Shown piece after piece: positions 1 to 45,895 of a stretch of 45,895 nucleotides of DNA. A model generated the notes under the pieces. The model ran no database searches. It was not told the origin of the DNA and was given only the letters and a program-made list of their open reading frames with translations. Numbering within the stretch: the stretch's first letter is position 1; the number at the start of each line of letters is the position of its first letter. The stretch lies in contig JAJDVM010000012.1 of NCBI GenBank assembly GCA_022826125.1, positions 1-45,895 on the forward strand, in the 5' to 3' direction. Origin of the DNA: Defluviicoccus sp. GTDB lineage: Bacteria > Pseudomonadota > Alphaproteobacteria > MPNO01. A program made the position numbers and the translations under genes.

Positions 1-379
1 CGGACTCCGATGTCTCGCCCGCCAGCACCCGCCGCAACGCCGACAGCGCGACGAGATTGATCGGGTTGGCGCGGTTGTAGAACGCCATCACGGAGGCCGC
101 GGATTCGAGCGCCGCGCGGTCGAGGCTTCCGTCCTCGGCCAAGCGGAGCATGGCGGGCGCCGGCAGGGAAGACGCGATTTCCGCCCCGAGGACACGAAAG
201 GCGCCGGCGGAAAAGGCTTCCTCCAACGCGTCGTAGGCCCATTCCAGCACGCCCGGCCGGCTCGCCATGTGGCGCCACACAAGGTTCGTGGAGGGAAGGC
301 CCGTGGAGTCGAGGATCGCACGATAGATCCCGGCGACGCGGCCGGTCGCATCGGATTCGGGGATTTCGGGCAGGCTCAC
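1..379 (-). CDS. DehI-like (halocarboxylic acid dehalogenase family) protein, truncated by window edge
   Basis: The first 126 codons of a minus-strand gene are visible; its C-terminal part lies outside the window. I chose GTG at 379 because the frame upstream offers no better start before the divergent gene at 460. The fragment contains a segment reading NLVWRHMASRPGVLEWAY and later YNRANPINLVALSALRRVL. This is the pattern I associate with DehI-domain proteins, which include cofactor-free 2-haloacid dehalogenases and many relatives of unknown function. The catalytic Asp and Asn region cannot be judged here, so dehalogenase activity is not shown. An 80-bp gap separates it from the divergent catabolic operon, so the two may share a control region. 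The family call is moderately sure; the substrate is unknown. Confidence 0.55.
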   Translation of the reverse strand, partial: MSLPEIPESDATGRVAGIYRAILDSTGLPSTNLVWRHMASRPGVLEWAYDALEEAFSAGAFRVLGAEIASSLPAPAMLRLAEDGSLDRAALESAASVMAFYNRANPINLVALSALRRVLAGETSES

Positions 380-459
380 GGCCGCGCCCCTCGCGGACGC
401 CAGGTTTGATCTGCGCGCGCCGATGGGCGATCCTTCGCCCGGCACAGCGGGAGGCGCGC

Positions 460-1617
460 ATGGCCGAAATACGTCTCGGCGTAGCGATGAACGGCGTCAG
501 CGGCCGGATGGGCACCAACCAGCACCTGATCCGGTCGATCGCGAAGATACGCGCAGAAGGCGGGGTCGCGCTGAGCGATGGGCGGCGGATCGTCCCGGAC
601 CCGCTCTTCGTCGGGCGCAGCGAAGACAAGCTCGCGGCCCTCGCCGCCACCCACGGCTTCGACAAGTGGACGACCGATCTCGACGCGGCCATCCGGGACC
701 CCGACTATCCGCTGTTCTTCGATACCGCGAGCACCGTCCATCGTGCCGAAATCCTGCGCAAAGCCATAGACGCGGGCAAGCACATCTATTGCGAAAAGCC
801 GTCTGCCGCGACATTGGAGGACGCGCTCGACATATACCGGCGCGCCGAAAAGGCCGGCATCCGCCACGGCGTCGTGCAGGACAAGATCTTCCTGCCGGGC
901 CTGCTCAAGATGAAGCAACTGATCGACGACGGCGCGCTCGGCCGGCTGCTCTCGGTCAAGATCGATTTCGGCTACTGGGTGTTCGAGGGGGACTGGCGGC
1001 CGGCGCAGCGCCCGTCCTGGAACTACCGCAAGGCCGATGCCGGCGGGATCATCCTCGACATGATGCCGCACTGGCGCTACGTGCTCGACAACGTGTTCGG
1101 CAAGGTGCGGAGCGTGGTCTGCCGTGGCGCGATCAACTTCGACCGGCGCTGGGACGAGAACGACGAGCCCTACGACGCCGATGCGGACGACGGTTCCTGC
1201 GCGATGATCGAGCTCGACAATGGCGCGGTCGCGCAGATCTTCGCCTCCTGGTGCACGCGCGTGCGCAAGGACGACCTCGTGACCTTCCACGCCGACGGCG
1301 TCCTGGGCGCGGCTGTATCGGGGCTGACGCGCTGCTTCGTGCAGGACCGGGACGCCACGCCTTCTCCGGTCTGGAACCCCGACGAGCCGCAGACCATCGA
1401 CTTCTTCGGCACCTGGCAGGAGTATGGCGCCGACCTCTCCTTCGACAACGGGTTCAAGACCGAGTGGGAGATGTTCATCCGATCGCTCTACGACGACGGG
1501 CCGTTCACCTGGAACCTCCTGGAGGGCGCGAAGGGCGTTCAGCTCGCCGAGCGGGCGCTTCGGAGCTGGGAGGAGCGGCGCTGGATCGATGTCGAGCCGC
1601 TGGAGGCGGGCCCATGA
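460..1617 (+). CDS. Gfo/Idh/MocA-family NAD(P)-dependent oxidoreductase
   Basis: A 385-residue protein. An upstream in-frame start exists at 406, but ATG 460 has a good ribosome-binding site (GGGAGG, about 8 bases ahead) and puts the Rossmann motif at the true N terminus. Residues 7-18 (GVAMNGVSGRMG) form the dinucleotide-binding loop. E112-K113-P114 is the family's catalytic EKP motif, followed by the usual alpha/beta substrate domain. Members oxidise or reduce sugar, inositol and other cyclic polyol hydroxyls. It is the first gene of a seven-gene operon and overlaps the DUF993 gene by 4 bases (ATGA). A Gfo/Idh protein, a DUF993 protein and a sugar isomerase-like protein recur together in polyol cassettes. 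Here they precede ring-cleavage-type genes, which makes the substrate uncertain. Confidence 0.88.
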   Translation: MAEIRLGVAMNGVSGRMGTNQHLIRSIAKIRAEGGVALSDGRRIVPDPLFVGRSEDKLAALAATHGFDKWTTDLDAAIRDPDYPLFFDTASTVHRAEILRKAIDAGKHIYCEKPSAATLEDALDIYRRAEKAGIRHGVVQDKIFLPGLLKMKQLIDDGALGRLLSVKIDFGYWVFEGDWRPAQRPSWNYRKADAGGIILDMMPHWRYVLDNVFGKVRSVVCRGAINFDRRWDENDEPYDADADDGSCAMIELDNGAVAQIFASWCTRVRKDDLVTFHADGVLGAAVSGLTRCFVQDRDATPSPVWNPDEPQTIDFFGTWQEYGADLSFDNGFKTEWEMFIRSLYDDGPFTWNLLEGAKGVQLAERALRSWEERRWIDVEPLEAGP

Positions 1618-2780
1618 CGACCGTCGATCTGCCGACCGCCGACGGCAAGATACTGCCGTTCGAGATGAGCGCGCCGCGCATCTCGGCCGAACGACCGAAG
1701 CGTCCGTTCAACCGGATCGCATTCGCCGCCGCTCATGTCGTCGCCGACCCTCTCGCCGACAACGATCCGTGGATCGACCCCGCGATCGACTGGGAAGCGA
1801 CGCTCGCCTTCAGGCGCCACCTGTGGGCGCTCGGCCTCGGCGTGGCCGAAGCGATGGACACCGCCCAGCGCGGCATGGGGCTGGACTGGAACACCTCGCT
1901 CGAACTCATCCGCCGGAGCGTCGCGGAGGCGCGCGCGACGCCGGGCGCCGTGCTCGCCTCTGGCGCGGGCACGGACCACGTCGCGCCCGACCCGGACCTC
2001 GCGATCGAGGACGTCATCGCGGCATACGAGGAGCAATGCGGCGCGGTCGAGGAGGCCGGCGGTCGGATAATCCTGATGGCCTCGCGCGCCCTGGCCGCGG
2101 CCGCCAGGGAGCCGGAGGACTATCTCAGGGTCTACGACCGCATCCTGTCGCAGGTGTCGGAACCCGTCATCATCCACTGGCTGGGCGAGATGTTCGATCC
2201 CGCGCTGGCCGGCTATTGGGGCCACGACGACCACTGGGAAGCGATGGAAGTCTGTCTCGCCGTGCTCGAGGCCAATGCGGCGAAGGTGGACGGGATCAAG
2301 ATCTCGCTGCTCGACAAGGACAAGGAGATCGCGCTTCGCCGCCGCCTGCCGGACGGCGTTCGCATGTATACCGGCGACGACTTCAATTTCCCGGAACTGA
2401 TCGAGGGCGACGAAGAGGGCTATTCGGACGCGCTGCTCGGCATCTTCGATGCGATCGCGCCGGCGGCCTCGGCCGCGCTGGCGGCGCTTTCGGGAAACCG
2501 GCGGGAGGATTTCCGCGCCATCCTCGCCCCGACGCTGGAACTCTCGCGCCACATCTTCCGCGCGCCGACCCGGTTCTACAAGACGGGCGTCGTGTTCATG
2601 GCCTATCTCAACGGGCTGCAGGATCACTTCGTCATGGTCGGCGGGCAGCAAAGCGCGCGGTCCGCCGTCCACCTTGCCGAAATCTTCCGCCTCGCCGACC
2701 GGGCGGGCCTTCTCTCGGATTCGGAGCGCGCGGCGACCCGGATGCGGGACACCATGCGGCTGCACGGGATCGCCGCCTGA
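1614..2780 (+). CDS. DUF993 family protein, dihydrodipicolinate synthase/aldolase-like
   Basis: A 388-residue protein beginning at ATG 1614, which overlaps the preceding stop as ATGA and so suggests translational coupling. The sequence matches DUF993, a branch of the DapA/N-acetylneuraminate-lyase TIM-barrel superfamily. Lys229, in a GIKISLL strand, is the expected Schiff-base lysine. Family proteins are thought to be class I aldolases or dehydratases, but few have been tested. It is longer than DapA (about 290 residues), as is usual for DUF993. The next gene starts inside its stop codon (TGATG). The context suggests carbon-carbon cleavage or dehydration of the oxidised product of the upstream dehydrogenase; that is inference. 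Confidence 0.85.
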   Translation: MTTVDLPTADGKILPFEMSAPRISAERPKRPFNRIAFAAAHVVADPLADNDPWIDPAIDWEATLAFRRHLWALGLGVAEAMDTAQRGMGLDWNTSLELIRRSVAEARATPGAVLASGAGTDHVAPDPDLAIEDVIAAYEEQCGAVEEAGGRIILMASRALAAAAREPEDYLRVYDRILSQVSEPVIIHWLGEMFDPALAGYWGHDDHWEAMEVCLAVLEANAAKVDGIKISLLDKDKEIALRRRLPDGVRMYTGDDFNFPELIEGDEEGYSDALLGIFDAIAPAASAALAALSGNRREDFRAILAPTLELSRHIFRAPTRFYKTGVVFMAYLNGLQDHFVMVGGQQSARSAVHLAEIFRLADRAGLLSDSERAATRMRDTMRLHGIAA

Positions 2781-3601
2781 TGCCGGGCATCGAGAAGCTC
2801 GCGATCAACCAGGCCACCACGCGCGACCGATGGACGCTGCGCGAGGCGATCGAGGGCTATGCGCGCCACGGGGTGCGGGGGATTTGCGTCTGGCGGGACA
2901 AGCTTGCCGAATGCGGAGTGAGCCAAGCGGTAAGGCTGCTGAGCGATCACGGGATGACCGTGACGGGCCTGTGCCGGGGCGGCATGTTCGGCGGCGCCGA
3001 TGCGTCGACCTGGCGGGCAACGATCGACGACAATCTCAGGGCCATCGAGGAAGCTGCGGCGATCGGCGCGCGCACGCTGATAATGCTCGCGGGCGGTCTG
3101 CCAAAGGGATCGAAGGATCTTCCGGGCGCCCGCGCGCGCGTGGCGGAAGGCATCGCCGAAATCCTGCCGGCCGCGCGCGCCGCCGGCGTACCGCTCGCCA
3201 TCGAGCCGCTGCACCCGATGACCTGTGCCTCGCGCGGCTGCGTGACCACGCTGGGGCTCGCCAACGATCTCTGCGACGAGCTCGGAGAGGGCGTCGGCGT
3301 CGCGGTCGATGTCTACCACGTGTGGTGGGATCCGGCGCTCGACGCGGAGATCGCGCGGGCAGGCGACCGCATCCTCGCCTTCCATGTCAACGACTGGCTC
3401 CCCGACACCAGGGACCTGGTGTTCGACCGGGGCATGATGGGCGACGGGGTGGTCGACATCCCGCGCATCCGCCGCCTGGTGGAGCGAGCCGGCTATGACG
3501 GGATGAACGAGGTCGAGATATTCTCCGCCGAGAACTGGTGGAAGCGCGACCCCGACGAGGTGGTCGCGGTCTGTATCGAGCGCCACGAAACCGCGGTCTG
3601 A
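2780..3601 (+). CDS. Sugar phosphate isomerase/epimerase-like TIM-barrel protein
   Basis: A 273-residue AP-endonuclease-2 type TIM barrel starting at ATG 2780, one base inside the previous stop codon. Candidate metal ligands are E142 (IEPLHP), D177 and H180 (VDVYHVWW), H202 (FHVND) and E246 (NEVEIFS), spaced as in xylose-isomerase-like enzymes such as IolE, IolI and 3-dehydroshikimate dehydratase. The family covers epimerases, 2-keto-inositol dehydratases and dehydroshikimate dehydratases. Given the ring-opening enzymes downstream, a dehydratase producing an aromatic or enolic ring is an attractive alternative to sugar epimerisation. I cannot separate these from sequence alone. A 30-bp gap with a GGGGAGGAG ribosome-binding site precedes the next gene. 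Confidence 0.85.
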   Translation: MPGIEKLAINQATTRDRWTLREAIEGYARHGVRGICVWRDKLAECGVSQAVRLLSDHGMTVTGLCRGGMFGGADASTWRATIDDNLRAIEEAAAIGARTLIMLAGGLPKGSKDLPGARARVAEGIAEILPAARAAGVPLAIEPLHPMTCASRGCVTTLGLANDLCDELGEGVGVAVDVYHVWWDPALDAEIARAGDRILAFHVNDWLPDTRDLVFDRGMMGDGVVDIPRIRRLVERAGYDGMNEVEIFSAENWWKRDPDEVVAVCIERHETAV

Positions 3602-3631
3602 CGCGAAGGGCCGCAACGGGGAGGAGAACCC

Positions 3632-4765
3632 ATGGCGACCGTCGAACCGGCAACCGGCTCCAACCGGGACGCGCGCCTCGACGCGCTTTACGAGAGGCTG
3701 GACGCGCACGACATGGCGCCCTACTGGGCCGTCAGCACCGATACCGAGAACGACGAGGACGCGCAGATCTTGAAGGCGGGAAAGGCGCGGCCTTATGTAT
3801 GGAAATACAAGGACATAGAGCCGATTCTTTACGAAGCGGCGGAACTCGTCACCATGGACGATTCCGAGCGCCGGTCGGTCGTGCTGGTCAATCCCGGCCT
3901 CGCCCCGGTCCGCGCGACGGTGACGACGCTCTATACCGCCTACCGGCTCAACGACCCGCGCGAGATCATGCCGCCGCACCGCCATTCGATAAACGCCGTC
4001 AGGATCGGTCTCACCGGCGCCAGCAACTTCACCGGCGTCGAGGGCGAGAACATCGTCTTCGGGCCGGGCGATCTGGTGCTCACTCCGGCCGACGCGTGGC
4101 ACAACCACGGCAACCGGGGCGACGATTTCGCGGTCAATGTGAGCGTGCTCGACCTGCCGCTCACCGAAGTGCTGAACGCGGCGGGCTTCGAGCACCATTA
4201 CGAGGAGGACGGCGTCGCCAGGCGCGAGCAGACGGCGCGGTTCTCGGACGACTATTCGGCGCGGGTCTACGGCCAGGGCGGGCTGTTGCCCCGTTTCGTC
4301 GACCATGGGCGCGGCGCCGGACGGTCGTCGCCGATGTACGTCTATCGCTGGGACTCGACGCGCGAGCTGCTGGAGAAGTTCCGCGACCATGAGGGCAGCC
4401 CGTACGACGCGATCGCGGTCGAGTACACCGACCCGACGACCGGGCGGCCGCCCTACCCCACGATGACCTTCTTCGGCCAGCTCCTCAGGCCCGGCGAGCG
4501 CACCCGCCCGCAGCGCCAGAACGCGAGCCTGGTCTGTTTCCCGTTCGAGGGCAGCGGCCATTCCATCGTCGACGGCGAAAGGCTCGACTGGCAGCAATTC
4601 GACGCGATCGCGGTGCCCGGCAATTCGTGGTTCGAGCACGTCAACGGCTCGGACAGCGAGGACGCGATCCTGTTCGTGGTCAGCGACGAGCCGACGCTCT
4701 CGACGCTCGGCTTCCTCCGGCGCTTCGGCAGGACCGACTCCGGAGAAGTCGTGCGGCTGGTCTAG
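3632..4765 (+). CDS. Gentisate 1,2-dioxygenase-like bicupin
   Basis: A 377-residue double-cupin protein of the length expected for gentisate / 1-hydroxy-2-naphthoate / salicylate dioxygenases. The N-terminal cupin has the Fe(II) site: H116-R117-H118 followed by the A-V-R continuation typical of gentisate dioxygenase (HRHxxxAxR), and a later His in WHNHGN (H157/H159). A second cupin (residues about 240-365) lacks an equally clear metal triad, as in known family members. The start ATG 3632 is preceded by GGGGAGGAG. Such enzymes open monohydroxylated or dihydroxylated rings next to the hydroxyl to give pyruvate-type ketoacids, which suits the FAH-family hydrolase at 6485. The exact ring substrate is not determinable. 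Confidence 0.82.
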   Translation: MATVEPATGSNRDARLDALYERLDAHDMAPYWAVSTDTENDEDAQILKAGKARPYVWKYKDIEPILYEAAELVTMDDSERRSVVLVNPGLAPVRATVTTLYTAYRLNDPREIMPPHRHSINAVRIGLTGASNFTGVEGENIVFGPGDLVLTPADAWHNHGNRGDDFAVNVSVLDLPLTEVLNAAGFEHHYEEDGVARREQTARFSDDYSARVYGQGGLLPRFVDHGRGAGRSSPMYVYRWDSTRELLEKFRDHEGSPYDAIAVEYTDPTTGRPPYPTMTFFGQLLRPGERTRPQRQNASLVCFPFEGSGHSIVDGERLDWQQFDAIAVPGNSWFEHVNGSDSEDAILFVVSDEPTLSTLGFLRRFGRTDSGEVVRLV

Positions 4766-4838
4766 AGTCGATTGAAAGCGACTTCGGCGCGCGTATCATG
4801 ACGATGTCCACGACAGGCGCCGCACTGCGAGGTGTTCC

Positions 4839-5693
4839 ATGATCGAGCTGGTAGACATTCGCTATGTTCGGCTCGGCACGCGCGATGTCGACTCGGCGGT
4901 ACGGTTCGCGACCGAAACGCTCGGCCTCGAACTGGTCCGGCGCGAGAACGGCGCGGCCTACGTGCGGGGCGACGACCGCGACCACAACCTTTGCTATTTC
5001 GAGGGCGCGCCCGACGACCATACACTCGGCTTCGAGGTGGCGACCGGGGAGATGCTGGACCGGGCCGTCTCCGAGCTGGAAGCGGCCGGCGTCGAGGTCG
5101 CGCGGGGCACGCCGGAGGGCGCCGCCGACCGCAGGGTTACCGACTACATCAGCTTTCCGGATCCGACCGGCAACAATATCGACCTCGTGGTGCGCCCGTT
5201 CCACAGCGGCAAGCGCTATTTCCCGAGCCGCGACGCGGGAATCCAGGAATTTTCCCATGTCGGGCTCAAGACCACCGACGCGCCGCGCGACGAGGCGTTC
5301 TGGACGACGCATTTCAACATCCGCGCCAACGACTGGATCGGCGATGCGGCGCTGATGTCGTTCGACAAGGTGCATCACCGCCTCGCCCTCTTCCCGGCAA
5401 GCGAGCCCGGCGTGCAGCACATCAACTTCCAGGTCGAGAGCGTCGACGACATCATGCGCTCGCACTACTTCCTCACCGAGCGGCAGGTGCGGATCGTCTT
5501 CGGGCCGGGCCGGCACCCGACCTCGGGCGCCCGCTTCCTCTATTTCGAGGGGCCCGACGAGATGGTCTACGAATATTCCCACGGCGTGCGGCTGATCGAG
5601 GATCCCGACTACCGGCCGCGGCAATTCCCGTTCGACGACTCCTCGCTCTGCATGTGGGGCGCGAAGCCGGACATCGTGGAGTTCAAGAGCTGA
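4839..5693 (+). CDS. Type I extradiol ring-cleavage dioxygenase-like protein (two VOC modules)
   Basis: A 284-residue protein made of two vicinal-oxygen-chelate modules (about 1-120 and 132-265), the layout of BphC-type catechol 2,3-dioxygenases. The C-terminal module keeps the 2-His-1-carboxylate iron set: H140 (FSHVGL), H194 (GVQHINF) and E245 (MVYEYS). It also keeps second-shell residues: the H179-H180 pair in VHHRLAL, H226 in GRHP and Y244. This completeness argues for an active ring-cleaving enzyme rather than a glyoxalase relative. The start ATG 4839 lies 73 bp after the previous stop. The operon therefore carries two unrelated ring-opening folds (this one and the cupin at 3632). The substrate is unknown. 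Confidence 0.84.
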   Translation: MIELVDIRYVRLGTRDVDSAVRFATETLGLELVRRENGAAYVRGDDRDHNLCYFEGAPDDHTLGFEVATGEMLDRAVSELEAAGVEVARGTPEGAADRRVTDYISFPDPTGNNIDLVVRPFHSGKRYFPSRDAGIQEFSHVGLKTTDAPRDEAFWTTHFNIRANDWIGDAALMSFDKVHHRLALFPASEPGVQHINFQVESVDDIMRSHYFLTERQVRIVFGPGRHPTSGARFLYFEGPDEMVYEYSHGVRLIEDPDYRPRQFPFDDSSLCMWGAKPDIVEFKS

Positions 5694-5738
5694 CCGCCGG
5701 CGCGCGACAACAGGATTTGGGCGAACCGGGGGCGCTTC

Positions 5739-6443
5739 TTGGCTGAAACCGAATTCGGCGCGGTCGGAGAGCCGATCGAAGCGACGCAGATTCGCGTCCG
5801 CAAGGCGGCGCGGGCGCTCGCGCGGCACGATCTCGGCCACGCCTACGGCCATGTCAGCGCCAGGCTCGACGACGAGCGGTTCCTGGTCTGCGCGGCCAGG
5901 CCGATGGGGCTGATCGGCCCCGGCGAGCCCGGCAGCGTGGTGCCCGTCGAGGGCGCGTTGCCGGACGGCGTTCTCGGCGAGGTGCGCTGCCACCAGCAGA
6001 TCTACCGCCGCCGGCCGGACGTGAACGGCATCTGCCGGACCTTCCTGCGCGAGACGATGACGCTCTCCACCTTCCGGCGGGTGCCGCGCGCGCGGCACGG
6101 TTTCGGAACCTACTTCGCGCCCGGACCGGCCCTTTGGGACGATCCGGCCTTGCTGCGCTCGGACGAGGCGGCGGCGGCGCTCGCCGAATGCCTGGGCGAA
6201 TCGCGCGCGGTGGTCATGCGGGGCAACGGCGTTATCCTGACCGGCGCCACCGTCGAGGAAAGCATCGTGATGGCCTTCTATCTCGAGGAGGCCGCGCGAA
6301 CCGAGCTTGCCGTTATGGCGGTCGGCGACAATGCGGAATCGGTCGAGATACCGCTCGATGAAGCAAGGGCCCGGGCAACCAGCACGGGCCGGATTTTCGA
6401 GAGGATGTGGGATTACCTGACCGACGGGGATCCCGAAAACTAG
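5739..6443 (+). CDS. Class II aldolase/adducin-family protein with altered metal site
   Basis: A 234-residue protein read from TTG 5739, which has a purine-rich GGGGG stretch just upstream; no ATG lies near the domain start. The fold signature is clear: GHVSARL, LIGPG, a VRCHQQIYRRRPDVNG stretch and a RGNGVILTG segment. In canonical members the third block ends in a zinc-binding His-x-His and the last block reads RxHG. Here these are C99-R100-T101 and N163, so three expected zinc ligands are absent. It may be a non-zinc or catalytically divergent member, as some decarboxylase and hydrolase-like relatives are. Its operon position suggests it processes a ring-opened intermediate. Family call firm, chemistry open. 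Confidence 0.75.
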   Translation: MAETEFGAVGEPIEATQIRVRKAARALARHDLGHAYGHVSARLDDERFLVCAARPMGLIGPGEPGSVVPVEGALPDGVLGEVRCHQQIYRRRPDVNGICRTFLRETMTLSTFRRVPRARHGFGTYFAPGPALWDDPALLRSDEAAAALAECLGESRAVVMRGNGVILTGATVEESIVMAFYLEEAARTELAVMAVGDNAESVEIPLDEARARATSTGRIFERMWDYLTDGDPEN

Positions 6444-6484
6444 CCGGCCGCGACAGCGTCCGGCGCAACATCGGGGAGACGGAT

Positions 6485-7351
6485 ATGCGTCTGGTGAGTT
6501 TCAAGAAGGGTCGCGGCAGCGCCATCGGCGTGCGTACCGACGACGGCATCGTGGATCTTTCGGTTGCCGACGAGAGCCTGCCGGGGGACATGATCGGGCT
6601 GCTGAGCGGGGGCGACAGGGCGCTCGCGCGAGCGGCGCGGGCGGCACGGAAGCCGCCGGAAGGCTCGGTGATCAAGCGGCGCGTCAACCACCTGCCGCCG
6701 GTCCCCAACCCGGGCAAGGTGATCTGCGTCGGGCTGAATTACAGCGACCACGCGGCGGAGGCCGGCATGAAGCCGCCGGACTATCCCGTCCTGTTCCTGC
6801 GCACCCCGGCCTCGCTGGTGGGCCACGGCCAGCCCATCCTGCGGCCCAAGGCGTCGAAGCATCACGACTACGAGGCCGAGCTCGTCGCGGTCATCGGCAA
6901 GCCGGGCCGCCGCATCGCCAAGGCGCGGGCGCTGGATCACGTCGCGGGCTACTCGATCGCCAACGAGGGATCGATCCGCGACTACCAGCTGAAGACCTCG
7001 CAGTGGATGATCGGCAAGAGCTTCGATGCGTCCGGCTCGTTCGGCCCGGAGATCGTCACGCCCGACGAGCTGCCCAACAAGGGCGCGAAGGGGCTGAAGA
7101 TCGAGGCGCGGCTGAACGGCGAGACGCTGCAATCCTCGACCACGTCGTCGATGATTTTCGACGTGGCGACGCTGGTCAACGAATGCAGCAAGATCTTCGC
7201 TCTGGAGACCGGCGACATCATCGTCACCGGCACCCCGGCGGGGGTCGGGTTCGTGCGCAAGCCGCCGATCTTCATGACCCCGGGAGACACCTGCGAGATC
7301 GAAATCGAAGGGATCGGCGTGCTGTCGAACCCGATCGAGCGGGAAAAGTAG
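6485..7351 (+). CDS. Fumarylacetoacetate hydrolase (FAH) family protein
   Basis: A 288-residue FAH-fold protein. ATG 6485, with GGGGAG ahead, is preferred over an earlier in-frame ATG at 6407 because the domain begins at MRLVSF. The metal-binding block HHDYEAELVAVIGK (mid-protein) supplies Glu ligands. It is followed by SIRDYQLKTSQWMIGKSFD with the usual Asp and Lys, and by a C-terminal TGTPAGVGF turn. Homologues hydrolyse acylpyruvates, isomerise or hydrate ring-fission products, or decarboxylate oxaloacetate. As the last gene of the operon it is the natural step after cleavage by either dioxygenase. It ends 33 bp before a convergent lipoprotein gene. Confidence 0.87.
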   Translation: MRLVSFKKGRGSAIGVRTDDGIVDLSVADESLPGDMIGLLSGGDRALARAARAARKPPEGSVIKRRVNHLPPVPNPGKVICVGLNYSDHAAEAGMKPPDYPVLFLRTPASLVGHGQPILRPKASKHHDYEAELVAVIGKPGRRIAKARALDHVAGYSIANEGSIRDYQLKTSQWMIGKSFDASGSFGPEIVTPDELPNKGAKGLKIEARLNGETLQSSTTSSMIFDVATLVNECSKIFALETGDIIVTGTPAGVGFVRKPPIFMTPGDTCEIEIEGIGVLSNPIEREK

Positions 7352-7363
7352 GGCCCGGACCGG

Positions 7364-7385
7364 GCGGGGCCGAACGCGGCCCCGC
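7364..7385. terminator. Candidate bidirectional terminator hairpin
   Basis: A perfect 9-bp GC stem (GCGGGGCCG / CGGCCCCGC) with loop AACG lies between the convergent genes ending at 7351 and 7385. There is no clear T-run on either side, so intrinsic termination would be weak. The placement is the main support. Confidence 0.4.
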
Positions 7386-7645
7386 TACGGCCTCGTCTCG
7401 ACCGGTTCGAGGACGGACCCTTTCGGGCAATAGGCGTCGCCGTTGGCGCGCCAGAGAATTTCGGTCGTCCTCGTCCGGCCGAAGATCGTGCCGGCCTCGG
7501 CGGAACAGGTGCACGCCATCGTCTGGCAGGCCAGCGCGAGGTTGGGAGCCCTCTCGGGTCCGGCGCGCCCGGTGCTCCCGCATGCCGCGAGCGACAAGGA
7601 GAGCGCCGCCGCCAAAGAAGCCGTGATCGCACGGTGCAATGCCAT
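7385..7645 (-). CDS. Small cysteine-rich putative lipoprotein
   Basis: An 86-residue protein with a short basic N terminus, a hydrophobic stretch (residues 7-20) and a lipobox LAAC placing the lipidated Cys at position 22. It is therefore probably exported and anchored in a membrane. The mature part is about 65 residues and has four further cysteines (C40, C45, C47, C73), suggesting disulfides or metal binding. I do not recognise the family. It starts at ATG 7645 with GAGGAC upstream and has its own likely promoter inside the end of the neighbouring binding-protein gene, so it is probably not simply part of that operon. Confidence 0.6.
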   Translation of the reverse strand: MALHRAITASLAAALSLSLAACGSTGRAGPERAPNLALACQTMACTCSAEAGTIFGRTRTTEILWRANGDAYCPKGSVLEPVETRP

Positions 7646-7680
7646 CGCGGTATTCGTCCTCGGTCAGACAGGAGCGTGGA

Positions 7681-7709
7681 GAATTAGGGACGCCCCGGCC
7701 TTGCGTCAA
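7681..7709 (-). promoter_or_regulatory. Sigma-70-type promoter for the lipoprotein gene
   Basis: On the minus strand TTGACG (7709-7704) and TAATTC (7686-7681) are separated by 17 bases, 35 bases ahead of the lipoprotein ATG. The -35 box overlaps the last codons of the upstream gene (stop at 7706). Confidence 0.5.
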
Positions 7710-8689
7710 CGCGGCCGCATGCCGACCCCGTGCCCCTTGTTGACGAAGCGGAGATCGAACGCCGACAGGTGGTCCATCTCCGCCGGGTAGACGCCGGCGC
7801 GAACCATCGCCTCGAAGAACGCCGTGAGCCTTTCCGCCGTCATGGCGCCGATGCCGAGCTTCAGCGCATCGCCCGAATCGACGATGCCGTGCTCCTTCAT
7901 CTTGGCGATTCCGTAGGCGATCAGCGCATCGGGCATGTCGGGGTTCGTCTTCTTGATGAGGCGGTTGCCGGGCCCGGGATCGCGGTAAAGGTAGCTGTAC
8001 CAGCCTTCGATCGACGCGTTCAGGAAGCGTTGCACGACCGAGGGCTTGCCCGCCGCGAGCTCCCTGGAAACGGTCACCAGGGTGGAATAGGCCGGCCAGC
8101 CGGTATCGGCGATCAGGAACACCTTCGCCTTGACGCCTTCCCGCAGCGCCATGAAGGGCTCGGAGGTGACATATCCCTGCTGGATCGCGTCCTCGTTCAC
8201 CAGGAAGGGCGCGAGGTTGAAGGTGTAGCGCCGGATCTGGCTCTCGTCGAACCCGAAGCGCAGCTCGAAGAAGCGCCACCAGGTATCGCGGGCATCGGCC
8301 GAGATCATGATCGGCCGGCCCTTCATCCCCGGGATCGAGCGGATCGCGGAACCGGGATGGGTCAAGAGGACCTGCGGATCCTTCTGGAAGAACGCGGCGA
8401 CGGTGACCATCGGGATGTCGTTCTTGAGAAAGTTGAGCCCCTCGGCGTTGTTGCTGATCATCGCCGCATCGAGCGCCCCGGCGGCGAGCAGCTGGTTGTG
8501 GTTAACCTGCGGCCCGCCCTCGCGGATCGTCACGTCGAGCCCGTACTTCGCGTAACGGCCCTCGGCCAGCGCCTGGTAGAAGCCGCCGTGCTCGGCCTCC
8601 GCCTTCCAGTTGGTGCCGAAGACGAACTTCTCCGCCGCCTGCGCCGTCGATACGAGGCACAGGGCGGCAAGCAGCGCGATCGCCCTCAT
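7706..8689 (-). CDS. ABC transporter substrate-binding protein, NMT1/SsuA/THI5-like
   Basis: A 327-residue periplasmic protein. The start is set at ATG 8689, where an 18-residue signal peptide (MRAIALLAALCLVSTAQA) begins; the longer frame upstream to 8839 is ruled out because it precedes this signal. The mature part has the NMT1/SsuA pattern (YAKYGLDVTIREGG, LLAAGALDAAMIS, YPAEMDHLSAFD), known for binding nitrate, taurine, alkanesulfonates, thiamine precursors and some aromatic acids. It starts 13 bp after the monooxygenase-like gene, so it is probably cotranscribed with it and with the UbiD gene. No permease or ATPase is adjacent; the importer at 24495-26881 has no binding protein of its own and is a plausible partner. 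Confidence 0.85.
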   Translation of the reverse strand: MRAIALLAALCLVSTAQAAEKFVFGTNWKAEAEHGGFYQALAEGRYAKYGLDVTIREGGPQVNHNQLLAAGALDAAMISNNAEGLNFLKNDIPMVTVAAFFQKDPQVLLTHPGSAIRSIPGMKGRPIMISADARDTWWRFFELRFGFDESQIRRYTFNLAPFLVNEDAIQQGYVTSEPFMALREGVKAKVFLIADTGWPAYSTLVTVSRELAAGKPSVVQRFLNASIEGWYSYLYRDPGPGNRLIKKTNPDMPDALIAYGIAKMKEHGIVDSGDALKLGIGAMTAERLTAFFEAMVRAGVYPAEMDHLSAFDLRFVNKGHGVGMRPR

Positions 8690-8702
8690 CGTCGGCGGTC
8701 CT

Positions 8703-9881
8703 TCACAGACGCGGATCGACGGAGGGCAGTCCGAACCGGATCCGCCCGGCATTGGTCGCCTGCATGTCCCAGGCCTGGGTGATCTGCTGTCCCACCGCGT
8801 GCACGTCCCGCCACGCCCGCATGAACGGGTTCGCCGCATCCAGCCCGCGCGCGCCGAGGAGCGGGTAGAGCCGTTCGACCGCGCGAATCGAGAGCTGCGT
8901 CGCGTAGGCGTTGTTGAGCCGCCAGCGGGCGCGCTGTTCCAGCTCCGGGTGGACGTCCCGTTCGGCGAAGTCGGTCGCCTCCTCGCTCACCTGGATGAGC
9001 AGCGCCTTCGCCGCGTCGATTTCGGCATTGGCCTCGGCGACCCGGGCCTGCGCGGTGGGAAGCTCGGCGAGCTTGACCCCGACCACGCCCACCCTGTCCT
9101 TGAACTCGTTCTCCACGTAGTCGAGCGCGCCGCGCGCGATCCCGACCGCGGGGGCCGAGAAGATCTGGGTTCCGGCCGACCAGATGGAAATCTGGTAGAG
9201 CGGCGCCGAGTTGATGTCCCGGCTGAGGCCCTTGCCGCCGGACAGGACGCCCGCGGCCACCGTCCGGTAATTCGGGACGAACACCTCGTTCAGCCGCACC
9301 GACTTGCTGCCCGTCGCCAGCAAACCGGTCGCGTTCCAGTCGTCGACGACCTCGAACGAGCCCTTGGGGATCAGCGCGAAGCGGGGTTCGGGCGGTCCGT
9401 CCTCCCGAGGCACGAAGACCTGGAGGTGGAGCCAGTCCGCGAAATCGACGCCGCTGGAGAAGCTCCACAACCCGTCGAGCACGATGCCGTCCCCGACAGG
9501 CGTGGCGGTTCCTCCACTGACCGAGAGCCCCGAGGCGATCAGCGCCTCCGGATTGGCGCCCCACACGTCGTCCTGCGCCTCGCGGCAGTTCATCGAGAGC
9601 ACCAGGCTCTGCGCCACCAGGTTGGTGAAGATCCAGGCGCTCGACCCGCAGCCTCGGCCGAGCTCGCCGGCGATGTCGATGATGGCCCGGTTCTCGCACT
9701 CCATCCCGCCATAGCGCCGGGGCTGGAAGATCCGGTAGAGACCGGCCTCAAGGAAATCCCGATGGGTCGAGTCCGGGATACGGCGCAGCGCGTCCGCCTC
9801 CTTCTGGCGTTCGAGCAGCGCCGGCACCATCGCCGCCGCCTTCGCGGTCAGCGACTCGCGCTGGCTTCCATCCGGTGCCAT
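8703..9881 (-). CDS. Acyl-CoA dehydrogenase-fold flavin monooxygenase-like protein
   Basis: A 392-residue protein of the acyl-CoA dehydrogenase fold. The residues and length fit group D flavin monooxygenase oxygenase components (HsaA, HpaB-C2, DszC type) better than true dehydrogenases. An N-terminal helical domain has LYRIFQPRRYGGME. The middle beta domain holds GLWSFSSGVDFADW, the W-x-F/S-S-G motif typical of this branch, and a TGLLATGSKSVRLNEVFVP segment follows. These enzymes use reduced flavin supplied by a separate reductase; none is seen nearby. It lies 16 bp after the UbiD gene in an operon, suggesting hydroxylation of an aromatic or heterocycle linked to decarboxylation. A simple acyl-CoA dehydrogenase remains possible. 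Confidence 0.75.
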   Translation of the reverse strand: MAPDGSQRESLTAKAAAMVPALLERQKEADALRRIPDSTHRDFLEAGLYRIFQPRRYGGMECENRAIIDIAGELGRGCGSSAWIFTNLVAQSLVLSMNCREAQDDVWGANPEALIASGLSVSGGTATPVGDGIVLDGLWSFSSGVDFADWLHLQVFVPREDGPPEPRFALIPKGSFEVVDDWNATGLLATGSKSVRLNEVFVPNYRTVAAGVLSGGKGLSRDINSAPLYQISIWSAGTQIFSAPAVGIARGALDYVENEFKDRVGVVGVKLAELPTAQARVAEANAEIDAAKALLIQVSEEATDFAERDVHPELEQRARWRLNNAYATQLSIRAVERLYPLLGARGLDAANPFMRAWRDVHAVGQQITQAWDMQATNAGRIRFGLPSVDPRL

Positions 9882-9897
9882 GTGATCCTCCTCGTCT

Positions 9898-11532
9898 CTA
9901 CCCGTCCTGCTCCACGTCGCGCACCGACGTCTCGGGCACCAGCCCGGACCGCTGGCGCTGCAGGGTGCGCCGGCCGTTTTCGAGATACTGCCCGTCCGCG
10001 GCGCGCTTCGCCGCCTGTTCCCAGCCGTCGGACCAGTCGCCGAGAGAATAGCCGTGCCACGGCGACTCGGGCTTGAGCCTGGGCAGGCCGAGCCGTTCCC
10101 AGAGCGCCTTCGCGCCTTCCATGTACTCCCGCGTGGGCAGCGCCAGGGGCGGCATCGGCGACTTCATCGTGGCGTCGATCAGCAGGGTCGAGTCTTCCTC
10201 GCCCTTGTGCTCCCGCTTGGGTCCGTGGCCCTGCCCGCGATGCGGCAGGGCCGTCACGTCCTCGACCGGGTTGTGGCGATAGGCCATCGCCCAGAGCAGC
10301 GCGTCCGCGTTGTCGGGATCGATGTCGTCGTTGACCGCGATGCAGATCTTGCTGCAATCGCCCTTGAAGCTCGCCGCGCCGTAGAGCGCCCGCCACACCT
10401 CGGTGCGCGGCGCTCCCCGTTCCAGCGTGACGATCGTCACCCGCAACAGCCCGGTCAACTTCTCGTGCAGCGAAACGCCAGTGACCGCCTTGATCCCGAG
10501 GGCGTCGCGGAGGTGGCCCAGGAACAACGGCTCGTAGGCGACCCGTTTGATGACGCTCGATTCGGACGGCGCGACCTGGCTGATATAGGAGGGGATCACC
10601 GGTTTCGCCTTGCGGGTGATCGCGGTGACCCGCATCGGCATGTTGAACTCTTCCAGCGCGACATGGCCGTGGCTCTCGCCGAACGGGCCCTCGGGCTCCA
10701 GCATGCCGGTGTCGATGACCCCCTCGATCACCAGCTCGGCCTCGGCCGGAACCAGCAGGTCCACCGTCTTGCCGCGCACCACGTTGATCGGCTCTCCCGC
10801 GAGCCCTCCGGCGACGTCGAACTCGTCCAGGTCGATCCGGAGCTTCTGCGGCCCCATGAAGGCGACCAGCGGAGGACAGCCGAGGACGATAGCGCAGGGC
10901 AGCTCCTCGCCCTTCGCCTTGTGCTTCTTCCAGTGCACGTAACCGCCGGCGCCGCCCACCCGGGTCGCCATCCGGACCACCAGCCGGTCGGGCGCCTTCA
11001 GCGCGGCGCGATAGGTTCCCATGTTCTGCACGCCGGTCTCGGGGTCGCGGGTGATCACGTTGGTCGCCGCCAGCGTCGGCGCGCTGTCGAAGCCGGGCGT
11101 CGAGATCGGGATGGGCAACGCATCGAGCCCGTTCCCCTCGCCGAGCAATTCGTCGCCCTCGATCACGACCTCCTGACAGGGCGCGGTGTTGACCCGGCGG
11201 GGCGGTACCGGCTCGGCGAGGGCGCGGTCCCACTTGCCCGGGATCTCGTCGACCGTCGCCTGCATGCCGACGCTGTAGACCGCGCGGTTGGCCGCGAGCG
11301 CGCCGATCACCACCGGGATGTCGTAGCGGCGGTCCAGGCTGTCGGTCACGTTGCGGAACAGGAAGGCGCGGCGCTCGTCCTCGTCGAGCCCGCCGCGAAA
11401 CTGCCAGCGCACCAGCGGCACCATCTCGGTGTCCTTGTTGACCGGCTCGTCCACGGTCAACAGCAGCCCGGCGGACTCGAGGGCTTCGAGATGTTCCTGC
11501 AAATCGGAGTAGCCGCGGTTCGCGCCCGCCAT
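9898..11532 (-). CDS. UbiD-family (de)carboxylase
   Basis: A 544-residue UbiD/Fdc1-type protein. ATG 11532 has GGGGAG just ahead and begins the conserved N-terminal domain; the open frame continues upstream to 11661 but without homology. The catalytic set is intact: R175 in NMGTYR, and E281 and E286 in EGPFGE. These correspond to the Arg-Glu-Glu triad that works with prenylated FMN in Fdc1. Such enzymes reversibly decarboxylate aromatic, heteroaromatic or unsaturated acids. The cofactor needs UbiX, which is not in this window. The gene sits between a cupin gene (89 bp upstream) and the flavin monooxygenase-like gene, suggesting decarboxylation coupled to hydroxylation. Family call firm; substrate unknown. 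Confidence 0.92.
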   Translation of the reverse strand: MAGANRGYSDLQEHLEALESAGLLLTVDEPVNKDTEMVPLVRWQFRGGLDEDERRAFLFRNVTDSLDRRYDIPVVIGALAANRAVYSVGMQATVDEIPGKWDRALAEPVPPRRVNTAPCQEVVIEGDELLGEGNGLDALPIPISTPGFDSAPTLAATNVITRDPETGVQNMGTYRAALKAPDRLVVRMATRVGGAGGYVHWKKHKAKGEELPCAIVLGCPPLVAFMGPQKLRIDLDEFDVAGGLAGEPINVVRGKTVDLLVPAEAELVIEGVIDTGMLEPEGPFGESHGHVALEEFNMPMRVTAITRKAKPVIPSYISQVAPSESSVIKRVAYEPLFLGHLRDALGIKAVTGVSLHEKLTGLLRVTIVTLERGAPRTEVWRALYGAASFKGDCSKICIAVNDDIDPDNADALLWAMAYRHNPVEDVTALPHRGQGHGPKREHKGEEDSTLLIDATMKSPMPPLALPTREYMEGAKALWERLGLPRLKPESPWHGYSLGDWSDGWEQAAKRAADGQYLENGRRTLQRQRSGLVPETSVRDVEQDG

Positions 11533-11621
11533 GGACGATTCTCCCCTTACAACGGCGGTCGCGCCGCGCGGCGGCATGATGCCACCGCGCGATCGCCCGG
11601 CCAATGGGAGCGACGGCGCCG

Positions 11622-12059
11622 TTACCCCGCGGCGTCGACCAGCACGGCGGCGAACCGGCACGGCCCGTCGCCGGTATTGCGCCAGGCGTGGTTGGTGCCG
11701 CGCTGCACGAGGCAGTCGCCGGGGCGGAGCGGAATCTCGGTGTCGTCGAGGACCAGGTTCATCTCGCCTTCGATCATCACCACGTAATCGATGGTCGCCG
11801 TCCGGTGCATCTCGAGCTCCTGGTCGGGCTGGAGCTCGAGAACGCGGAAGATGGTTCCGCCGCCCGGGGGCGGACGGCCGACCTGTCGCGCGCCGGCGTC
11901 CTCGTTACCCCGGTTGGGCGGCGTTTCGCCGTCGGTGGTCCAGATCAGGCGCGAATCGTGGCCGTGTCGCCTGGATGTCGCGTTGGCCGCGATGTCGTCG
12001 ACGATCGCGACCGATTTCCCGCTCTCGTCGTGCCCGGTGACCACCCGTCTTACCTGCAT
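11622..12059 (-). CDS. Single-domain cupin protein
   Basis: A 145-residue cupin. Residues about 75-130 show the barrel with a sparse metal motif: LQPDQELEMHRTATIDYVVMIEGEM carries only one clear His and a Glu in the first half, and GDCLVQRGTNHAWRN supplies the second-half His. It resembles the cupin-2 proteins that accompany aromatic and isomerase pathways. It is the first gene of the minus-strand group containing the UbiD and monooxygenase-like genes, and it is divergent from another cupin-like gene at 12124 across 64 bp. Enzymatic or sensing roles cannot be distinguished. Confidence 0.75.
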   Translation of the reverse strand: MQVRRVVTGHDESGKSVAIVDDIAANATSRRHGHDSRLIWTTDGETPPNRGNEDAGARQVGRPPPGGGTIFRVLELQPDQELEMHRTATIDYVVMIEGEMNLVLDDTEIPLRPGDCLVQRGTNHAWRNTGDGPCRFAAVLVDAAG

Positions 12060-12084
12060 CGCTCGCCTCCCTCGCCACCCCGGC

Positions 12085-12090
12085 TATAAT
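12085..12090 (+). promoter_or_regulatory. Candidate -10 box (TATAAT) ahead of the 12124 gene
   Basis: A consensus TATAAT sits in the 64-bp divergent gap, 33 bases ahead of ATG 12124. No good -35 box is visible at the right distance, so an activator may be needed if the site is real. Confidence 0.35.
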
Positions 12091-12123
12091 GCGTGCCGGC
12101 ACTATTTGCCCGGAGACCGGACC

Positions 12124-12627
12124 ATGACCTACACGCTCGAACAGCTTGCCGCAGACTGCCATGCGGCGATCGACTCGGACAACGGCCCCGAGGGGCGCGA
12201 GACGGTACGCAGGCATATCGAGACCGCGCTCAAGGACAAGGATTTCGTCGCCGCCCATTTCGGCCCCGACAACGATGCGCCGCGCAAGGTTCTCTACGAG
12301 GACCCGGACTACGGTTTCTGCATCCTCGCCCATGTCTACGAGGGCGCGAAGGGCAGCAACCCGCACGACCACGGCCCGTCCTGGGCGATCTACGGCCAGG
12401 CGGAAGGCGTCACCGAGATGACCGAATGGCGCAAGCTCAAGGCGCCCGACGGCGACGAGCCCGGCGTCGTCGAGCCCGTCCGGGTCTACGACCTCGAGCC
12501 CGGAATGGCCGCCTGCTACAACGAGGGCGACCTGCACTCGCCGCGGCGCGAGGACACGACACGGCTGATCCGCGTCGAGGGCATCAACCTCGAAGGGATG
12601 AAGCGCGACCGCTACGTGGCTGCCTGA
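12124..12627 (+). CDS. Cysteine-dioxygenase-like cupin protein, function unknown
   Basis: A 167-residue protein starting at ATG 12124 with CCGGAGACC as ribosome-binding site. It has a cupin first motif (NPHDHGPSWAIYGQAEG, giving His-x-His followed by Glu) and a second motif (YNEGDLHSP with His). This arrangement recalls cysteine dioxygenase and 3-mercaptopropionate dioxygenase, in which three His bind Fe(II). The N-terminal third is helical and has no known motif. It is divergent from the cupin of the UbiD cluster and may share regulation with it. I cannot assign a substrate; a small thiol or carboxylic acid is only a guess from the fold. Confidence 0.7.
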   Translation: MTYTLEQLAADCHAAIDSDNGPEGRETVRRHIETALKDKDFVAAHFGPDNDAPRKVLYEDPDYGFCILAHVYEGAKGSNPHDHGPSWAIYGQAEGVTEMTEWRKLKAPDGDEPGVVEPVRVYDLEPGMAACYNEGDLHSPRREDTTRLIRVEGINLEGMKRDRYVAA

Positions 12628-12659
12628 CGGGCATCGCGACGACCGAGAACCCTCCTGCC

Positions 12660-13091
12660 CTAACGGAGCGGGTCGACCACGGTCAGGAACGGGAAGCGAT
12701 GAAAGTCGGTGTCGCGGGTGCAGATCCGGCTTACCCCGTTCTCCCGCATCGCTACTGCGGTATGCAGGTCGTGGAACAGGTTGCCGCGCACGTCAGGCAG
12801 TTCCGCGAGGGTCTGCGCCAGCACGGATGCGTGACGGGGCGTCGGGGTCAGTATCTGGAAGCCCGGCGATGCCAGCAACGAGGAAAGGAAATCCCAGGCA
12901 CCGCCCGGCGACCACGGAGTCGGGTAGGCTCCCGGGTGGGTGGCTACCCTGAGAAACTCATAGCAGATGCCCCAGGTCAGGAACGCGGGCGCGGGGTCTT
13001 CGCGAGCCTCCTGCACGCGGGTGCGGCAGCGGTCATGGAATGCCGAATCCGCGTCGATCGCGTAGATCAGGACATTGGTGTCGAAGACCAG
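12660..13091 (-). CDS. vapC: VapC-type PIN-domain toxin with apparent CTG start
   Basis: A PIN-domain ribonuclease of about 143 residues. The homologous frame begins LVFDTNVLIYAID, whose Asp (D4) is the first catalytic acid; further acids are the Glu in CYEFLR, the Asp in NLFHDLHTA and those in CTRDTDFH. No ATG, GTG or TTG precedes D4 in this frame. The codon order after the antitoxin stop is TGA-TCT-CTG-GTC, so translation probably starts at CTG 13091, with GGACGGG upstream as ribosome-binding site. Starting at the next standard codon (GTG 13016) would remove the active-site Asp. The gene follows vapB by 3 bases and they form a TA pair. A start-codon mutation that silenced the toxin is the alternative. 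Confidence 0.75.
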   Translation of the reverse strand: MVFDTNVLIYAIDADSAFHDRCRTRVQEAREDPAPAFLTWGICYEFLRVATHPGAYPTPWSPGGAWDFLSSLLASPGFQILTPTPRHASVLAQTLAELPDVRGNLFHDLHTAVAMRENGVSRICTRDTDFHRFPFLTVVDPLR

Positions 13092-13094
13092 AGA

Positions 13095-13334
13095 TCAGTA
13101 CCCGTCCATAAGCCGGTAGAGCTCGTCTCGGTTTGCGATGTCGACCCTGGCGCCCCCGCTATGCCAGACCGGAAGCGGCGGCAGGTCTTCCGCCGAGCCT
13201 TCACGAGCGCCCGGCTCGGAAAGGACACACCGAAGCCCCGCCTCGACCAGAGCGGACATGGTGGTTCCGCGACGCGCGGCTTCCACCCGAAGCCGTTGCA
13301 TCACCGTTTCGTCGATGTTCAGGGTCGTCTTCAT
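13095..13334 (-). CDS. vapB: VapB-type ribbon-helix-helix antitoxin
   Basis: A 79-residue protein starting at ATG 13334 (MKTTLNIDETVMQRL). An in-frame GTG at 13346 would give only four extra residues and would run into the operator. The N terminus is a short beta strand followed by two helices (residues about 9-35), the MetJ/Arc ribbon-helix-helix DNA-binding fold. The C terminus (LPPLPVWHSGGARVDIANRDELYRLMD) is the toxin-neutralising tail typical of VapB antitoxins. It should repress its own operon by binding the inverted repeats overlapping the start codon, and it neutralises the PIN protein encoded 3 bases downstream. Confidence 0.82.
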   Translation of the reverse strand: MKTTLNIDETVMQRLRVEAARRGTTMSALVEAGLRCVLSEPGAREGSAEDLPPLPVWHSGGARVDIANRDELYRLMDGY

Positions 13335-13357
13335 ATGGCAAACCATATCGGTGATAT
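13333..13357. promoter_or_regulatory. Inverted-repeat operator candidate of vapBC
   Basis: Two overlapping inverted repeats: ATATGG-CAAA-CCATAT (13333-13348, perfect) and ATATC-GGT-GATAT (13345-13357, perfect). They are AT-rich in very GC-rich DNA and cover the vapB start codon and leader, which is where ribbon-helix-helix antitoxins bind. Confidence 0.55.
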
Positions 13358-13431
13358 TCTTCTATGTAAACTGTCGGTATCGGGTCGGTCGATTGCGGCG
13401 GACCGCGCTCGACCGCGTTCTATCCCGACGG

Positions 13432-14292
13432 TCAGTTCCTCTCCCGCCGAAGCACGTAGGACGCGGCGGCGAAGATGATCGCCGCGCCGACCCAGGTCCA
13501 GAGATCGGAGCCTTCGCCGAAGGCGATCCAGCCGAGCGCGGCGGCGAACGGCAGGCGGACGAAATCGAGCGGCTGGATGATGCGCGCCTCGGCCGTCGCA
13601 ACCGCCCGGGTGATCGAGAACTGCGCCACCGTCGCGGTCAGGCCCACGCAGCAGAGCCAGGGCAGGTCGTCCCATGTCGGCGTGACCCATTCGGGAAGCG
13701 CCGGAAGCAGCGACAACGGGATCAGGATCAGGTTGCCCCAGGCGACGATGGTGGTCGCCGAGTCGGTGCGAGACAGCACCCGCGCCGCGTTGTTGACCGA
13801 GGCGAAGACCAGCGCGGCGCCGAGCGCGGCCAGGGTGCCCAGCCCCACCTCGGCGAAGCCGGGCCGCACGATCACCATCGCGCCCGCGAAACCGACGAGG
13901 ACGGCGAGCCAGTTCCTGAGCCGGGTCGCCTCGCCGAGCAGCAGCGCGGCCCCGGCCATGGTGAACAGCGGGGTCAGGAACTGGAGCGCGTAGTAGTCCG
14001 ACAGGGGAATCCTGCTTACGCCGTAGAACCAGAACATGATCCCGACATAGCTCAACCCGGTCCGCAGGAGATGCATCGAAAACCGGTCGGTCCTGAGGAC
14101 CTCGCGGATACGCCGGACCCGGAACCCGCAAACGGCCGGCAGCAGGATGGTGACCGCGACGATGCTGCGGAAGAAACCCACCTCGAAGACCGAATAGCTG
14201 TCCGCGAGATGGCGGACGACGGCGCCGGTGAGCGTGTACATCAGCGCGGCCAGCGTCATCCACGCCGCGCCTCGGAGGGCGGTCGGGCCCAT
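13432..14292 (-). CDS. EamA/DMT-family transporter
   Basis: A 286-residue integral membrane protein with about ten hydrophobic segments in two repeated EamA halves (roughly 1-140 and 150-280). Typical family pieces are FFRSIVAV near the start of the first half, YYALQFLTPLFT, and YALQF/PLxFV-like segments such as QPLDFVRLPFAAALGW in the second half. DMT proteins move amino acids, nucleotide derivatives or metabolites, often outward. It starts 18 bp after the stop of the amidohydrolase-like gene on the same strand and so may be the last gene of the 14312-18621 operon, exporting or importing a substrate of that pathway. Specificity cannot be predicted. Confidence 0.85.
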   Translation of the reverse strand: MGPTALRGAAWMTLAALMYTLTGAVVRHLADSYSVFEVGFFRSIVAVTILLPAVCGFRVRRIREVLRTDRFSMHLLRTGLSYVGIMFWFYGVSRIPLSDYYALQFLTPLFTMAGAALLLGEATRLRNWLAVLVGFAGAMVIVRPGFAEVGLGTLAALGAALVFASVNNAARVLSRTDSATTIVAWGNLILIPLSLLPALPEWVTPTWDDLPWLCCVGLTATVAQFSITRAVATAEARIIQPLDFVRLPFAAALGWIAFGEGSDLWTWVGAAIIFAAASYVLRRERN

Positions 14293-14311
14293 CAGCCGCC
14301 GGCGCGCCGCC

Positions 14312-15556
14312 TCATTCGTTCGCCAGCCTGACGAGGGTTTCGGCGAGCACCCGGGCGCCGTCGGCGAGGTCGGCCGGCGATGCGTTCTCCGCCTCGTTGT
14401 GGCTGATCCCCTTCTCGCAGGGGACGAAGATCATTCCGGTGGGACAAACGAAGCTGAGCTGGCGCGCATCGTGCCCGGCGCCGGAGAAGAGCCGCATGTT
14501 GCCCAGCCCCAGATCCTCGGCCGACGCTTCGACGGTGTCGACCACGGCCTCGTCGAACCAGATCGAGGGCGCCTGCGCGATGGTCCATGTCTCGACCTCG
14601 CACGCGACCCGGGCGTCCCGGCAGATGCCGTCGACCCCGGCCTCGAGGCGGGCGAGCGTGTCGCTGTCGGGATGGCGGATGTCGATGGAGAACAGCACTT
14701 CCGCCGCGACCACCGAGGGCACGTTGGGGCGGATCTCCATCATGCCGACGGTGAAGCGGTGCTCGTCGTCGACATGGATCCTCTCCTGGAGCGCATCGAC
14801 CATCCGGGCGGCCTCCCAGAGCGCGTCGCGGCGGGCCGAGCGCGGCGTGGTGCCGGCATGGGCCTCCTCGCCGGTCACCCGGACGCGCATGCGGCGCACC
14901 CCCTGAATGCCGGTCACGACGCCGATGGGAAGCCCCGCGCGTTCGAGCGCCGGGCCCTGCTCGATATGCGCCTCCACGAAAGCGGCGACGGGAAAGCCGA
15001 TCTCGCGGCGTTTCGCGTCGGGCGTCGCGGCGAGGGCCCTGGGCAGGTCGTCGGCGACGCTGGTACCGCCGCGATCGGCGACCGCCACGATCTCGTCGAG
15101 GGGGCGGAGACCGGCGAAGGCCTCCGACCCCATCATGCCGGGCGCGAAGCGCGAACCCTCCTCGTTGAGCCAGGCGACGACCTCGACCGGCCGCGCGGTC
15201 TCGATCCCGGCCTCGTCGAGCGCCTGGAGAGCCTCGATCCCGGCGAGGACTCCATAGGCGCCGTCGAACTTGCCTCCGGTCGGCTGGCTGTCGATATGCG
15301 ATCCGGTAAGCACCGGCGCGAGAGCGGCGTCCGTTCCCTCGCGCCGGAAGAAGAGGTTGGAAATGGAGTCGACCCACACGCCGTAGCCGAGCTCCGCCGC
15401 CCATTCGGCGAGCAGCGCCCGGGCGCGCGCCTCCTCCTCGCTCAACGCCTGCCGGTCGACCCCGCCTTTCTCCGTCGCGCCGATCTCGGCGAGCGCCATG
15501 TGGCGCCGCCAGAGCCGCGCCTCGTCGACGGCGGCGGCCGCGCCGGAGAGGCTCAC
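14312..15556 (-). CDS. Zn-dependent amidase, hydantoinase/carbamoylase (M20) family
   Basis: A 414-residue M20-family amidohydrolase like N-carbamoyl-L-amino-acid hydrolase, allantoate amidohydrolase and beta-ureidopropionase. GTG 15556 overlaps the stop of the upstream hydrolase gene (GTGA), and the length fits the family. Metal-binding blocks are visible: GSHIDSQPTGGKFDGAYG (His and Asp), NEEGSRF (Glu-Glu), FVEAHIEQGP (His), and a C-terminal GAGHDARQL / EKGISHNEAE (His). Enzymes of this type release ammonia or carbamate from linear amides. Together with the oxygenases and aminotransferase upstream this suggests catabolism of a nitrogen-containing ring or carbamoyl amino acid. Confidence 0.9.
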   Translation of the reverse strand: MSLSGAAAAVDEARLWRRHMALAEIGATEKGGVDRQALSEEEARARALLAEWAAELGYGVWVDSISNLFFRREGTDAALAPVLTGSHIDSQPTGGKFDGAYGVLAGIEALQALDEAGIETARPVEVVAWLNEEGSRFAPGMMGSEAFAGLRPLDEIVAVADRGGTSVADDLPRALAATPDAKRREIGFPVAAFVEAHIEQGPALERAGLPIGVVTGIQGVRRMRVRVTGEEAHAGTTPRSARRDALWEAARMVDALQERIHVDDEHRFTVGMMEIRPNVPSVVAAEVLFSIDIRHPDSDTLARLEAGVDGICRDARVACEVETWTIAQAPSIWFDEAVVDTVEASAEDLGLGNMRLFSGAGHDARQLSFVCPTGMIFVPCEKGISHNEAENASPADLADGARVLAETLVRLANE

Positions 15557-16452
15557 GATCCCGTTTGCTCGTTGTGGAAACCCGACAGCAGGGCGGACGC
15601 GCCCTGTTCGAAGGGCCGCGTCGTCCACCGCCCCGCCTCTACCGTGGCGAAGAACTCGGCGAGCGCCCCGTTGAACAGCGCCGGCTCCTCGAGGTTCACC
15701 GCGTGGCCGGTCTTGGGCACGATCAGCAGCGCGGCGGTGGGGATGGTGCGCTTGAGATAGATCCCGGGCTCGAGGCACCAGTCGTCCTCGTCGCCCGCGA
15801 CGATCAGCGCCGGCACCGACATGTCCTTCAGCCCGTCCTCGAGATGCCAGAGCGAGGGGCGGAGCTTCTGGACGCCCCGCATGGTCCGCGCCGACCCCTC
15901 GGTCGAGTGCTCGGCGAGCTGGTCGCGAAACTCGGCCCAGCCGCGCGGGTCCTTGTCCTTGAGCTGCAGGCGGTAGGCGCCGTTGGCGTAGATCTCGGCC
16001 ACCTCGGCCGCGCCGCGATTCTCGTACTCGACGGCGATCGCCTCGGAGTCGCGCGCATATTGCTCGCTCTCCTCGGGCTTCGCGCCGTATCCGCAGGCGC
16101 CGATGACGATCGACCGCGCCATGTCGGCATATCGCAGTCCGAAATGGAGCGCCGCGAACCCGCCCATCGACATGCCGACGACATGTGCCTTGTCGACTCC
16201 CGCGCCGCGCATGACGGCCGCGATGTCGTCTGCCGCGATGTCCTGCGAATAAAATGCCGGGTCCTCCGGCACGTCCGACGGCGGGTAGCCGCGCGCGTTG
16301 AAGGCGACGCAGCGATAGCGCCGCGAGAAATGCCGCATCTGCGTTTCCCAGCTTCGGCAGTCGCCCGCGAACTCGTGGACGAACACGATCGGATCGCCGG
16401 TGCCGGCCTCCTCGTAATAGAGCCTCGCCCCGTCGGCGTCGGCGAATGGCAT
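15553..16452 (-). CDS. Alpha/beta-fold hydrolase
   Basis: A 299-residue serine hydrolase. ATG 16452 starts the conserved MPFADADGARLYYEEAG strand. The nucleophile elbow is GMSMGG, the catalytic Asp is probably in VAGDEDDW, and the His is in KTGHAVNLEEP. An oxyanion-type segment is present at VFVHEFAG. Relatives include 3-oxoadipate enol-lactonase and C-C bond hydrolases (MhpC type) as well as carboxylesterases. The gene overlaps the amidase gene by 4 bases and lies 17 bp after the oxygenase gene, so it acts in the same pathway. Lactone or ester hydrolysis is more likely than peptide chemistry. Confidence 0.87.
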   Translation of the reverse strand: MPFADADGARLYYEEAGTGDPIVFVHEFAGDCRSWETQMRHFSRRYRCVAFNARGYPPSDVPEDPAFYSQDIAADDIAAVMRGAGVDKAHVVGMSMGGFAALHFGLRYADMARSIVIGACGYGAKPEESEQYARDSEAIAVEYENRGAAEVAEIYANGAYRLQLKDKDPRGWAEFRDQLAEHSTEGSARTMRGVQKLRPSLWHLEDGLKDMSVPALIVAGDEDDWCLEPGIYLKRTIPTAALLIVPKTGHAVNLEEPALFNGALAEFFATVEAGRWTTRPFEQGASALLSGFHNEQTGS

Positions 16453-16469
16453 CGATGCCTCCCTTCGAT

Positions 16470-17471
16470 TTACTGCGCGCCGGGACCCGCGGTCGTCCGG
16501 GTGAGCTTGGCATGCCGGTACTGCCAGGCGACCACCGGCGGGTGCTTGGGCGGATCGCCGGGGGCGCGGCAGCTTTCGATGCACTCGATGACCGCGTCGT
16601 AGTTGGGCTGCACGAAAAATGCGATGGACTGGCGCCGGGTGCGGCCCGAAACGTCCCGTGGCGGGTTGACCACGCGGTGAAAGTTGGAGAGCCAGCGGTC
16701 GTTGGTCCAGGTCATCAACAGGTCGCCGATATTGACCACATAGGTGCCGGGCGGCGGCGAGACGTCGACCCAGGTCCCGGAGAGATCGCGGACCTGGAGC
16801 CCGCCCGGCGCGTCGTCGACCGTCAGCAGCGTATGCGAGCCGAAATCGGTGTGCGCGCCGCAACGAAGCTGTCCCTCCGCCGGCGGGGCGTCCTGTTCGG
16901 GATAGTTGATGGCGCGGAGAATCGACGCGTGGCGGTCGAAATGGCGTTGCAGGTAACCCTCCTCCAGGTCCAGCGCGCATTCGAAGATGGCGAGCAGGAG
17001 GACGTTCAACCCTTCGAGCGCCCGGTAATACTCCCCCGCCGTCTCGGCGAGCCCGTCGACCTCCGTCGGCAGAATGTTGGGTTGGTAGGCATATCCCGCC
17101 TCGGGATCGGCGAAGTAGGGGTCGTCGCTCGGCATGTCGAACCGGCCGAAGCCGAAGGTTTCGCGCCAGTCGGGCGGCGCCATGCCGCCGACCGATGCGG
17201 TCACGAAGTCGCGCCCGAACGGCAGGTAGCCCCGGTTCTTGCTGTTCGCGGTGCCGACATATTTCGCTTTCGCGGCGTCGGGCAGGTCGAAGAACGCCGC
17301 CAGCCGGTCCTGGGTCTCGCGCATCAGCGCGTCCGGCACGCCGTGTCCGGAAATCGCCAAGAAGCCGATGGTCTCGACCGCGTCCGCGACGTCGCGCGCG
17401 ATGCGCTTGCGCGCCGAAATGCCGCCTTGCGCGAAACCCGAAATGTCTATCAGCGGGACGCCAATGCCCAC
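16470..17471 (-). CDS. Isopenicillin-N-synthase-like Fe(II) oxygenase (copy A)
   Basis: A 333-residue non-heme iron oxygenase of the IPNS / 2-oxoglutarate-dependent DIOX-N group. GTG 17471 is chosen because AGGGGG lies about 8 bases ahead and the conserved N terminus (VPLIDISGF) follows. The iron triad is H207, D209 (AHTDFG) and H265 (NFHRV). R280-x-S282 is the motif that binds the 2-oxoglutarate C5 carboxylate in family members. Bacterial relatives hydroxylate or desaturate small acids and are widespread in marine and sponge-associated alphaproteobacteria. It follows the aminotransferase gene by 10 bp. A second family member (18715) lies divergently on the other side of that gene. Confidence 0.87.
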   Translation of the reverse strand: MGIGVPLIDISGFAQGGISARKRIARDVADAVETIGFLAISGHGVPDALMRETQDRLAAFFDLPDAAKAKYVGTANSKNRGYLPFGRDFVTASVGGMAPPDWRETFGFGRFDMPSDDPYFADPEAGYAYQPNILPTEVDGLAETAGEYYRALEGLNVLLLAIFECALDLEEGYLQRHFDRHASILRAINYPEQDAPPAEGQLRCGAHTDFGSHTLLTVDDAPGGLQVRDLSGTWVDVSPPPGTYVVNIGDLLMTWTNDRWLSNFHRVVNPPRDVSGRTRRQSIAFFVQPNYDAVIECIESCRAPGDPPKHPPVVAWQYRHAKLTRTTAGPGAQ

Positions 17472-17481
17472 CCCGATCCCC

Positions 17482-18621
17482 CTAGTACAGCGCCCGGTTG
17501 CGGCCGATGCCGTCGAGCGCGGCCCGGACGACATCGGGCAGCATTTCGCAGAAGCGGTCGGCATCCTCGGTCGGCACGGTTGTCGACACCTTCACGAAGC
17601 GGTCGGCAAACAGCTTCGACTGATATGCCGCCTGGCGGATCATGATGCCGCGTTCCAGGTAAAGCTCGCAAAGGGTCTCCGGCGCGATGCCGGCCGCGCC
17701 GGTGTCGATGACGACGAAATTGCCGTTCGACGGGTAGACCGGCATGTCGAGTCCGTTGATCGGGGCGACCGCGTCGTGGATCGACGCCTGGTTCGCGCGC
17801 TGGATCCGGTTGACCTCGGGAAACCATTCCCCCTTGGTCCGCAAGCCCGCGATGGCGCCCTTCTGCGAGACCAGGTTGGAGCCGAGGCTGTTGGGTTGTC
17901 CCTCCGACAGCATCTCGATCAGCGCCGGCCTCGCCATCAGCCCGCCGACCCGAAGCCCGGCGAGCCCGAGCCACTTGGAGAAGCTGTAGGTGGTGATCGT
18001 CTTTTCCGGGTAGAGGCGATAGGCGAGCGTGTGGTCGTGCGCGAAGTGCCGGTAGGTGCAGTCGTGGATCAGCCAGGCATCGGCCTCGCGGGCGATGCGC
18101 GCGAACGCGGCGATCTCGTCCGCCGAATAGCCGACGCCGAGCGGGTTGAGCGGATCGATCAGATAGATCAGCCCGGCTCCCCCCTCCTCCACCGCGCCGG
18201 CGAGCTGTTCGGCGGAAAGCTTGTAGTCCTGTTCCGGCCGGTAGATCGGCAGCGCCACCACCTCGGCGCCGGAGAGCCGGGAGAACGCCTCCGGCCACGG
18301 CCAGCCCGGATCGGTGGCGATCATGCGCTGGCCCGGGCGGATCAGGTGGCGGCAGGCGTGGTAGAGCCCCTCGATCGCGCCGTCGGTGATGAGGACGTCG
18401 GCATCGTCGACGCCGAAATCGGCCAGGATCAGGCGGCGAAGCTCCTCGAGCCCCGTCGGCGGCGCGTAGGCGTGGTAGTCCTCGTCCTCGATCGCGGCGA
18501 TCATCGCGCGCTTGACGTCGGGATGGGTCGGCAGGTGGTTGGTGTTCTGGCCCATCCAGATCAGCCCGCGCCGGGCGACGAGATCCTCGAAATGCCGGTT
18601 GCGCCTCTGATAAGGCTCCAT
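17482..18621 (-). CDS. PLP-dependent class I/II aminotransferase
   Basis: A 379-residue fold-type I PLP enzyme. N159-P160 contact the cofactor ring region, D187 (IHDCTYRHF) pairs with the pyridine nitrogen, Y190 follows, and K216 (SFSKWLGL) is the Schiff-base lysine, with R224 close by for phosphate binding. Length and order fit aspartate/alanine-type aminotransferases. Starting at ATG 18621, it is the first gene of the operon that continues through the oxygenase, hydrolase, amidase and perhaps the EamA transporter. It probably converts an amine or amino acid to a keto acid (or the reverse) for the adjacent Fe(II) oxygenases. The exact donor cannot be read from sequence. Confidence 0.88.
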   Translation of the reverse strand: MEPYQRRNRHFEDLVARRGLIWMGQNTNHLPTHPDVKRAMIAAIEDEDYHAYAPPTGLEELRRLILADFGVDDADVLITDGAIEGLYHACRHLIRPGQRMIATDPGWPWPEAFSRLSGAEVVALPIYRPEQDYKLSAEQLAGAVEEGGAGLIYLIDPLNPLGVGYSADEIAAFARIAREADAWLIHDCTYRHFAHDHTLAYRLYPEKTITTYSFSKWLGLAGLRVGGLMARPALIEMLSEGQPNSLGSNLVSQKGAIAGLRTKGEWFPEVNRIQRANQASIHDAVAPINGLDMPVYPSNGNFVVIDTGAAGIAPETLCELYLERGIMIRQAAYQSKLFADRFVKVSTTVPTEDADRFCEMLPDVVRAALDGIGRNRALY

Positions 18622-18714
18622 CGCCGCGGTCCGGGGTTGTGGCCGTCATCGCAATTCTAGCGGTACTATGGGCGCCGATACAGATTGGCCGCCGCCGGCA
18701 ACGGAAAGACAGCG

Positions 18715-19731
18715 ATGGCGCACCATCCCGTTCCGACGATCGACATTTCCCCTTATGTCGCGGGAAGCGAATCGGACCGCGACGATGTCGCGCGCGCGGT
18801 CGACCGGGCGTGCAGGGACACCGGCTTCTTCGCGATCACGGGACACGGCGTGCCGGAACCGGCGATCGACAGGCTCCGCGCGGAGGCGGTCGATTTCTTC
18901 GCGCTTCGCGAAGACCGGAAGCGGCTCGTGGAACGCCCTGCGGACCGCATCAGCCGCGGCTGGAACGCGCTCCGCGACCGGTCTCTCGCCTACTCGCTCG
19001 GCAAGGACACCCCGCCCGATCTGCAGGAGAGCTTCGCGATGGGGCCGGTCGCGGTGCCGGACGAGCCCTATTACACCTGCGACCGGGCGCGGGCCTTCTT
19101 CGCGCCCAATATCTGGCCCGACGGCAGGCCCGGTTTCCGAGAGTCCATGGAGAGCTACTACCGGGCGATGGAGGATCTGTCTCATACGGTGATGCGGATC
19201 TTCGCGCGCGCGCTGGGACGGGAGGACGGCTATTTCGACGACCGGATCGACCGCCATTCCTCCAGCCTCCGGCTGATCCGCTATCCGGGCCGCACCGAGG
19301 GCTCCGAGCCGGGGCAGCGCCGGGCGGGCGAGCATCACGACTACGGATCGCTCACGATCCTGCGCGGCGACAACCTGCCGGGCGGGCTGCAGGTCAAGCT
19401 GCGCCGCGGCGGCTGGATCGACGTGGTCCGGCCGGAAGGCGGCTTCATCTGCAATATCGGCGACGCGATGATGCGCTGGACCAACCACCGCTGGGTCTCG
19501 ACGCTGCACCGGGTCGGCCTGCCCGAAGGCGCGGACAGCCCCGACCGGATCTCGATCGTGTTTTTCCACAACCCGAACTACGACGCGGAAATCCGCTGCA
19601 TTACCGCAGACGGCGAGCCGGCCCGGTACCCGCCCTGCGCCTTCGATTCCTTCTATGTCGACAAGCTCAGGCGAGGTTCGTTCGGCGCCCGGCAGACCCC
19701 GGCGACGCACACCGCGGCCGATCGCGGCTGA
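18715..19731 (+). CDS. Isopenicillin-N-synthase-like Fe(II) oxygenase (copy B)
   Basis: A 338-residue paralogue of the enzyme at 16470. ATG 18715 has GGAAAG ahead and is preferred over the in-frame ATG at 18685. Iron ligands are H207 or H208, D209 (EHHDYG) and H265 (TLHRV); R278-x-S280 is the co-substrate motif. Motif positions match copy A almost residue for residue, but overall identity looks only moderate, so this is an old duplication or independent recruitment. It is divergent from the aminotransferase across 93 bp, so the two operons may share control. Whether it uses 2-oxoglutarate or, like true IPNS, only its substrate is unknown. Confidence 0.87.
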   Translation: MAHHPVPTIDISPYVAGSESDRDDVARAVDRACRDTGFFAITGHGVPEPAIDRLRAEAVDFFALREDRKRLVERPADRISRGWNALRDRSLAYSLGKDTPPDLQESFAMGPVAVPDEPYYTCDRARAFFAPNIWPDGRPGFRESMESYYRAMEDLSHTVMRIFARALGREDGYFDDRIDRHSSSLRLIRYPGRTEGSEPGQRRAGEHHDYGSLTILRGDNLPGGLQVKLRRGGWIDVVRPEGGFICNIGDAMMRWTNHRWVSTLHRVGLPEGADSPDRISIVFFHNPNYDAEIRCITADGEPARYPPCAFDSFYVDKLRRGSFGARQTPATHTAADRG

Positions 19732-19927
19732 GCGGCGGTGCATCGCCGGACTTGCAACGCACGCCGACTGATGCCAAGAAAGCAGGAGATGGCGCAAATC
19801 ACCATGACGTATCTTGTTAGGCTATTACCGCGTCTTATCAAGCTGCTCCTGGAATTGACCATCTTGAGAACGACCGCGCGGTGTACCTGAGTCCGCGCGG
19901 ACAGGCGATAACGCGAAAGGAGTAGCG

Positions 19928-20137
19928 ATGCCTACCGGTACGGTGAAATGGTTCAACGCGACGAAGGGCTACGGCTTCATTCAGCCGAGCGACGGTTCGA
20001 AAGACGCCTTCGTGCATATTTCCGCGGTCGAGCGCGCGGGCCTCAACGGCCTCCGCGAAGGCCAGAAGGTCGAATACGAACTCGTTCCCGGTCGCGACGG
20101 CCGGGCTTCGGCGGAGAACCTCGTCGCCCTCGACTGA
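19928..20137 (+). CDS. Cold-shock protein (CspA family)
   Basis: A complete 69-residue cold-shock domain with both RNA-binding motifs: KWFNATKGYGFIQP (RNP1) and DAFVHIS (RNP2). It melts RNA secondary structure in the cytoplasm. ATG 19928 is preceded by AAAGGAG. The 196-bp leader region (19732-19927) is less GC-rich than its surroundings, contains weak promoter-like boxes (TTGTTA 19814, TATCAA 19836, 16 apart) and a perfect 12-bp palindrome GTCCGCGCGGAC (19891-19902), consistent with a structured 5' leader as many csp genes have. A strong hairpin follows the stop. Confidence 0.95.
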   Translation: MPTGTVKWFNATKGYGFIQPSDGSKDAFVHISAVERAGLNGLREGQKVEYELVPGRDGRASAENLVALD

Positions 20138-20145
20138 TTCGCCTG

Positions 20146-20168
20146 GGCGGGCGCTTCCCGCGCCCGCC
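20146..20168 (+). terminator. Terminator hairpin of the cold-shock gene
   Basis: A perfect 9-bp stem GGCGGGCGC / GCGCCCGCC with loop TTCCC begins 8 bases after the stop codon. It is followed by TCAATTTCC, a weak U-tract. Placement and stem strength support termination. Confidence 0.6.
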
Positions 20169-20334
20169 TCAATTTCCTCCCCATAGTTCCCGTCCCGGCG
20201 CGAGCCGGGCACGTCCGCGCTCAATCCGACTCCCGAGCTCCTCGTGCCGGGCGGCCGGCCGCGCATCCGCGCGCGCGCGTGCCATTGTGGTGTAGTCTGG
20301 CGCCGGTATCCGTATCCGCAGGCGAGGACAGGCG

Positions 20335-21363
20335 ATGGCGAAAACCACACCCGCGACCCCGACCGAGGAGCGCTGCGTCACCTCCTACCCGGCGCGCCGC
20401 GGCTACGCGCCGGGCGCTTTCTACCCGCCCGAGGCGCCGAACGTGACGGATGCGATCGACATCCACTGCCACGCCCATGGCGGCCAGCAGGACGCGCTGG
20501 CGCTCGCCAAGTTCGCCTCCGTCTCGGGCATGCGGGGTCTCCTGTTCAAGACGATCACCGATTTCGCGCGGCCGTGCGAGGCGGTTACCAGGATCCAGGA
20601 CGCGCTCGACGACTGGGCCGAGGCCGAGGAGGACATCCGGCCGATCGAGTGCTGGGCCGGCGCGCTGATGGGGTTCGACGGGTCGCCGCCGTCGCGCCGC
20701 TGGTGCGAGGAACAGATCGAGGCGGGCGCGGTGGCCCTCTGGCTTCCCGTGTTCAACCACGCCAACACTTACGCCAAGGTCGGCGGGCGCGAGATCTGGT
20801 GGAACCCGGACGCCGATCCAGCCGCGCACTCGGACCCGCTCCCCTGGGAGGAGGCGCTCGCCAAGGGCCACTACCTGCTGGAGGACGACGGCAGGCTCAA
20901 GGACGAGGTCGCGGACATCGTCAGGCTCTGCGCCGAACGGGGCGTCGCGCTGTTCTTCGGCCACGCGACCCATGCCGAGATCGACCGCCTGGCGGAGCTG
21001 GTGGCGACGCTCGGTTTCGACCGAGCGGTGATCGACCATCCGTTCAGCCCGTTCGTCGACCTCGAGGTCGACCACATGAAGCGCCTCGTGGGCGCCGGCA
21101 TCACGCTCAACTTCACCTATGACGAGCTTTCGCCGCTGCTCGGCGTCGACCCGGCGCGGATGTACGAGGCGATCCGCGAGGTCGGCCCCGCCCACTGCAC
21201 GCTGTCGTCCGACGCCGGCGAGCCGCTGTTCCCCAACTCCGTCGAGTGCATCCGGCTGATCAAGGGCTACATGGAAGCCTTCGGCCTCGACGCCGACGAG
21301 ATCCGCCAGGTTTCCACCGTCAACCCCGCCCGGATCGTCGGGCTGGAGACAATTGTGCAATGA
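20335..21363 (+). CDS. Amidohydrolase-like protein (DUF6282 type)
   Basis: A 342-residue protein of the metal-dependent hydrolase superfamily. Candidate ligands are the His residues of DIHCHAHGG near residue 43, FFGHATH, VIDHPFSPF and the Asp of SSDAGEP, in the order seen in PHP and amidohydrolase barrels. I recognise it as a DUF6282-like protein, a family without a clear assigned reaction. ATG 20335 has GAGGACAGG ahead. The next gene, also an amidohydrolase, overlaps the stop by 4 bases. Two different hydrolases with a MarR regulator suggest sequential hydrolysis of a cyclic or amide substrate that the regulator may sense. Confidence 0.75.
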   Translation: MAKTTPATPTEERCVTSYPARRGYAPGAFYPPEAPNVTDAIDIHCHAHGGQQDALALAKFASVSGMRGLLFKTITDFARPCEAVTRIQDALDDWAEAEEDIRPIECWAGALMGFDGSPPSRRWCEEQIEAGAVALWLPVFNHANTYAKVGGREIWWNPDADPAAHSDPLPWEEALAKGHYLLEDDGRLKDEVADIVRLCAERGVALFFGHATHAEIDRLAELVATLGFDRAVIDHPFSPFVDLEVDHMKRLVGAGITLNFTYDELSPLLGVDPARMYEAIREVGPAHCTLSSDAGEPLFPNSVECIRLIKGYMEAFGLDADEIRQVSTVNPARIVGLETIVQ

Positions 21364-22334
21364 TCGTCGACTTCCAGCATCACTTCCTCCCCCGCGAGCT
21401 GCTGCCCGAAGGGGCGGGCGACAAGCCGTTCACGCGGTACGACGAGCATGGCGTGCCGTCCTACAGCTTCCACAACCTGCTGGTCGACCTCGACGCCCAT
21501 GTCGAGATGATGGACGCGGCGGGGATCGACGCGGCGGTGCTGTCCTGCGCCGAGGGCATGTGTTCGAGCCTCGAGAAGTCCGTCCTCTGCAACGACGCGG
21601 CGAAGGCGGCGGAGCGCGCCTGGCCCGGCCGGTTCATCGGCACCGCGCACGCCCACCCGCTCGGCGGCCCGGACGCCATGCGCGAGCTCTCCCGCTGCGC
21701 CGACGAGCTCGGCTTCCCGGGCGTGGTGATCACGTCCGAGTTCGACGGGATCGGCCTCGACGCGCCGGAGCTCGATCCGTTCTGGGCGGAGGCCACGCGG
21801 CTCGGCCTCTACGTGTTCGTCCATCCGGCGCTCAGGCTCACCCATGCGCGCCAGTTCGACGCCTACGACCTCGCCCGCGCGGTCGGGCGCGAGTTTTCGC
21901 TGGTTCAGGCGACGGTGCGGCTGATCAACGGCGGGGTGTTCGACCGCCACCCGGACCTCACGATCCAGATGGCGCATCTCGGCGGCGGGATCGCCTCGGT
22001 GCTCGGGCGCATAAGGAGCTACCAGGACCGCGAATTCTGGGGCACCGCCGGCAACGAGCGGCACGGCCGGAACCCGGACGGAGACTTCGATTCCTACCTC
22101 GCGGAGCGCATGGTGTTCGACACGGCCGGCTTCTGCGGCGACGCGCGCTCGGTCGCGACCTCCCTGGTCGAGCTTCCGGCCGAGCGCATCGTGTTCGCGA
22201 GCGACTACCCGCAGGAGATCCGCAAGCCCGCCGCCGTCAAGGCGTTCGTCGACGGTATCCGCGCCCTCGGCGATGCCGGCGCCGGGATACTGGGCGGGAA
22301 CAACGGGCTGCTGCTCTCCGGCGCGGCGGGATGA
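21360..22334 (+). CDS. Amidohydrolase-2 / ACMSD-like decarboxylase or hydrolase
   Basis: A 324-residue protein starting at ATG 21360 in an ATGA overlap. The fold is that of amidohydrolase-2 proteins such as aminocarboxymuconate-semialdehyde decarboxylase, 6-methylsalicylate and gamma-resorcylate decarboxylases. Metal ligands: the His pair in DFQHHFLP near the N terminus, His in VFVHPAL, His in MAHLGGG and Asp in FASDYPQE. Many relatives decarboxylate aromatic acids non-oxidatively with a divalent metal, so this could be a third decarboxylase type in the window besides the two UbiD proteins. A hydrolase role cannot be excluded. It is coupled to a MarR gene by another 4-base overlap. Confidence 0.84.
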   Translation: MIVDFQHHFLPRELLPEGAGDKPFTRYDEHGVPSYSFHNLLVDLDAHVEMMDAAGIDAAVLSCAEGMCSSLEKSVLCNDAAKAAERAWPGRFIGTAHAHPLGGPDAMRELSRCADELGFPGVVITSEFDGIGLDAPELDPFWAEATRLGLYVFVHPALRLTHARQFDAYDLARAVGREFSLVQATVRLINGGVFDRHPDLTIQMAHLGGGIASVLGRIRSYQDREFWGTAGNERHGRNPDGDFDSYLAERMVFDTAGFCGDARSVATSLVELPAERIVFASDYPQEIRKPAAVKAFVDGIRALGDAGAGILGGNNGLLLSGAAG

Positions 22335-22822
22335 GCGGAAACGGAGAGGACGCCGCCCCGCCGGCCGCGGAGATCGAGGCGCGGCTCTGGGACCGTCCGG
22401 GCTTCCTGATCCGCAGGCTGCACCAGATCCATGTCGCGCTGTTCCTGGAGGAATGCCGCGGCTTCGACGTGACGCCGGTGCAGTATGCGGTGATGACGGC
22501 GCTCTCGATCGCGCCGGGGCGCGACCAGATCACGCTCGCGCGGGACACCGGAATCGACCGCACCAACGTGGCCGACGTGCTCAAGCGGCTCGCCCAGCGC
22601 GGGCTCATCGAACGCCGCCGGGGCGCCGCCGACCGCCGCGTGAGACTCGCCTACCTGACGCCCGACGGCGAGGCCCTCACCGAGCGGATGGAGGCCGCGA
22701 TGCTGCGCGCCCAGGAACGCCTCGTCGCGCCGCTGACCGAGGCCGACCGCGCCCGGCTGATGCGAAGCCTCGCCGCCCTGGTCGCCGCCAACAACGAATT
22801 CAGCCGCGCGCCCACGCGGTGA
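22331..22822 (+). CDS. MarR-family transcriptional regulator
   Basis: A 163-residue winged-helix regulator. ATG 22331 overlaps the amidohydrolase stop. Core helices VTPVQYAVMTALS and QITLARDTGIDRTNVADVLKRL form the helix-turn-helix, and the wing contains the R-x-x-D-R-R-V pattern (RRRGAADRRVRL). The terminal helices form the dimer interface where small aromatic ligands bind in characterised MarR proteins. As the third gene of an operon encoding two hydrolases it is probably a ligand-responsive autorepressor of that operon. No operator is obvious ahead of 20335. Its 3' end overlaps the convergent hicA gene by 23 bases. Confidence 0.9.
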   Translation: MSGNGEDAAPPAAEIEARLWDRPGFLIRRLHQIHVALFLEECRGFDVTPVQYAVMTALSIAPGRDQITLARDTGIDRTNVADVLKRLAQRGLIERRRGAADRRVRLAYLTPDGEALTERMEAAMLRAQERLVAPLTEADRARLMRSLAALVAANNEFSRAPTR

Positions 22823-23057
22823 GGCGGGGTCCCAACTCTGCGCCCGCGACGAAACGGGAGGCTTGGCGGTAGATCGCGCGCAGCGTACCGGTCGGGAGCT
22901 GCGCGTGAACCGGCGCCGTGAACACCCGCCGTTCGCCCGATGCGGTTACGCGGAATAGCGTCGCATGGCTACCCCGGGTGGTAGCGACTTCGAGTCCGGA
23001 ATCGCGCGGGACCCGCCGAACCTCTCTCGACATCGACCGCTCGAGGCGGGGCGTCAC
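22800..23057 (-). CDS. hicA: HicA-type toxin (possibly degenerate)
   Basis: An 85-residue protein read from GTG 23057, which overlaps the hicB stop (GTGA). It retains HicA features: a VTPRLERSMSREVRRV start, the catalytic His in RGSHATL, and PVHA...LPTGTLRAIYRQA in the last third. Compared with the family the region around VPRDSGLEVA and the C-terminal tail after RQAS look divergent. The tail ends inside the 3' end of the convergent MarR gene (23-bp overlap). HicA proteins are ribosome-independent mRNA interferases. The gene order is antitoxin first, the reverse of many hic loci. The toxin may be intact or decaying. Confidence 0.6.
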   Translation of the reverse strand: MTPRLERSMSREVRRVPRDSGLEVATTRGSHATLFRVTASGERRVFTAPVHAQLPTGTLRAIYRQASRFVAGAELGPRLTAWARG

Positions 23058-23278
23058 TCGGTAAAGACGTCGGTCTCGTAATTCACCACGAGGCGCGGCG
23101 CGGGCGGAAGCCCGGTGCGTGCCAACTCGTCCTCGTCCAGATGCCGCGCCAGCGCGCCACGCAGATCGGTCAGCGTCTCGTCCAGCGTGCGGCCCTGAGC
23201 AACCACGGCGACTTCGAGGCATTCGGCCACGAACCAGCCCTCGCTCTCCGAGATCACGGCGTGGACCGCCGCTACCAT
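23054..23278 (-). CDS. hicB: HicB-type antitoxin
   Basis: A 74-residue protein starting at ATG 23278. It has the partial RNase-H-like fold of HicB: HAVISESEGWFVAECLEV, then GRTLDETLTDLRGAL, the usual beta-hairpin-helix sequence. There is no C-terminal ribbon-helix-helix or helix-turn-helix extension, so it is a minimal HicB and may not bind DNA itself. It is coupled to hicA by a 4-base overlap. Its first codons overlap the stop codon of a MazE-like remnant, so the hic pair appears to have joined an older TA locus. Confidence 0.75.
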   Translation of the reverse strand: MVAAVHAVISESEGWFVAECLEVAVVAQGRTLDETLTDLRGALARHLDEDELARTGLPPAPRLVVNYETDVFTE

Positions 23279-23424
23279 TCCTCATTACCCCGGGCCTCGC
23301 CGAAATCCTGCTCGGGATGGAGGTTGTCCGGCGTCACCCCCGCCAGCAGGTCGTCGAGATCGTATTGCCGCGTCCGGATCGCCACCCTCGCGGATTCCGG
23401 GTCAACTTCCAAGACCGACCTCAC
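23272..23424 (-). pseudogene. C-terminal remnant of a MazE-type antitoxin
   Basis: Fifty codons from GTG 23424 to TAG 23272 encode a tail strongly resembling the toxin-binding end of MazE antitoxins: YDLDDLLAGVTPDNLHPEQD, then F-G-E and a terminal E-E-W. The N-terminal AbrB-like DNA-binding domain is missing; upstream in frame is the vapC stop, 3 bases away. No mazF follows: hicB begins inside the stop codon. It is best read as a broken mazE whose partner was lost. A functional mini-antitoxin is less likely. Confidence 0.65.
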
Positions 23425-23427
23425 TGC

Positions 23428-23823
23428 CTACACCGTCACCGCCAGCGGATGCTCCGCGAGGCGGCGGTCGGCGGTGAGCAGCCTGAGGCCCTCTTCCTGC
23501 GCCTGGACGAGGAGAAGCTCGTCGAACGGGTCCTTGTGGTCGAGCGGCGGCTCCAGCGCCTTGGCGGCGTGCGCCATCGTCATCGGCAGGAAGGTTACGT
23601 CCTGACCTTCGAGCGCGGCGAGAACGTCGCCCGGATCGAACGGGCTCTTGCGCGCGCCCGAGGGATGGCGGGCGTTGTACTTCAGCCGCATCTCCCAGAT
23701 CGAAACCGCGCTCACATGGAGCCGGGCCTCGTGCGCGGCGAGAAACCGGCGATCCTCCTCGGGCAACGTTCCGAACGCTTCCATCAGCCGGTAGAGGTAG
23801 GTCGTGTCGAGGAGGACATCCAC
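23428..23823 (-). CDS. vapC: VapC-type PIN-domain toxin
   Basis: A 131-residue PIN protein starting at GTG 23823. Acidic residues fit the RNase site: D5 (LLDTTYLYR), the Glu in SIWEMRLK, the Asp in HKDPFDELLL and the Asp in TADRRL. This branch of PIN proteins usually pairs with Phd/YefM antitoxins. The matching phd gene (24029-24310) lies upstream on the same strand, but a 206-bp MITE-like element separates them, ending 3 bp from this start codon. Expression may now depend on read-through or on sequence within the element. Confidence 0.85.
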   Translation of the reverse strand: MDVLLDTTYLYRLMEAFGTLPEEDRRFLAAHEARLHVSAVSIWEMRLKYNARHPSGARKSPFDPGDVLAALEGQDVTFLPMTMAHAAKALEPPLDHKDPFDELLLVQAQEEGLRLLTADRRLAEHPLAVTV

Positions 23824-23826
23824 TTC

Positions 23827-24032
23827 CTAGAGCCTGTCCGTTTCAGATTGAATCGCTGCCAAGCCAGGAGCCGCCCTTCGATACGGCGCTGGCGCGCCTA
23901 CTCAGGGTGAGGATATGGGTGAATTCCAAAAGAAAAATTCCTCATCCCGAGTAGGCGCGCCAGCGCCGTATCGAGGGACGGGCCACGGTCGCGCCGTGCG
24001 CTACGCTTCCACATAGAGCGGACAGGCTCTAG
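23827..24032. mobile_element. MITE-like element inserted between phd and vapC
   Basis: A 206-bp non-coding element bounded by perfect 14-bp inverted repeats CTAGAGCCTGTCCG (23827-23840) and CGGACAGGCTCTAG (24019-24032). Its centre is one copy of the window's palindromic repeat (23874-23977). Removing it with one CTAG (or TA) restores a continuous phd-vapC junction with phd stop TAG, GGAA and vapC GTG. The target duplication is therefore CTAG (the YTAR type known for IS5-group elements) or TA. The inserted end supplies the phd stop codon. No transposase is encoded, so it would need one in trans. Confidence 0.75.
23874..23977. repeat. Intergenic palindrome, copy 1
   Basis: Two inverted arms (23874-23912 and 23940-23977) around a 27-bp AT-rich spacer. 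Each arm begins near C-G-A-T-A-C, carries a small hairpin (GGCGCTGGCGCGCC in both arms), and continues TACTC(A/G)GGRTGAGG. The copy lies inside the MITE. Confidence 0.85.
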
Positions 24033-24310
24033 CAATCCTCTTCTTCTTCCAGCCCGAGCACCCGGCGGCTTAGAGCCGGATCGTGGAGCGCGGCTATCAT
24101 GGCTTCTGCCTCCTCCGCTGGCGCGTCCTCGATCCCAAGCCGCTTGCGCGTCGCTTCCAGCTTGTCGAAGTCGATGCCGCCGCGCCGGTCGCAGCGCACC
24201 AGCTCCGCGGCCGGGCGGCCGTGCTTGGTGATGATCACGCGCTCGCCGTTGCGGGCGGCCACGACGAGCTCGGAGAGGCGCGCTTTCGCCTCGCGCAGGG
24301 AAAGTTCCAT
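24029..24310 (-). CDS. phd: Phd/YefM-family antitoxin
   Basis: A 93-residue protein starting at ATG 24310. The N-terminal half (MELSLREAKARLSELVVAA, then RVIITKHGRPAAELV) is the Phd/YefM DNA-binding fold. The acidic C-terminal tail, ending in E-E-E-E-D-C, is the unstructured toxin-neutralising part. Its TAG stop codon now lies within the terminal repeat of the MITE. Its natural partner is the PIN toxin at 23428. Two direct repeats in its leader (24368-24386) are candidate autoregulatory sites. Confidence 0.83.
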   Translation of the reverse strand: MELSLREAKARLSELVVAARNGERVIITKHGRPAAELVRCDRRGGIDFDKLEATRKRLGIEDAPAEEAEAMIAALHDPALSRRVLGLEEEEDC

Positions 24311-24367
24311 AAGGGTCGCTCCCGATTCGGGTTTCCGGACTATGGGCCGTCCCGGGCCGCCATTCAA

Positions 24368-24386
24368 GACTACATCGTGACTACAT
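24368..24386. promoter_or_regulatory. Direct repeats upstream of phd
   Basis: GACTACAT occurs twice (24368-24375 and 24379-24386), exactly one helical turn apart, 58 bp ahead of phd in the 184-bp gap to the divergent permease gene. It is a candidate antitoxin-binding site or control for either gene. Confidence 0.35.
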
Positions 24387-24494
24387 ACGACGCGCGGTCG
24401 CGTTGGGTCGCGGCGGTGTGGTATGGAGGGGGGATACACTCGCCCGGCGCGCTGTGCGATATTGGGCGGTTCGCGGAGCAATAGGGCGCTCTCC

Positions 24495-25268
24495 ATGAAG
24501 GACCTGGTCCTGTTCAAGCCCGGCTTCCTGCCGGGGCTGGTGACGGTGATCGCCGCCATTATCCTTTGGCAGCTGATTTCCCTCCTCTTCCTGCCGGTGT
24601 TCCTGCCCGGCCCGCTGGTCCTGCTCGACCGGGTTATCGAGGTCTACGGCCAGGCCGAGACCTATCTGGTGGTCTGGCAGACGGTCTCGCGGATCTTCCA
24701 GGGGCTGGTTCTCTCGATGCTGATCGGGACCGCGATCGGCCTCGTCATGGGGCTCAGGCGCGACCTGGAAGCGTTCCTCGACAGCTGGATCATGGTGCTG
24801 CTGACTTTCCCGGCGATCTGCTGGGCGTTCCTGGCGGTGCTCTGGTTCGGCCTGTCCGAGATCGCGCCGCTGCTGACCGTTCTGCTGATCGTCTTCCCTT
24901 TCGTTTCGATGAACGTCTGGGAAGGCACCAAGGCGGTCGAGAAGGCCCTGATCGACATGGCCCATGTCTACCGCGCGAACCGCCGGCTGGTGATCCAGAA
25001 GGTGATCATCCCGCAGCTCATGCCCTACCTGTTCTCGGCGCTCCGCATCGCGCTCTCGCTGTCGTGGAAGATCGTTCTCGTCGGCGAGGCGTTCGGGGTG
25101 GCGAGCGGCGTGGGCCAGCGGCTGGTCTTCTGGTTCGAGGACACCCGCGTCGACATGATGCTGGCCTGGGGCATCAGCTTCATGGTCATCATGACCATCA
25201 TCGATCTGCTGATTTTCCGCCTGTGGGAAAAGCGCACATTCGTCTGGAGGCACAAATTTGCAACCTGA
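24495..25268 (+). CDS. ABC transporter permease, SsuC/TauC-like (first of two)
   Basis: A 257-residue inner-membrane protein with about six hydrophobic helices. ATG 24495 follows the end of a long open leader and starts the first membrane segment ([16 protein letters not shown]). The cytoplasmic EAA-type loop is present in the [31 protein letters not shown] region, which docks the ATPase. The family imports nitrate, sulfonates, taurine or aromatic acids. It overlaps the ATPase gene by 11 bases. A second, distinct permease gene follows the ATPase, suggesting a heterodimeric channel. No binding protein is encoded in this operon. Confidence 0.87.
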
Positions 25269-26097
25269 CCAAGCAACCGTAACCCTGGGGGAGGCCGGGC
25301 CCGACCGGGCGACGGTCGTCTCCGTCGACAATCTGACCAAGCGCTTCAACGTCCCCGGCGGCGAAGAGAAGTTCGTGGTCCTGGACGCGATCAGCCTCAA
25401 GGTGCACGAAGGCAGCTTCGCCGCCATCGTCGGCCCCTCGGGCTGCGGGAAATCGACGCTGCTCAACATCATCTCGGGCATCGAGACCCACGACCCCAGC
25501 GACGGCGGGTCGGTCACCGTCCATCCCCGGGCGGGCGAAGGCGGCGAGCCGCGCATCGGCTACGTCTTCCAGAGCGCGCGGCTGCTCAACTGGCTCACCG
25601 TCGAGGGCAATCTCCAGTTCGCCCTGGAGGCGCAGCAGATTCCGCGCGGCGTCTGGGGCGAGAGGGTGTCCAAATACCTGGAAATGGTCGGCCTCGCCGG
25701 GCAGGAGAAGAACTACCCGCTCAACCTGTCGGGCGGGATGCAGCAGCGCGTCGCGATCGCTCGCGCGCTCGCGATCGAGCCCGATATCCTGCTGATGGAC
25801 GAGCCGTTCAGCCATCTCGACGAGATCACCGCGCGCAAGATGCGCTTCGACCTGATGGACATCCTGGCGCGCGCCAAGACGACGATCCTGTTCGTCACTC
25901 ACGACCTCGGCGAGGCGGTGTTCCTGTCCGACCACATCTACATGATGAGCACCAAGCCGGCGCGCATCTTCAAGCGGGTCGACGTCGACGTGCCGCGGCC
26001 GCGCAAGCCGGAGGACCCGCAGATCTTCGACATGGAGAAGGAGCTCGTGCGGGAGTTCTTCAGCGTGCTCGACGCCGACGCGATCGCGGAGGGCTAG
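25258..26097 (+). CDS. ABC transporter ATP-binding protein, SsuB/TauB/NrtD-like
   Basis: A 279-residue ATPase read from TTG 25258, inside the end of the permease gene. All motifs are intact: Walker [11 protein letters not shown]-loop VFQSARLL, signature LSGGMQQR, Walker B LLMDEP, D-loop SHLD and the switch His in VTHDLGEA. The [11 protein letters not shown] segment after the His is typical of nitrate/sulfonate importers. It energises the two flanking permeases at the cytoplasmic face. The weak TTG start within the upstream gene implies translational coupling. Confidence 0.92.
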
Positions 26098-26098
26098 G

Positions 26099-26881
26099 AT
26101 GAGCTCGAAATGGAAAGCGGTCGGGCTGCGGGCGGGCTCGATCGTCGTCCTGGTCGTCATCTGGTGGATCACCGCCCTCTGGATGGGCGACGAGACCGTG
26201 CTGCCCGGACCGGTGCTGATCGGCGCCACCATCCTCGCCAACCTGGCGTCGCTCGGCCCCGAGGGTCACACGGCCTTCTTCCACATCGGCATCTCGCTCG
26301 CGCGCATCTTCGTCACCTTCGCGGCGGCGATGCTGCTCGGCATCGGCATCGGGCTGGGCATGGGCCTGCGCAAGCTTTTCGAGCATTCGCTGCTCGCGCT
26401 GATCCCGCTCGCGCTCACCATGCCGACCATCCTGATGGTGTTCCTCGCCGTTCTCTGGTTCGGCTTCAACGAGGTCGGCAGCCTGGTCGCGGTGATCGGC
26501 GTGGTGACGCCGTTCGTGGCGGTCAACATCTTCGAGGGCGCCAAGGCGATGGACAAGTCGCTGATCGACATGGCGAAGTCCTTCAAGGCCGACCGCCGGG
26601 CGCTGATCCGCAAGGTCTACCTGCCGCAGCTCATGCCCTACATCTTCTCGGCGTTCCGCTTCTCCTTCGGGATGACCTGGAAGATCGTCGCGCTGGCCGA
26701 GACCTTCGGCATCAAGTTCGGCATCGGCTACATGTTCTTCTTCTGGTTCGAGCAGTTCAGCATGGAGCAGGTGCTGGCCTGGGTGATCCTGTTCGTGATC
26801 CTGATGCTGATCCTCGAGCACGGCGTATTCGCGAGGCTGGAGCACCGCGCCTTCCGCTGGCGCCCGTCGCATTCGAATTAG
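26099..26881 (+). CDS. ABC transporter permease, SsuC/TauC-like (second)
   Basis: A 260-residue membrane protein starting one base after the ATPase stop. It has the same architecture as the first permease, with about six helices and the EAA-type loop in KSLIDMAKSFKADRRALIRKVYLPQLMPYIFS; that loop closely matches the first permease, so the pair arose by duplication. The heterodimer with the 24495 product would form the channel. A copy of the palindromic repeat begins 8 bp after the stop and may shape the mRNA 3' end. Confidence 0.88.
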   Translation: MSSKWKAVGLRAGSIVVLVVIWWITALWMGDETVLPGPVLIGATILANLASLGPEGHTAFFHIGISLARIFVTFAAAMLLGIGIGLGMGLRKLFEHSLLALIPLALTMPTILMVFLAVLWFGFNEVGSLVAVIGVVTPFVAVNIFEGAKAMDKSLIDMAKSFKADRRALIRKVYLPQLMPYIFSAFRFSFGMTWKIVALAETFGIKFGIGYMFFFWFEQFSMEQVLAWVILFVILMLILEHGVFARLEHRAFRWRPSHSN

Positions 26882-26888
26882 GGGGGCG

Positions 26889-26989
26889 CCCCTCGATACG
26901 GCGCTGGCGCGCCTACTCGGGATGAGGGGGTGGTTGCCCGCTTCGTTCTACCCTCACCCTGAGCAGCGGCGAAGCCGCGTATCGAAGGG
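26889..26989. repeat. Intergenic palindrome, copy 2
   Basis: Inverted arms at 26889-26928 and 26951-26989. The left hairpin is GGCGCTGGCGCGCC; the right arm, read in the same orientation, has GCGGCTTCGCCGC. It lacks the MITE terminal repeats and sits between a permease stop (26881) and a convergent gene end (27010). Confidence 0.85.
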
Positions 26990-27009
26990 CGCTCGAACCG
27001 AATCCGCCC

Positions 27010-28245
27010 CTACGCCGCTGCGCGCATCTCCGGCGGGCAGACGTCGCGCAGGAGGCGGCGGTCGGGGGCGATCTCCCTGCCCTCGCGGAACACCGTCCCG
27101 GGCACCAGCCGGCGGTCGACGACGAGCTCCTCGCCCATCGAATCGGTCAGCGCCCAGCACCCCTCGGCAAGGTCGAGGATCGTGAGGTCCGCGCGGCTGC
27201 CGGGCGCCAGCGTGCCGATCTCGTTTTCCTCGCCCAGGATCAGGGCCGGATTGAGCGTCGCCCTCTTCACGACATCGGCCAGGTCCATGCCGAGCGCCCA
27301 CAGCTTCGACATCGCCCCGCACAGGCTGTAGTCGAGCCTGGAATCGTCGTGATAGGCGTGGAAGTCGGAATGCACGTCGCTCGATATCGTGTTGGGCAGC
27401 ACGCCTTCCGCCATCATCCGGCGCGCGATGTCGAACGAGAAATTGACCCCGTGGCCGATGTCGAAATGAATGCCGCGGTCCAGCGCCTCGTGGACGATCC
27501 GGGGCACCTCGCCGCCCGCCCCCATGATTCCGTCCGGCATGGTGCTGTAGACATGGGCGAGCGTGGTGCCGGGGTTGAGCGCCGGCACCACCTGCTCCAG
27601 CACGCCCGCGGGATCGGGGCGGTTGGTCTCGTCGACGGGGAACAGCTCGCCGGTATGGACGTAGAGCGGGAGCCCGGTCCGCTCGCCGGCCTCGACCGCC
27701 ATCTTCAGGACTTCGAGCCCCCAGTGAGAGAGCCCGCCCGATTCGCCGTGGCTCTTGATCCCCTTGACCAGACGGGGATACGCGGCGGCGGCCTCGGCGA
27801 TCGCCTCGATGCGCATCATGCCCGGGTTGTGGAGCGTGGTGCCCTCCATCCCGCCCTTGAGCGCGCCGGCCAGGTTGGCGGAGACGAAGGCCCTCACGTC
27901 GGTCTCGGCGGGTTGCGCGATATAGGCGTCGAACCCGCCGACGGTCCATGCGCCCGAGCTCCCCTGGTCGACGATCGTGGTGGCGCCCGAATGCACCCCC
28001 GCCTCGTCCGGATGGAGGCCGAAATTGGTCACCCACTCGTAGACATGGACGTGGAAGTCGATCAGCCCGGGGCAGACCGTCTTGCCGCGCGCGTCGATCC
28101 GCCGCCCCGCGCTGTGGGGCGGCAGTTCCGGCGCGAACGCCGCGATCCTGCCGTCCGCGATTCCGATCTGGGCGGGCCCGCGATAGTCGCTGCCCGGGTC
28201 GACCGCGTCGTCGCAGTCCATGACGAGATCGTAGGCTTCGGTCAC
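27010..28245 (-). CDS. Amidohydrolase/deacetylase-family metallohydrolase
   Basis: A 411-residue amidohydrolase-superfamily protein, nearest in pattern to dihydroorotase-like deacetylases. Metal-site features: HVHVYE after the GLIDF strand, a likely carboxylated Lys in KGIKSHGESGG, His in YVHTGE, His in LAHVYST, and Asp in SSDVHSDFH. The C terminus returns to the composite beta domain (GSRADLTILDL). These enzymes hydrolyse cyclic amides, hydantoin-like rings or N-acyl groups. It starts 4 bp after the VOC gene and ends the minus-strand operon running from about 32674. The exact amide is unknown. Confidence 0.85.
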   Translation of the reverse strand: MTEAYDLVMDCDDAVDPGSDYRGPAQIGIADGRIAAFAPELPPHSAGRRIDARGKTVCPGLIDFHVHVYEWVTNFGLHPDEAGVHSGATTIVDQGSSGAWTVGGFDAYIAQPAETDVRAFVSANLAGALKGGMEGTTLHNPGMMRIEAIAEAAAAYPRLVKGIKSHGESGGLSHWGLEVLKMAVEAGERTGLPLYVHTGELFPVDETNRPDPAGVLEQVVPALNPGTTLAHVYSTMPDGIMGAGGEVPRIVHEALDRGIHFDIGHGVNFSFDIARRMMAEGVLPNTISSDVHSDFHAYHDDSRLDYSLCGAMSKLWALGMDLADVVKRATLNPALILGEENEIGTLAPGSRADLTILDLAEGCWALTDSMGEELVVDRRLVPGTVFREGREIAPDRRLLRDVCPPEMRAAA

Positions 28246-28249
28246 GGAT

Positions 28250-28681
28250 CTACTCCGCGGCTTCCGCCGGCGCCTCCTCTTCGGCCGGCACGACCTCCTT
28301 GACCGCGCCGCGCCAGCCGTTCTCGGTCAGGTCGAAGATCTGGCCGAGCGGGTCGCGGTACTTCACCTCGTAGAAGGTGTTGGGGTTGCCCGTCGGCTCG
28401 CCCATCACGTGGGTCGCGCCGGCCGCCTCGACCTTGCGGCGCGCCTCGTCGATGTCGTCGACCCAGATGCCGAAATGCTCGATGCCGAAGAACGGCTCCT
28501 CGCCCTCGTAGCCGAGCGGCCGCCCCTCGCGCGCCAGAAGCGCGACGTTGATCGTGCCGTCCGACATGTAGACGCCGCTGCCGGCCTTGCCGACGGCCTT
28601 CATGTCGAACGCTTCCTCGAAGAATTTCTGCGCGACCTCGAGATCCTGGACCGAAATCGCGATATGCCGGAGTTTGGCCAT
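28250..28681 (-). CDS. VOC-superfamily (glyoxalase-like) protein
   Basis: A 143-residue single-module pair VOC protein. It begins KLRHIAISVQDLEVAQKFF, the canonical beta-alpha-beta start. Metal ligands are probably His5 (RHIAIS), Glu or His in FGIEHFGIWV, and Glu or Asp near QIFDLTENG. The C-terminal 20 residues are an acidic, Ala-rich tail (EEEAPAEAAE) not needed for the fold. Possible activities include glyoxalase-type isomerisation, epimerisation or dioxygenation. It is 4 bp ahead of the amidohydrolase gene and 76 bp after the UbiD-family gene, all on one strand. Confidence 0.8.
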   Translation of the reverse strand: MAKLRHIAISVQDLEVAQKFFEEAFDMKAVGKAGSGVYMSDGTINVALLAREGRPLGYEGEEPFFGIEHFGIWVDDIDEARRKVEAAGATHVMGEPTGNPNTFYEVKYRDPLGQIFDLTENGWRGAVKEVVPAEEEAPAEAAE

Positions 28682-28757
28682 GACTAGTCTCCCGTTGGCG
28701 GGGCGATGCTCTCAACCCGGCGGGAGGGAGTCAACGATTTGCGCCCCGGCCGCCGCC

Positions 28758-30161
28758 CTACCCGTCGAGATAGTCCTCCAGCCTGATCCGCTCCCACGCC
28801 TCCTTGGGCGGCACGATTCGGTCGGCGAAGGGGAGCGTCGCGGGGCGCGTCGCGTCGACGATCATCTTGGTCTGCATCGGGCCCTTGTCGGTCCTGACTT
28901 CGCCGTAGGCGGAGGGATCGAGATGGGCGCCCATGGCGAACGGGATGGCGGTCACGTCGCGGTCGGCCTGGACGTGGGTCGAGATCGCCCAAAGCACGTC
29001 GGAATCGTTGTAGATGTCGATCTCGTCGTCGACCACGATGGCGATCTTGACGTTGGGATCGCCGGCGAGCGCCGCCATGCCGGCCGACTTCCCCTCGCCC
29101 GGCACCCGCTTCCTGATCTTGATGTAGGCGGTGAAGGTGCAGTTCCCCGACGGCGGCAGATGGACGCCGGTGACCGACGGCACCAGCTTGGCGACCGCGT
29201 TGTAGAGCGCGGTCTCGAAGGTGAGCGCGCCGGCCAGGTTGTGCTCGCGGTGCGACGGGTCGAGGTCGTGATAGACCGCGTCGCGCCGCATGGTGATCCC
29301 GGTCACCTGCATCAGTCCGACCGGGTCCTTGGCCGGGCCGTAGAACCCGGTGTATTCGGAGAACGGCCCGTCCGACGTCTCCTTCGCGGGGTCGAGGAAC
29401 CCCTCGATGGCGATCTCGGCCCAGGCCGGCACCGGGATGTCGACGGTCTCGCCCGGCACCACCTCGAGCGGCTCGCCCATCAGCGCGCCCATCATCTCGT
29501 ACTCGTCGGAATCGAAGGGCTGCTTGGACAAGGTGCCGAGGATCGCGGCCGGGTGGTGGCCGATGAACAGCACCGCGTCCATCGGCTTATTCATCTCGCG
29601 GTACTTGCGGTAGATGTAGCCCGCGTGGTGGGCCGGGTTGAACATGCAGGCGAGCTCGGCCCTGCCCTTGATCTCGTGGCGGTAGACGCCGGCGTTGAGC
29701 ACCCCGGTCTCGGGGTCCTTCACCACCAGGCAGCCGATGGCGATGTACTTGCCGGAGTTCTTCACCGCGTGCTTGACGATGGGAAACTTGCCGAGATCGA
29801 CCTCGTCCCGGCCGATGACGACCTGCTTGACCGGCGCTTCGTCTCGCGGGACTTCCTTCGTCGGCACCGGCTTCGCCACGCGCTCGCGGAAGCGGTCGAG
29901 GATCTCCGACTTCGGCCGGTCGGGATCGACGCCGAGCGCGAGCCCGAGCAGCTCGTACTTGCCGAACAGGTTGGTCACGAGCGGCAGCTCCGAGCCGTCG
30001 ACCTTCTCGAAGCGGATGACCGGATAGTCGTCCCGCGCGGCGAGCTTCTGCTGGATCACGCAGGGCTCGTAGACCGGATCGACCGGGCGGGTGACGGACT
30101 GGAAATAGTCCGGGCCCATCTGCCGGGCCTCGGCGAGGAAGGTTCTCAGGTCCTTGTTCAT
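28758..30161 (-). CDS. UbiD-family (de)carboxylase, second and distinct copy
   Basis: A 467-residue UbiD-fold protein, about 75 residues shorter than the first. ATG 30161 opens the conserved domain. The catalytic Arg is R161 in NAGVYRHE. The segment equivalent to EGPFGE reads D264-GPFS-E269, so the first acid of the usual Glu pair is Asp here. The prenyl-FMN and metal region (HHAGYIYRKYREM, then FIGHHPAAILG) is otherwise well formed. It is only distantly similar to the protein at 9898, so the substrates probably differ. Its neighbours are a quinone oxidoreductase (11 bp upstream) and VOC and amidohydrolase genes downstream. Confidence 0.9.
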   Translation of the reverse strand: MNKDLRTFLAEARQMGPDYFQSVTRPVDPVYEPCVIQQKLAARDDYPVIRFEKVDGSELPLVTNLFGKYELLGLALGVDPDRPKSEILDRFRERVAKPVPTKEVPRDEAPVKQVVIGRDEVDLGKFPIVKHAVKNSGKYIAIGCLVVKDPETGVLNAGVYRHEIKGRAELACMFNPAHHAGYIYRKYREMNKPMDAVLFIGHHPAAILGTLSKQPFDSDEYEMMGALMGEPLEVVPGETVDIPVPAWAEIAIEGFLDPAKETSDGPFSEYTGFYGPAKDPVGLMQVTGITMRRDAVYHDLDPSHREHNLAGALTFETALYNAVAKLVPSVTGVHLPPSGNCTFTAYIKIRKRVPGEGKSAGMAALAGDPNVKIAIVVDDEIDIYNDSDVLWAISTHVQADRDVTAIPFAMGAHLDPSAYGEVRTDKGPMQTKMIVDATRPATLPFADRIVPPKEAWERIRLEDYLDG

Positions 30162-30172
30162 TGCGTTCGCCT

Positions 30173-31141
30173 TCAGGGGATCAGGACGGTGGAGCCGGTG
30201 GTGGCGCGGGCTTCGAGCGCCCGGTGCGCGTCGGACGCTTCGGCGAGCGGCCACTCCTGGTTGACGTTTATCGTAACGATGCCGCGCTCCACCAGGTCGA
30301 ACAGGCGCCCGGCGGCGGTCTCGATCATCTCGCGCGTCGCGATATGATCGGCGAGGCCGGGCCGGGTCACGAACTTGGAGCCGCCCTGCAGGAGGCCGGT
30401 GTCGAGTTGCGGGAACGGTCCCGACGCCTGGCCGAACCCCGCGACGACGCCGCGCGGCCGCGTGCAGCGGATCGAATCGAGAAAGGTGTCGGCGCCGATC
30501 GAATCGTAGACCGCGTGCGCGCCCTCGCCGCCGGTGATCTCCAGCACCCGGTCGGCGAAGGTCTCGCGCGTATAGACGATCGGGTGGTCGCACCCGTGCG
30601 CCGCCGCGAGCTCGGCCTTCTCGTCCGATCCCACGGTGCCGATCACCGTCGCGCCGAGATGCCTGGCCCACTGGCAGAAGATCAGCCCGACCCCGCCGGC
30701 GGCGGCGTGGATCACCACCGTGTCGCCGGCCCGCACCGGATGGGTCCAGTGGATGAGATAATGGACGGTCAGCCCCTTCAGCATCATTGCCGCCGCGGTC
30801 CGGTCGTCGATCCCGTCCGGCAGGCGGACGACCTTGTCGGCGGCGATCGTCCGCTCCTCGGCGTAAGAGCCGAGCGGCCCGGCATAGGCCACCCGGTCGC
30901 CGACGGCGAGCCCGGCCACGTCCGCGCCCACCGCCTCGACCGTGCCCGCGCCCTCGGAGCCGACGATGACCGGGAGGGTGAGCGGATAGACCCCGCGCCG
31001 GCGATACGTGTCTGCCATGTTGAGGCCGACCGCGGTGTGACGGATGAGCACCTGACCGGGCCCGGGAGCCGCGACCGGCGCCTCCTCCCAGGTCAGGACC
31101 TCCGGCCCGCCATACTCATGAACCACCAGGGCCCGCGTCAT
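30173..31141 (-). CDS. NADPH:quinone oxidoreductase (zinc-free MDR family)
   Basis: A 322-residue medium-chain reductase. The N-terminal GroES-like domain contains VGSEGAGTVEAVG, and the cofactor domain has AAAGGVGLIFCQWARHLGA. The structural and catalytic zinc cysteines of alcohol dehydrogenases are absent, as in QOR/zeta-crystallin proteins. It reduces quinones or enones with NADPH in the cytoplasm. It begins at ATG 31141 and precedes the UbiD-family gene by 11 bp, suggesting reduction of an unsaturated product or substrate in the same pathway. It follows the AtzA-like gene by 60 bp. Confidence 0.9.
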   Translation of the reverse strand: MTRALVVHEYGGPEVLTWEEAPVAAPGPGQVLIRHTAVGLNMADTYRRRGVYPLTLPVIVGSEGAGTVEAVGADVAGLAVGDRVAYAGPLGSYAEERTIAADKVVRLPDGIDDRTAAAMMLKGLTVHYLIHWTHPVRAGDTVVIHAAAGGVGLIFCQWARHLGATVIGTVGSDEKAELAAAHGCDHPIVYTRETFADRVLEITGGEGAHAVYDSIGADTFLDSIRCTRPRGVVAGFGQASGPFPQLDTGLLQGGSKFVTRPGLADHIATREMIETAAGRLFDLVERGIVTINVNQEWPLAEASDAHRALEARATTGSTVLIP

Positions 31142-31201
31142 GCCGCCTCTCCGTCGATTCGCCGCGCCGGTCCATCCTAGCAGACGGCGCCGGATGACGG
31201 G

Positions 31202-32674
31202 TCAGCGCCCCGCCGCGCCTTCCTGCGCCGCTTCCAGCGCCTCGGCGAAGCGGTAGAGCGCGCGGTTGCGGTCCTTCTGGCTCTCGCGCATTTCCCTGGC
31301 CGTCCTGATCGCCGCGTCGGCGTCGGCGGAGGCGAACCTGCCGTCCTCGTAGACCACCTCGCCCGCGACCAGCACCGTGCGCACCCCCCGCCCGCGCTCG
31401 GCGAAGACGAGCTGCTGGAGGGGGTCGTTGAGCGGCGCGAGGCTGGGCGCGTCGAGGTCGTACAGCACCAGGTCGGCCGCCGCGCCCGCCTCGATCGCGC
31501 CGAGCCGGGGACCGGACGGGAAGGCCGCCGCCCCGCCCCGCGTCGCCATGTCGAAGGCCGCCGCCGGGCCCGGCCAGTCCGCGCGCGGCACGCCGGAGAT
31601 GCGCGGCAGCAGGAGCGCGAGGCTCATCGCCTCGTGGATCGAGAGCGTGTCGTTGGTGCTGGCCCCGTCGGTGCCAAGCGCGACCGGCACGCCTTTCGCC
31701 AGCATCCGCGCGACGGGCGCGACGCCGGCGCCGATCTTGGAGTTGCTGTGCGGGTTGTGGACGACGACGGATTCGCGGTCGGCGAGAAGGGCGATGTCGT
31801 CATCGTCGACCCAGACGGTGTGGGCCATCGACCAGCGCCGGTCGAGGATGCCGAGCGCGTCGAGCTGGGCCACCATCGTCCGTCCGAACCGCTCCCGCGC
31901 GAGGGTCCTCTGGATGCGGGTCTCCAGCAGGTGCGTATGGATACCGAGGTCGCGCGCCGCCGCGATCTCGTGGCACCGCACCAGCATCGCGTCGGAGCAG
32001 CGGACCGGGTTGGACGGTCCGGGCATGATCGAGATCAACTCGCCATGCCCGTGCCATCGATCGACGGCCTCCTCGCAAACCGCCGCGATCTCGTCCGCCG
32101 CGAGCGGCTCCAGCGGGTTGTCGCCGAGATCGCGGTCGACGGAAATGTCTACCCCGTCGACATATGCCGGGTCGATGTCGTCATATTCCATGTCGAACAC
32201 GCGGAGCGCGATCGCCGCCCGCATGCCGATCCCGGCATAGGCGCGCGCCAGCGGACCGACATCCGCTGCGGCGCAGTTCTGCTCCGGGTAGTGGTCGATC
32301 GCCGCAGTGACGCCGGAGCGCAGCATGTCGAGCGCGCCCAGCGTCGCGCTGATCGCGATCTCCTCCTCGCCGCGCCCGGCGGTGTCGGCCTGGTTGGTCC
32401 ACATGAAGCCGACATGGTCCATCCCGTCCGCCGTCCCGCGCAGCACGTTGAGCGGCGAATGGGTGTGCGCGTTGACCAGCCCCGGCGCCGCCAGACGGTT
32501 CCCGCCCTCGACGATCCGGGCGGCCTCGCCTTCCCCCGGCGCGGCGATCCCCGCGATCAGCCCGCCGCGGACGACGATGTCGCAATCCTCGAGGACGAGC
32601 GCGCCGTCCCGCGGGATCAGCGCGGCGCAGCGCCGGATGACGGTGTCGGCGGAGGTGCCGGAAGGGTCGTTCAT
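31202..32674 (-). CDS. Amidohydrolase, AtzA/TrzN/guanine-deaminase-like
   Basis: A 490-residue amidohydrolase. ATG 32674 is chosen over an in-frame start at 32725 because the upstream residues lack homology. The metal site is a mononuclear type: HTHSP, the HTHLLE His, VHNPHSNSK and Asp in LGTDGAST; MAHTVWVDDDD supplies another His. This pattern marks s-triazine hydrolases, guanine and cytosine deaminases and S-adenosylhomocysteine deaminases. The likely reaction is hydrolytic removal of an amino or other leaving group from an N-heterocyclic ring. It heads the minus-strand group that ends at 27010. Which ring it uses is not shown. Confidence 0.87.
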   Translation of the reverse strand: MNDPSGTSADTVIRRCAALIPRDGALVLEDCDIVVRGGLIAGIAAPGEGEAARIVEGGNRLAAPGLVNAHTHSPLNVLRGTADGMDHVGFMWTNQADTAGRGEEEIAISATLGALDMLRSGVTAAIDHYPEQNCAAADVGPLARAYAGIGMRAAIALRVFDMEYDDIDPAYVDGVDISVDRDLGDNPLEPLAADEIAAVCEEAVDRWHGHGELISIMPGPSNPVRCSDAMLVRCHEIAAARDLGIHTHLLETRIQRTLARERFGRTMVAQLDALGILDRRWSMAHTVWVDDDDIALLADRESVVVHNPHSNSKIGAGVAPVARMLAKGVPVALGTDGASTNDTLSIHEAMSLALLLPRISGVPRADWPGPAAAFDMATRGGAAAFPSGPRLGAIEAGAAADLVLYDLDAPSLAPLNDPLQQLVFAERGRGVRTVLVAGEVVYEDGRFASADADAAIRTAREMRESQKDRNRALYRFAEALEAAQEGAAGR

Positions 32675-32748
32675 CCGGTCATGGTGGGCGAAGCCGGCCC
32701 GGCCGGTCAATCGGGACGCGCCCAACCGAAACGCACGGGCTCCAGGAA

Positions 32749-33294
32749 TTACTCCCCCTCGCGGCGCGCCCGGAGATATTCCTGGCCGCGGGCGCGGTAG
32801 TTCTCGACCGTCTTGGAGAAGCCCGCGAGCTCTTCGTCGCTCAGCGCGCGGGCGCGGCGCGCCGGGCTGCCGGCCCAGAGCTCTCCGGTCGGCAGCCGCT
32901 TGCCGGGAGTCAGCATCGCGCCGGCGGCGAGCATCCCGCCGCCCTCGACGACCGCCTCGTCGAGCACGATCGCGCCCATGCCGACGAAGCCGCCGTCCTC
33001 GATCGTGCAGGCGTGGAGCAGCGCCTTGTGCCCGATCGTGACGTCGGCGCCGATATAGGTCCCCTGCTTGGCGCTGTGGACGTGGATCACGGTGCCGTCC
33101 TGGACGTTCGACCGCGCGCCGATCCGCACCGCCTGCTCATCGCCCCGGATCACGCAGTTGAACCAGATATTGGCCTCCGGGCCGAACTCGACGTCGCCGA
33201 TGACGCGGCAGCCTTCGGCGACGAACGCGGTCGGGTCGATGCGCGGCCAGGTGCCGCGATAGGGCAACAGGGTCGCGCCCCCGGCCCCGCTCAC
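32749..33294 (-). CDS. Gamma-carbonic-anhydrase-family protein
   Basis: A 181-residue left-handed beta-helix of hexapeptide repeats (VIGDVEFGPEANIWFN and following). Zn-binding His are in IHVHS and in IGHKALLHACT, as in the Cam/CaiE/PaaY group. GTG 33294 overlaps the argC stop (GTGA), so it is cotranscribed with argC. Family members are carbonic anhydrases, thioesterases or unknown. A C-terminal helix (LSDEELAGFSKTVENYRARG) packs on the trimer. Pairing with argC is often seen in alphaproteobacteria, as far as I recall. Catalytic activity is not established from sequence. Confidence 0.9.
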   Translation of the reverse strand: MSGAGGATLLPYRGTWPRIDPTAFVAEGCRVIGDVEFGPEANIWFNCVIRGDEQAVRIGARSNVQDGTVIHVHSAKQGTYIGADVTIGHKALLHACTIEDGGFVGMGAIVLDEAVVEGGGMLAAGAMLTPGKRLPTGELWAGSPARRARALSDEELAGFSKTVENYRARGQEYLRARREGE

Positions 33295-34340
33295 GGGAAC
33301 AGCGGCTCCTGCTCGAGCGCCGTGGTCTCGGGGAGCGCGCAGACCAGGTTCATGTTCTGCACCGCCTGCCCGGCCGCGCCCTTGACCAGATTGTCGAGCA
33401 CCGAGACGAGGATCGCGCGGCCCGGCAGCCGGTCGGGGAAGACGCCGATCAGGCAGTGGTTGGAGCCCCGCACGTGGCGGGTCGCGGGCACCGTCCCCTC
33501 CGGCACAACGCGGACGAAGGGCTCGCCGTCGTAACGCTCGGCGAGCAGGGCGCGGAGGTCGTCCGCCCCCGCGCCGCCGGCGAGGCGGACATAGATGGTG
33601 GAGAGAATCCCCCGGTTCATCGGCATCAGGTGCGGCGTGAAGTTGACCGCGATCGGCGCGCCCGCCGCCTTGCTCAGCTCCTGCTCGATCTCGGGCGCGT
33701 GGCGGTGGGCGGCGATGCCGTAGGCGTGGATGCCCTCGGAGACCTCGGCGAACAGGCTGGCCTCCTTCGCGGCCCGGCCGGCGCCGGAAACGCCGGATTT
33801 GGAATCGACGATGATCTCGGTTCCGATCGCGCCCCCGTCGAGCAGCGGCGCGAGCGGCAGGATCGCCGAGGTCGGGTAGCAGCCGGGGTTGGCGACCAGC
33901 CGCGCCGCCCTCACCTCCTCGCGGGTCAGCTCGGTCAGGCCGTATACCGCCTCTTCCTGCAACGCCGGCGCGCGGTGCTCGTGGCCGTACCATTCGGCGT
34001 AGGTCGCGACGTCGGACAGCCGGAAATCGGCCGAGAGGTCGACCACCTTCAGGGTCTCCGGCAGCGACGCGATCGTTTCCTGCGTCGTGCCGTGCGGCAG
34101 GCAGCAGAAGACCAGGTCGTGCGCGCCCCAGTCGACATCCTCGATGCGGACAAGGCCGGGCAGGCCGCGCCCGCCGAATTGCGGGAACACCGCGTCGAAC
34201 GGCTTGCCCGCGTGGCGGTCGGCGGTCAGCGTCCGGAGTTCGACCGACGGGTGGTGCAGCAGGATCCGCACCAGCTCGGCGCCGGTATAGCCGCTCGCGC
34301 CGAGGATGGCGGTCCGAACCGCGTTGGCTGTGCTCGCCAT
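33291..34340 (-). CDS. argC: N-acetyl-gamma-glutamyl-phosphate reductase
   Basis: A 349-residue long-form ArgC. The NADP-binding motif GASGYTGAEL is near the N terminus, the catalytic Cys is in VANPGCYPTS, and the substrate-binding His lies in AAHRHAPEIEQ. It reduces N-acetylglutamyl phosphate to the semialdehyde in arginine synthesis. The start ATG 34340 has GGAGG upstream. A palindromic repeat separates it from rpsI, whose transcript may read into argC. The gamma-carbonic-anhydrase gene overlaps its stop. Confidence 0.97.
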   Translation of the reverse strand: MASTANAVRTAILGASGYTGAELVRILLHHPSVELRTLTADRHAGKPFDAVFPQFGGRGLPGLVRIEDVDWGAHDLVFCCLPHGTTQETIASLPETLKVVDLSADFRLSDVATYAEWYGHEHRAPALQEEAVYGLTELTREEVRAARLVANPGCYPTSAILPLAPLLDGGAIGTEIIVDSKSGVSGAGRAAKEASLFAEVSEGIHAYGIAAHRHAPEIEQELSKAAGAPIAVNFTPHLMPMNRGILSTIYVRLAGGAGADDLRALLAERYDGEPFVRVVPEGTVPATRHVRGSNHCLIGVFPDRLPGRAILVSVLDNLVKGAAGQAVQNMNLVCALPETTALEQEPLFP

Positions 34341-34362
34341 GGCATCACCTCCGGCGATGCGT

Positions 34363-34454
34363 CCCTCGATACGGCGCTTCGCGCCTACTCGGGATGAGGG
34401 TTTTCCTGAACCTGTCCCTCACCCTGAGTAGCGGCGAAGCCGCGTATCGAAGGG
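34363..34454. repeat. Intergenic palindrome, copy 3
   Basis: Arms at 34363-34400 and 34416-34454 around a 15-bp T-rich spacer. Hairpins are GGCGCTTCGCGCC (left) and GCGGCTTCGCCGC (right, same orientation). It lies 23 bp after the rpsI stop and just ahead of argC, so it may act in the rpsI 3' UTR or as partial terminator. Confidence 0.85.
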
Positions 34455-34477
34455 CGCGAGGGCGGTTTCGAACAAAG

Positions 34478-34975
34478 CTAGCGCTTGGAGAACTGGAAGC
34501 TTCGCCGCGCCTTGCGCTTGCCGTATTTCTTGCGCTCGACCACGCGGGCGTCGCGGGTGAGGAACCCGCCGCGCTTGAGGATCGGGCGGAGCGCGGGCTC
34601 GGCATGGGTGAGAGCGCGCGAAATGCCGTGGCGCACCGCGCCGGCCTGGCCCGACAGGCCGCCACCCTTGACCGTGCACCAGACGTCGTACTGGTTGTCG
34701 CGGTCGGCGACGAGGAAGGGCTGGTTGAGCAGCATCTGCAGCACGGGCCGCGCGAAATAGGCCTCGCCCTCGCGCCCGTTGACGGTCATCCGCCCGGAAC
34801 CCGGCTTGATCCACACCCGCGCGACCGCGTTCTTGCGCTTGCCGGTGGCGTAGGAGCGGCCCTGCGCGTCGACCTTGCGCTCATAGACCGGCGCGGCCTC
34901 GGCCGGGGGCTCGGCGTCGGCCGTCAGCCCCTCGGGCATCACGTCGCCAAGCGTCGCTGCGTCCTGGTCTGCCAT
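34478..34975 (-). CDS. rpsI: 30S ribosomal protein S9
   Basis: A 165-residue S9 with an N-terminal extension of about 35 residues before the conserved core ([15 protein letters not shown]). The C-terminal tail ends in the basic RRSFQFSKR that reaches P-site tRNA. The extended N terminus is common in alphaproteobacteria. ATG 34975 overlaps the rplM stop by one base (TAATG), giving the usual coupled rplM-rpsI operon. Confidence 0.98.
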
Positions 34976-35439
34976 TACCTGCTCCTGGCGTTCTTCGGGT
35001 TGAGCGCGGCGACGTCGAGCGTCTCGGGCTGCTGCGCGTCATGCGGATGGTCGGGGCCGGCATAGACCCTGAGCTTGCCGAACTGCTTGCGCCCGAGCGG
35101 GCCCTTGGGAAGCATCCGCTGCACCGCCTTCTCGACCACCCGCTCGGGATGGGCGCCGGCCAGGATCTTCTCCGGCGTGGTGCTCTTGATGCCGCCGGGA
35201 TAGCCGGTGTGGCGGTAATAGGTCTTCCGCTCCCGCTTGCGGCCGGTCAGGCGGACCTTGCCGGCGTTGACCACCACGATGTTGTCGCCGCAGTCGACAT
35301 GCGGCGTGAACATGGGCTTGTGCTTGCCGCGCAGCATGGTGGCGACGACGGCCGCCAACCGGCCGACCACCAGCCCGTCGGCATCGACCACGTACCACTT
35401 GCTCTCGACATCCGCGGGTTTCGCCGAATAGGTGCGCAT
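34975..35439 (-). CDS. rplM: 50S ribosomal protein L13
   Basis: A 154-residue L13 beginning at ATG 35439 ([20 protein letters not shown]). Core features: [17 protein letters not shown], and [28 protein letters not shown]. Length and order are normal. A strong promoter lies 50 bp upstream (35490-35517), and rpsI follows with a one-base overlap. Confidence 0.98.
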
Positions 35440-35489
35440 TGTCTGCCCCGCCCGTAAAATCTCGTCCGCCACTCGCGAAACGGCGCGCG

Positions 35490-35517
35490 AGTATCGCAGA
35501 AGATTCCAGGCTGTCAA
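35490..35517 (-). promoter_or_regulatory. Sigma-70 promoter of rplM-rpsI
   Basis: On the minus strand a perfect TTGACA (35517-35512) and GATACT (35495-35490) are 16 bases apart, about 50 bp ahead of the rplM ATG. This is the best promoter match in the window and fits a highly expressed ribosomal operon. Confidence 0.75.
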
Positions 35518-35678
35518 TGCCAGAAAGTCGTTTTATGACAGATATTTGTGCGGTCGTATTGGGTTATGTACCACCTCGTCATGGTCGGCGCAGGTCGAGG
35601 ATCGCCACCGCACTTGCACGCCGTCCCGTCGCGGGCCAGATTGGACGGCGACCATTAACGACACCGGGGACCGGCCCC

Positions 35679-36488
35679 ATGGCGGCGACCCTTGCAACCG
35701 ATGCGGCGCACAATACCGCGCCCGTGCTCCGGAGCGACGAAGACGGCATCGCGACGCTCGTCCTCGACCGCCCGCGGTCGCGCAACGCGCTTTCCAGCCA
35801 GACGATGGCGGCGCTCCAGGCGGAGATCGATTCTATCGCGTCGGACCGGTCCGTCCGCGTCCTCGTGATCGGCGCCAACGGCCCCGCCTTCTGCGCCGGC
35901 CACGACATGCGGGAGCTGCGCGCCGACCCGACCCGCGAATCCATCGAGGCCCTGTTCGCGCAGAGCGGCAAGCTGATGCTGTCGCTGATCCGTCTGCCGA
36001 AGCCGGTCATCGCCCGGGTCCAGGGGACGGCGACGGCGGCGGGCTGCCAGCTGGTCGCGACGTGCGACCTCGCGGTGGCCTCGCGCGACGCGAAGTTCGC
36101 CACGCCCGGCGTCGATATCGGCCTGTTCTGCTCGACCCCGATGGTGGCGATCAGCCGCAACCTGCCGCGCAAGCGGATGATGGAGATGCTGCTGACCGGC
36201 GATCCGATCGACGCGGAGACGGCGGCGGAGTACGGCCTCGTCAACCGCGTCGTCGCGCCGGAGGATCTGGAGGCCGAGACCCGCGGGCTCGCGCGGAGCA
36301 TCGCGGAGAAATCGGCGCTCACCATCGCGATCGGCAAGGAAGCGTTCTACAAGCAGGTCGAGACCGGCTTCGCGGAGGCCTACAAGACCGCGAGCGAGGC
36401 GATGACCCGCAACATGCTCGCCCGCGACGCGGAGGAAGGGATCGACGCCTTCCTGGAGAAACGCGAACCCCGCTGGGAGGACCGCTGA
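35679..36488 (+). CDS. Enoyl-CoA hydratase/isomerase family protein
   Basis: A 269-residue crotonase-fold protein. The frame is open back to 35439, but ATG 35679, with GGGGA ahead, begins the conserved domain; the upstream part is leader facing the rplM promoter. The oxyanion-hole and CoA-binding segment ANGPAFCAGHDMREL and the GTATAAGCQLVATCDLAVAS block are intact. The usual catalytic Glu region reads ATPGVDIGLFCSTPM, which lacks the second canonical Glu, as in ECHDC3-like members, so hydratase activity is not certain. It is convergent with the sulfhydrylase gene, with 27 bp between their stops and no clear terminator. Confidence 0.9.
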   Translation: MAATLATDAAHNTAPVLRSDEDGIATLVLDRPRSRNALSSQTMAALQAEIDSIASDRSVRVLVIGANGPAFCAGHDMRELRADPTRESIEALFAQSGKLMLSLIRLPKPVIARVQGTATAAGCQLVATCDLAVASRDAKFATPGVDIGLFCSTPMVAISRNLPRKRMMEMLLTGDPIDAETAAEYGLVNRVVAPEDLEAETRGLARSIAEKSALTIAIGKEAFYKQVETGFAEAYKTASEAMTRNMLARDAEEGIDAFLEKREPRWEDR

Positions 36489-36515
36489 GGCGGGGGCGAG
36501 GGCGGGAGCGCTCGT

Positions 36516-37850
36516 TCAGACGGCGCGGAGCGCCCGGTCCAGGTCGGCGATCAGGTCGTCGACCGTCTCGATCCCGATCGAGAGGCGGACGACGTCGGGG
36601 CGGGCGCCGGCGCGGATCTGCTGGTCCTCGTCGAGCTGGCGGTGGGTCGTGGATGCCGGGTGGATGATCAGGCTCCTGGTGTCGCCGATATTGGCGAGGT
36701 GGGAGAACAGCTCGACCCGGTCGACGACGGCGACCCCGGCCTCGTAGCCGCCCTCCACCCCGAAGGTCAGCACCGCGCCCGCCCCGCGCGGCAGGTACTT
36801 GTCCGCGAGCGCGCGGTAGGGGGACGAGTCGAGCCCGGCATAGGACACCCAGGCGACCCTGGGATGCGCTTCCAGCCAGCGCGCGACCGCAAGCGCGTTC
36901 TCGCAATGCCGTTCCATCCTGAGCGGCAGGGTCTCGACGCCCTGCAGCAAGGCGAAGGCCGATTGCGCCGACAGGCTCGCCCCGTAGTCGCGGAGCGCCA
37001 CCGCGCGCATCTTCATGGTCAGCCCGAAATCGCCGAAGGTCTCGGCGAAGGTGAGACCGTGATAGGCCGGGTCGGGCTGCGCGAGGCCGGGGAACTTGTC
37101 GTTCCGCGTCCAGTCGAAGCGCCCGGACTCGACGACGATCCCGCCCATCGTGTTGCCGTGCCCGCCGATGAACTTGGTCATCGAGTGGATCGAGATGTCG
37201 GCGCCCCAGTCGAACGGACGCAGCAGCCAGGGCGAGGCGAGCGTGTTGTCGACCGCGAGCGGCACGCCCCACTCCGCGGCGATGGCGGCGACGGGCTCGA
37301 TGTCGATCACCACCCCGCCGGGGTTGGCGAGCGATTCGCAGAAGACGAACTTCACCCTGTCGGTCATCGCCGCGCGCACGTTTTCCGGCTCGGTCATGTC
37401 GACGAAGCGGCAGGTCCAGCCGAGCTTGGCGAAGGTGATCCCGAACTGGGTCAGCGAGCCGCCGTAGAGGTGGCGCGAGGCGACGAACTCGTCGCCCGGC
37501 TCGAGCAGCGTCGCGGCGACCAGGAACTGCGCCGCGTGGCCCGATGCGGTCGCCACCGCGCCCCGCCCGCCCTCGAGCGCGGCGATCCGCTCCTCCAGCA
37601 CCGCGACGGTCGGGTTGGTCAGGCGGGAATAGATGTAGCCGAAGGTCTGGAGGTTGAAGAGCTCGGCCGCGTGGTCGGCGTCGTCGAAGGCGTAGGAGGT
37701 GGTCTGGTAGATCGGCGTCGCCCGCGCCCCGGTCACCGGGTCGGGCCGGGCGCCAGCGTGGACGGCGAGGGTCTCGAAACCCGGATCCCGCGCCGGCCCC
37801 TCCTCGGGCAGCCGGTCGAGCAGCGCCTTGATGCGCCCTTTTTCGCTCAT
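36516..37850 (-). CDS. O-acetylhomoserine sulfhydrylase (aminocarboxypropyltransferase)
   Basis: A 444-residue Cys/Met-metabolism PLP enzyme. The cofactor lysine is in SIHSMTKFIGGHGN. The longer length and the segment FETLAVHAGARPDPVTGARATPIYQTTSYAF mark the O-acetylhomoserine branch rather than cystathionine synthase. It makes homocysteine from O-acetylhomoserine and sulfide. ATG 37850 overlaps the stop of the CoA-binding gene (ATGA), so the two are coupled. Confidence 0.95.
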   Translation of the reverse strand: MSEKGRIKALLDRLPEEGPARDPGFETLAVHAGARPDPVTGARATPIYQTTSYAFDDADHAAELFNLQTFGYIYSRLTNPTVAVLEERIAALEGGRGAVATASGHAAQFLVAATLLEPGDEFVASRHLYGGSLTQFGITFAKLGWTCRFVDMTEPENVRAAMTDRVKFVFCESLANPGGVVIDIEPVAAIAAEWGVPLAVDNTLASPWLLRPFDWGADISIHSMTKFIGGHGNTMGGIVVESGRFDWTRNDKFPGLAQPDPAYHGLTFAETFGDFGLTMKMRAVALRDYGASLSAQSAFALLQGVETLPLRMERHCENALAVARWLEAHPRVAWVSYAGLDSSPYRALADKYLPRGAGAVLTFGVEGGYEAGVAVVDRVELFSHLANIGDTRSLIIHPASTTHRQLDEDQQIRAGARPDVVRLSIGIETVDDLIADLDRALRAV

Positions 37851-38368
37851 GCCCGGGGCGGCCTCAGGCTCTTCGCCGTCACGATGCCGGAGTTGATGCC
37901 GCTCCAGCCGAGCTCGCCCGAAAGCCGCGCATATTCGATCTTGGGGCAGCGGTCCATGACGACGACCAGCCCCGCCTCCTCGGCGAGACGCGCGGCCTCG
38001 TCGTTGCGCACCGAGAGCTGCATCCAGAGGACCTCGATCCCCTTCTCGTCCTTGTTGACAATGACGTCCTTCGTAATGTCGACCGCCTCTTGGGAGGGGC
38101 GGAAAATGTCTACCATGTCGACATTTCCGGGGATCGAGGCGAGGTCGGGGTAGACATTTTCGCCGAGCAGCTCGGCGCCGGCGCGCGTCGGGTTGACCGG
38201 AATGACACGGTAGCCGCGCTTTTGCAGGTATTTCATCGCGTAATAGCTCGGCCGCCGCCACAGCGTGCTCGCGCCCACCATCGCGATGGTGCGCACGTTC
38301 GCCAGGATGGTGCGGATCCGGCGGTCCGAATAGTCGTCGTGGTGCGCCAGTCTGACGGCTTCGCTCAT
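37847..38368 (-). CDS. CoA-binding domain protein (YccU-like)
   Basis: A 173-residue Rossmann-fold CoA_binding protein (pattern TIAMVGASTLWRRPSYYAMKYLQKRGYRVIPVNP). It matches the small standalone proteins often located beside O-acetylhomoserine sulfhydrylase genes. The Cys in VVVMDRCPKIE is conserved in many members. The biochemical role is unknown; CoA or acyl-CoA sensing linked to sulfur assimilation is inferred only from the 4-base overlap with the sulfhydrylase gene. Confidence 0.92.
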   Translation of the reverse strand: MSEAVRLAHHDDYSDRRIRTILANVRTIAMVGASTLWRRPSYYAMKYLQKRGYRVIPVNPTRAGAELLGENVYPDLASIPGNVDMVDIFRPSQEAVDITKDVIVNKDEKGIEVLWMQLSVRNDEAARLAEEAGLVVVMDRCPKIEYARLSGELGWSGINSGIVTAKSLRPPRA

Positions 38369-38445
38369 CGCTCGCGGACGCTAGCGCGCGCTAAGGCGGG
38401 GGGCAAGGACGCATCGGGTGGGGTCCCCGGCCATGCGTCCCGGCC

Positions 38446-40197
38446 TCATCTCTTCCCGGCGGGCGCGGGCGTCTTTACGTGGACGGTGACGACATCGATG
38501 TCGTGGTACTGCCGGTGGCGCACCGACGAGGAGAGGTGGCGCAGCAGCCTGAGCGAAACCTCCTGCTCGATCGCGGTCCGGTCGTCCGGTTCCCCCAGCA
38601 ACGCGAGCCGGTCCTGGACGTTTTCTCCCCGCGGCGCGACCGCGAACTCCAGCACCGCGCCCCCGTCTCCCCGATAGGCGGTCAGACGCAGGCGCCGGCC
38701 GGGGCGCGGCTCTTCCTCCTCCGGCCGGAGAAGGCTCATCAGGGCTTCCTCGCCGACCGCGTCGAGGCGGTCGGCCATGTCGGTATCCCAACCGGCCCGG
38801 GACGCGAAGCCGCGAAGGAACTCCACGATCTTCGGCAAGGCCGACGGGTCGAGCTCGGCCTCCATCCGCCGGCGGCGGGTCTCGGTCGCCTCCAGGAACA
38901 GCGTCATCAGAATGGCCAGCAATCCGCCGGATGTCATCCCGTTGGCGAACAGGCCGCCCGCGAACTCGGTTACCAGCTCCGGGAATATCAGGCCGTTCTG
39001 GAACCCCACCCCGGCCCAGAAGGCGACGCCGACGATCAACCCGTTCCGGTAGTCGACCCCCTCCTGCACCAGGATCTTGATGCCGACCGCGAACAGGATC
39101 GCCATCAGAACGACGAGATAGCCGGCGACGGCCGGGCCGGGTATCGCCAGGACGACGGCGAGCGCCTTGGGGAAGAAGGCGAGGATCACGAAGACCGCGC
39201 CGGCGGCGATCCCCACGCTCCGCGCCGCGACGCCGGTGAGCTCGGTCAGCGACGCGCTCAGCGAGTAGGCGTTGTTCGGCACCGTTCCGGCCAGACCGCA
39301 CAGGAGATTGCAGAGTCCGTCGACGTTCACCCCGCCCTGCACCGCGCGGAAATCGACCGCCCGCGCGCGGCGCCAGGCCACGCTCTGGACGGCGACGCCG
39401 CTGCTGATCGAGCGCAGGCTGACGACCAGCGTTACCAGCAGGAACGCGGGAATCAGCGACCAGAAATCCGCCCCGAACCCGAGATCGAGACCCGGCCAGG
39501 CGACGCCCGGGAGCCCGATCCACGACGCGCCGGCGACCCGATCGACGTCGTAGAGCCCGAAGAGAGCGCCGACCGCCGCGCCGGCGACCACGCCGATGCC
39601 GGGCGCCCAGAGACGCAGCGCGCCGGAGCCCCTCAGCGCGGCGCAGACGATGACCAGCGCGGTGACGCCGGCGGTGAGCGGCGCGACGCCGGCCGGGGTC
39701 CCTTCCGGCACGTCGTCGAGCATCCCGAAGAAGACCGGCATGACGGTAACCGGCAGGAGCATGACCAGCGTGGCCGAAACGCTCCCGCTAAGGATCCGCC
39801 GGAAGAGCGCGATCCGCGCCGAAAGGACGAACTGGAAGACGGCGGATACCACGACCAGGGTGGCGAGCAGCGCCGGGCCGCCTTTCTGGATCGCATCGAC
39901 GCAGAGCCAGATGAAGGCGGCGGAACTGCCCATCACCAGCGTCTGGCCGGCGCCGATCCGCCCGTAACGCACGGCCTGCAGGGCTGTCGCCGCGCCGCAA
40001 ACCGCGACCGACGCGGATACGGCCCAGAACAGGTAGGCCTCGTCCGCGCCGGCGGCGCGCATGACGATCGTGGGGATCAGTATCGGGAAGGCGACGACGA
40101 GCGCCGCGAGCTGCAGGCCGAGCCCCACGCAGAGGGCGAACGGTATCCTCTCGTCGGCCTGGTACCGGAGGCCCTGGTCCGAGGCGTCTCCGCTCAT
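38446..40197 (-). CDS. NCS2 xanthine/uracil permease fused to an ATPase-like C-terminal domain
   Basis: A 583-residue protein. Residues about 20-450 form an NCS2-type permease with 12-14 membrane segments (GAGQTLVMGSSAAFIW, GGVNVDGLCNLLCGLAGTVPNNAYS, which fits the family's Q/N-rich substrate helix). Residues about 455-583 are soluble. They resemble a GHKL/RsbW-type anti-sigma ATPase fold: an AVGEEALMSLL helix, the LEFAVAPRGENVQDRLALL motif and EVSLRLLRHLSSSVRHRQYHD. The fusion suggests transport coupled to nucleotide or signalling control. A promoter with an embedded palindrome lies upstream at 40318-40348. Substrate: probably a nucleobase, unproven. Confidence 0.85.
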   Translation of the reverse strand: MSGDASDQGLRYQADERIPFALCVGLGLQLAALVVAFPILIPTIVMRAAGADEAYLFWAVSASVAVCGAATALQAVRYGRIGAGQTLVMGSSAAFIWLCVDAIQKGGPALLATLVVVSAVFQFVLSARIALFRRILSGSVSATLVMLLPVTVMPVFFGMLDDVPEGTPAGVAPLTAGVTALVIVCAALRGSGALRLWAPGIGVVAGAAVGALFGLYDVDRVAGASWIGLPGVAWPGLDLGFGADFWSLIPAFLLVTLVVSLRSISSGVAVQSVAWRRARAVDFRAVQGGVNVDGLCNLLCGLAGTVPNNAYSLSASLTELTGVAARSVGIAAGAVFVILAFFPKALAVVLAIPGPAVAGYLVVLMAILFAVGIKILVQEGVDYRNGLIVGVAFWAGVGFQNGLIFPELVTEFAGGLFANGMTSGGLLAILMTLFLEATETRRRRMEAELDPSALPKIVEFLRGFASRAGWDTDMADRLDAVGEEALMSLLRPEEEEPRPGRRLRLTAYRGDGGAVLEFAVAPRGENVQDRLALLGEPDDRTAIEQEVSLRLLRHLSSSVRHRQYHDIDVVTVHVKTPAPAGKR

Positions 40198-40317
40198 GCC
40201 GAGGGGAGTGCTCCGCGCGCCCCGCGGATCCGGTATGGGACGTGAAATTTCATGGTCGGTCGACTCGCCGGAATGCCGCGCCTCCCCGGAACCGCCGAAG
40301 CGTCGCGGGCCGGGCGA

Positions 40318-40348
40318 ATTATAGCCCAGGTGCGCACCGGGACCGCAA
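40318..40348 (-). promoter_or_regulatory. Promoter with palindromic operator candidate ahead of the NCS2 gene
   Basis: Minus-strand TTGCGG (40348-40343) and a consensus TATAAT (40323-40318) are 19 bases apart. A perfect 10-bp palindrome GGTGCGCACC (40329-40338) lies between them. It reads toward the permease start at 40197. Confidence 0.4.
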
Positions 40349-40371
40349 ACGGGTCCGGCGTCGCCCGACGC

Positions 40372-40686
40372 TCAACCCGTCTCCCCGGCGATCCAGTCGA
40401 GGAAGAGCCGCCGGCCCGCCGCGATGTCGAGCCGGACGACGCAGGGGTTGTCGTAGTCGTGCAGCTCCCCGACCCGTCTCGCCAGCGCATCGAACAGGGC
40501 GACCCGTGTCTTGGCGATAAGCACCGCCTCCTCCGCCTCCTCCAGCGCGCCTTCCCACCGGTAGACGGAAACCATCCCGGGAACGACGTTGACGCAGGCG
40601 GCGAGCCGTTCCTCCACCAGCGCGCGGCCGATGGATTTCGCCTCCTCGACGCTCGCCGCCGTCATGTAGGCAAGGCAGTAGGACAT
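40372..40686 (-). CDS. cutA: Divalent-cation tolerance protein CutA
   Basis: A 104-residue CutA1 protein starting at ATG 40686. Core segments AKSIGRALVEERLAACVNVVPGMVSVYRWEG, then AVLIAKT, and the DYDNPCVV loop (family H/Y-x-Y-x-x-P) are all present. It forms a very stable trimer of ferredoxin-like subunits. A role in metal tolerance is only loosely established. The start in the longer frame at 40779 is rejected. It is divergent from the di-iron-like gene across 86 bp. Confidence 0.95.
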   Translation of the reverse strand: MSYCLAYMTAASVEEAKSIGRALVEERLAACVNVVPGMVSVYRWEGALEEAEEAVLIAKTRVALFDALARRVGELHDYDNPCVVRLDIAAGRRLFLDWIAGETG

Positions 40687-40772
40687 CGCTCTCGTCCCCC
40701 TGTGGTCCATCCGGATGGTTGCGCGTAAACTGCCAGCAGAGGCAGGACAAGGCGACCGCGACGGAGGAACGA

Positions 40773-41582
40773 ATGGCACTCAGCGAGAGACTCACCAGGC
40801 TGATCGACGTTTCGGCGCCGCTCTGGGCGGGCGAGGCCGAAGTGGTCCGGACCTACTGGGACTCCCCCGTGCGCAATCACGACAGCGAGCTCCTGTGGCT
40901 CCGCCGGCAATGCTCGAAGGAGTTCAACGGCACCGGTATCGGCGAATACAAGAACATGGGCGTGTTCATGGGGCCGATCACCGAGCTCGGCGAGATCTTC
41001 TCCCGGATCGACACCGGCGAGGGCGGGGTCGACCGGCGCTATGCGCTCGAGCTGATCGAGATCCTGCACGACGAGTTCGACCACTATGCCCGCTTCGCCG
41101 ACATCTACGACGCAATACGAGGCCCCGGCACCCCGCCGATGAACCCGCACGAGCTGGAGACCTGGGACGAGGACGCGGCGCTCACCTCCACGCGGCACCG
41201 GCAGAACGCGGAGCACGGCGCGCTCGGCGTCCGCGCGAGCCGCTTCACCGAGGGCGGCTACTGCACCCTGTTCCGCGAGGGGATGCGCCTCAAGGGCCGG
41301 GGCGGCGTCGACGACATGATCGCGGAGGCCTGCACCAAGGTCTACGAGGACGAGTTCGGCCACATGCTGGAAGGCATCATCGGGCTCGACGAGGAGGGCT
41401 GGTCGGACGAGCAGTTCGACCTGCTGGAGAGTCTCGTGCTGGAGCAGCTGAGGCTCCGTATCCCGATGCGCAACGCGGAATTCAGCTTCCCGCTGAGCGA
41501 GGAACGGGTGGAGGCGATCTACGCCGGCGACATCGAGCCCGAAACCTTCGACTACGGCCGCGCCGAGACCGTGATGGCGTGA
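40773..41582 (+). CDS. Ferritin-like (di-iron) protein of unknown function
   Basis: A 269-residue, largely helical protein that I do not recognise as a named family. Two Glu-x-x-His motifs, E101FDH104 and E194FGH197, lie about 93 residues apart. Additional Glu residues (E50 in the first long helix, E147 and E160 in the third) could complete the four-helix di-iron site of ferritin-like oxygenases and heme-oxygenase-like di-iron proteins. ATG 40773 has GGAGG ahead. It sits between cutA and a Rieske oxygenase pair. A palindromic repeat begins 4 bp after its stop. An oxygen-activating role is inferred, not shown. Confidence 0.65.
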   Translation: MALSERLTRLIDVSAPLWAGEAEVVRTYWDSPVRNHDSELLWLRRQCSKEFNGTGIGEYKNMGVFMGPITELGEIFSRIDTGEGGVDRRYALELIEILHDEFDHYARFADIYDAIRGPGTPPMNPHELETWDEDAALTSTRHRQNAEHGALGVRASRFTEGGYCTLFREGMRLKGRGGVDDMIAEACTKVYEDEFGHMLEGIIGLDEEGWSDEQFDLLESLVLEQLRLRIPMRNAEFSFPLSEERVEAIYAGDIEPETFDYGRAETVMA

Positions 41583-41585
41583 GAG

Positions 41586-41687
41586 CCCTTCGATACGCGG
41601 CTTCGCCGCTACTCAGGGTGAGGGATGTTTCTGCAAACAGAAAATCCTCCTCATCCCGAGTAGCCCCCGAAGGGGGCGTATCGAGGG
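41586..41687. repeat. Intergenic palindrome, copy 4
   Basis: Arms at 41586-41624 and 41649-41687. Left hairpin GCGGCTTCGCCGC; right arm, same orientation, GCCCCCTTCGGGGGC, a changed but still fully paired stem. It lies between the convergent gene ends at 41582 and 41705. Confidence 0.85.
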
Positions 41688-41704
41688 ACGGCCAGTCTCC
41701 GCCC

Positions 41705-42205
41705 TCAGAGAATAAAGCTCACCGAGCCGAGCGCGCCCAGCTCCTCGCAGTCGAGGACGGCGCGGCGTTCGGCGATGCGCAGCCCGTCCCCGGTGGCCCG
41801 CAGCCGGTAGCGGTAGCGACCGACATACTCGCCGATCCGTTCGTCGCGGCGGAAGCGGTAGACGATGAAATTGGCCTCCGCGACCAGCTCGTCCCCGGCG
41901 CGCTCGACGATGCGGACGTTGGAGACCATCCGCCGCGTGCGCGAGCGCGGGCTCTCGGCGTGCGCTTCCGCGCTGTTCAGCCGCTTGACCCGGCCCCGGA
42001 TGCGCCGGATGTCGTCGGCGATGGTGAACAGCGTGTCGCGGGGATCGCCGTCGGGCACGTCGTTGGGCGGCACCAGGTAACGCGCGTCCGGAGTCAGGAG
42101 GCCGAGCCAGTCGTCGAGCCGCCAGGCATCGAGCAGCGCCGCCTCCTCGTAGAACAGCGCCTCGACGTCTTCGCGCCCCACGGCGTCGACGGGGGCCGCG
42201 GTCAT
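41705..42205 (-). CDS. Aromatic-ring-hydroxylating oxygenase, beta (small) subunit
   Basis: A 166-residue protein of the SnoaL/NTF2-like beta-subunit family (FYEEAALLDAWRLDDWLGLLTPDARYLVP, then RTRRMVSNVRIVE). It is structural in the alpha3beta3 Rieske oxygenase. ATG 42205 overlaps the alpha-subunit stop by 4 bases (ATGA). Reductase and ferredoxin components are not seen nearby, so electrons must come from elsewhere. The C terminus ends 17 bp from copy 4 of the palindrome. Confidence 0.92.
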   Translation of the reverse strand: MTAAPVDAVGREDVEALFYEEAALLDAWRLDDWLGLLTPDARYLVPPNDVPDGDPRDTLFTIADDIRRIRGRVKRLNSAEAHAESPRSRTRRMVSNVRIVERAGDELVAEANFIVYRFRRDERIGEYVGRYRYRLRATGDGLRIAERRAVLDCEELGALGSVSFIL

Positions 42206-43479
42206 GCCGGGTCGCCGCCGGTCATCAGCGCGTTCCAGCGGCGCCAGAAGGTGCGCAGATGGAGCTCGTCGGTGTTGAGCTGATCGCCGGTCTTGTTCAT
42301 CCCGCGCGAGATTTCCGACCACCCGGTCTCGCGCCAGGTGGCGAGCCCGCCCTGCACCAGCTCGAGCGCCTCGACGTCGTCCGGCGTCGCCAGCCCGCCC
42401 GGCCCGTAGAACGTGAGGAAGCTGTCGAGCCGCCGCGCCCGCGAGGTCTCCGACTCCTCGACCGGGCCGAGCGCCCAGGCGGTCACCCGCATGCGGTCGA
42501 CGGCGGTCGGCCAGAAGGTGCGGACGGTCACCGCCGAGCCATCGTTGATCACCAGGTTGGGGAACACCACCAGGTTGCGGTTGGTGTCGGCGATGCGGCG
42601 CGCGCGCTCCTCACCCAGCCGGGCGACGAGCTCCGCCCGGACCGCCTCGATCTCGGGCTTCGCCTCCTCGCCGTAAAGCGGGATCCAGGCGGCGACCGGC
42701 CGGCCCCGGAAGTTGACATTGTCGACCACCGCGTGCCCGTTGCCGAGCGACTTGCCGACGCCCGGCGCCGGCATCATCAGCCCCTTGGGCAGCCGCACCG
42801 AGACGCCCGAGTCCTTCATATATTCGAGATAGGTCGAGTGGGTCGCGTGCAGGTGGTAGTCGTCGAAGCTGTTCTCGACCAGCAGCTTCCAATTTGCACG
42901 GATGTCGTATTCCTGCGTGCCGGAGACGATTTCGAGCCGTCCCGACGGCGACTGGTCGACGACCAGGTCGAGATACTCCTTCGCGCCGGCGAGATAGTCC
43001 GCGAGCGGTTCCGGGTCGTCGCCGAAATGGGCGAACCGGAAGCCGCGATACTCCTCCAGCGCCGGGACTTCGGCCAGCGCGAAATCGGCCTTGTCGAACG
43101 CCCCGCCGTAGGCCTCCTCGCCGGGGACGTGGGCGAGCGCGCCGTCGTTGCCGTAGGTCCAGCCGTGATAGAGGCAGGTGAACCGCGTCCGGTTGCCTTC
43201 GCGTTCCCGGCAGACCATGGTGCCGCGATGCCGGCATGTGTTGAGGAACGCGCGCACCCCGCCCGCGCCGTCGCGCACGAACAGGACCGGCCGGCCGGCG
43301 ACGAGCCGGGTGCGGAAGTCCCCGTTGCCGGGAATCTCCGAATCGTGGCCGAGATAGATCCAGCACCGGTCGAAGATCCGCCGATGCTCCGCTTCGAGAA
43401 TTTCGGGATCGACGAGAACCCGCCGGTTGAGCCGGAAGCGCTCCCGTTCCGGGTCGTCGATGACGAAGGGCCGGTCCAT
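42202..43479 (-). CDS. Aromatic-ring-hydroxylating dioxygenase, alpha (large) Rieske subunit
   Basis: A 425-residue Rieske non-heme iron oxygenase. The [2Fe-2S] ligands are C82-x-H84 and C102-x2-H105. The mononuclear iron site is D206-x2-H209-x4-H214 (FDDYHLHATH), with a later Asp. This is the layout of naphthalene, benzoate and anthranilate-type dioxygenases. ATG 43479 is chosen; an in-frame upstream start is possible. With the beta subunit it would add O2 to an aromatic ring to give a cis-diol or, if spontaneous elimination follows, a catechol that could feed extradiol cleavage such as the enzyme at 4839. Confidence 0.95.
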   Translation of the reverse strand: MDRPFVIDDPERERFRLNRRVLVDPEILEAEHRRIFDRCWIYLGHDSEIPGNGDFRTRLVAGRPVLFVRDGAGGVRAFLNTCRHRGTMVCREREGNRTRFTCLYHGWTYGNDGALAHVPGEEAYGGAFDKADFALAEVPALEEYRGFRFAHFGDDPEPLADYLAGAKEYLDLVVDQSPSGRLEIVSGTQEYDIRANWKLLVENSFDDYHLHATHSTYLEYMKDSGVSVRLPKGLMMPAPGVGKSLGNGHAVVDNVNFRGRPVAAWIPLYGEEAKPEIEAVRAELVARLGEERARRIADTNRNLVVFPNLVINDGSAVTVRTFWPTAVDRMRVTAWALGPVEESETSRARRLDSFLTFYGPGGLATPDDVEALELVQGGLATWRETGWSEISRGMNKTGDQLNTDELHLRTFWRRWNALMTGGDPA

Positions 43480-43610
43480 TGCGGCCACTGATACCCGCCC
43501 CCGCGGCGCCCGTCTACCGCGTCCGGGGGGTTGAGATGCCCCGGCGCCGCGCTCGACCGATCGAGAGACCGGCGGACCGCCTCTCGCTTCGCTGGGAATC
43601 GTCGAGGCCG

Positions 43611-43640
43611 TTGCCGATATATCACCCAATGGGCTATATT
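43611..43640 (+). promoter_or_regulatory. Promoter and operator candidate of the higBA remnant
   Basis: TTGCCG (43611-43616) and TATATT (43635-43640) are 18 apart. Between and over them is an imperfect inverted repeat centred on CCCAATGGG, flanked by ATAT on both sides (43617-43640), a plausible HigA binding site in an AT-rich patch. Confidence 0.55.
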
Positions 43641-43650
43641 TTGTCCCTAT

Positions 43651-43791
43651 TTTTATGGTGGCGAATTCATCCCGCTATATGCGCTTCTCGTCTATGCGAA
43701 GTCGGCCAAGACCGACCTGTCCCCGGCGGAGCGGCGCGCCGTGGCCGGGCTCGCGACGGCGATCAGAGCCGCCGCAAAGGAGAAACAATGA
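43651..43791 (+). pseudogene. 3' remnant of a HigB/RelE-type toxin gene
   Basis: About 46 C-terminal residues are in frame with a toxin of the HigB/RelE-ParE superfamily: FYGGEFIPLYALLVYAKSAK, then TDLSPAERRAVAGLATAI. Full-length proteins of this type are about 100-115 residues with a GKSGGYRV strand just ahead; here that part is missing. The DNA immediately upstream instead carries promoter-like sequence. Open frame continues to 43531 but the translation there has no toxin features. The remnant lacks most of the RNase fold and should be inactive. It overlaps the antitoxin start (ATGA). Confidence 0.7.
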
Positions 43792-44069
43792 ATACGTTCG
43801 GAGCAGACCTTATCCGGTCCCTCGAGGAGGCGCTCGCCCATGCGAAAGGCGAGGGTCCCGCCATCGTCCACGGGTCCTTGACCCCGCGCGAGGTTCGAAA
43901 ACAGGTGAAACTCACTCAGGCGCAAATGGCCCCGCTGATGGGAATGAGCTTGTCAGGCTACCGGAAATGGGAACAAGGCGCGCGCCGGGTCAGCGGTCCG
44001 GCGGCGACCCTTCTGCGCGTGATCCAGAAGGAACCGGAAGCCGTAAGGCGCGCGCTGTCCTCTTCGTAA
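43788..44069 (+). CDS. higA: HigA-type XRE-family antitoxin
   Basis: A 93-residue protein starting at ATG 43788, with AAAGGAG ahead. The helix-turn-helix is complete (LTQAQMAPLMGMSLSGYRKWEQGARRVSG). The N-terminal 45 residues are the toxin-facing segment. It probably represses the promoter at 43611-43640. The antitoxin is intact while its toxin is a fragment, so it now acts as a solitary regulator or as protection against related toxins. Confidence 0.85.
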   Translation: MNTFGADLIRSLEEALAHAKGEGPAIVHGSLTPREVRKQVKLTQAQMAPLMGMSLSGYRKWEQGARRVSGPAATLLRVIQKEPEAVRRALSSS

Positions 44070-44100
44070 CCCGACCCGAAGCCCCGGAAACGCTCAGGCC

Positions 44101-45297
44101 GTGAAGCCGCTCGGGCGGCGGGACTACGGCTTCATCGGGCTGCTGGCCGCGATCACGCTGATCAACCCGCTGTCGATCCACTTCTATCTGCCGGCGCTCC
44201 CGGCCATCAGGGCCGCGTTCTCGGTGTCCGCGGCGACGGCGCAGCTCACCTTCAGCATCTCGATGTTCACCCTCGCCGCGGTGACGCTCGCGATCGGCTC
44301 GCTGTCGGACGGGCTAGGGCGCAAGCCGGTGCTGCTCGGCGGGATCGCGCTGTTCGTCGCCGGCTCGGCGATCTGCGCGGTCGCCGGGGCGATCGAGCTG
44401 CTGATCGTGGGCCGGCTGCTGCAGGCGGCCGGCGCGGCGAGCGGGCTGGTGCTGGCCCGCGTCATCGCGCGCGACGTCTACGGGCTCGACCGGCTGACCC
44501 AGATCATCGCGCTCCTCACCATGGCCTACACGATGGGGCCGATGCTCTCGCCGCCGCTCGGCGGCGCGCTGGTGGACGCGCTCGGCTGGCGCTCGATCTT
44601 CTGGTTCGCGGTCGGCGCCGGAGCCCTGCTGACGGCGTTCTCGGTCCTCTTCGTCCCGGAGACCCGCCCCCCCGGCGGCGGCGTCCAGAGCGGCCGGGCG
44701 ATGCTCGGCGCCTACCGGCGGCTGTTCCGGATACCGCGCTTCTCGCTCTACGTGCTCCATTCCGGCTTCGTGACCGGCACGTTCTTCGCCATCGCCGCCT
44801 CCTCGTCCTTCCTGATGACGGAGATGCTGGGCCGTCCCGCCTCGGATTACGGGCTCTATTTCATGTTCTTCCCGGCGGGCTACCTGCTCGGCAACTTCAT
44901 CGCCGCGCGGATCGGGCTGAGAGTGCCGATCGACACGATGCTGATGGCGGGCTCGGTTCTCAATCTCGGCGGCGCGGTCGCGCTGGCGGCGGCGCTGTGG
45001 CTGGCGACGCCCACGCCGCTCGGCATCTTCGTCCCCGGATTCGTCGTCACGCTGAGCCAGGGTCTCGCCTTGCCGAGCGCCCAGTCCGGAGCCATCGGAG
45101 TCGACAGGGACCTCGCCGGAACGGCGTCCGGCATCGGCGTGTTCATGCAGATGTTCTTCGGAGCCACCGCGTCGCAGGCCACCGGGCTGTTCGCCGACGG
45201 CACCGCGACGCCCATGATCCTCGTCGTGCTCCCCCTCGCCGCCGCCGCGCTCGCCGCCAGCGTCGCGCTCGGCAGGCTGAGCGCGACGGGGCGATAG
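44101..45297 (+). CDS. MFS multidrug efflux transporter, Bcr/CflA family
   Basis: A 398-residue inner-membrane protein with 12 hydrophobic segments. It is read from GTG 44101, which puts the first helix (FIGLLAAITLINPLSIHFYLPALP) at the N terminus. The motif-A loop GSLSDGLGRKPVLLGG and the motif-C-like GPMLSPPLGG are those of Bcr/CflA drug:proton antiporters (bicyclomycin, chloramphenicol, florfenicol type). It probably exports a toxic compound or intermediate. It follows higA by 31 bp on the same strand. A truncated MITE begins 19 bp after its stop. Confidence 0.92.
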   Translation: MKPLGRRDYGFIGLLAAITLINPLSIHFYLPALPAIRAAFSVSAATAQLTFSISMFTLAAVTLAIGSLSDGLGRKPVLLGGIALFVAGSAICAVAGAIELLIVGRLLQAAGAASGLVLARVIARDVYGLDRLTQIIALLTMAYTMGPMLSPPLGGALVDALGWRSIFWFAVGAGALLTAFSVLFVPETRPPGGGVQSGRAMLGAYRRLFRIPRFSLYVLHSGFVTGTFFAIAASSSFLMTEMLGRPASDYGLYFMFFPAGYLLGNFIAARIGLRVPIDTMLMAGSVLNLGGAVALAAALWLATPTPLGIFVPGFVVTLSQGLALPSAQSGAIGVDRDLAGTASGIGVFMQMFFGATASQATGLFADGTATPMILVVLPLAAAALAASVALGRLSATGR

Positions 45298-45315
45298 CCC
45301 GAATGTTCCCGCGCC

Positions 45316-45489
45316 AGAGCCTGTCCGTTTCGGTTGGAAGCGCTGGCGCGGCCGATGTGCGTCCTTCGATACGCGGCTTCGCCGCTACTCAGGATGAGGG
45401 AAGGGTTCCGGGAGGCCGGGAAATCCCCCTCATCCCGAGTAGGCCCGAAGGGCCGTATCGAGGGACGCCCACCGGGAACGGTTCAATCT
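45316..45489. mobile_element. MITE-like element truncated on the right by an IS
   Basis: It starts with AGAGCCTGTCCGTTTC, the same end as the 23827 element, and includes palindrome copy 5. Its right flank matches the inner part of the 23827 element's end in inverted orientation (GGTTCAATCT against its AGATTGAATC) but stops at about 45489. The expected terminal CGGACAGGCTCT is absent and IS-end sequence begins instead. Confidence 0.65.
45363..45464. repeat. Intergenic palindrome, copy 5
   Basis: Arms at 45363-45400 and 45427-45464. Left hairpin GCGGCTTCGCCGC; right arm, same orientation, GGCCCTTCGGGCC. Spacer 26 bp. It lies inside the truncated MITE. Confidence 0.85.
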
Positions 45490-45895
45490 AACCCGACTTC
45501 CGCAACTCGGGGGTTTTGAGGATGTTAACCCATTGATTTTCCTTGATTGACCTCTCAAAGGTCGGCACTACAGCGCGCCCGGTCGAGGGGCGGTTCGGGT
45601 TCCGTCAGGCGGAGATCCGCGGCGACGGCTGCGCCGGCAGTGTCATCCCGAGCTGGTGCAGCAGCAGTTCGTGCTCCTGTTTCGGTTTGGTGTGGCGCGG
45701 CAGGACGAGGTGCCGGCCGTCGGCGGTCGGCAGGTGGACGTCCACCATCTGGATGGTGGCGAAGGCCTCGATGATGGCGCGCGGGGTGAGGCCGGAAGCG
45801 CGCGGCCGGGCGAGGTTCTTCAGCGTCACCAGCAGGCAGTAGGCGATGAAGGAGACGAAGATGTGCGCCTCGATCCGCTCCTCGCGCTGATGGAA
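45490..45895 (-). mobile_element. Insertion sequence, IS4/IS1634-like, cut by the window edge
   Basis: The transposase 3' end and about 115 bp of non-coding end sequence are visible. The left boundary is placed near 45490 because MITE homology stops there; the terminal repeat would begin AACCCGACTTCCGC. The other end lies outside the window, so the boundary and family need the full copy. Confidence 0.6.
45605..45895 (-). CDS. Transposase C-terminal part, IS4/IS1634-like, partial
   Basis: The last 96 codons of a DDE transposase are in frame to the window edge. Features: the helix FHQREERIEAHIFVSFIAYC, which carries the catalytic Glu region of the IS4-type Y-x2-R-x3-E-x6-K signature (R and E visible), then VTLKNLARP and a C-terminal segment with LHQLGMTLP. 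The start codon is outside the window. Nothing suggests decay in the visible part. Confidence 0.75.
   Translation of the reverse strand, partial: FHQREERIEAHIFVSFIAYCLLVTLKNLARPRASGLTPRAIIEAFATIQMVDVHLPTADGRHLVLPRHTKPKQEHELLLHQLGMTLPAQPSPRISA

Follow-up and report, generated by a model that had tools for sequence, protein, structure and literature searches.

Seven co-directional genes occupy positions 460 to 7351 of the window, that is, the whole 45,895-nucleotide stretch of Defluviicoccus sp. DNA that was analyzed. Our analysis makes it reasonably likely that they represent two adjoining catabolic transcription units, for which we infer promoter activity, substrates, and reactions, and the seven genes are probably not one pathway. 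The first, unit A (460-4765), would consist of a Gfo/Idh-DUF993-XylI module to which a gentisate-type cupin dioxygenase has been joined in this lineage, while the second, unit B (promoter-like site at 4772-4799, genes at 4839-7351), would serve the meta-cleavage of carboxy-catechols in the manner of the cmt and dhb systems.

Layout of the genes and their probable division into two units

All seven open reading frames are present and intact on the forward strand, with coding-like GC3 values of 0.86-0.92, and Pfam assignments agree with the named families. The initial annotation of the gene families is borne out. The overlaps of one to four bases that it described are found among genes 1-3, with four bases shared by Gfo/Idh and DUF993 (1614-1617) and one by DUF993 and XylI (2780), but the later genes are separated by gaps of 30, 73, 45, and 41 bp (similarly, 24-95 bp in the sister species). 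Tight co-directional packing favors the view of the set as one operon, and a conserved internal promoter-like site argues against it. This site, TTGAAA-16-TATCAT (4772..4799, + strand), scores 10/12, the highest of any sigma-70-type match over 8 kb, and both hexamers and their spacing are kept in all five genus members. Of 19 loci examined across the order, 17 have TATCAT at most 100 bp upstream of the extradiol gene, with 0.33 expected; ahead of five other genes checked in this way, the box is seen zero to one times. Judged from this recurring site, unit B probably has its own promoter, and there may be read-through into it from unit A.

As for gene distribution, homologues of the four ring-cleavage genes are absent near all of the 80 best DUF993 loci outside the order, a sample in which rarer combinations of DUF993 with ring cleavage could be missed. 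Among 27 genomes of the order, the extradiol gene is present in 23 and DUF993 in 11, and many of these genomes have the former without the polyol module. Five of five genus genomes keep all seven genes together, and three genomes of another family (L119, L121, and L122) carry the set with extra genes between, including an antisense GT4-like gene that separates the cupin gene from the extradiol gene. We favor two units because of these separations in the 80 loci, across the order, and by the antisense gene, and because TATCAT recurs upstream of the extradiol gene. Further support, described below, comes from the carbohydrate-type surroundings of the module in Sinorhizobium, the DapA-type fold of DUF993, the meta-cleavage operons that hold relatives of the extradiol gene and gene 6, the reported part of DhbB in decarboxylation, and the presence of lower-pathway genes in the same genome. 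Against this reading count the conserved arrangement in the genus, where no gap among the seven genes exceeds 95 bp in any of the five members, and the lack of a terminator-like site between the units. The initial annotation had taken separate promoters, combined with no co-occurrence in other genomes, as the signs that its single operon was wrong. A separate promoter is probably there (4772-4799), but the genome-neighborhood check that it proposed did find co-occurrence, in five of five genus members and, with insertions, in the three genomes of the other family. A literature search for the exact gene combination found none.

We rejected an extension of the set into the convergent genes at 7706-12059 (NMT1 protein, HsaA-like oxygenase, UbiD, and cupin), which we treat as separate because they lie beside the FAH gene in the sister locus L115 and are unmatched in L112 or L114.

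The Gfo/Idh-DUF993-XylI module and the adjoining cupin

The first gene of unit A (460..1617, + strand) encodes a 385-aa Gfo/Idh/MocA-family oxidoreductase (PF22725/PF02894/PF01408), in which the lysine of the CEKP motif is K113. A full-length relative has been solved (3oqb, E 3e-155), annotated merely as "Oxidoreductase," and DgpA, an enzyme of C-glycoside breakdown, is a distant relative. The DUF993 protein (1614..2780, + strand; 388 aa from the ATG at 1614; PF06187, 618 bits) is predicted, in a model with a pLDDT of 88.7, to adopt a DapA/NAL-type TIM barrel whose fold matches belong to the DHDPS family. Its K228 (numbered from codon 2), on the predicted strand 6 (224-230), is invariant in 28 sequences, and a TIM barrel with a conserved strand-6 lysine is what characterizes the DapA/NAL class I aldolase superfamily. 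The solved relative of this protein, 4dnh (SMc04132), is uncharacterised. The third protein (2780..3601, + strand; 273 aa; PF01261) is a xylose-isomerase-like (XylI) TIM barrel with a candidate metal set (E143/D178/H203/E247) and full-length solved relatives, 3ju2 (SMc04130) and 3qc0. In the scheme that we propose, Gfo/Idh would act on a sugar or polyol and oxidize one of its hydroxyls to a ketone, the product would be isomerised or dehydrated by the XylI-like enzyme with the help of a divalent metal, and DUF993, forming a Schiff base at K228, would cleave or dehydrate the keto compound.

The Gfo/Idh-DUF993-XylI module is widespread. Its three genes are found in identical order in most of the best 80 loci, with DUF993 61-76% identical and its partners about 48-66%, and its neighbors elsewhere include TetR, sugar/NMT1/TctC-type transporters, and a mandelate-racemase-like gene (carbohydrate-ABC/TetR/Gfo in Sinorhizobium). 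The rhizobial module, made of relatives of SMc04132 and SMc04130 (4dnh and 3ju2), has the same genes in the same order but is linked to regulator and transporter genes, not to ring-cleavage genes. Our literature search on DUF993, the SMc0413x genes, and the solved structures found nothing functional, only regulation data (PMC12542648). Inositol (iol) and levoglucosan catabolism, which resemble the module in that they begin with the action of a Gfo/Idh enzyme (IolG or LgdA) on the ring of a polyol or sugar, were rejected since curated scores are far under the cut-offs: Gfo/Idh reaches 70.7 bits with the IolG model TIGR04380 (cut-off 355) and 72 bits with the LgdA model (cut-off 650), and XylI has no inosose-dehydratase match among the curated models. 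C-glycoside deglycosylation was rejected as well, the set having no DgpB-like protein and XylI no sequence match to solved DgpC.

The fourth gene (3632..4765, + strand) encodes a 377-aa gentisate 1,2-dioxygenase-like double cupin (PF07883). As in gentisate dioxygenases, its first domain bears an HxH...H iron site (H116/H118 with H157 or H159), accompanied by arginines conserved in the ortholog alignment (R80/R81/R124), and, as in the gentisate pathway, an FAH-family gene is nearby. However, the protein scores far under curated cut-offs, with 213 bits for gentisate dioxygenase TIGR02272 (cut-off 442) and 229 bits for the NCBIfam model of 5-aminosalicylate dioxygenase (cut-off 650), and the seven-gene set has no maleylpyruvate isomerase. 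A cupin ortholog is present in 10 of 11 DUF993 genomes versus 3 of 16 without DUF993 (Fisher P 0.0003), an association that counts against the two-unit reading, though it is confounded by phylogeny. The location of a gentisate-type cupin beside the module is unexplained by the two-unit reading and was counted against it. In other families, the cupin gene adjoins an LVIVD-repeat gene, whose homologue in this genome lies elsewhere, near other aromatic genes; following its neighborhood yielded no function.

The extradiol dioxygenase, gene 6, and the FAH protein

The 284-aa type I (VOC) extradiol ring-cleavage dioxygenase that opens unit B (4839..5693, + strand; PF00903) has a complete 2-His-1-Glu site, as initially annotated, formed by H140, H194, and E245. 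These iron ligands are conserved in orthologs, as are the second-shell residues H179/H180, H226, and Y235. Its closest curated models are BphC/HpaD/C23O, none of which reaches its cut-off. The enzyme is 59% identical to its counterpart in a complete meta-cleavage operon on a Caballeronia plasmid, and we propose that it would open a carboxylate-bearing catechol. The plasmid operon is close to cmtA-H, with genes in the order hydrolase, extradiol dioxygenase, class II aldolase, FAH-family hydratase, acetaldehyde dehydrogenase, HOV aldolase, Rieske alpha/beta, ferredoxin, PdxA, and reductase.

Adjoining the extradiol gene is gene 6 (5739..6443, + strand), encoding a 234-aa protein with a class II aldolase fold, an adjacency shared with cmt/dhb-type systems. 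Relatives of the pair, on plasmids and in Tistrella, lie within meta-cleavage operons. The cmt operon for p-cumate (Pseudomonas putida F1 and Burkholderia xenovorans LB400) likewise pairs an extradiol dioxygenase with a ring-fission-product decarboxylase of about 244 aa. It differs in that the window set has no Rieske oxygenase, dihydrodiol dehydrogenase, alpha/beta hydrolase, hydratase, or aldolase, and has an FAH hydrolase instead. The pair also resembles, in its enzyme families, that of Pseudomonas reinekei MT1, where meta-cleavage of 2,3-dihydroxybenzoate involves the type I extradiol dioxygenase DhbA, and the class II aldolase DhbB is reportedly involved in decarboxylation of the ring-fission product (PMC6362003). 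The Cupriavidus and Tistrella relatives of the pair precede a homologue of HMS dehydrogenase. The initial statement that no named pathway has this set is, with the cmt and dhb pairing in view, only partly right.

The initial view of gene 6 as a class II aldolase relative is correct for the fold (PF00596), but all three metal histidines are missing. R100-T-F102 and N163 replace the metal-binding His-x-His and His of the family, with E81 kept, and no aligned ortholog has histidine at these positions, a loss common to relatives in alpha- and betaproteobacteria and Streptomyces. With these ligands missing, gene 6 is unlikely to carry out the aldol cleavage that the initial annotation proposed for it. 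Since the cmt/dhb-like operons of its relatives have a decarboxylase at the same position, gene 6 probably decarboxylates the ring-fission product; position and fold suggest that it would take off the carboxylate as CO2. This ligand-less decarboxylase-like subfamily is new. The missing ligands conflict with the known chemistry of the class II aldolase fold, which was counted against the two-unit reading.

The loss of all three histidines, the close pairing with the extradiol gene, and a Tistrella operon with no separately annotated tautomerase or decarboxylase would also suit a protein that merely partners the extradiol dioxygenase without catalysis of its own, or one that catalyses an isomerisation in place of the decarboxylation. 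We regard this alternative as unlikely, although it keeps some weight: a nine-residue polar set (H34, H38, R42, E81, R83, H85, R100, R161, and N163) does not vary among 15 proteins that share 55-95% identity with the window protein, as for an active enzyme, the position is that of the reported decarboxylases CmtD and DhbB, and the top fold match is to an aromatic-acid decarboxylase, the hydroxy-pyridine-dicarboxylate decarboxylase 2z7b.

The last gene (6485..7351, + strand) encodes a 288-aa FAH-family hydrolase (PF01557, 237 bits) with E130, E132, E161 (D to E), and H89 in the ortholog alignment. Both FAH-family hydrolases and HpcE-type decarboxylase/isomerases are among its solved relatives. 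The protein does not match the 261-aa hydratase encoded in the cmt-like operon of the plasmid, which counts against the two-unit reading, and hydratases elsewhere in the order, at about 33% identity, were not taken as orthologs. The lower meta pathway (HMS dehydrogenase or hydrolase, hydratase, HOV aldolase, and acetaldehyde dehydrogenase) is absent from the seven-gene set, and, unlike in the dhb system, its homologues (34-71% identity) are found together on another contig, C187. Either the FAH protein or this dehydrogenase-hydratase-aldolase set might process the decarboxylated product.

Alternative readings of the whole set and significance

A composite molecule, for example, a phenolic glycoside, would have its sugar or cyclitol part handled by unit A and its aromatic aglycone by unit B and the cupin. 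The side-by-side placement of the units, conserved throughout the genus and to some extent in another family, the distant relation of Gfo/Idh to DgpA, and the DUF993-cupin co-occurrence speak for such a substrate, but we find it improbable, since the set has no glycosidase, neither the Pfam assignments of the seven genes nor the solved relatives of XylI reveal a DgpB/DgpC-like partner, the module has no such aromatic genes nearby at its other loci, and nearly all genomes of the order carry the extradiol gene, often with no unit A. A combined undescribed pathway for one composite molecule, with DUF993 as a keto-polyol or keto-sugar lyase acting with Gfo/Idh and XylI on the alicyclic or sugar part, and with the aromatic part degraded by the cupin and extradiol enzymes and by a class II aldolase-fold decarboxylase that needs no metal, is quite improbable. 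Very improbable is the initial proposal of one operon and pathway in which a cyclic polyol is oxidized and dehydrated to a phenol, a conversion for which we found no supporting evidence, followed by ring cleavage, hydrolysis, and aldol cleavage: tight co-directional packing in five species and the missing terminator-like site favor it, but many genomes of the order have the extradiol gene and no DUF993, unit A elsewhere lacks nearby ring-cleavage genes, the internal promoter-like site recurs, and gene 6 has no aldolase metal ligands.

The two-unit reading recasts a vague "new pathway" as two units that can each be tested. The three module genes, DUF993 among them, occur in hundreds of bacterial loci, all three proteins have solved relatives, and we found no DUF993 paper in the library searched; substrate screening is directly possible. 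As for gene 6, a metal-less class II aldolase-fold subfamily at a known decarboxylation position may show how this fold decarboxylates without its usual metal.

Organization and inheritance of the seven-gene set

The seven plus-strand genes encode Gfo/Idh, DUF993 and xylose-isomerase-like (XylI) proteins, a cupin, an extradiol dioxygenase, a class II aldolase-fold protein (gene 6) and an FAH-family protein. All seven ORFs are open, coding-like in third-position GC (0.86-0.92) and matched by named Pfam families. As the initial annotation had it, the first three overlap by 1-4 bases: DUF993 (ATG at 1614) overlaps Gfo/Idh by four bases and XylI (ATG at 2780) overlaps DUF993 by one. The gaps after XylI are, in gene order, 30, 73, 45 and 41 bp. 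Base 1 of the contig is the first base of the window, and a divergent gene upstream of Gfo/Idh (2-445), conserved in the genus and complete at 286 aa in a sister species (L115:13432-14292), has no match in Pfam or NCBIfam.

The order kept in the genus and varied in other genomes of the order reveals a set that is real and inherited, yet loose beyond the genus. Four sister species display an identical gene order, with 87-97% identity and gaps of similar size (in G001, FAH falls past a contig end). In three genomes of another family of the order (L119, L121 and L122), the locus comprises TetR, Gfo/Idh, DUF993, XylI and an LVIVD-repeat protein, followed by the cupin, an antisense GT4-like gene, the extradiol gene and the aldolase-fold gene. 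In G005, an opposite-strand EamA-like gene separates XylI from the cupin, while the extradiol and aldolase-fold genes are on a different contig from the Gfo/Idh-DUF993-XylI module (460-3601 in the window). G008 has the cupin, extradiol, aldolase-fold and FAH genes without the module, and in G018 the module, cupin ortholog and extradiol pair occupy three separate contigs.

The LVIVD-repeat protein (~372 aa) adjoins the cupin, XylI or extradiol gene in L117, L119-L123, L163 and L165, and has a homologue elsewhere in the window's genus (G000:C304:15982-17100 in the window genome). Convergent genes at 7706-12059 (NMT1-type binding protein, HsaA-like oxygenase, UbiD-type decarboxylase and small cupin) are beside FAH in L115, with no match in the sister-species loci L112 or L114.

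A widespread DUF993 module

A scan of named genomes with DUF993 yielded 593 related stretches. Among the best 80, most have Gfo/Idh and XylI near DUF993, and none has a homologue of the four ring-cleavage genes of the window (E 1e-10). Genes that recur beside the module encode a TetR regulator, transporters of NMT1 or TctC type or for sugars, and a mandelate-racemase-like protein. This last protein, annotated "mandelate racemase" in Sinorhizobium (L186), adjoins the module in 44 of the 80 loci (e.g., L033:9913-11358); one member had no Pfam match, and another no solved-structure match by sequence.

Full-length relatives with solved structures and unassigned functions exist for each module protein: 3oqb for Gfo/Idh, 4dnh (SMc04132) for DUF993 and 3ju2/3qc0 for XylI. 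The predicted DUF993 model (pLDDT 88.7) best matches 4dnh, followed by DHDPS, N-acetylneuraminate lyase, keto-deoxy-sugar-acid dehydratase and PhdJ folds. The Schiff-base lysine of this superfamily sits at strand 6, where DUF993 has K228, invariant in 28 sequences. Judging from strand order, K228 would occupy the Schiff-base position, and DUF993 would act on a keto-sugar or keto-polyol. The polyol-to-phenol route once suggested for the set is unsupported.

A probable ring-cleavage unit and its promoter-like site

The extradiol, gene 6 and FAH genes (4839-7351) probably form a unit, and it is near-universal in the order: 23 of 27 genomes have an extradiol ortholog, as do all 11 of the best quality; DUF993 is found in 11 of the 27. 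Only one statistical association of the polyol module with a ring-cleavage enzyme emerged, that of DUF993 with the cupin, whose ortholog is present in 10 of 11 genomes with DUF993 vs. 3 of 16 without (Fisher P 0.0003, uncorrected for phylogeny).

The top sigma-70-like site within 8 kb, TTGAAA-16-TATCAT (4772-4799), precedes this unit. All five genus members preserve the spacing and the two hexamers (the first as TTGAAA or TTGAAC), while the intervening bases vary. The 100 bp preceding the extradiol gene contain TATCAT in 17 of 19 order loci, vs. 0.33 expected from shuffles (uncorrected for relatedness), usually with TTG at the correct distance before it; ahead of five other genes examined, the box turns up 0 or 1 times. 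Both the spacers and the downstream leaders vary widely. The unit thus has its own promoter-like site, a putative promoter, and transcription may also read through into it from the genes upstream. Since the module occurs elsewhere without ring-cleavage genes and the unit has this site, a single seven-gene pathway is unlikely.

Gene 6 and aromatic catabolism

Half of the seven-gene set is of a known kind. The extradiol/aldolase-fold pair has relatives, ~51-61% identical, within evident aromatic meta-cleavage operons. On Caballeronia plasmid p3, an alpha/beta hydrolase, extradiol, class II aldolase and FAH-family hydratase precede acetaldehyde dehydrogenase, HOV aldolase, Rieske alpha and beta, ferredoxin, PdxA and a reductase. 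Tistrella mobilis pTM2 has a TRAP transporter, two VOC proteins, class II aldolase, 2-hydroxymuconic semialdehyde dehydrogenase, an FAH-family protein and HpaI-type aldolase; Cupriavidus has extradiol, aldolase-fold gene, HMS dehydrogenase, two hydratases, acetaldehyde dehydrogenase and HOV aldolase. In the window genome, contig C187 carries together homologues of HMS dehydrogenase (57%), HOV aldolase (71%), acetaldehyde dehydrogenase (66%) and hydratases. At L159:7479-8372 (G187, in the genus of G284, a match to the Tistrella mobilis pTM2 record), a second VOC protein, encoded ahead of the extradiol gene, has apparently lost its first iron-ligand histidine (LQSVQL vs. FSHVGL), and is a possible degenerate partner.

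Class II aldolases hold their metal through a His-x-His motif and a third histidine. Gene 6, read as a class II aldolase relative in the initial annotation, has R100-T-F102 and N163 at these positions. The histidines are also absent from relatives in Tistrella, Caballeronia, Cupriavidus, Novosphingobium, Sphingopyxis, Sphingobium and Streptomyces, with RGNG every time at the third position. All 15 aligned proteins share H34, H38, R42, E81, R83, H85, R100, R161 and N163 without exception. The fold predicted for gene 6 (pLDDT 88.6, from a shallow alignment of 15) comes closest to that of a hydroxymethylpyridine-dicarboxylate decarboxylase. In the p-cumate pathway, CmtC opens the carboxylated ring to a product that CmtD decarboxylates (PMC5224996), and DhbB, a class II aldolase of Pseudomonas reinekei, is reported to do likewise after DhbA (PMC6362003). 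From its CmtD/DhbB-like position and its fold, gene 6 would most likely decarboxylate a ring-fission product rather than act as an aldolase. It may decarboxylate without a metal, use a different metal site or have a noncatalytic role.

The cupin keeps its first-domain iron site and conserved arginines, and scores at most half of the curated cut-offs for gentisate and 5-aminosalicylate dioxygenases. The FAH protein keeps two acidic residues and a conserved His, has a D-to-E change at the third acidic position and misses every curated equivalog cut-off.

Elsewhere in the window, a Rieske ring-hydroxylating dioxygenase (alpha and beta; 41705-43629; PF00848, PF00355 and PF00866) is a possible dihydrodiol source for catechol formation, and at 24423-30671 ABC transporter genes (permeases and ATPase) lie close to those for an amidohydrolase, a small VOC protein and a second UbiD-family decarboxylase. 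The window's family shows a strong multiplication of gentisate-dioxygenase-like cupins, with 7-10 matches per genome (G000 and its relatives G001-G005); aromatic catabolism looks like a main occupation of this lineage. Worth pursuing are the DUF993 module and the decarboxylase-like subfamily of gene 6, which lacks the metal ligands.
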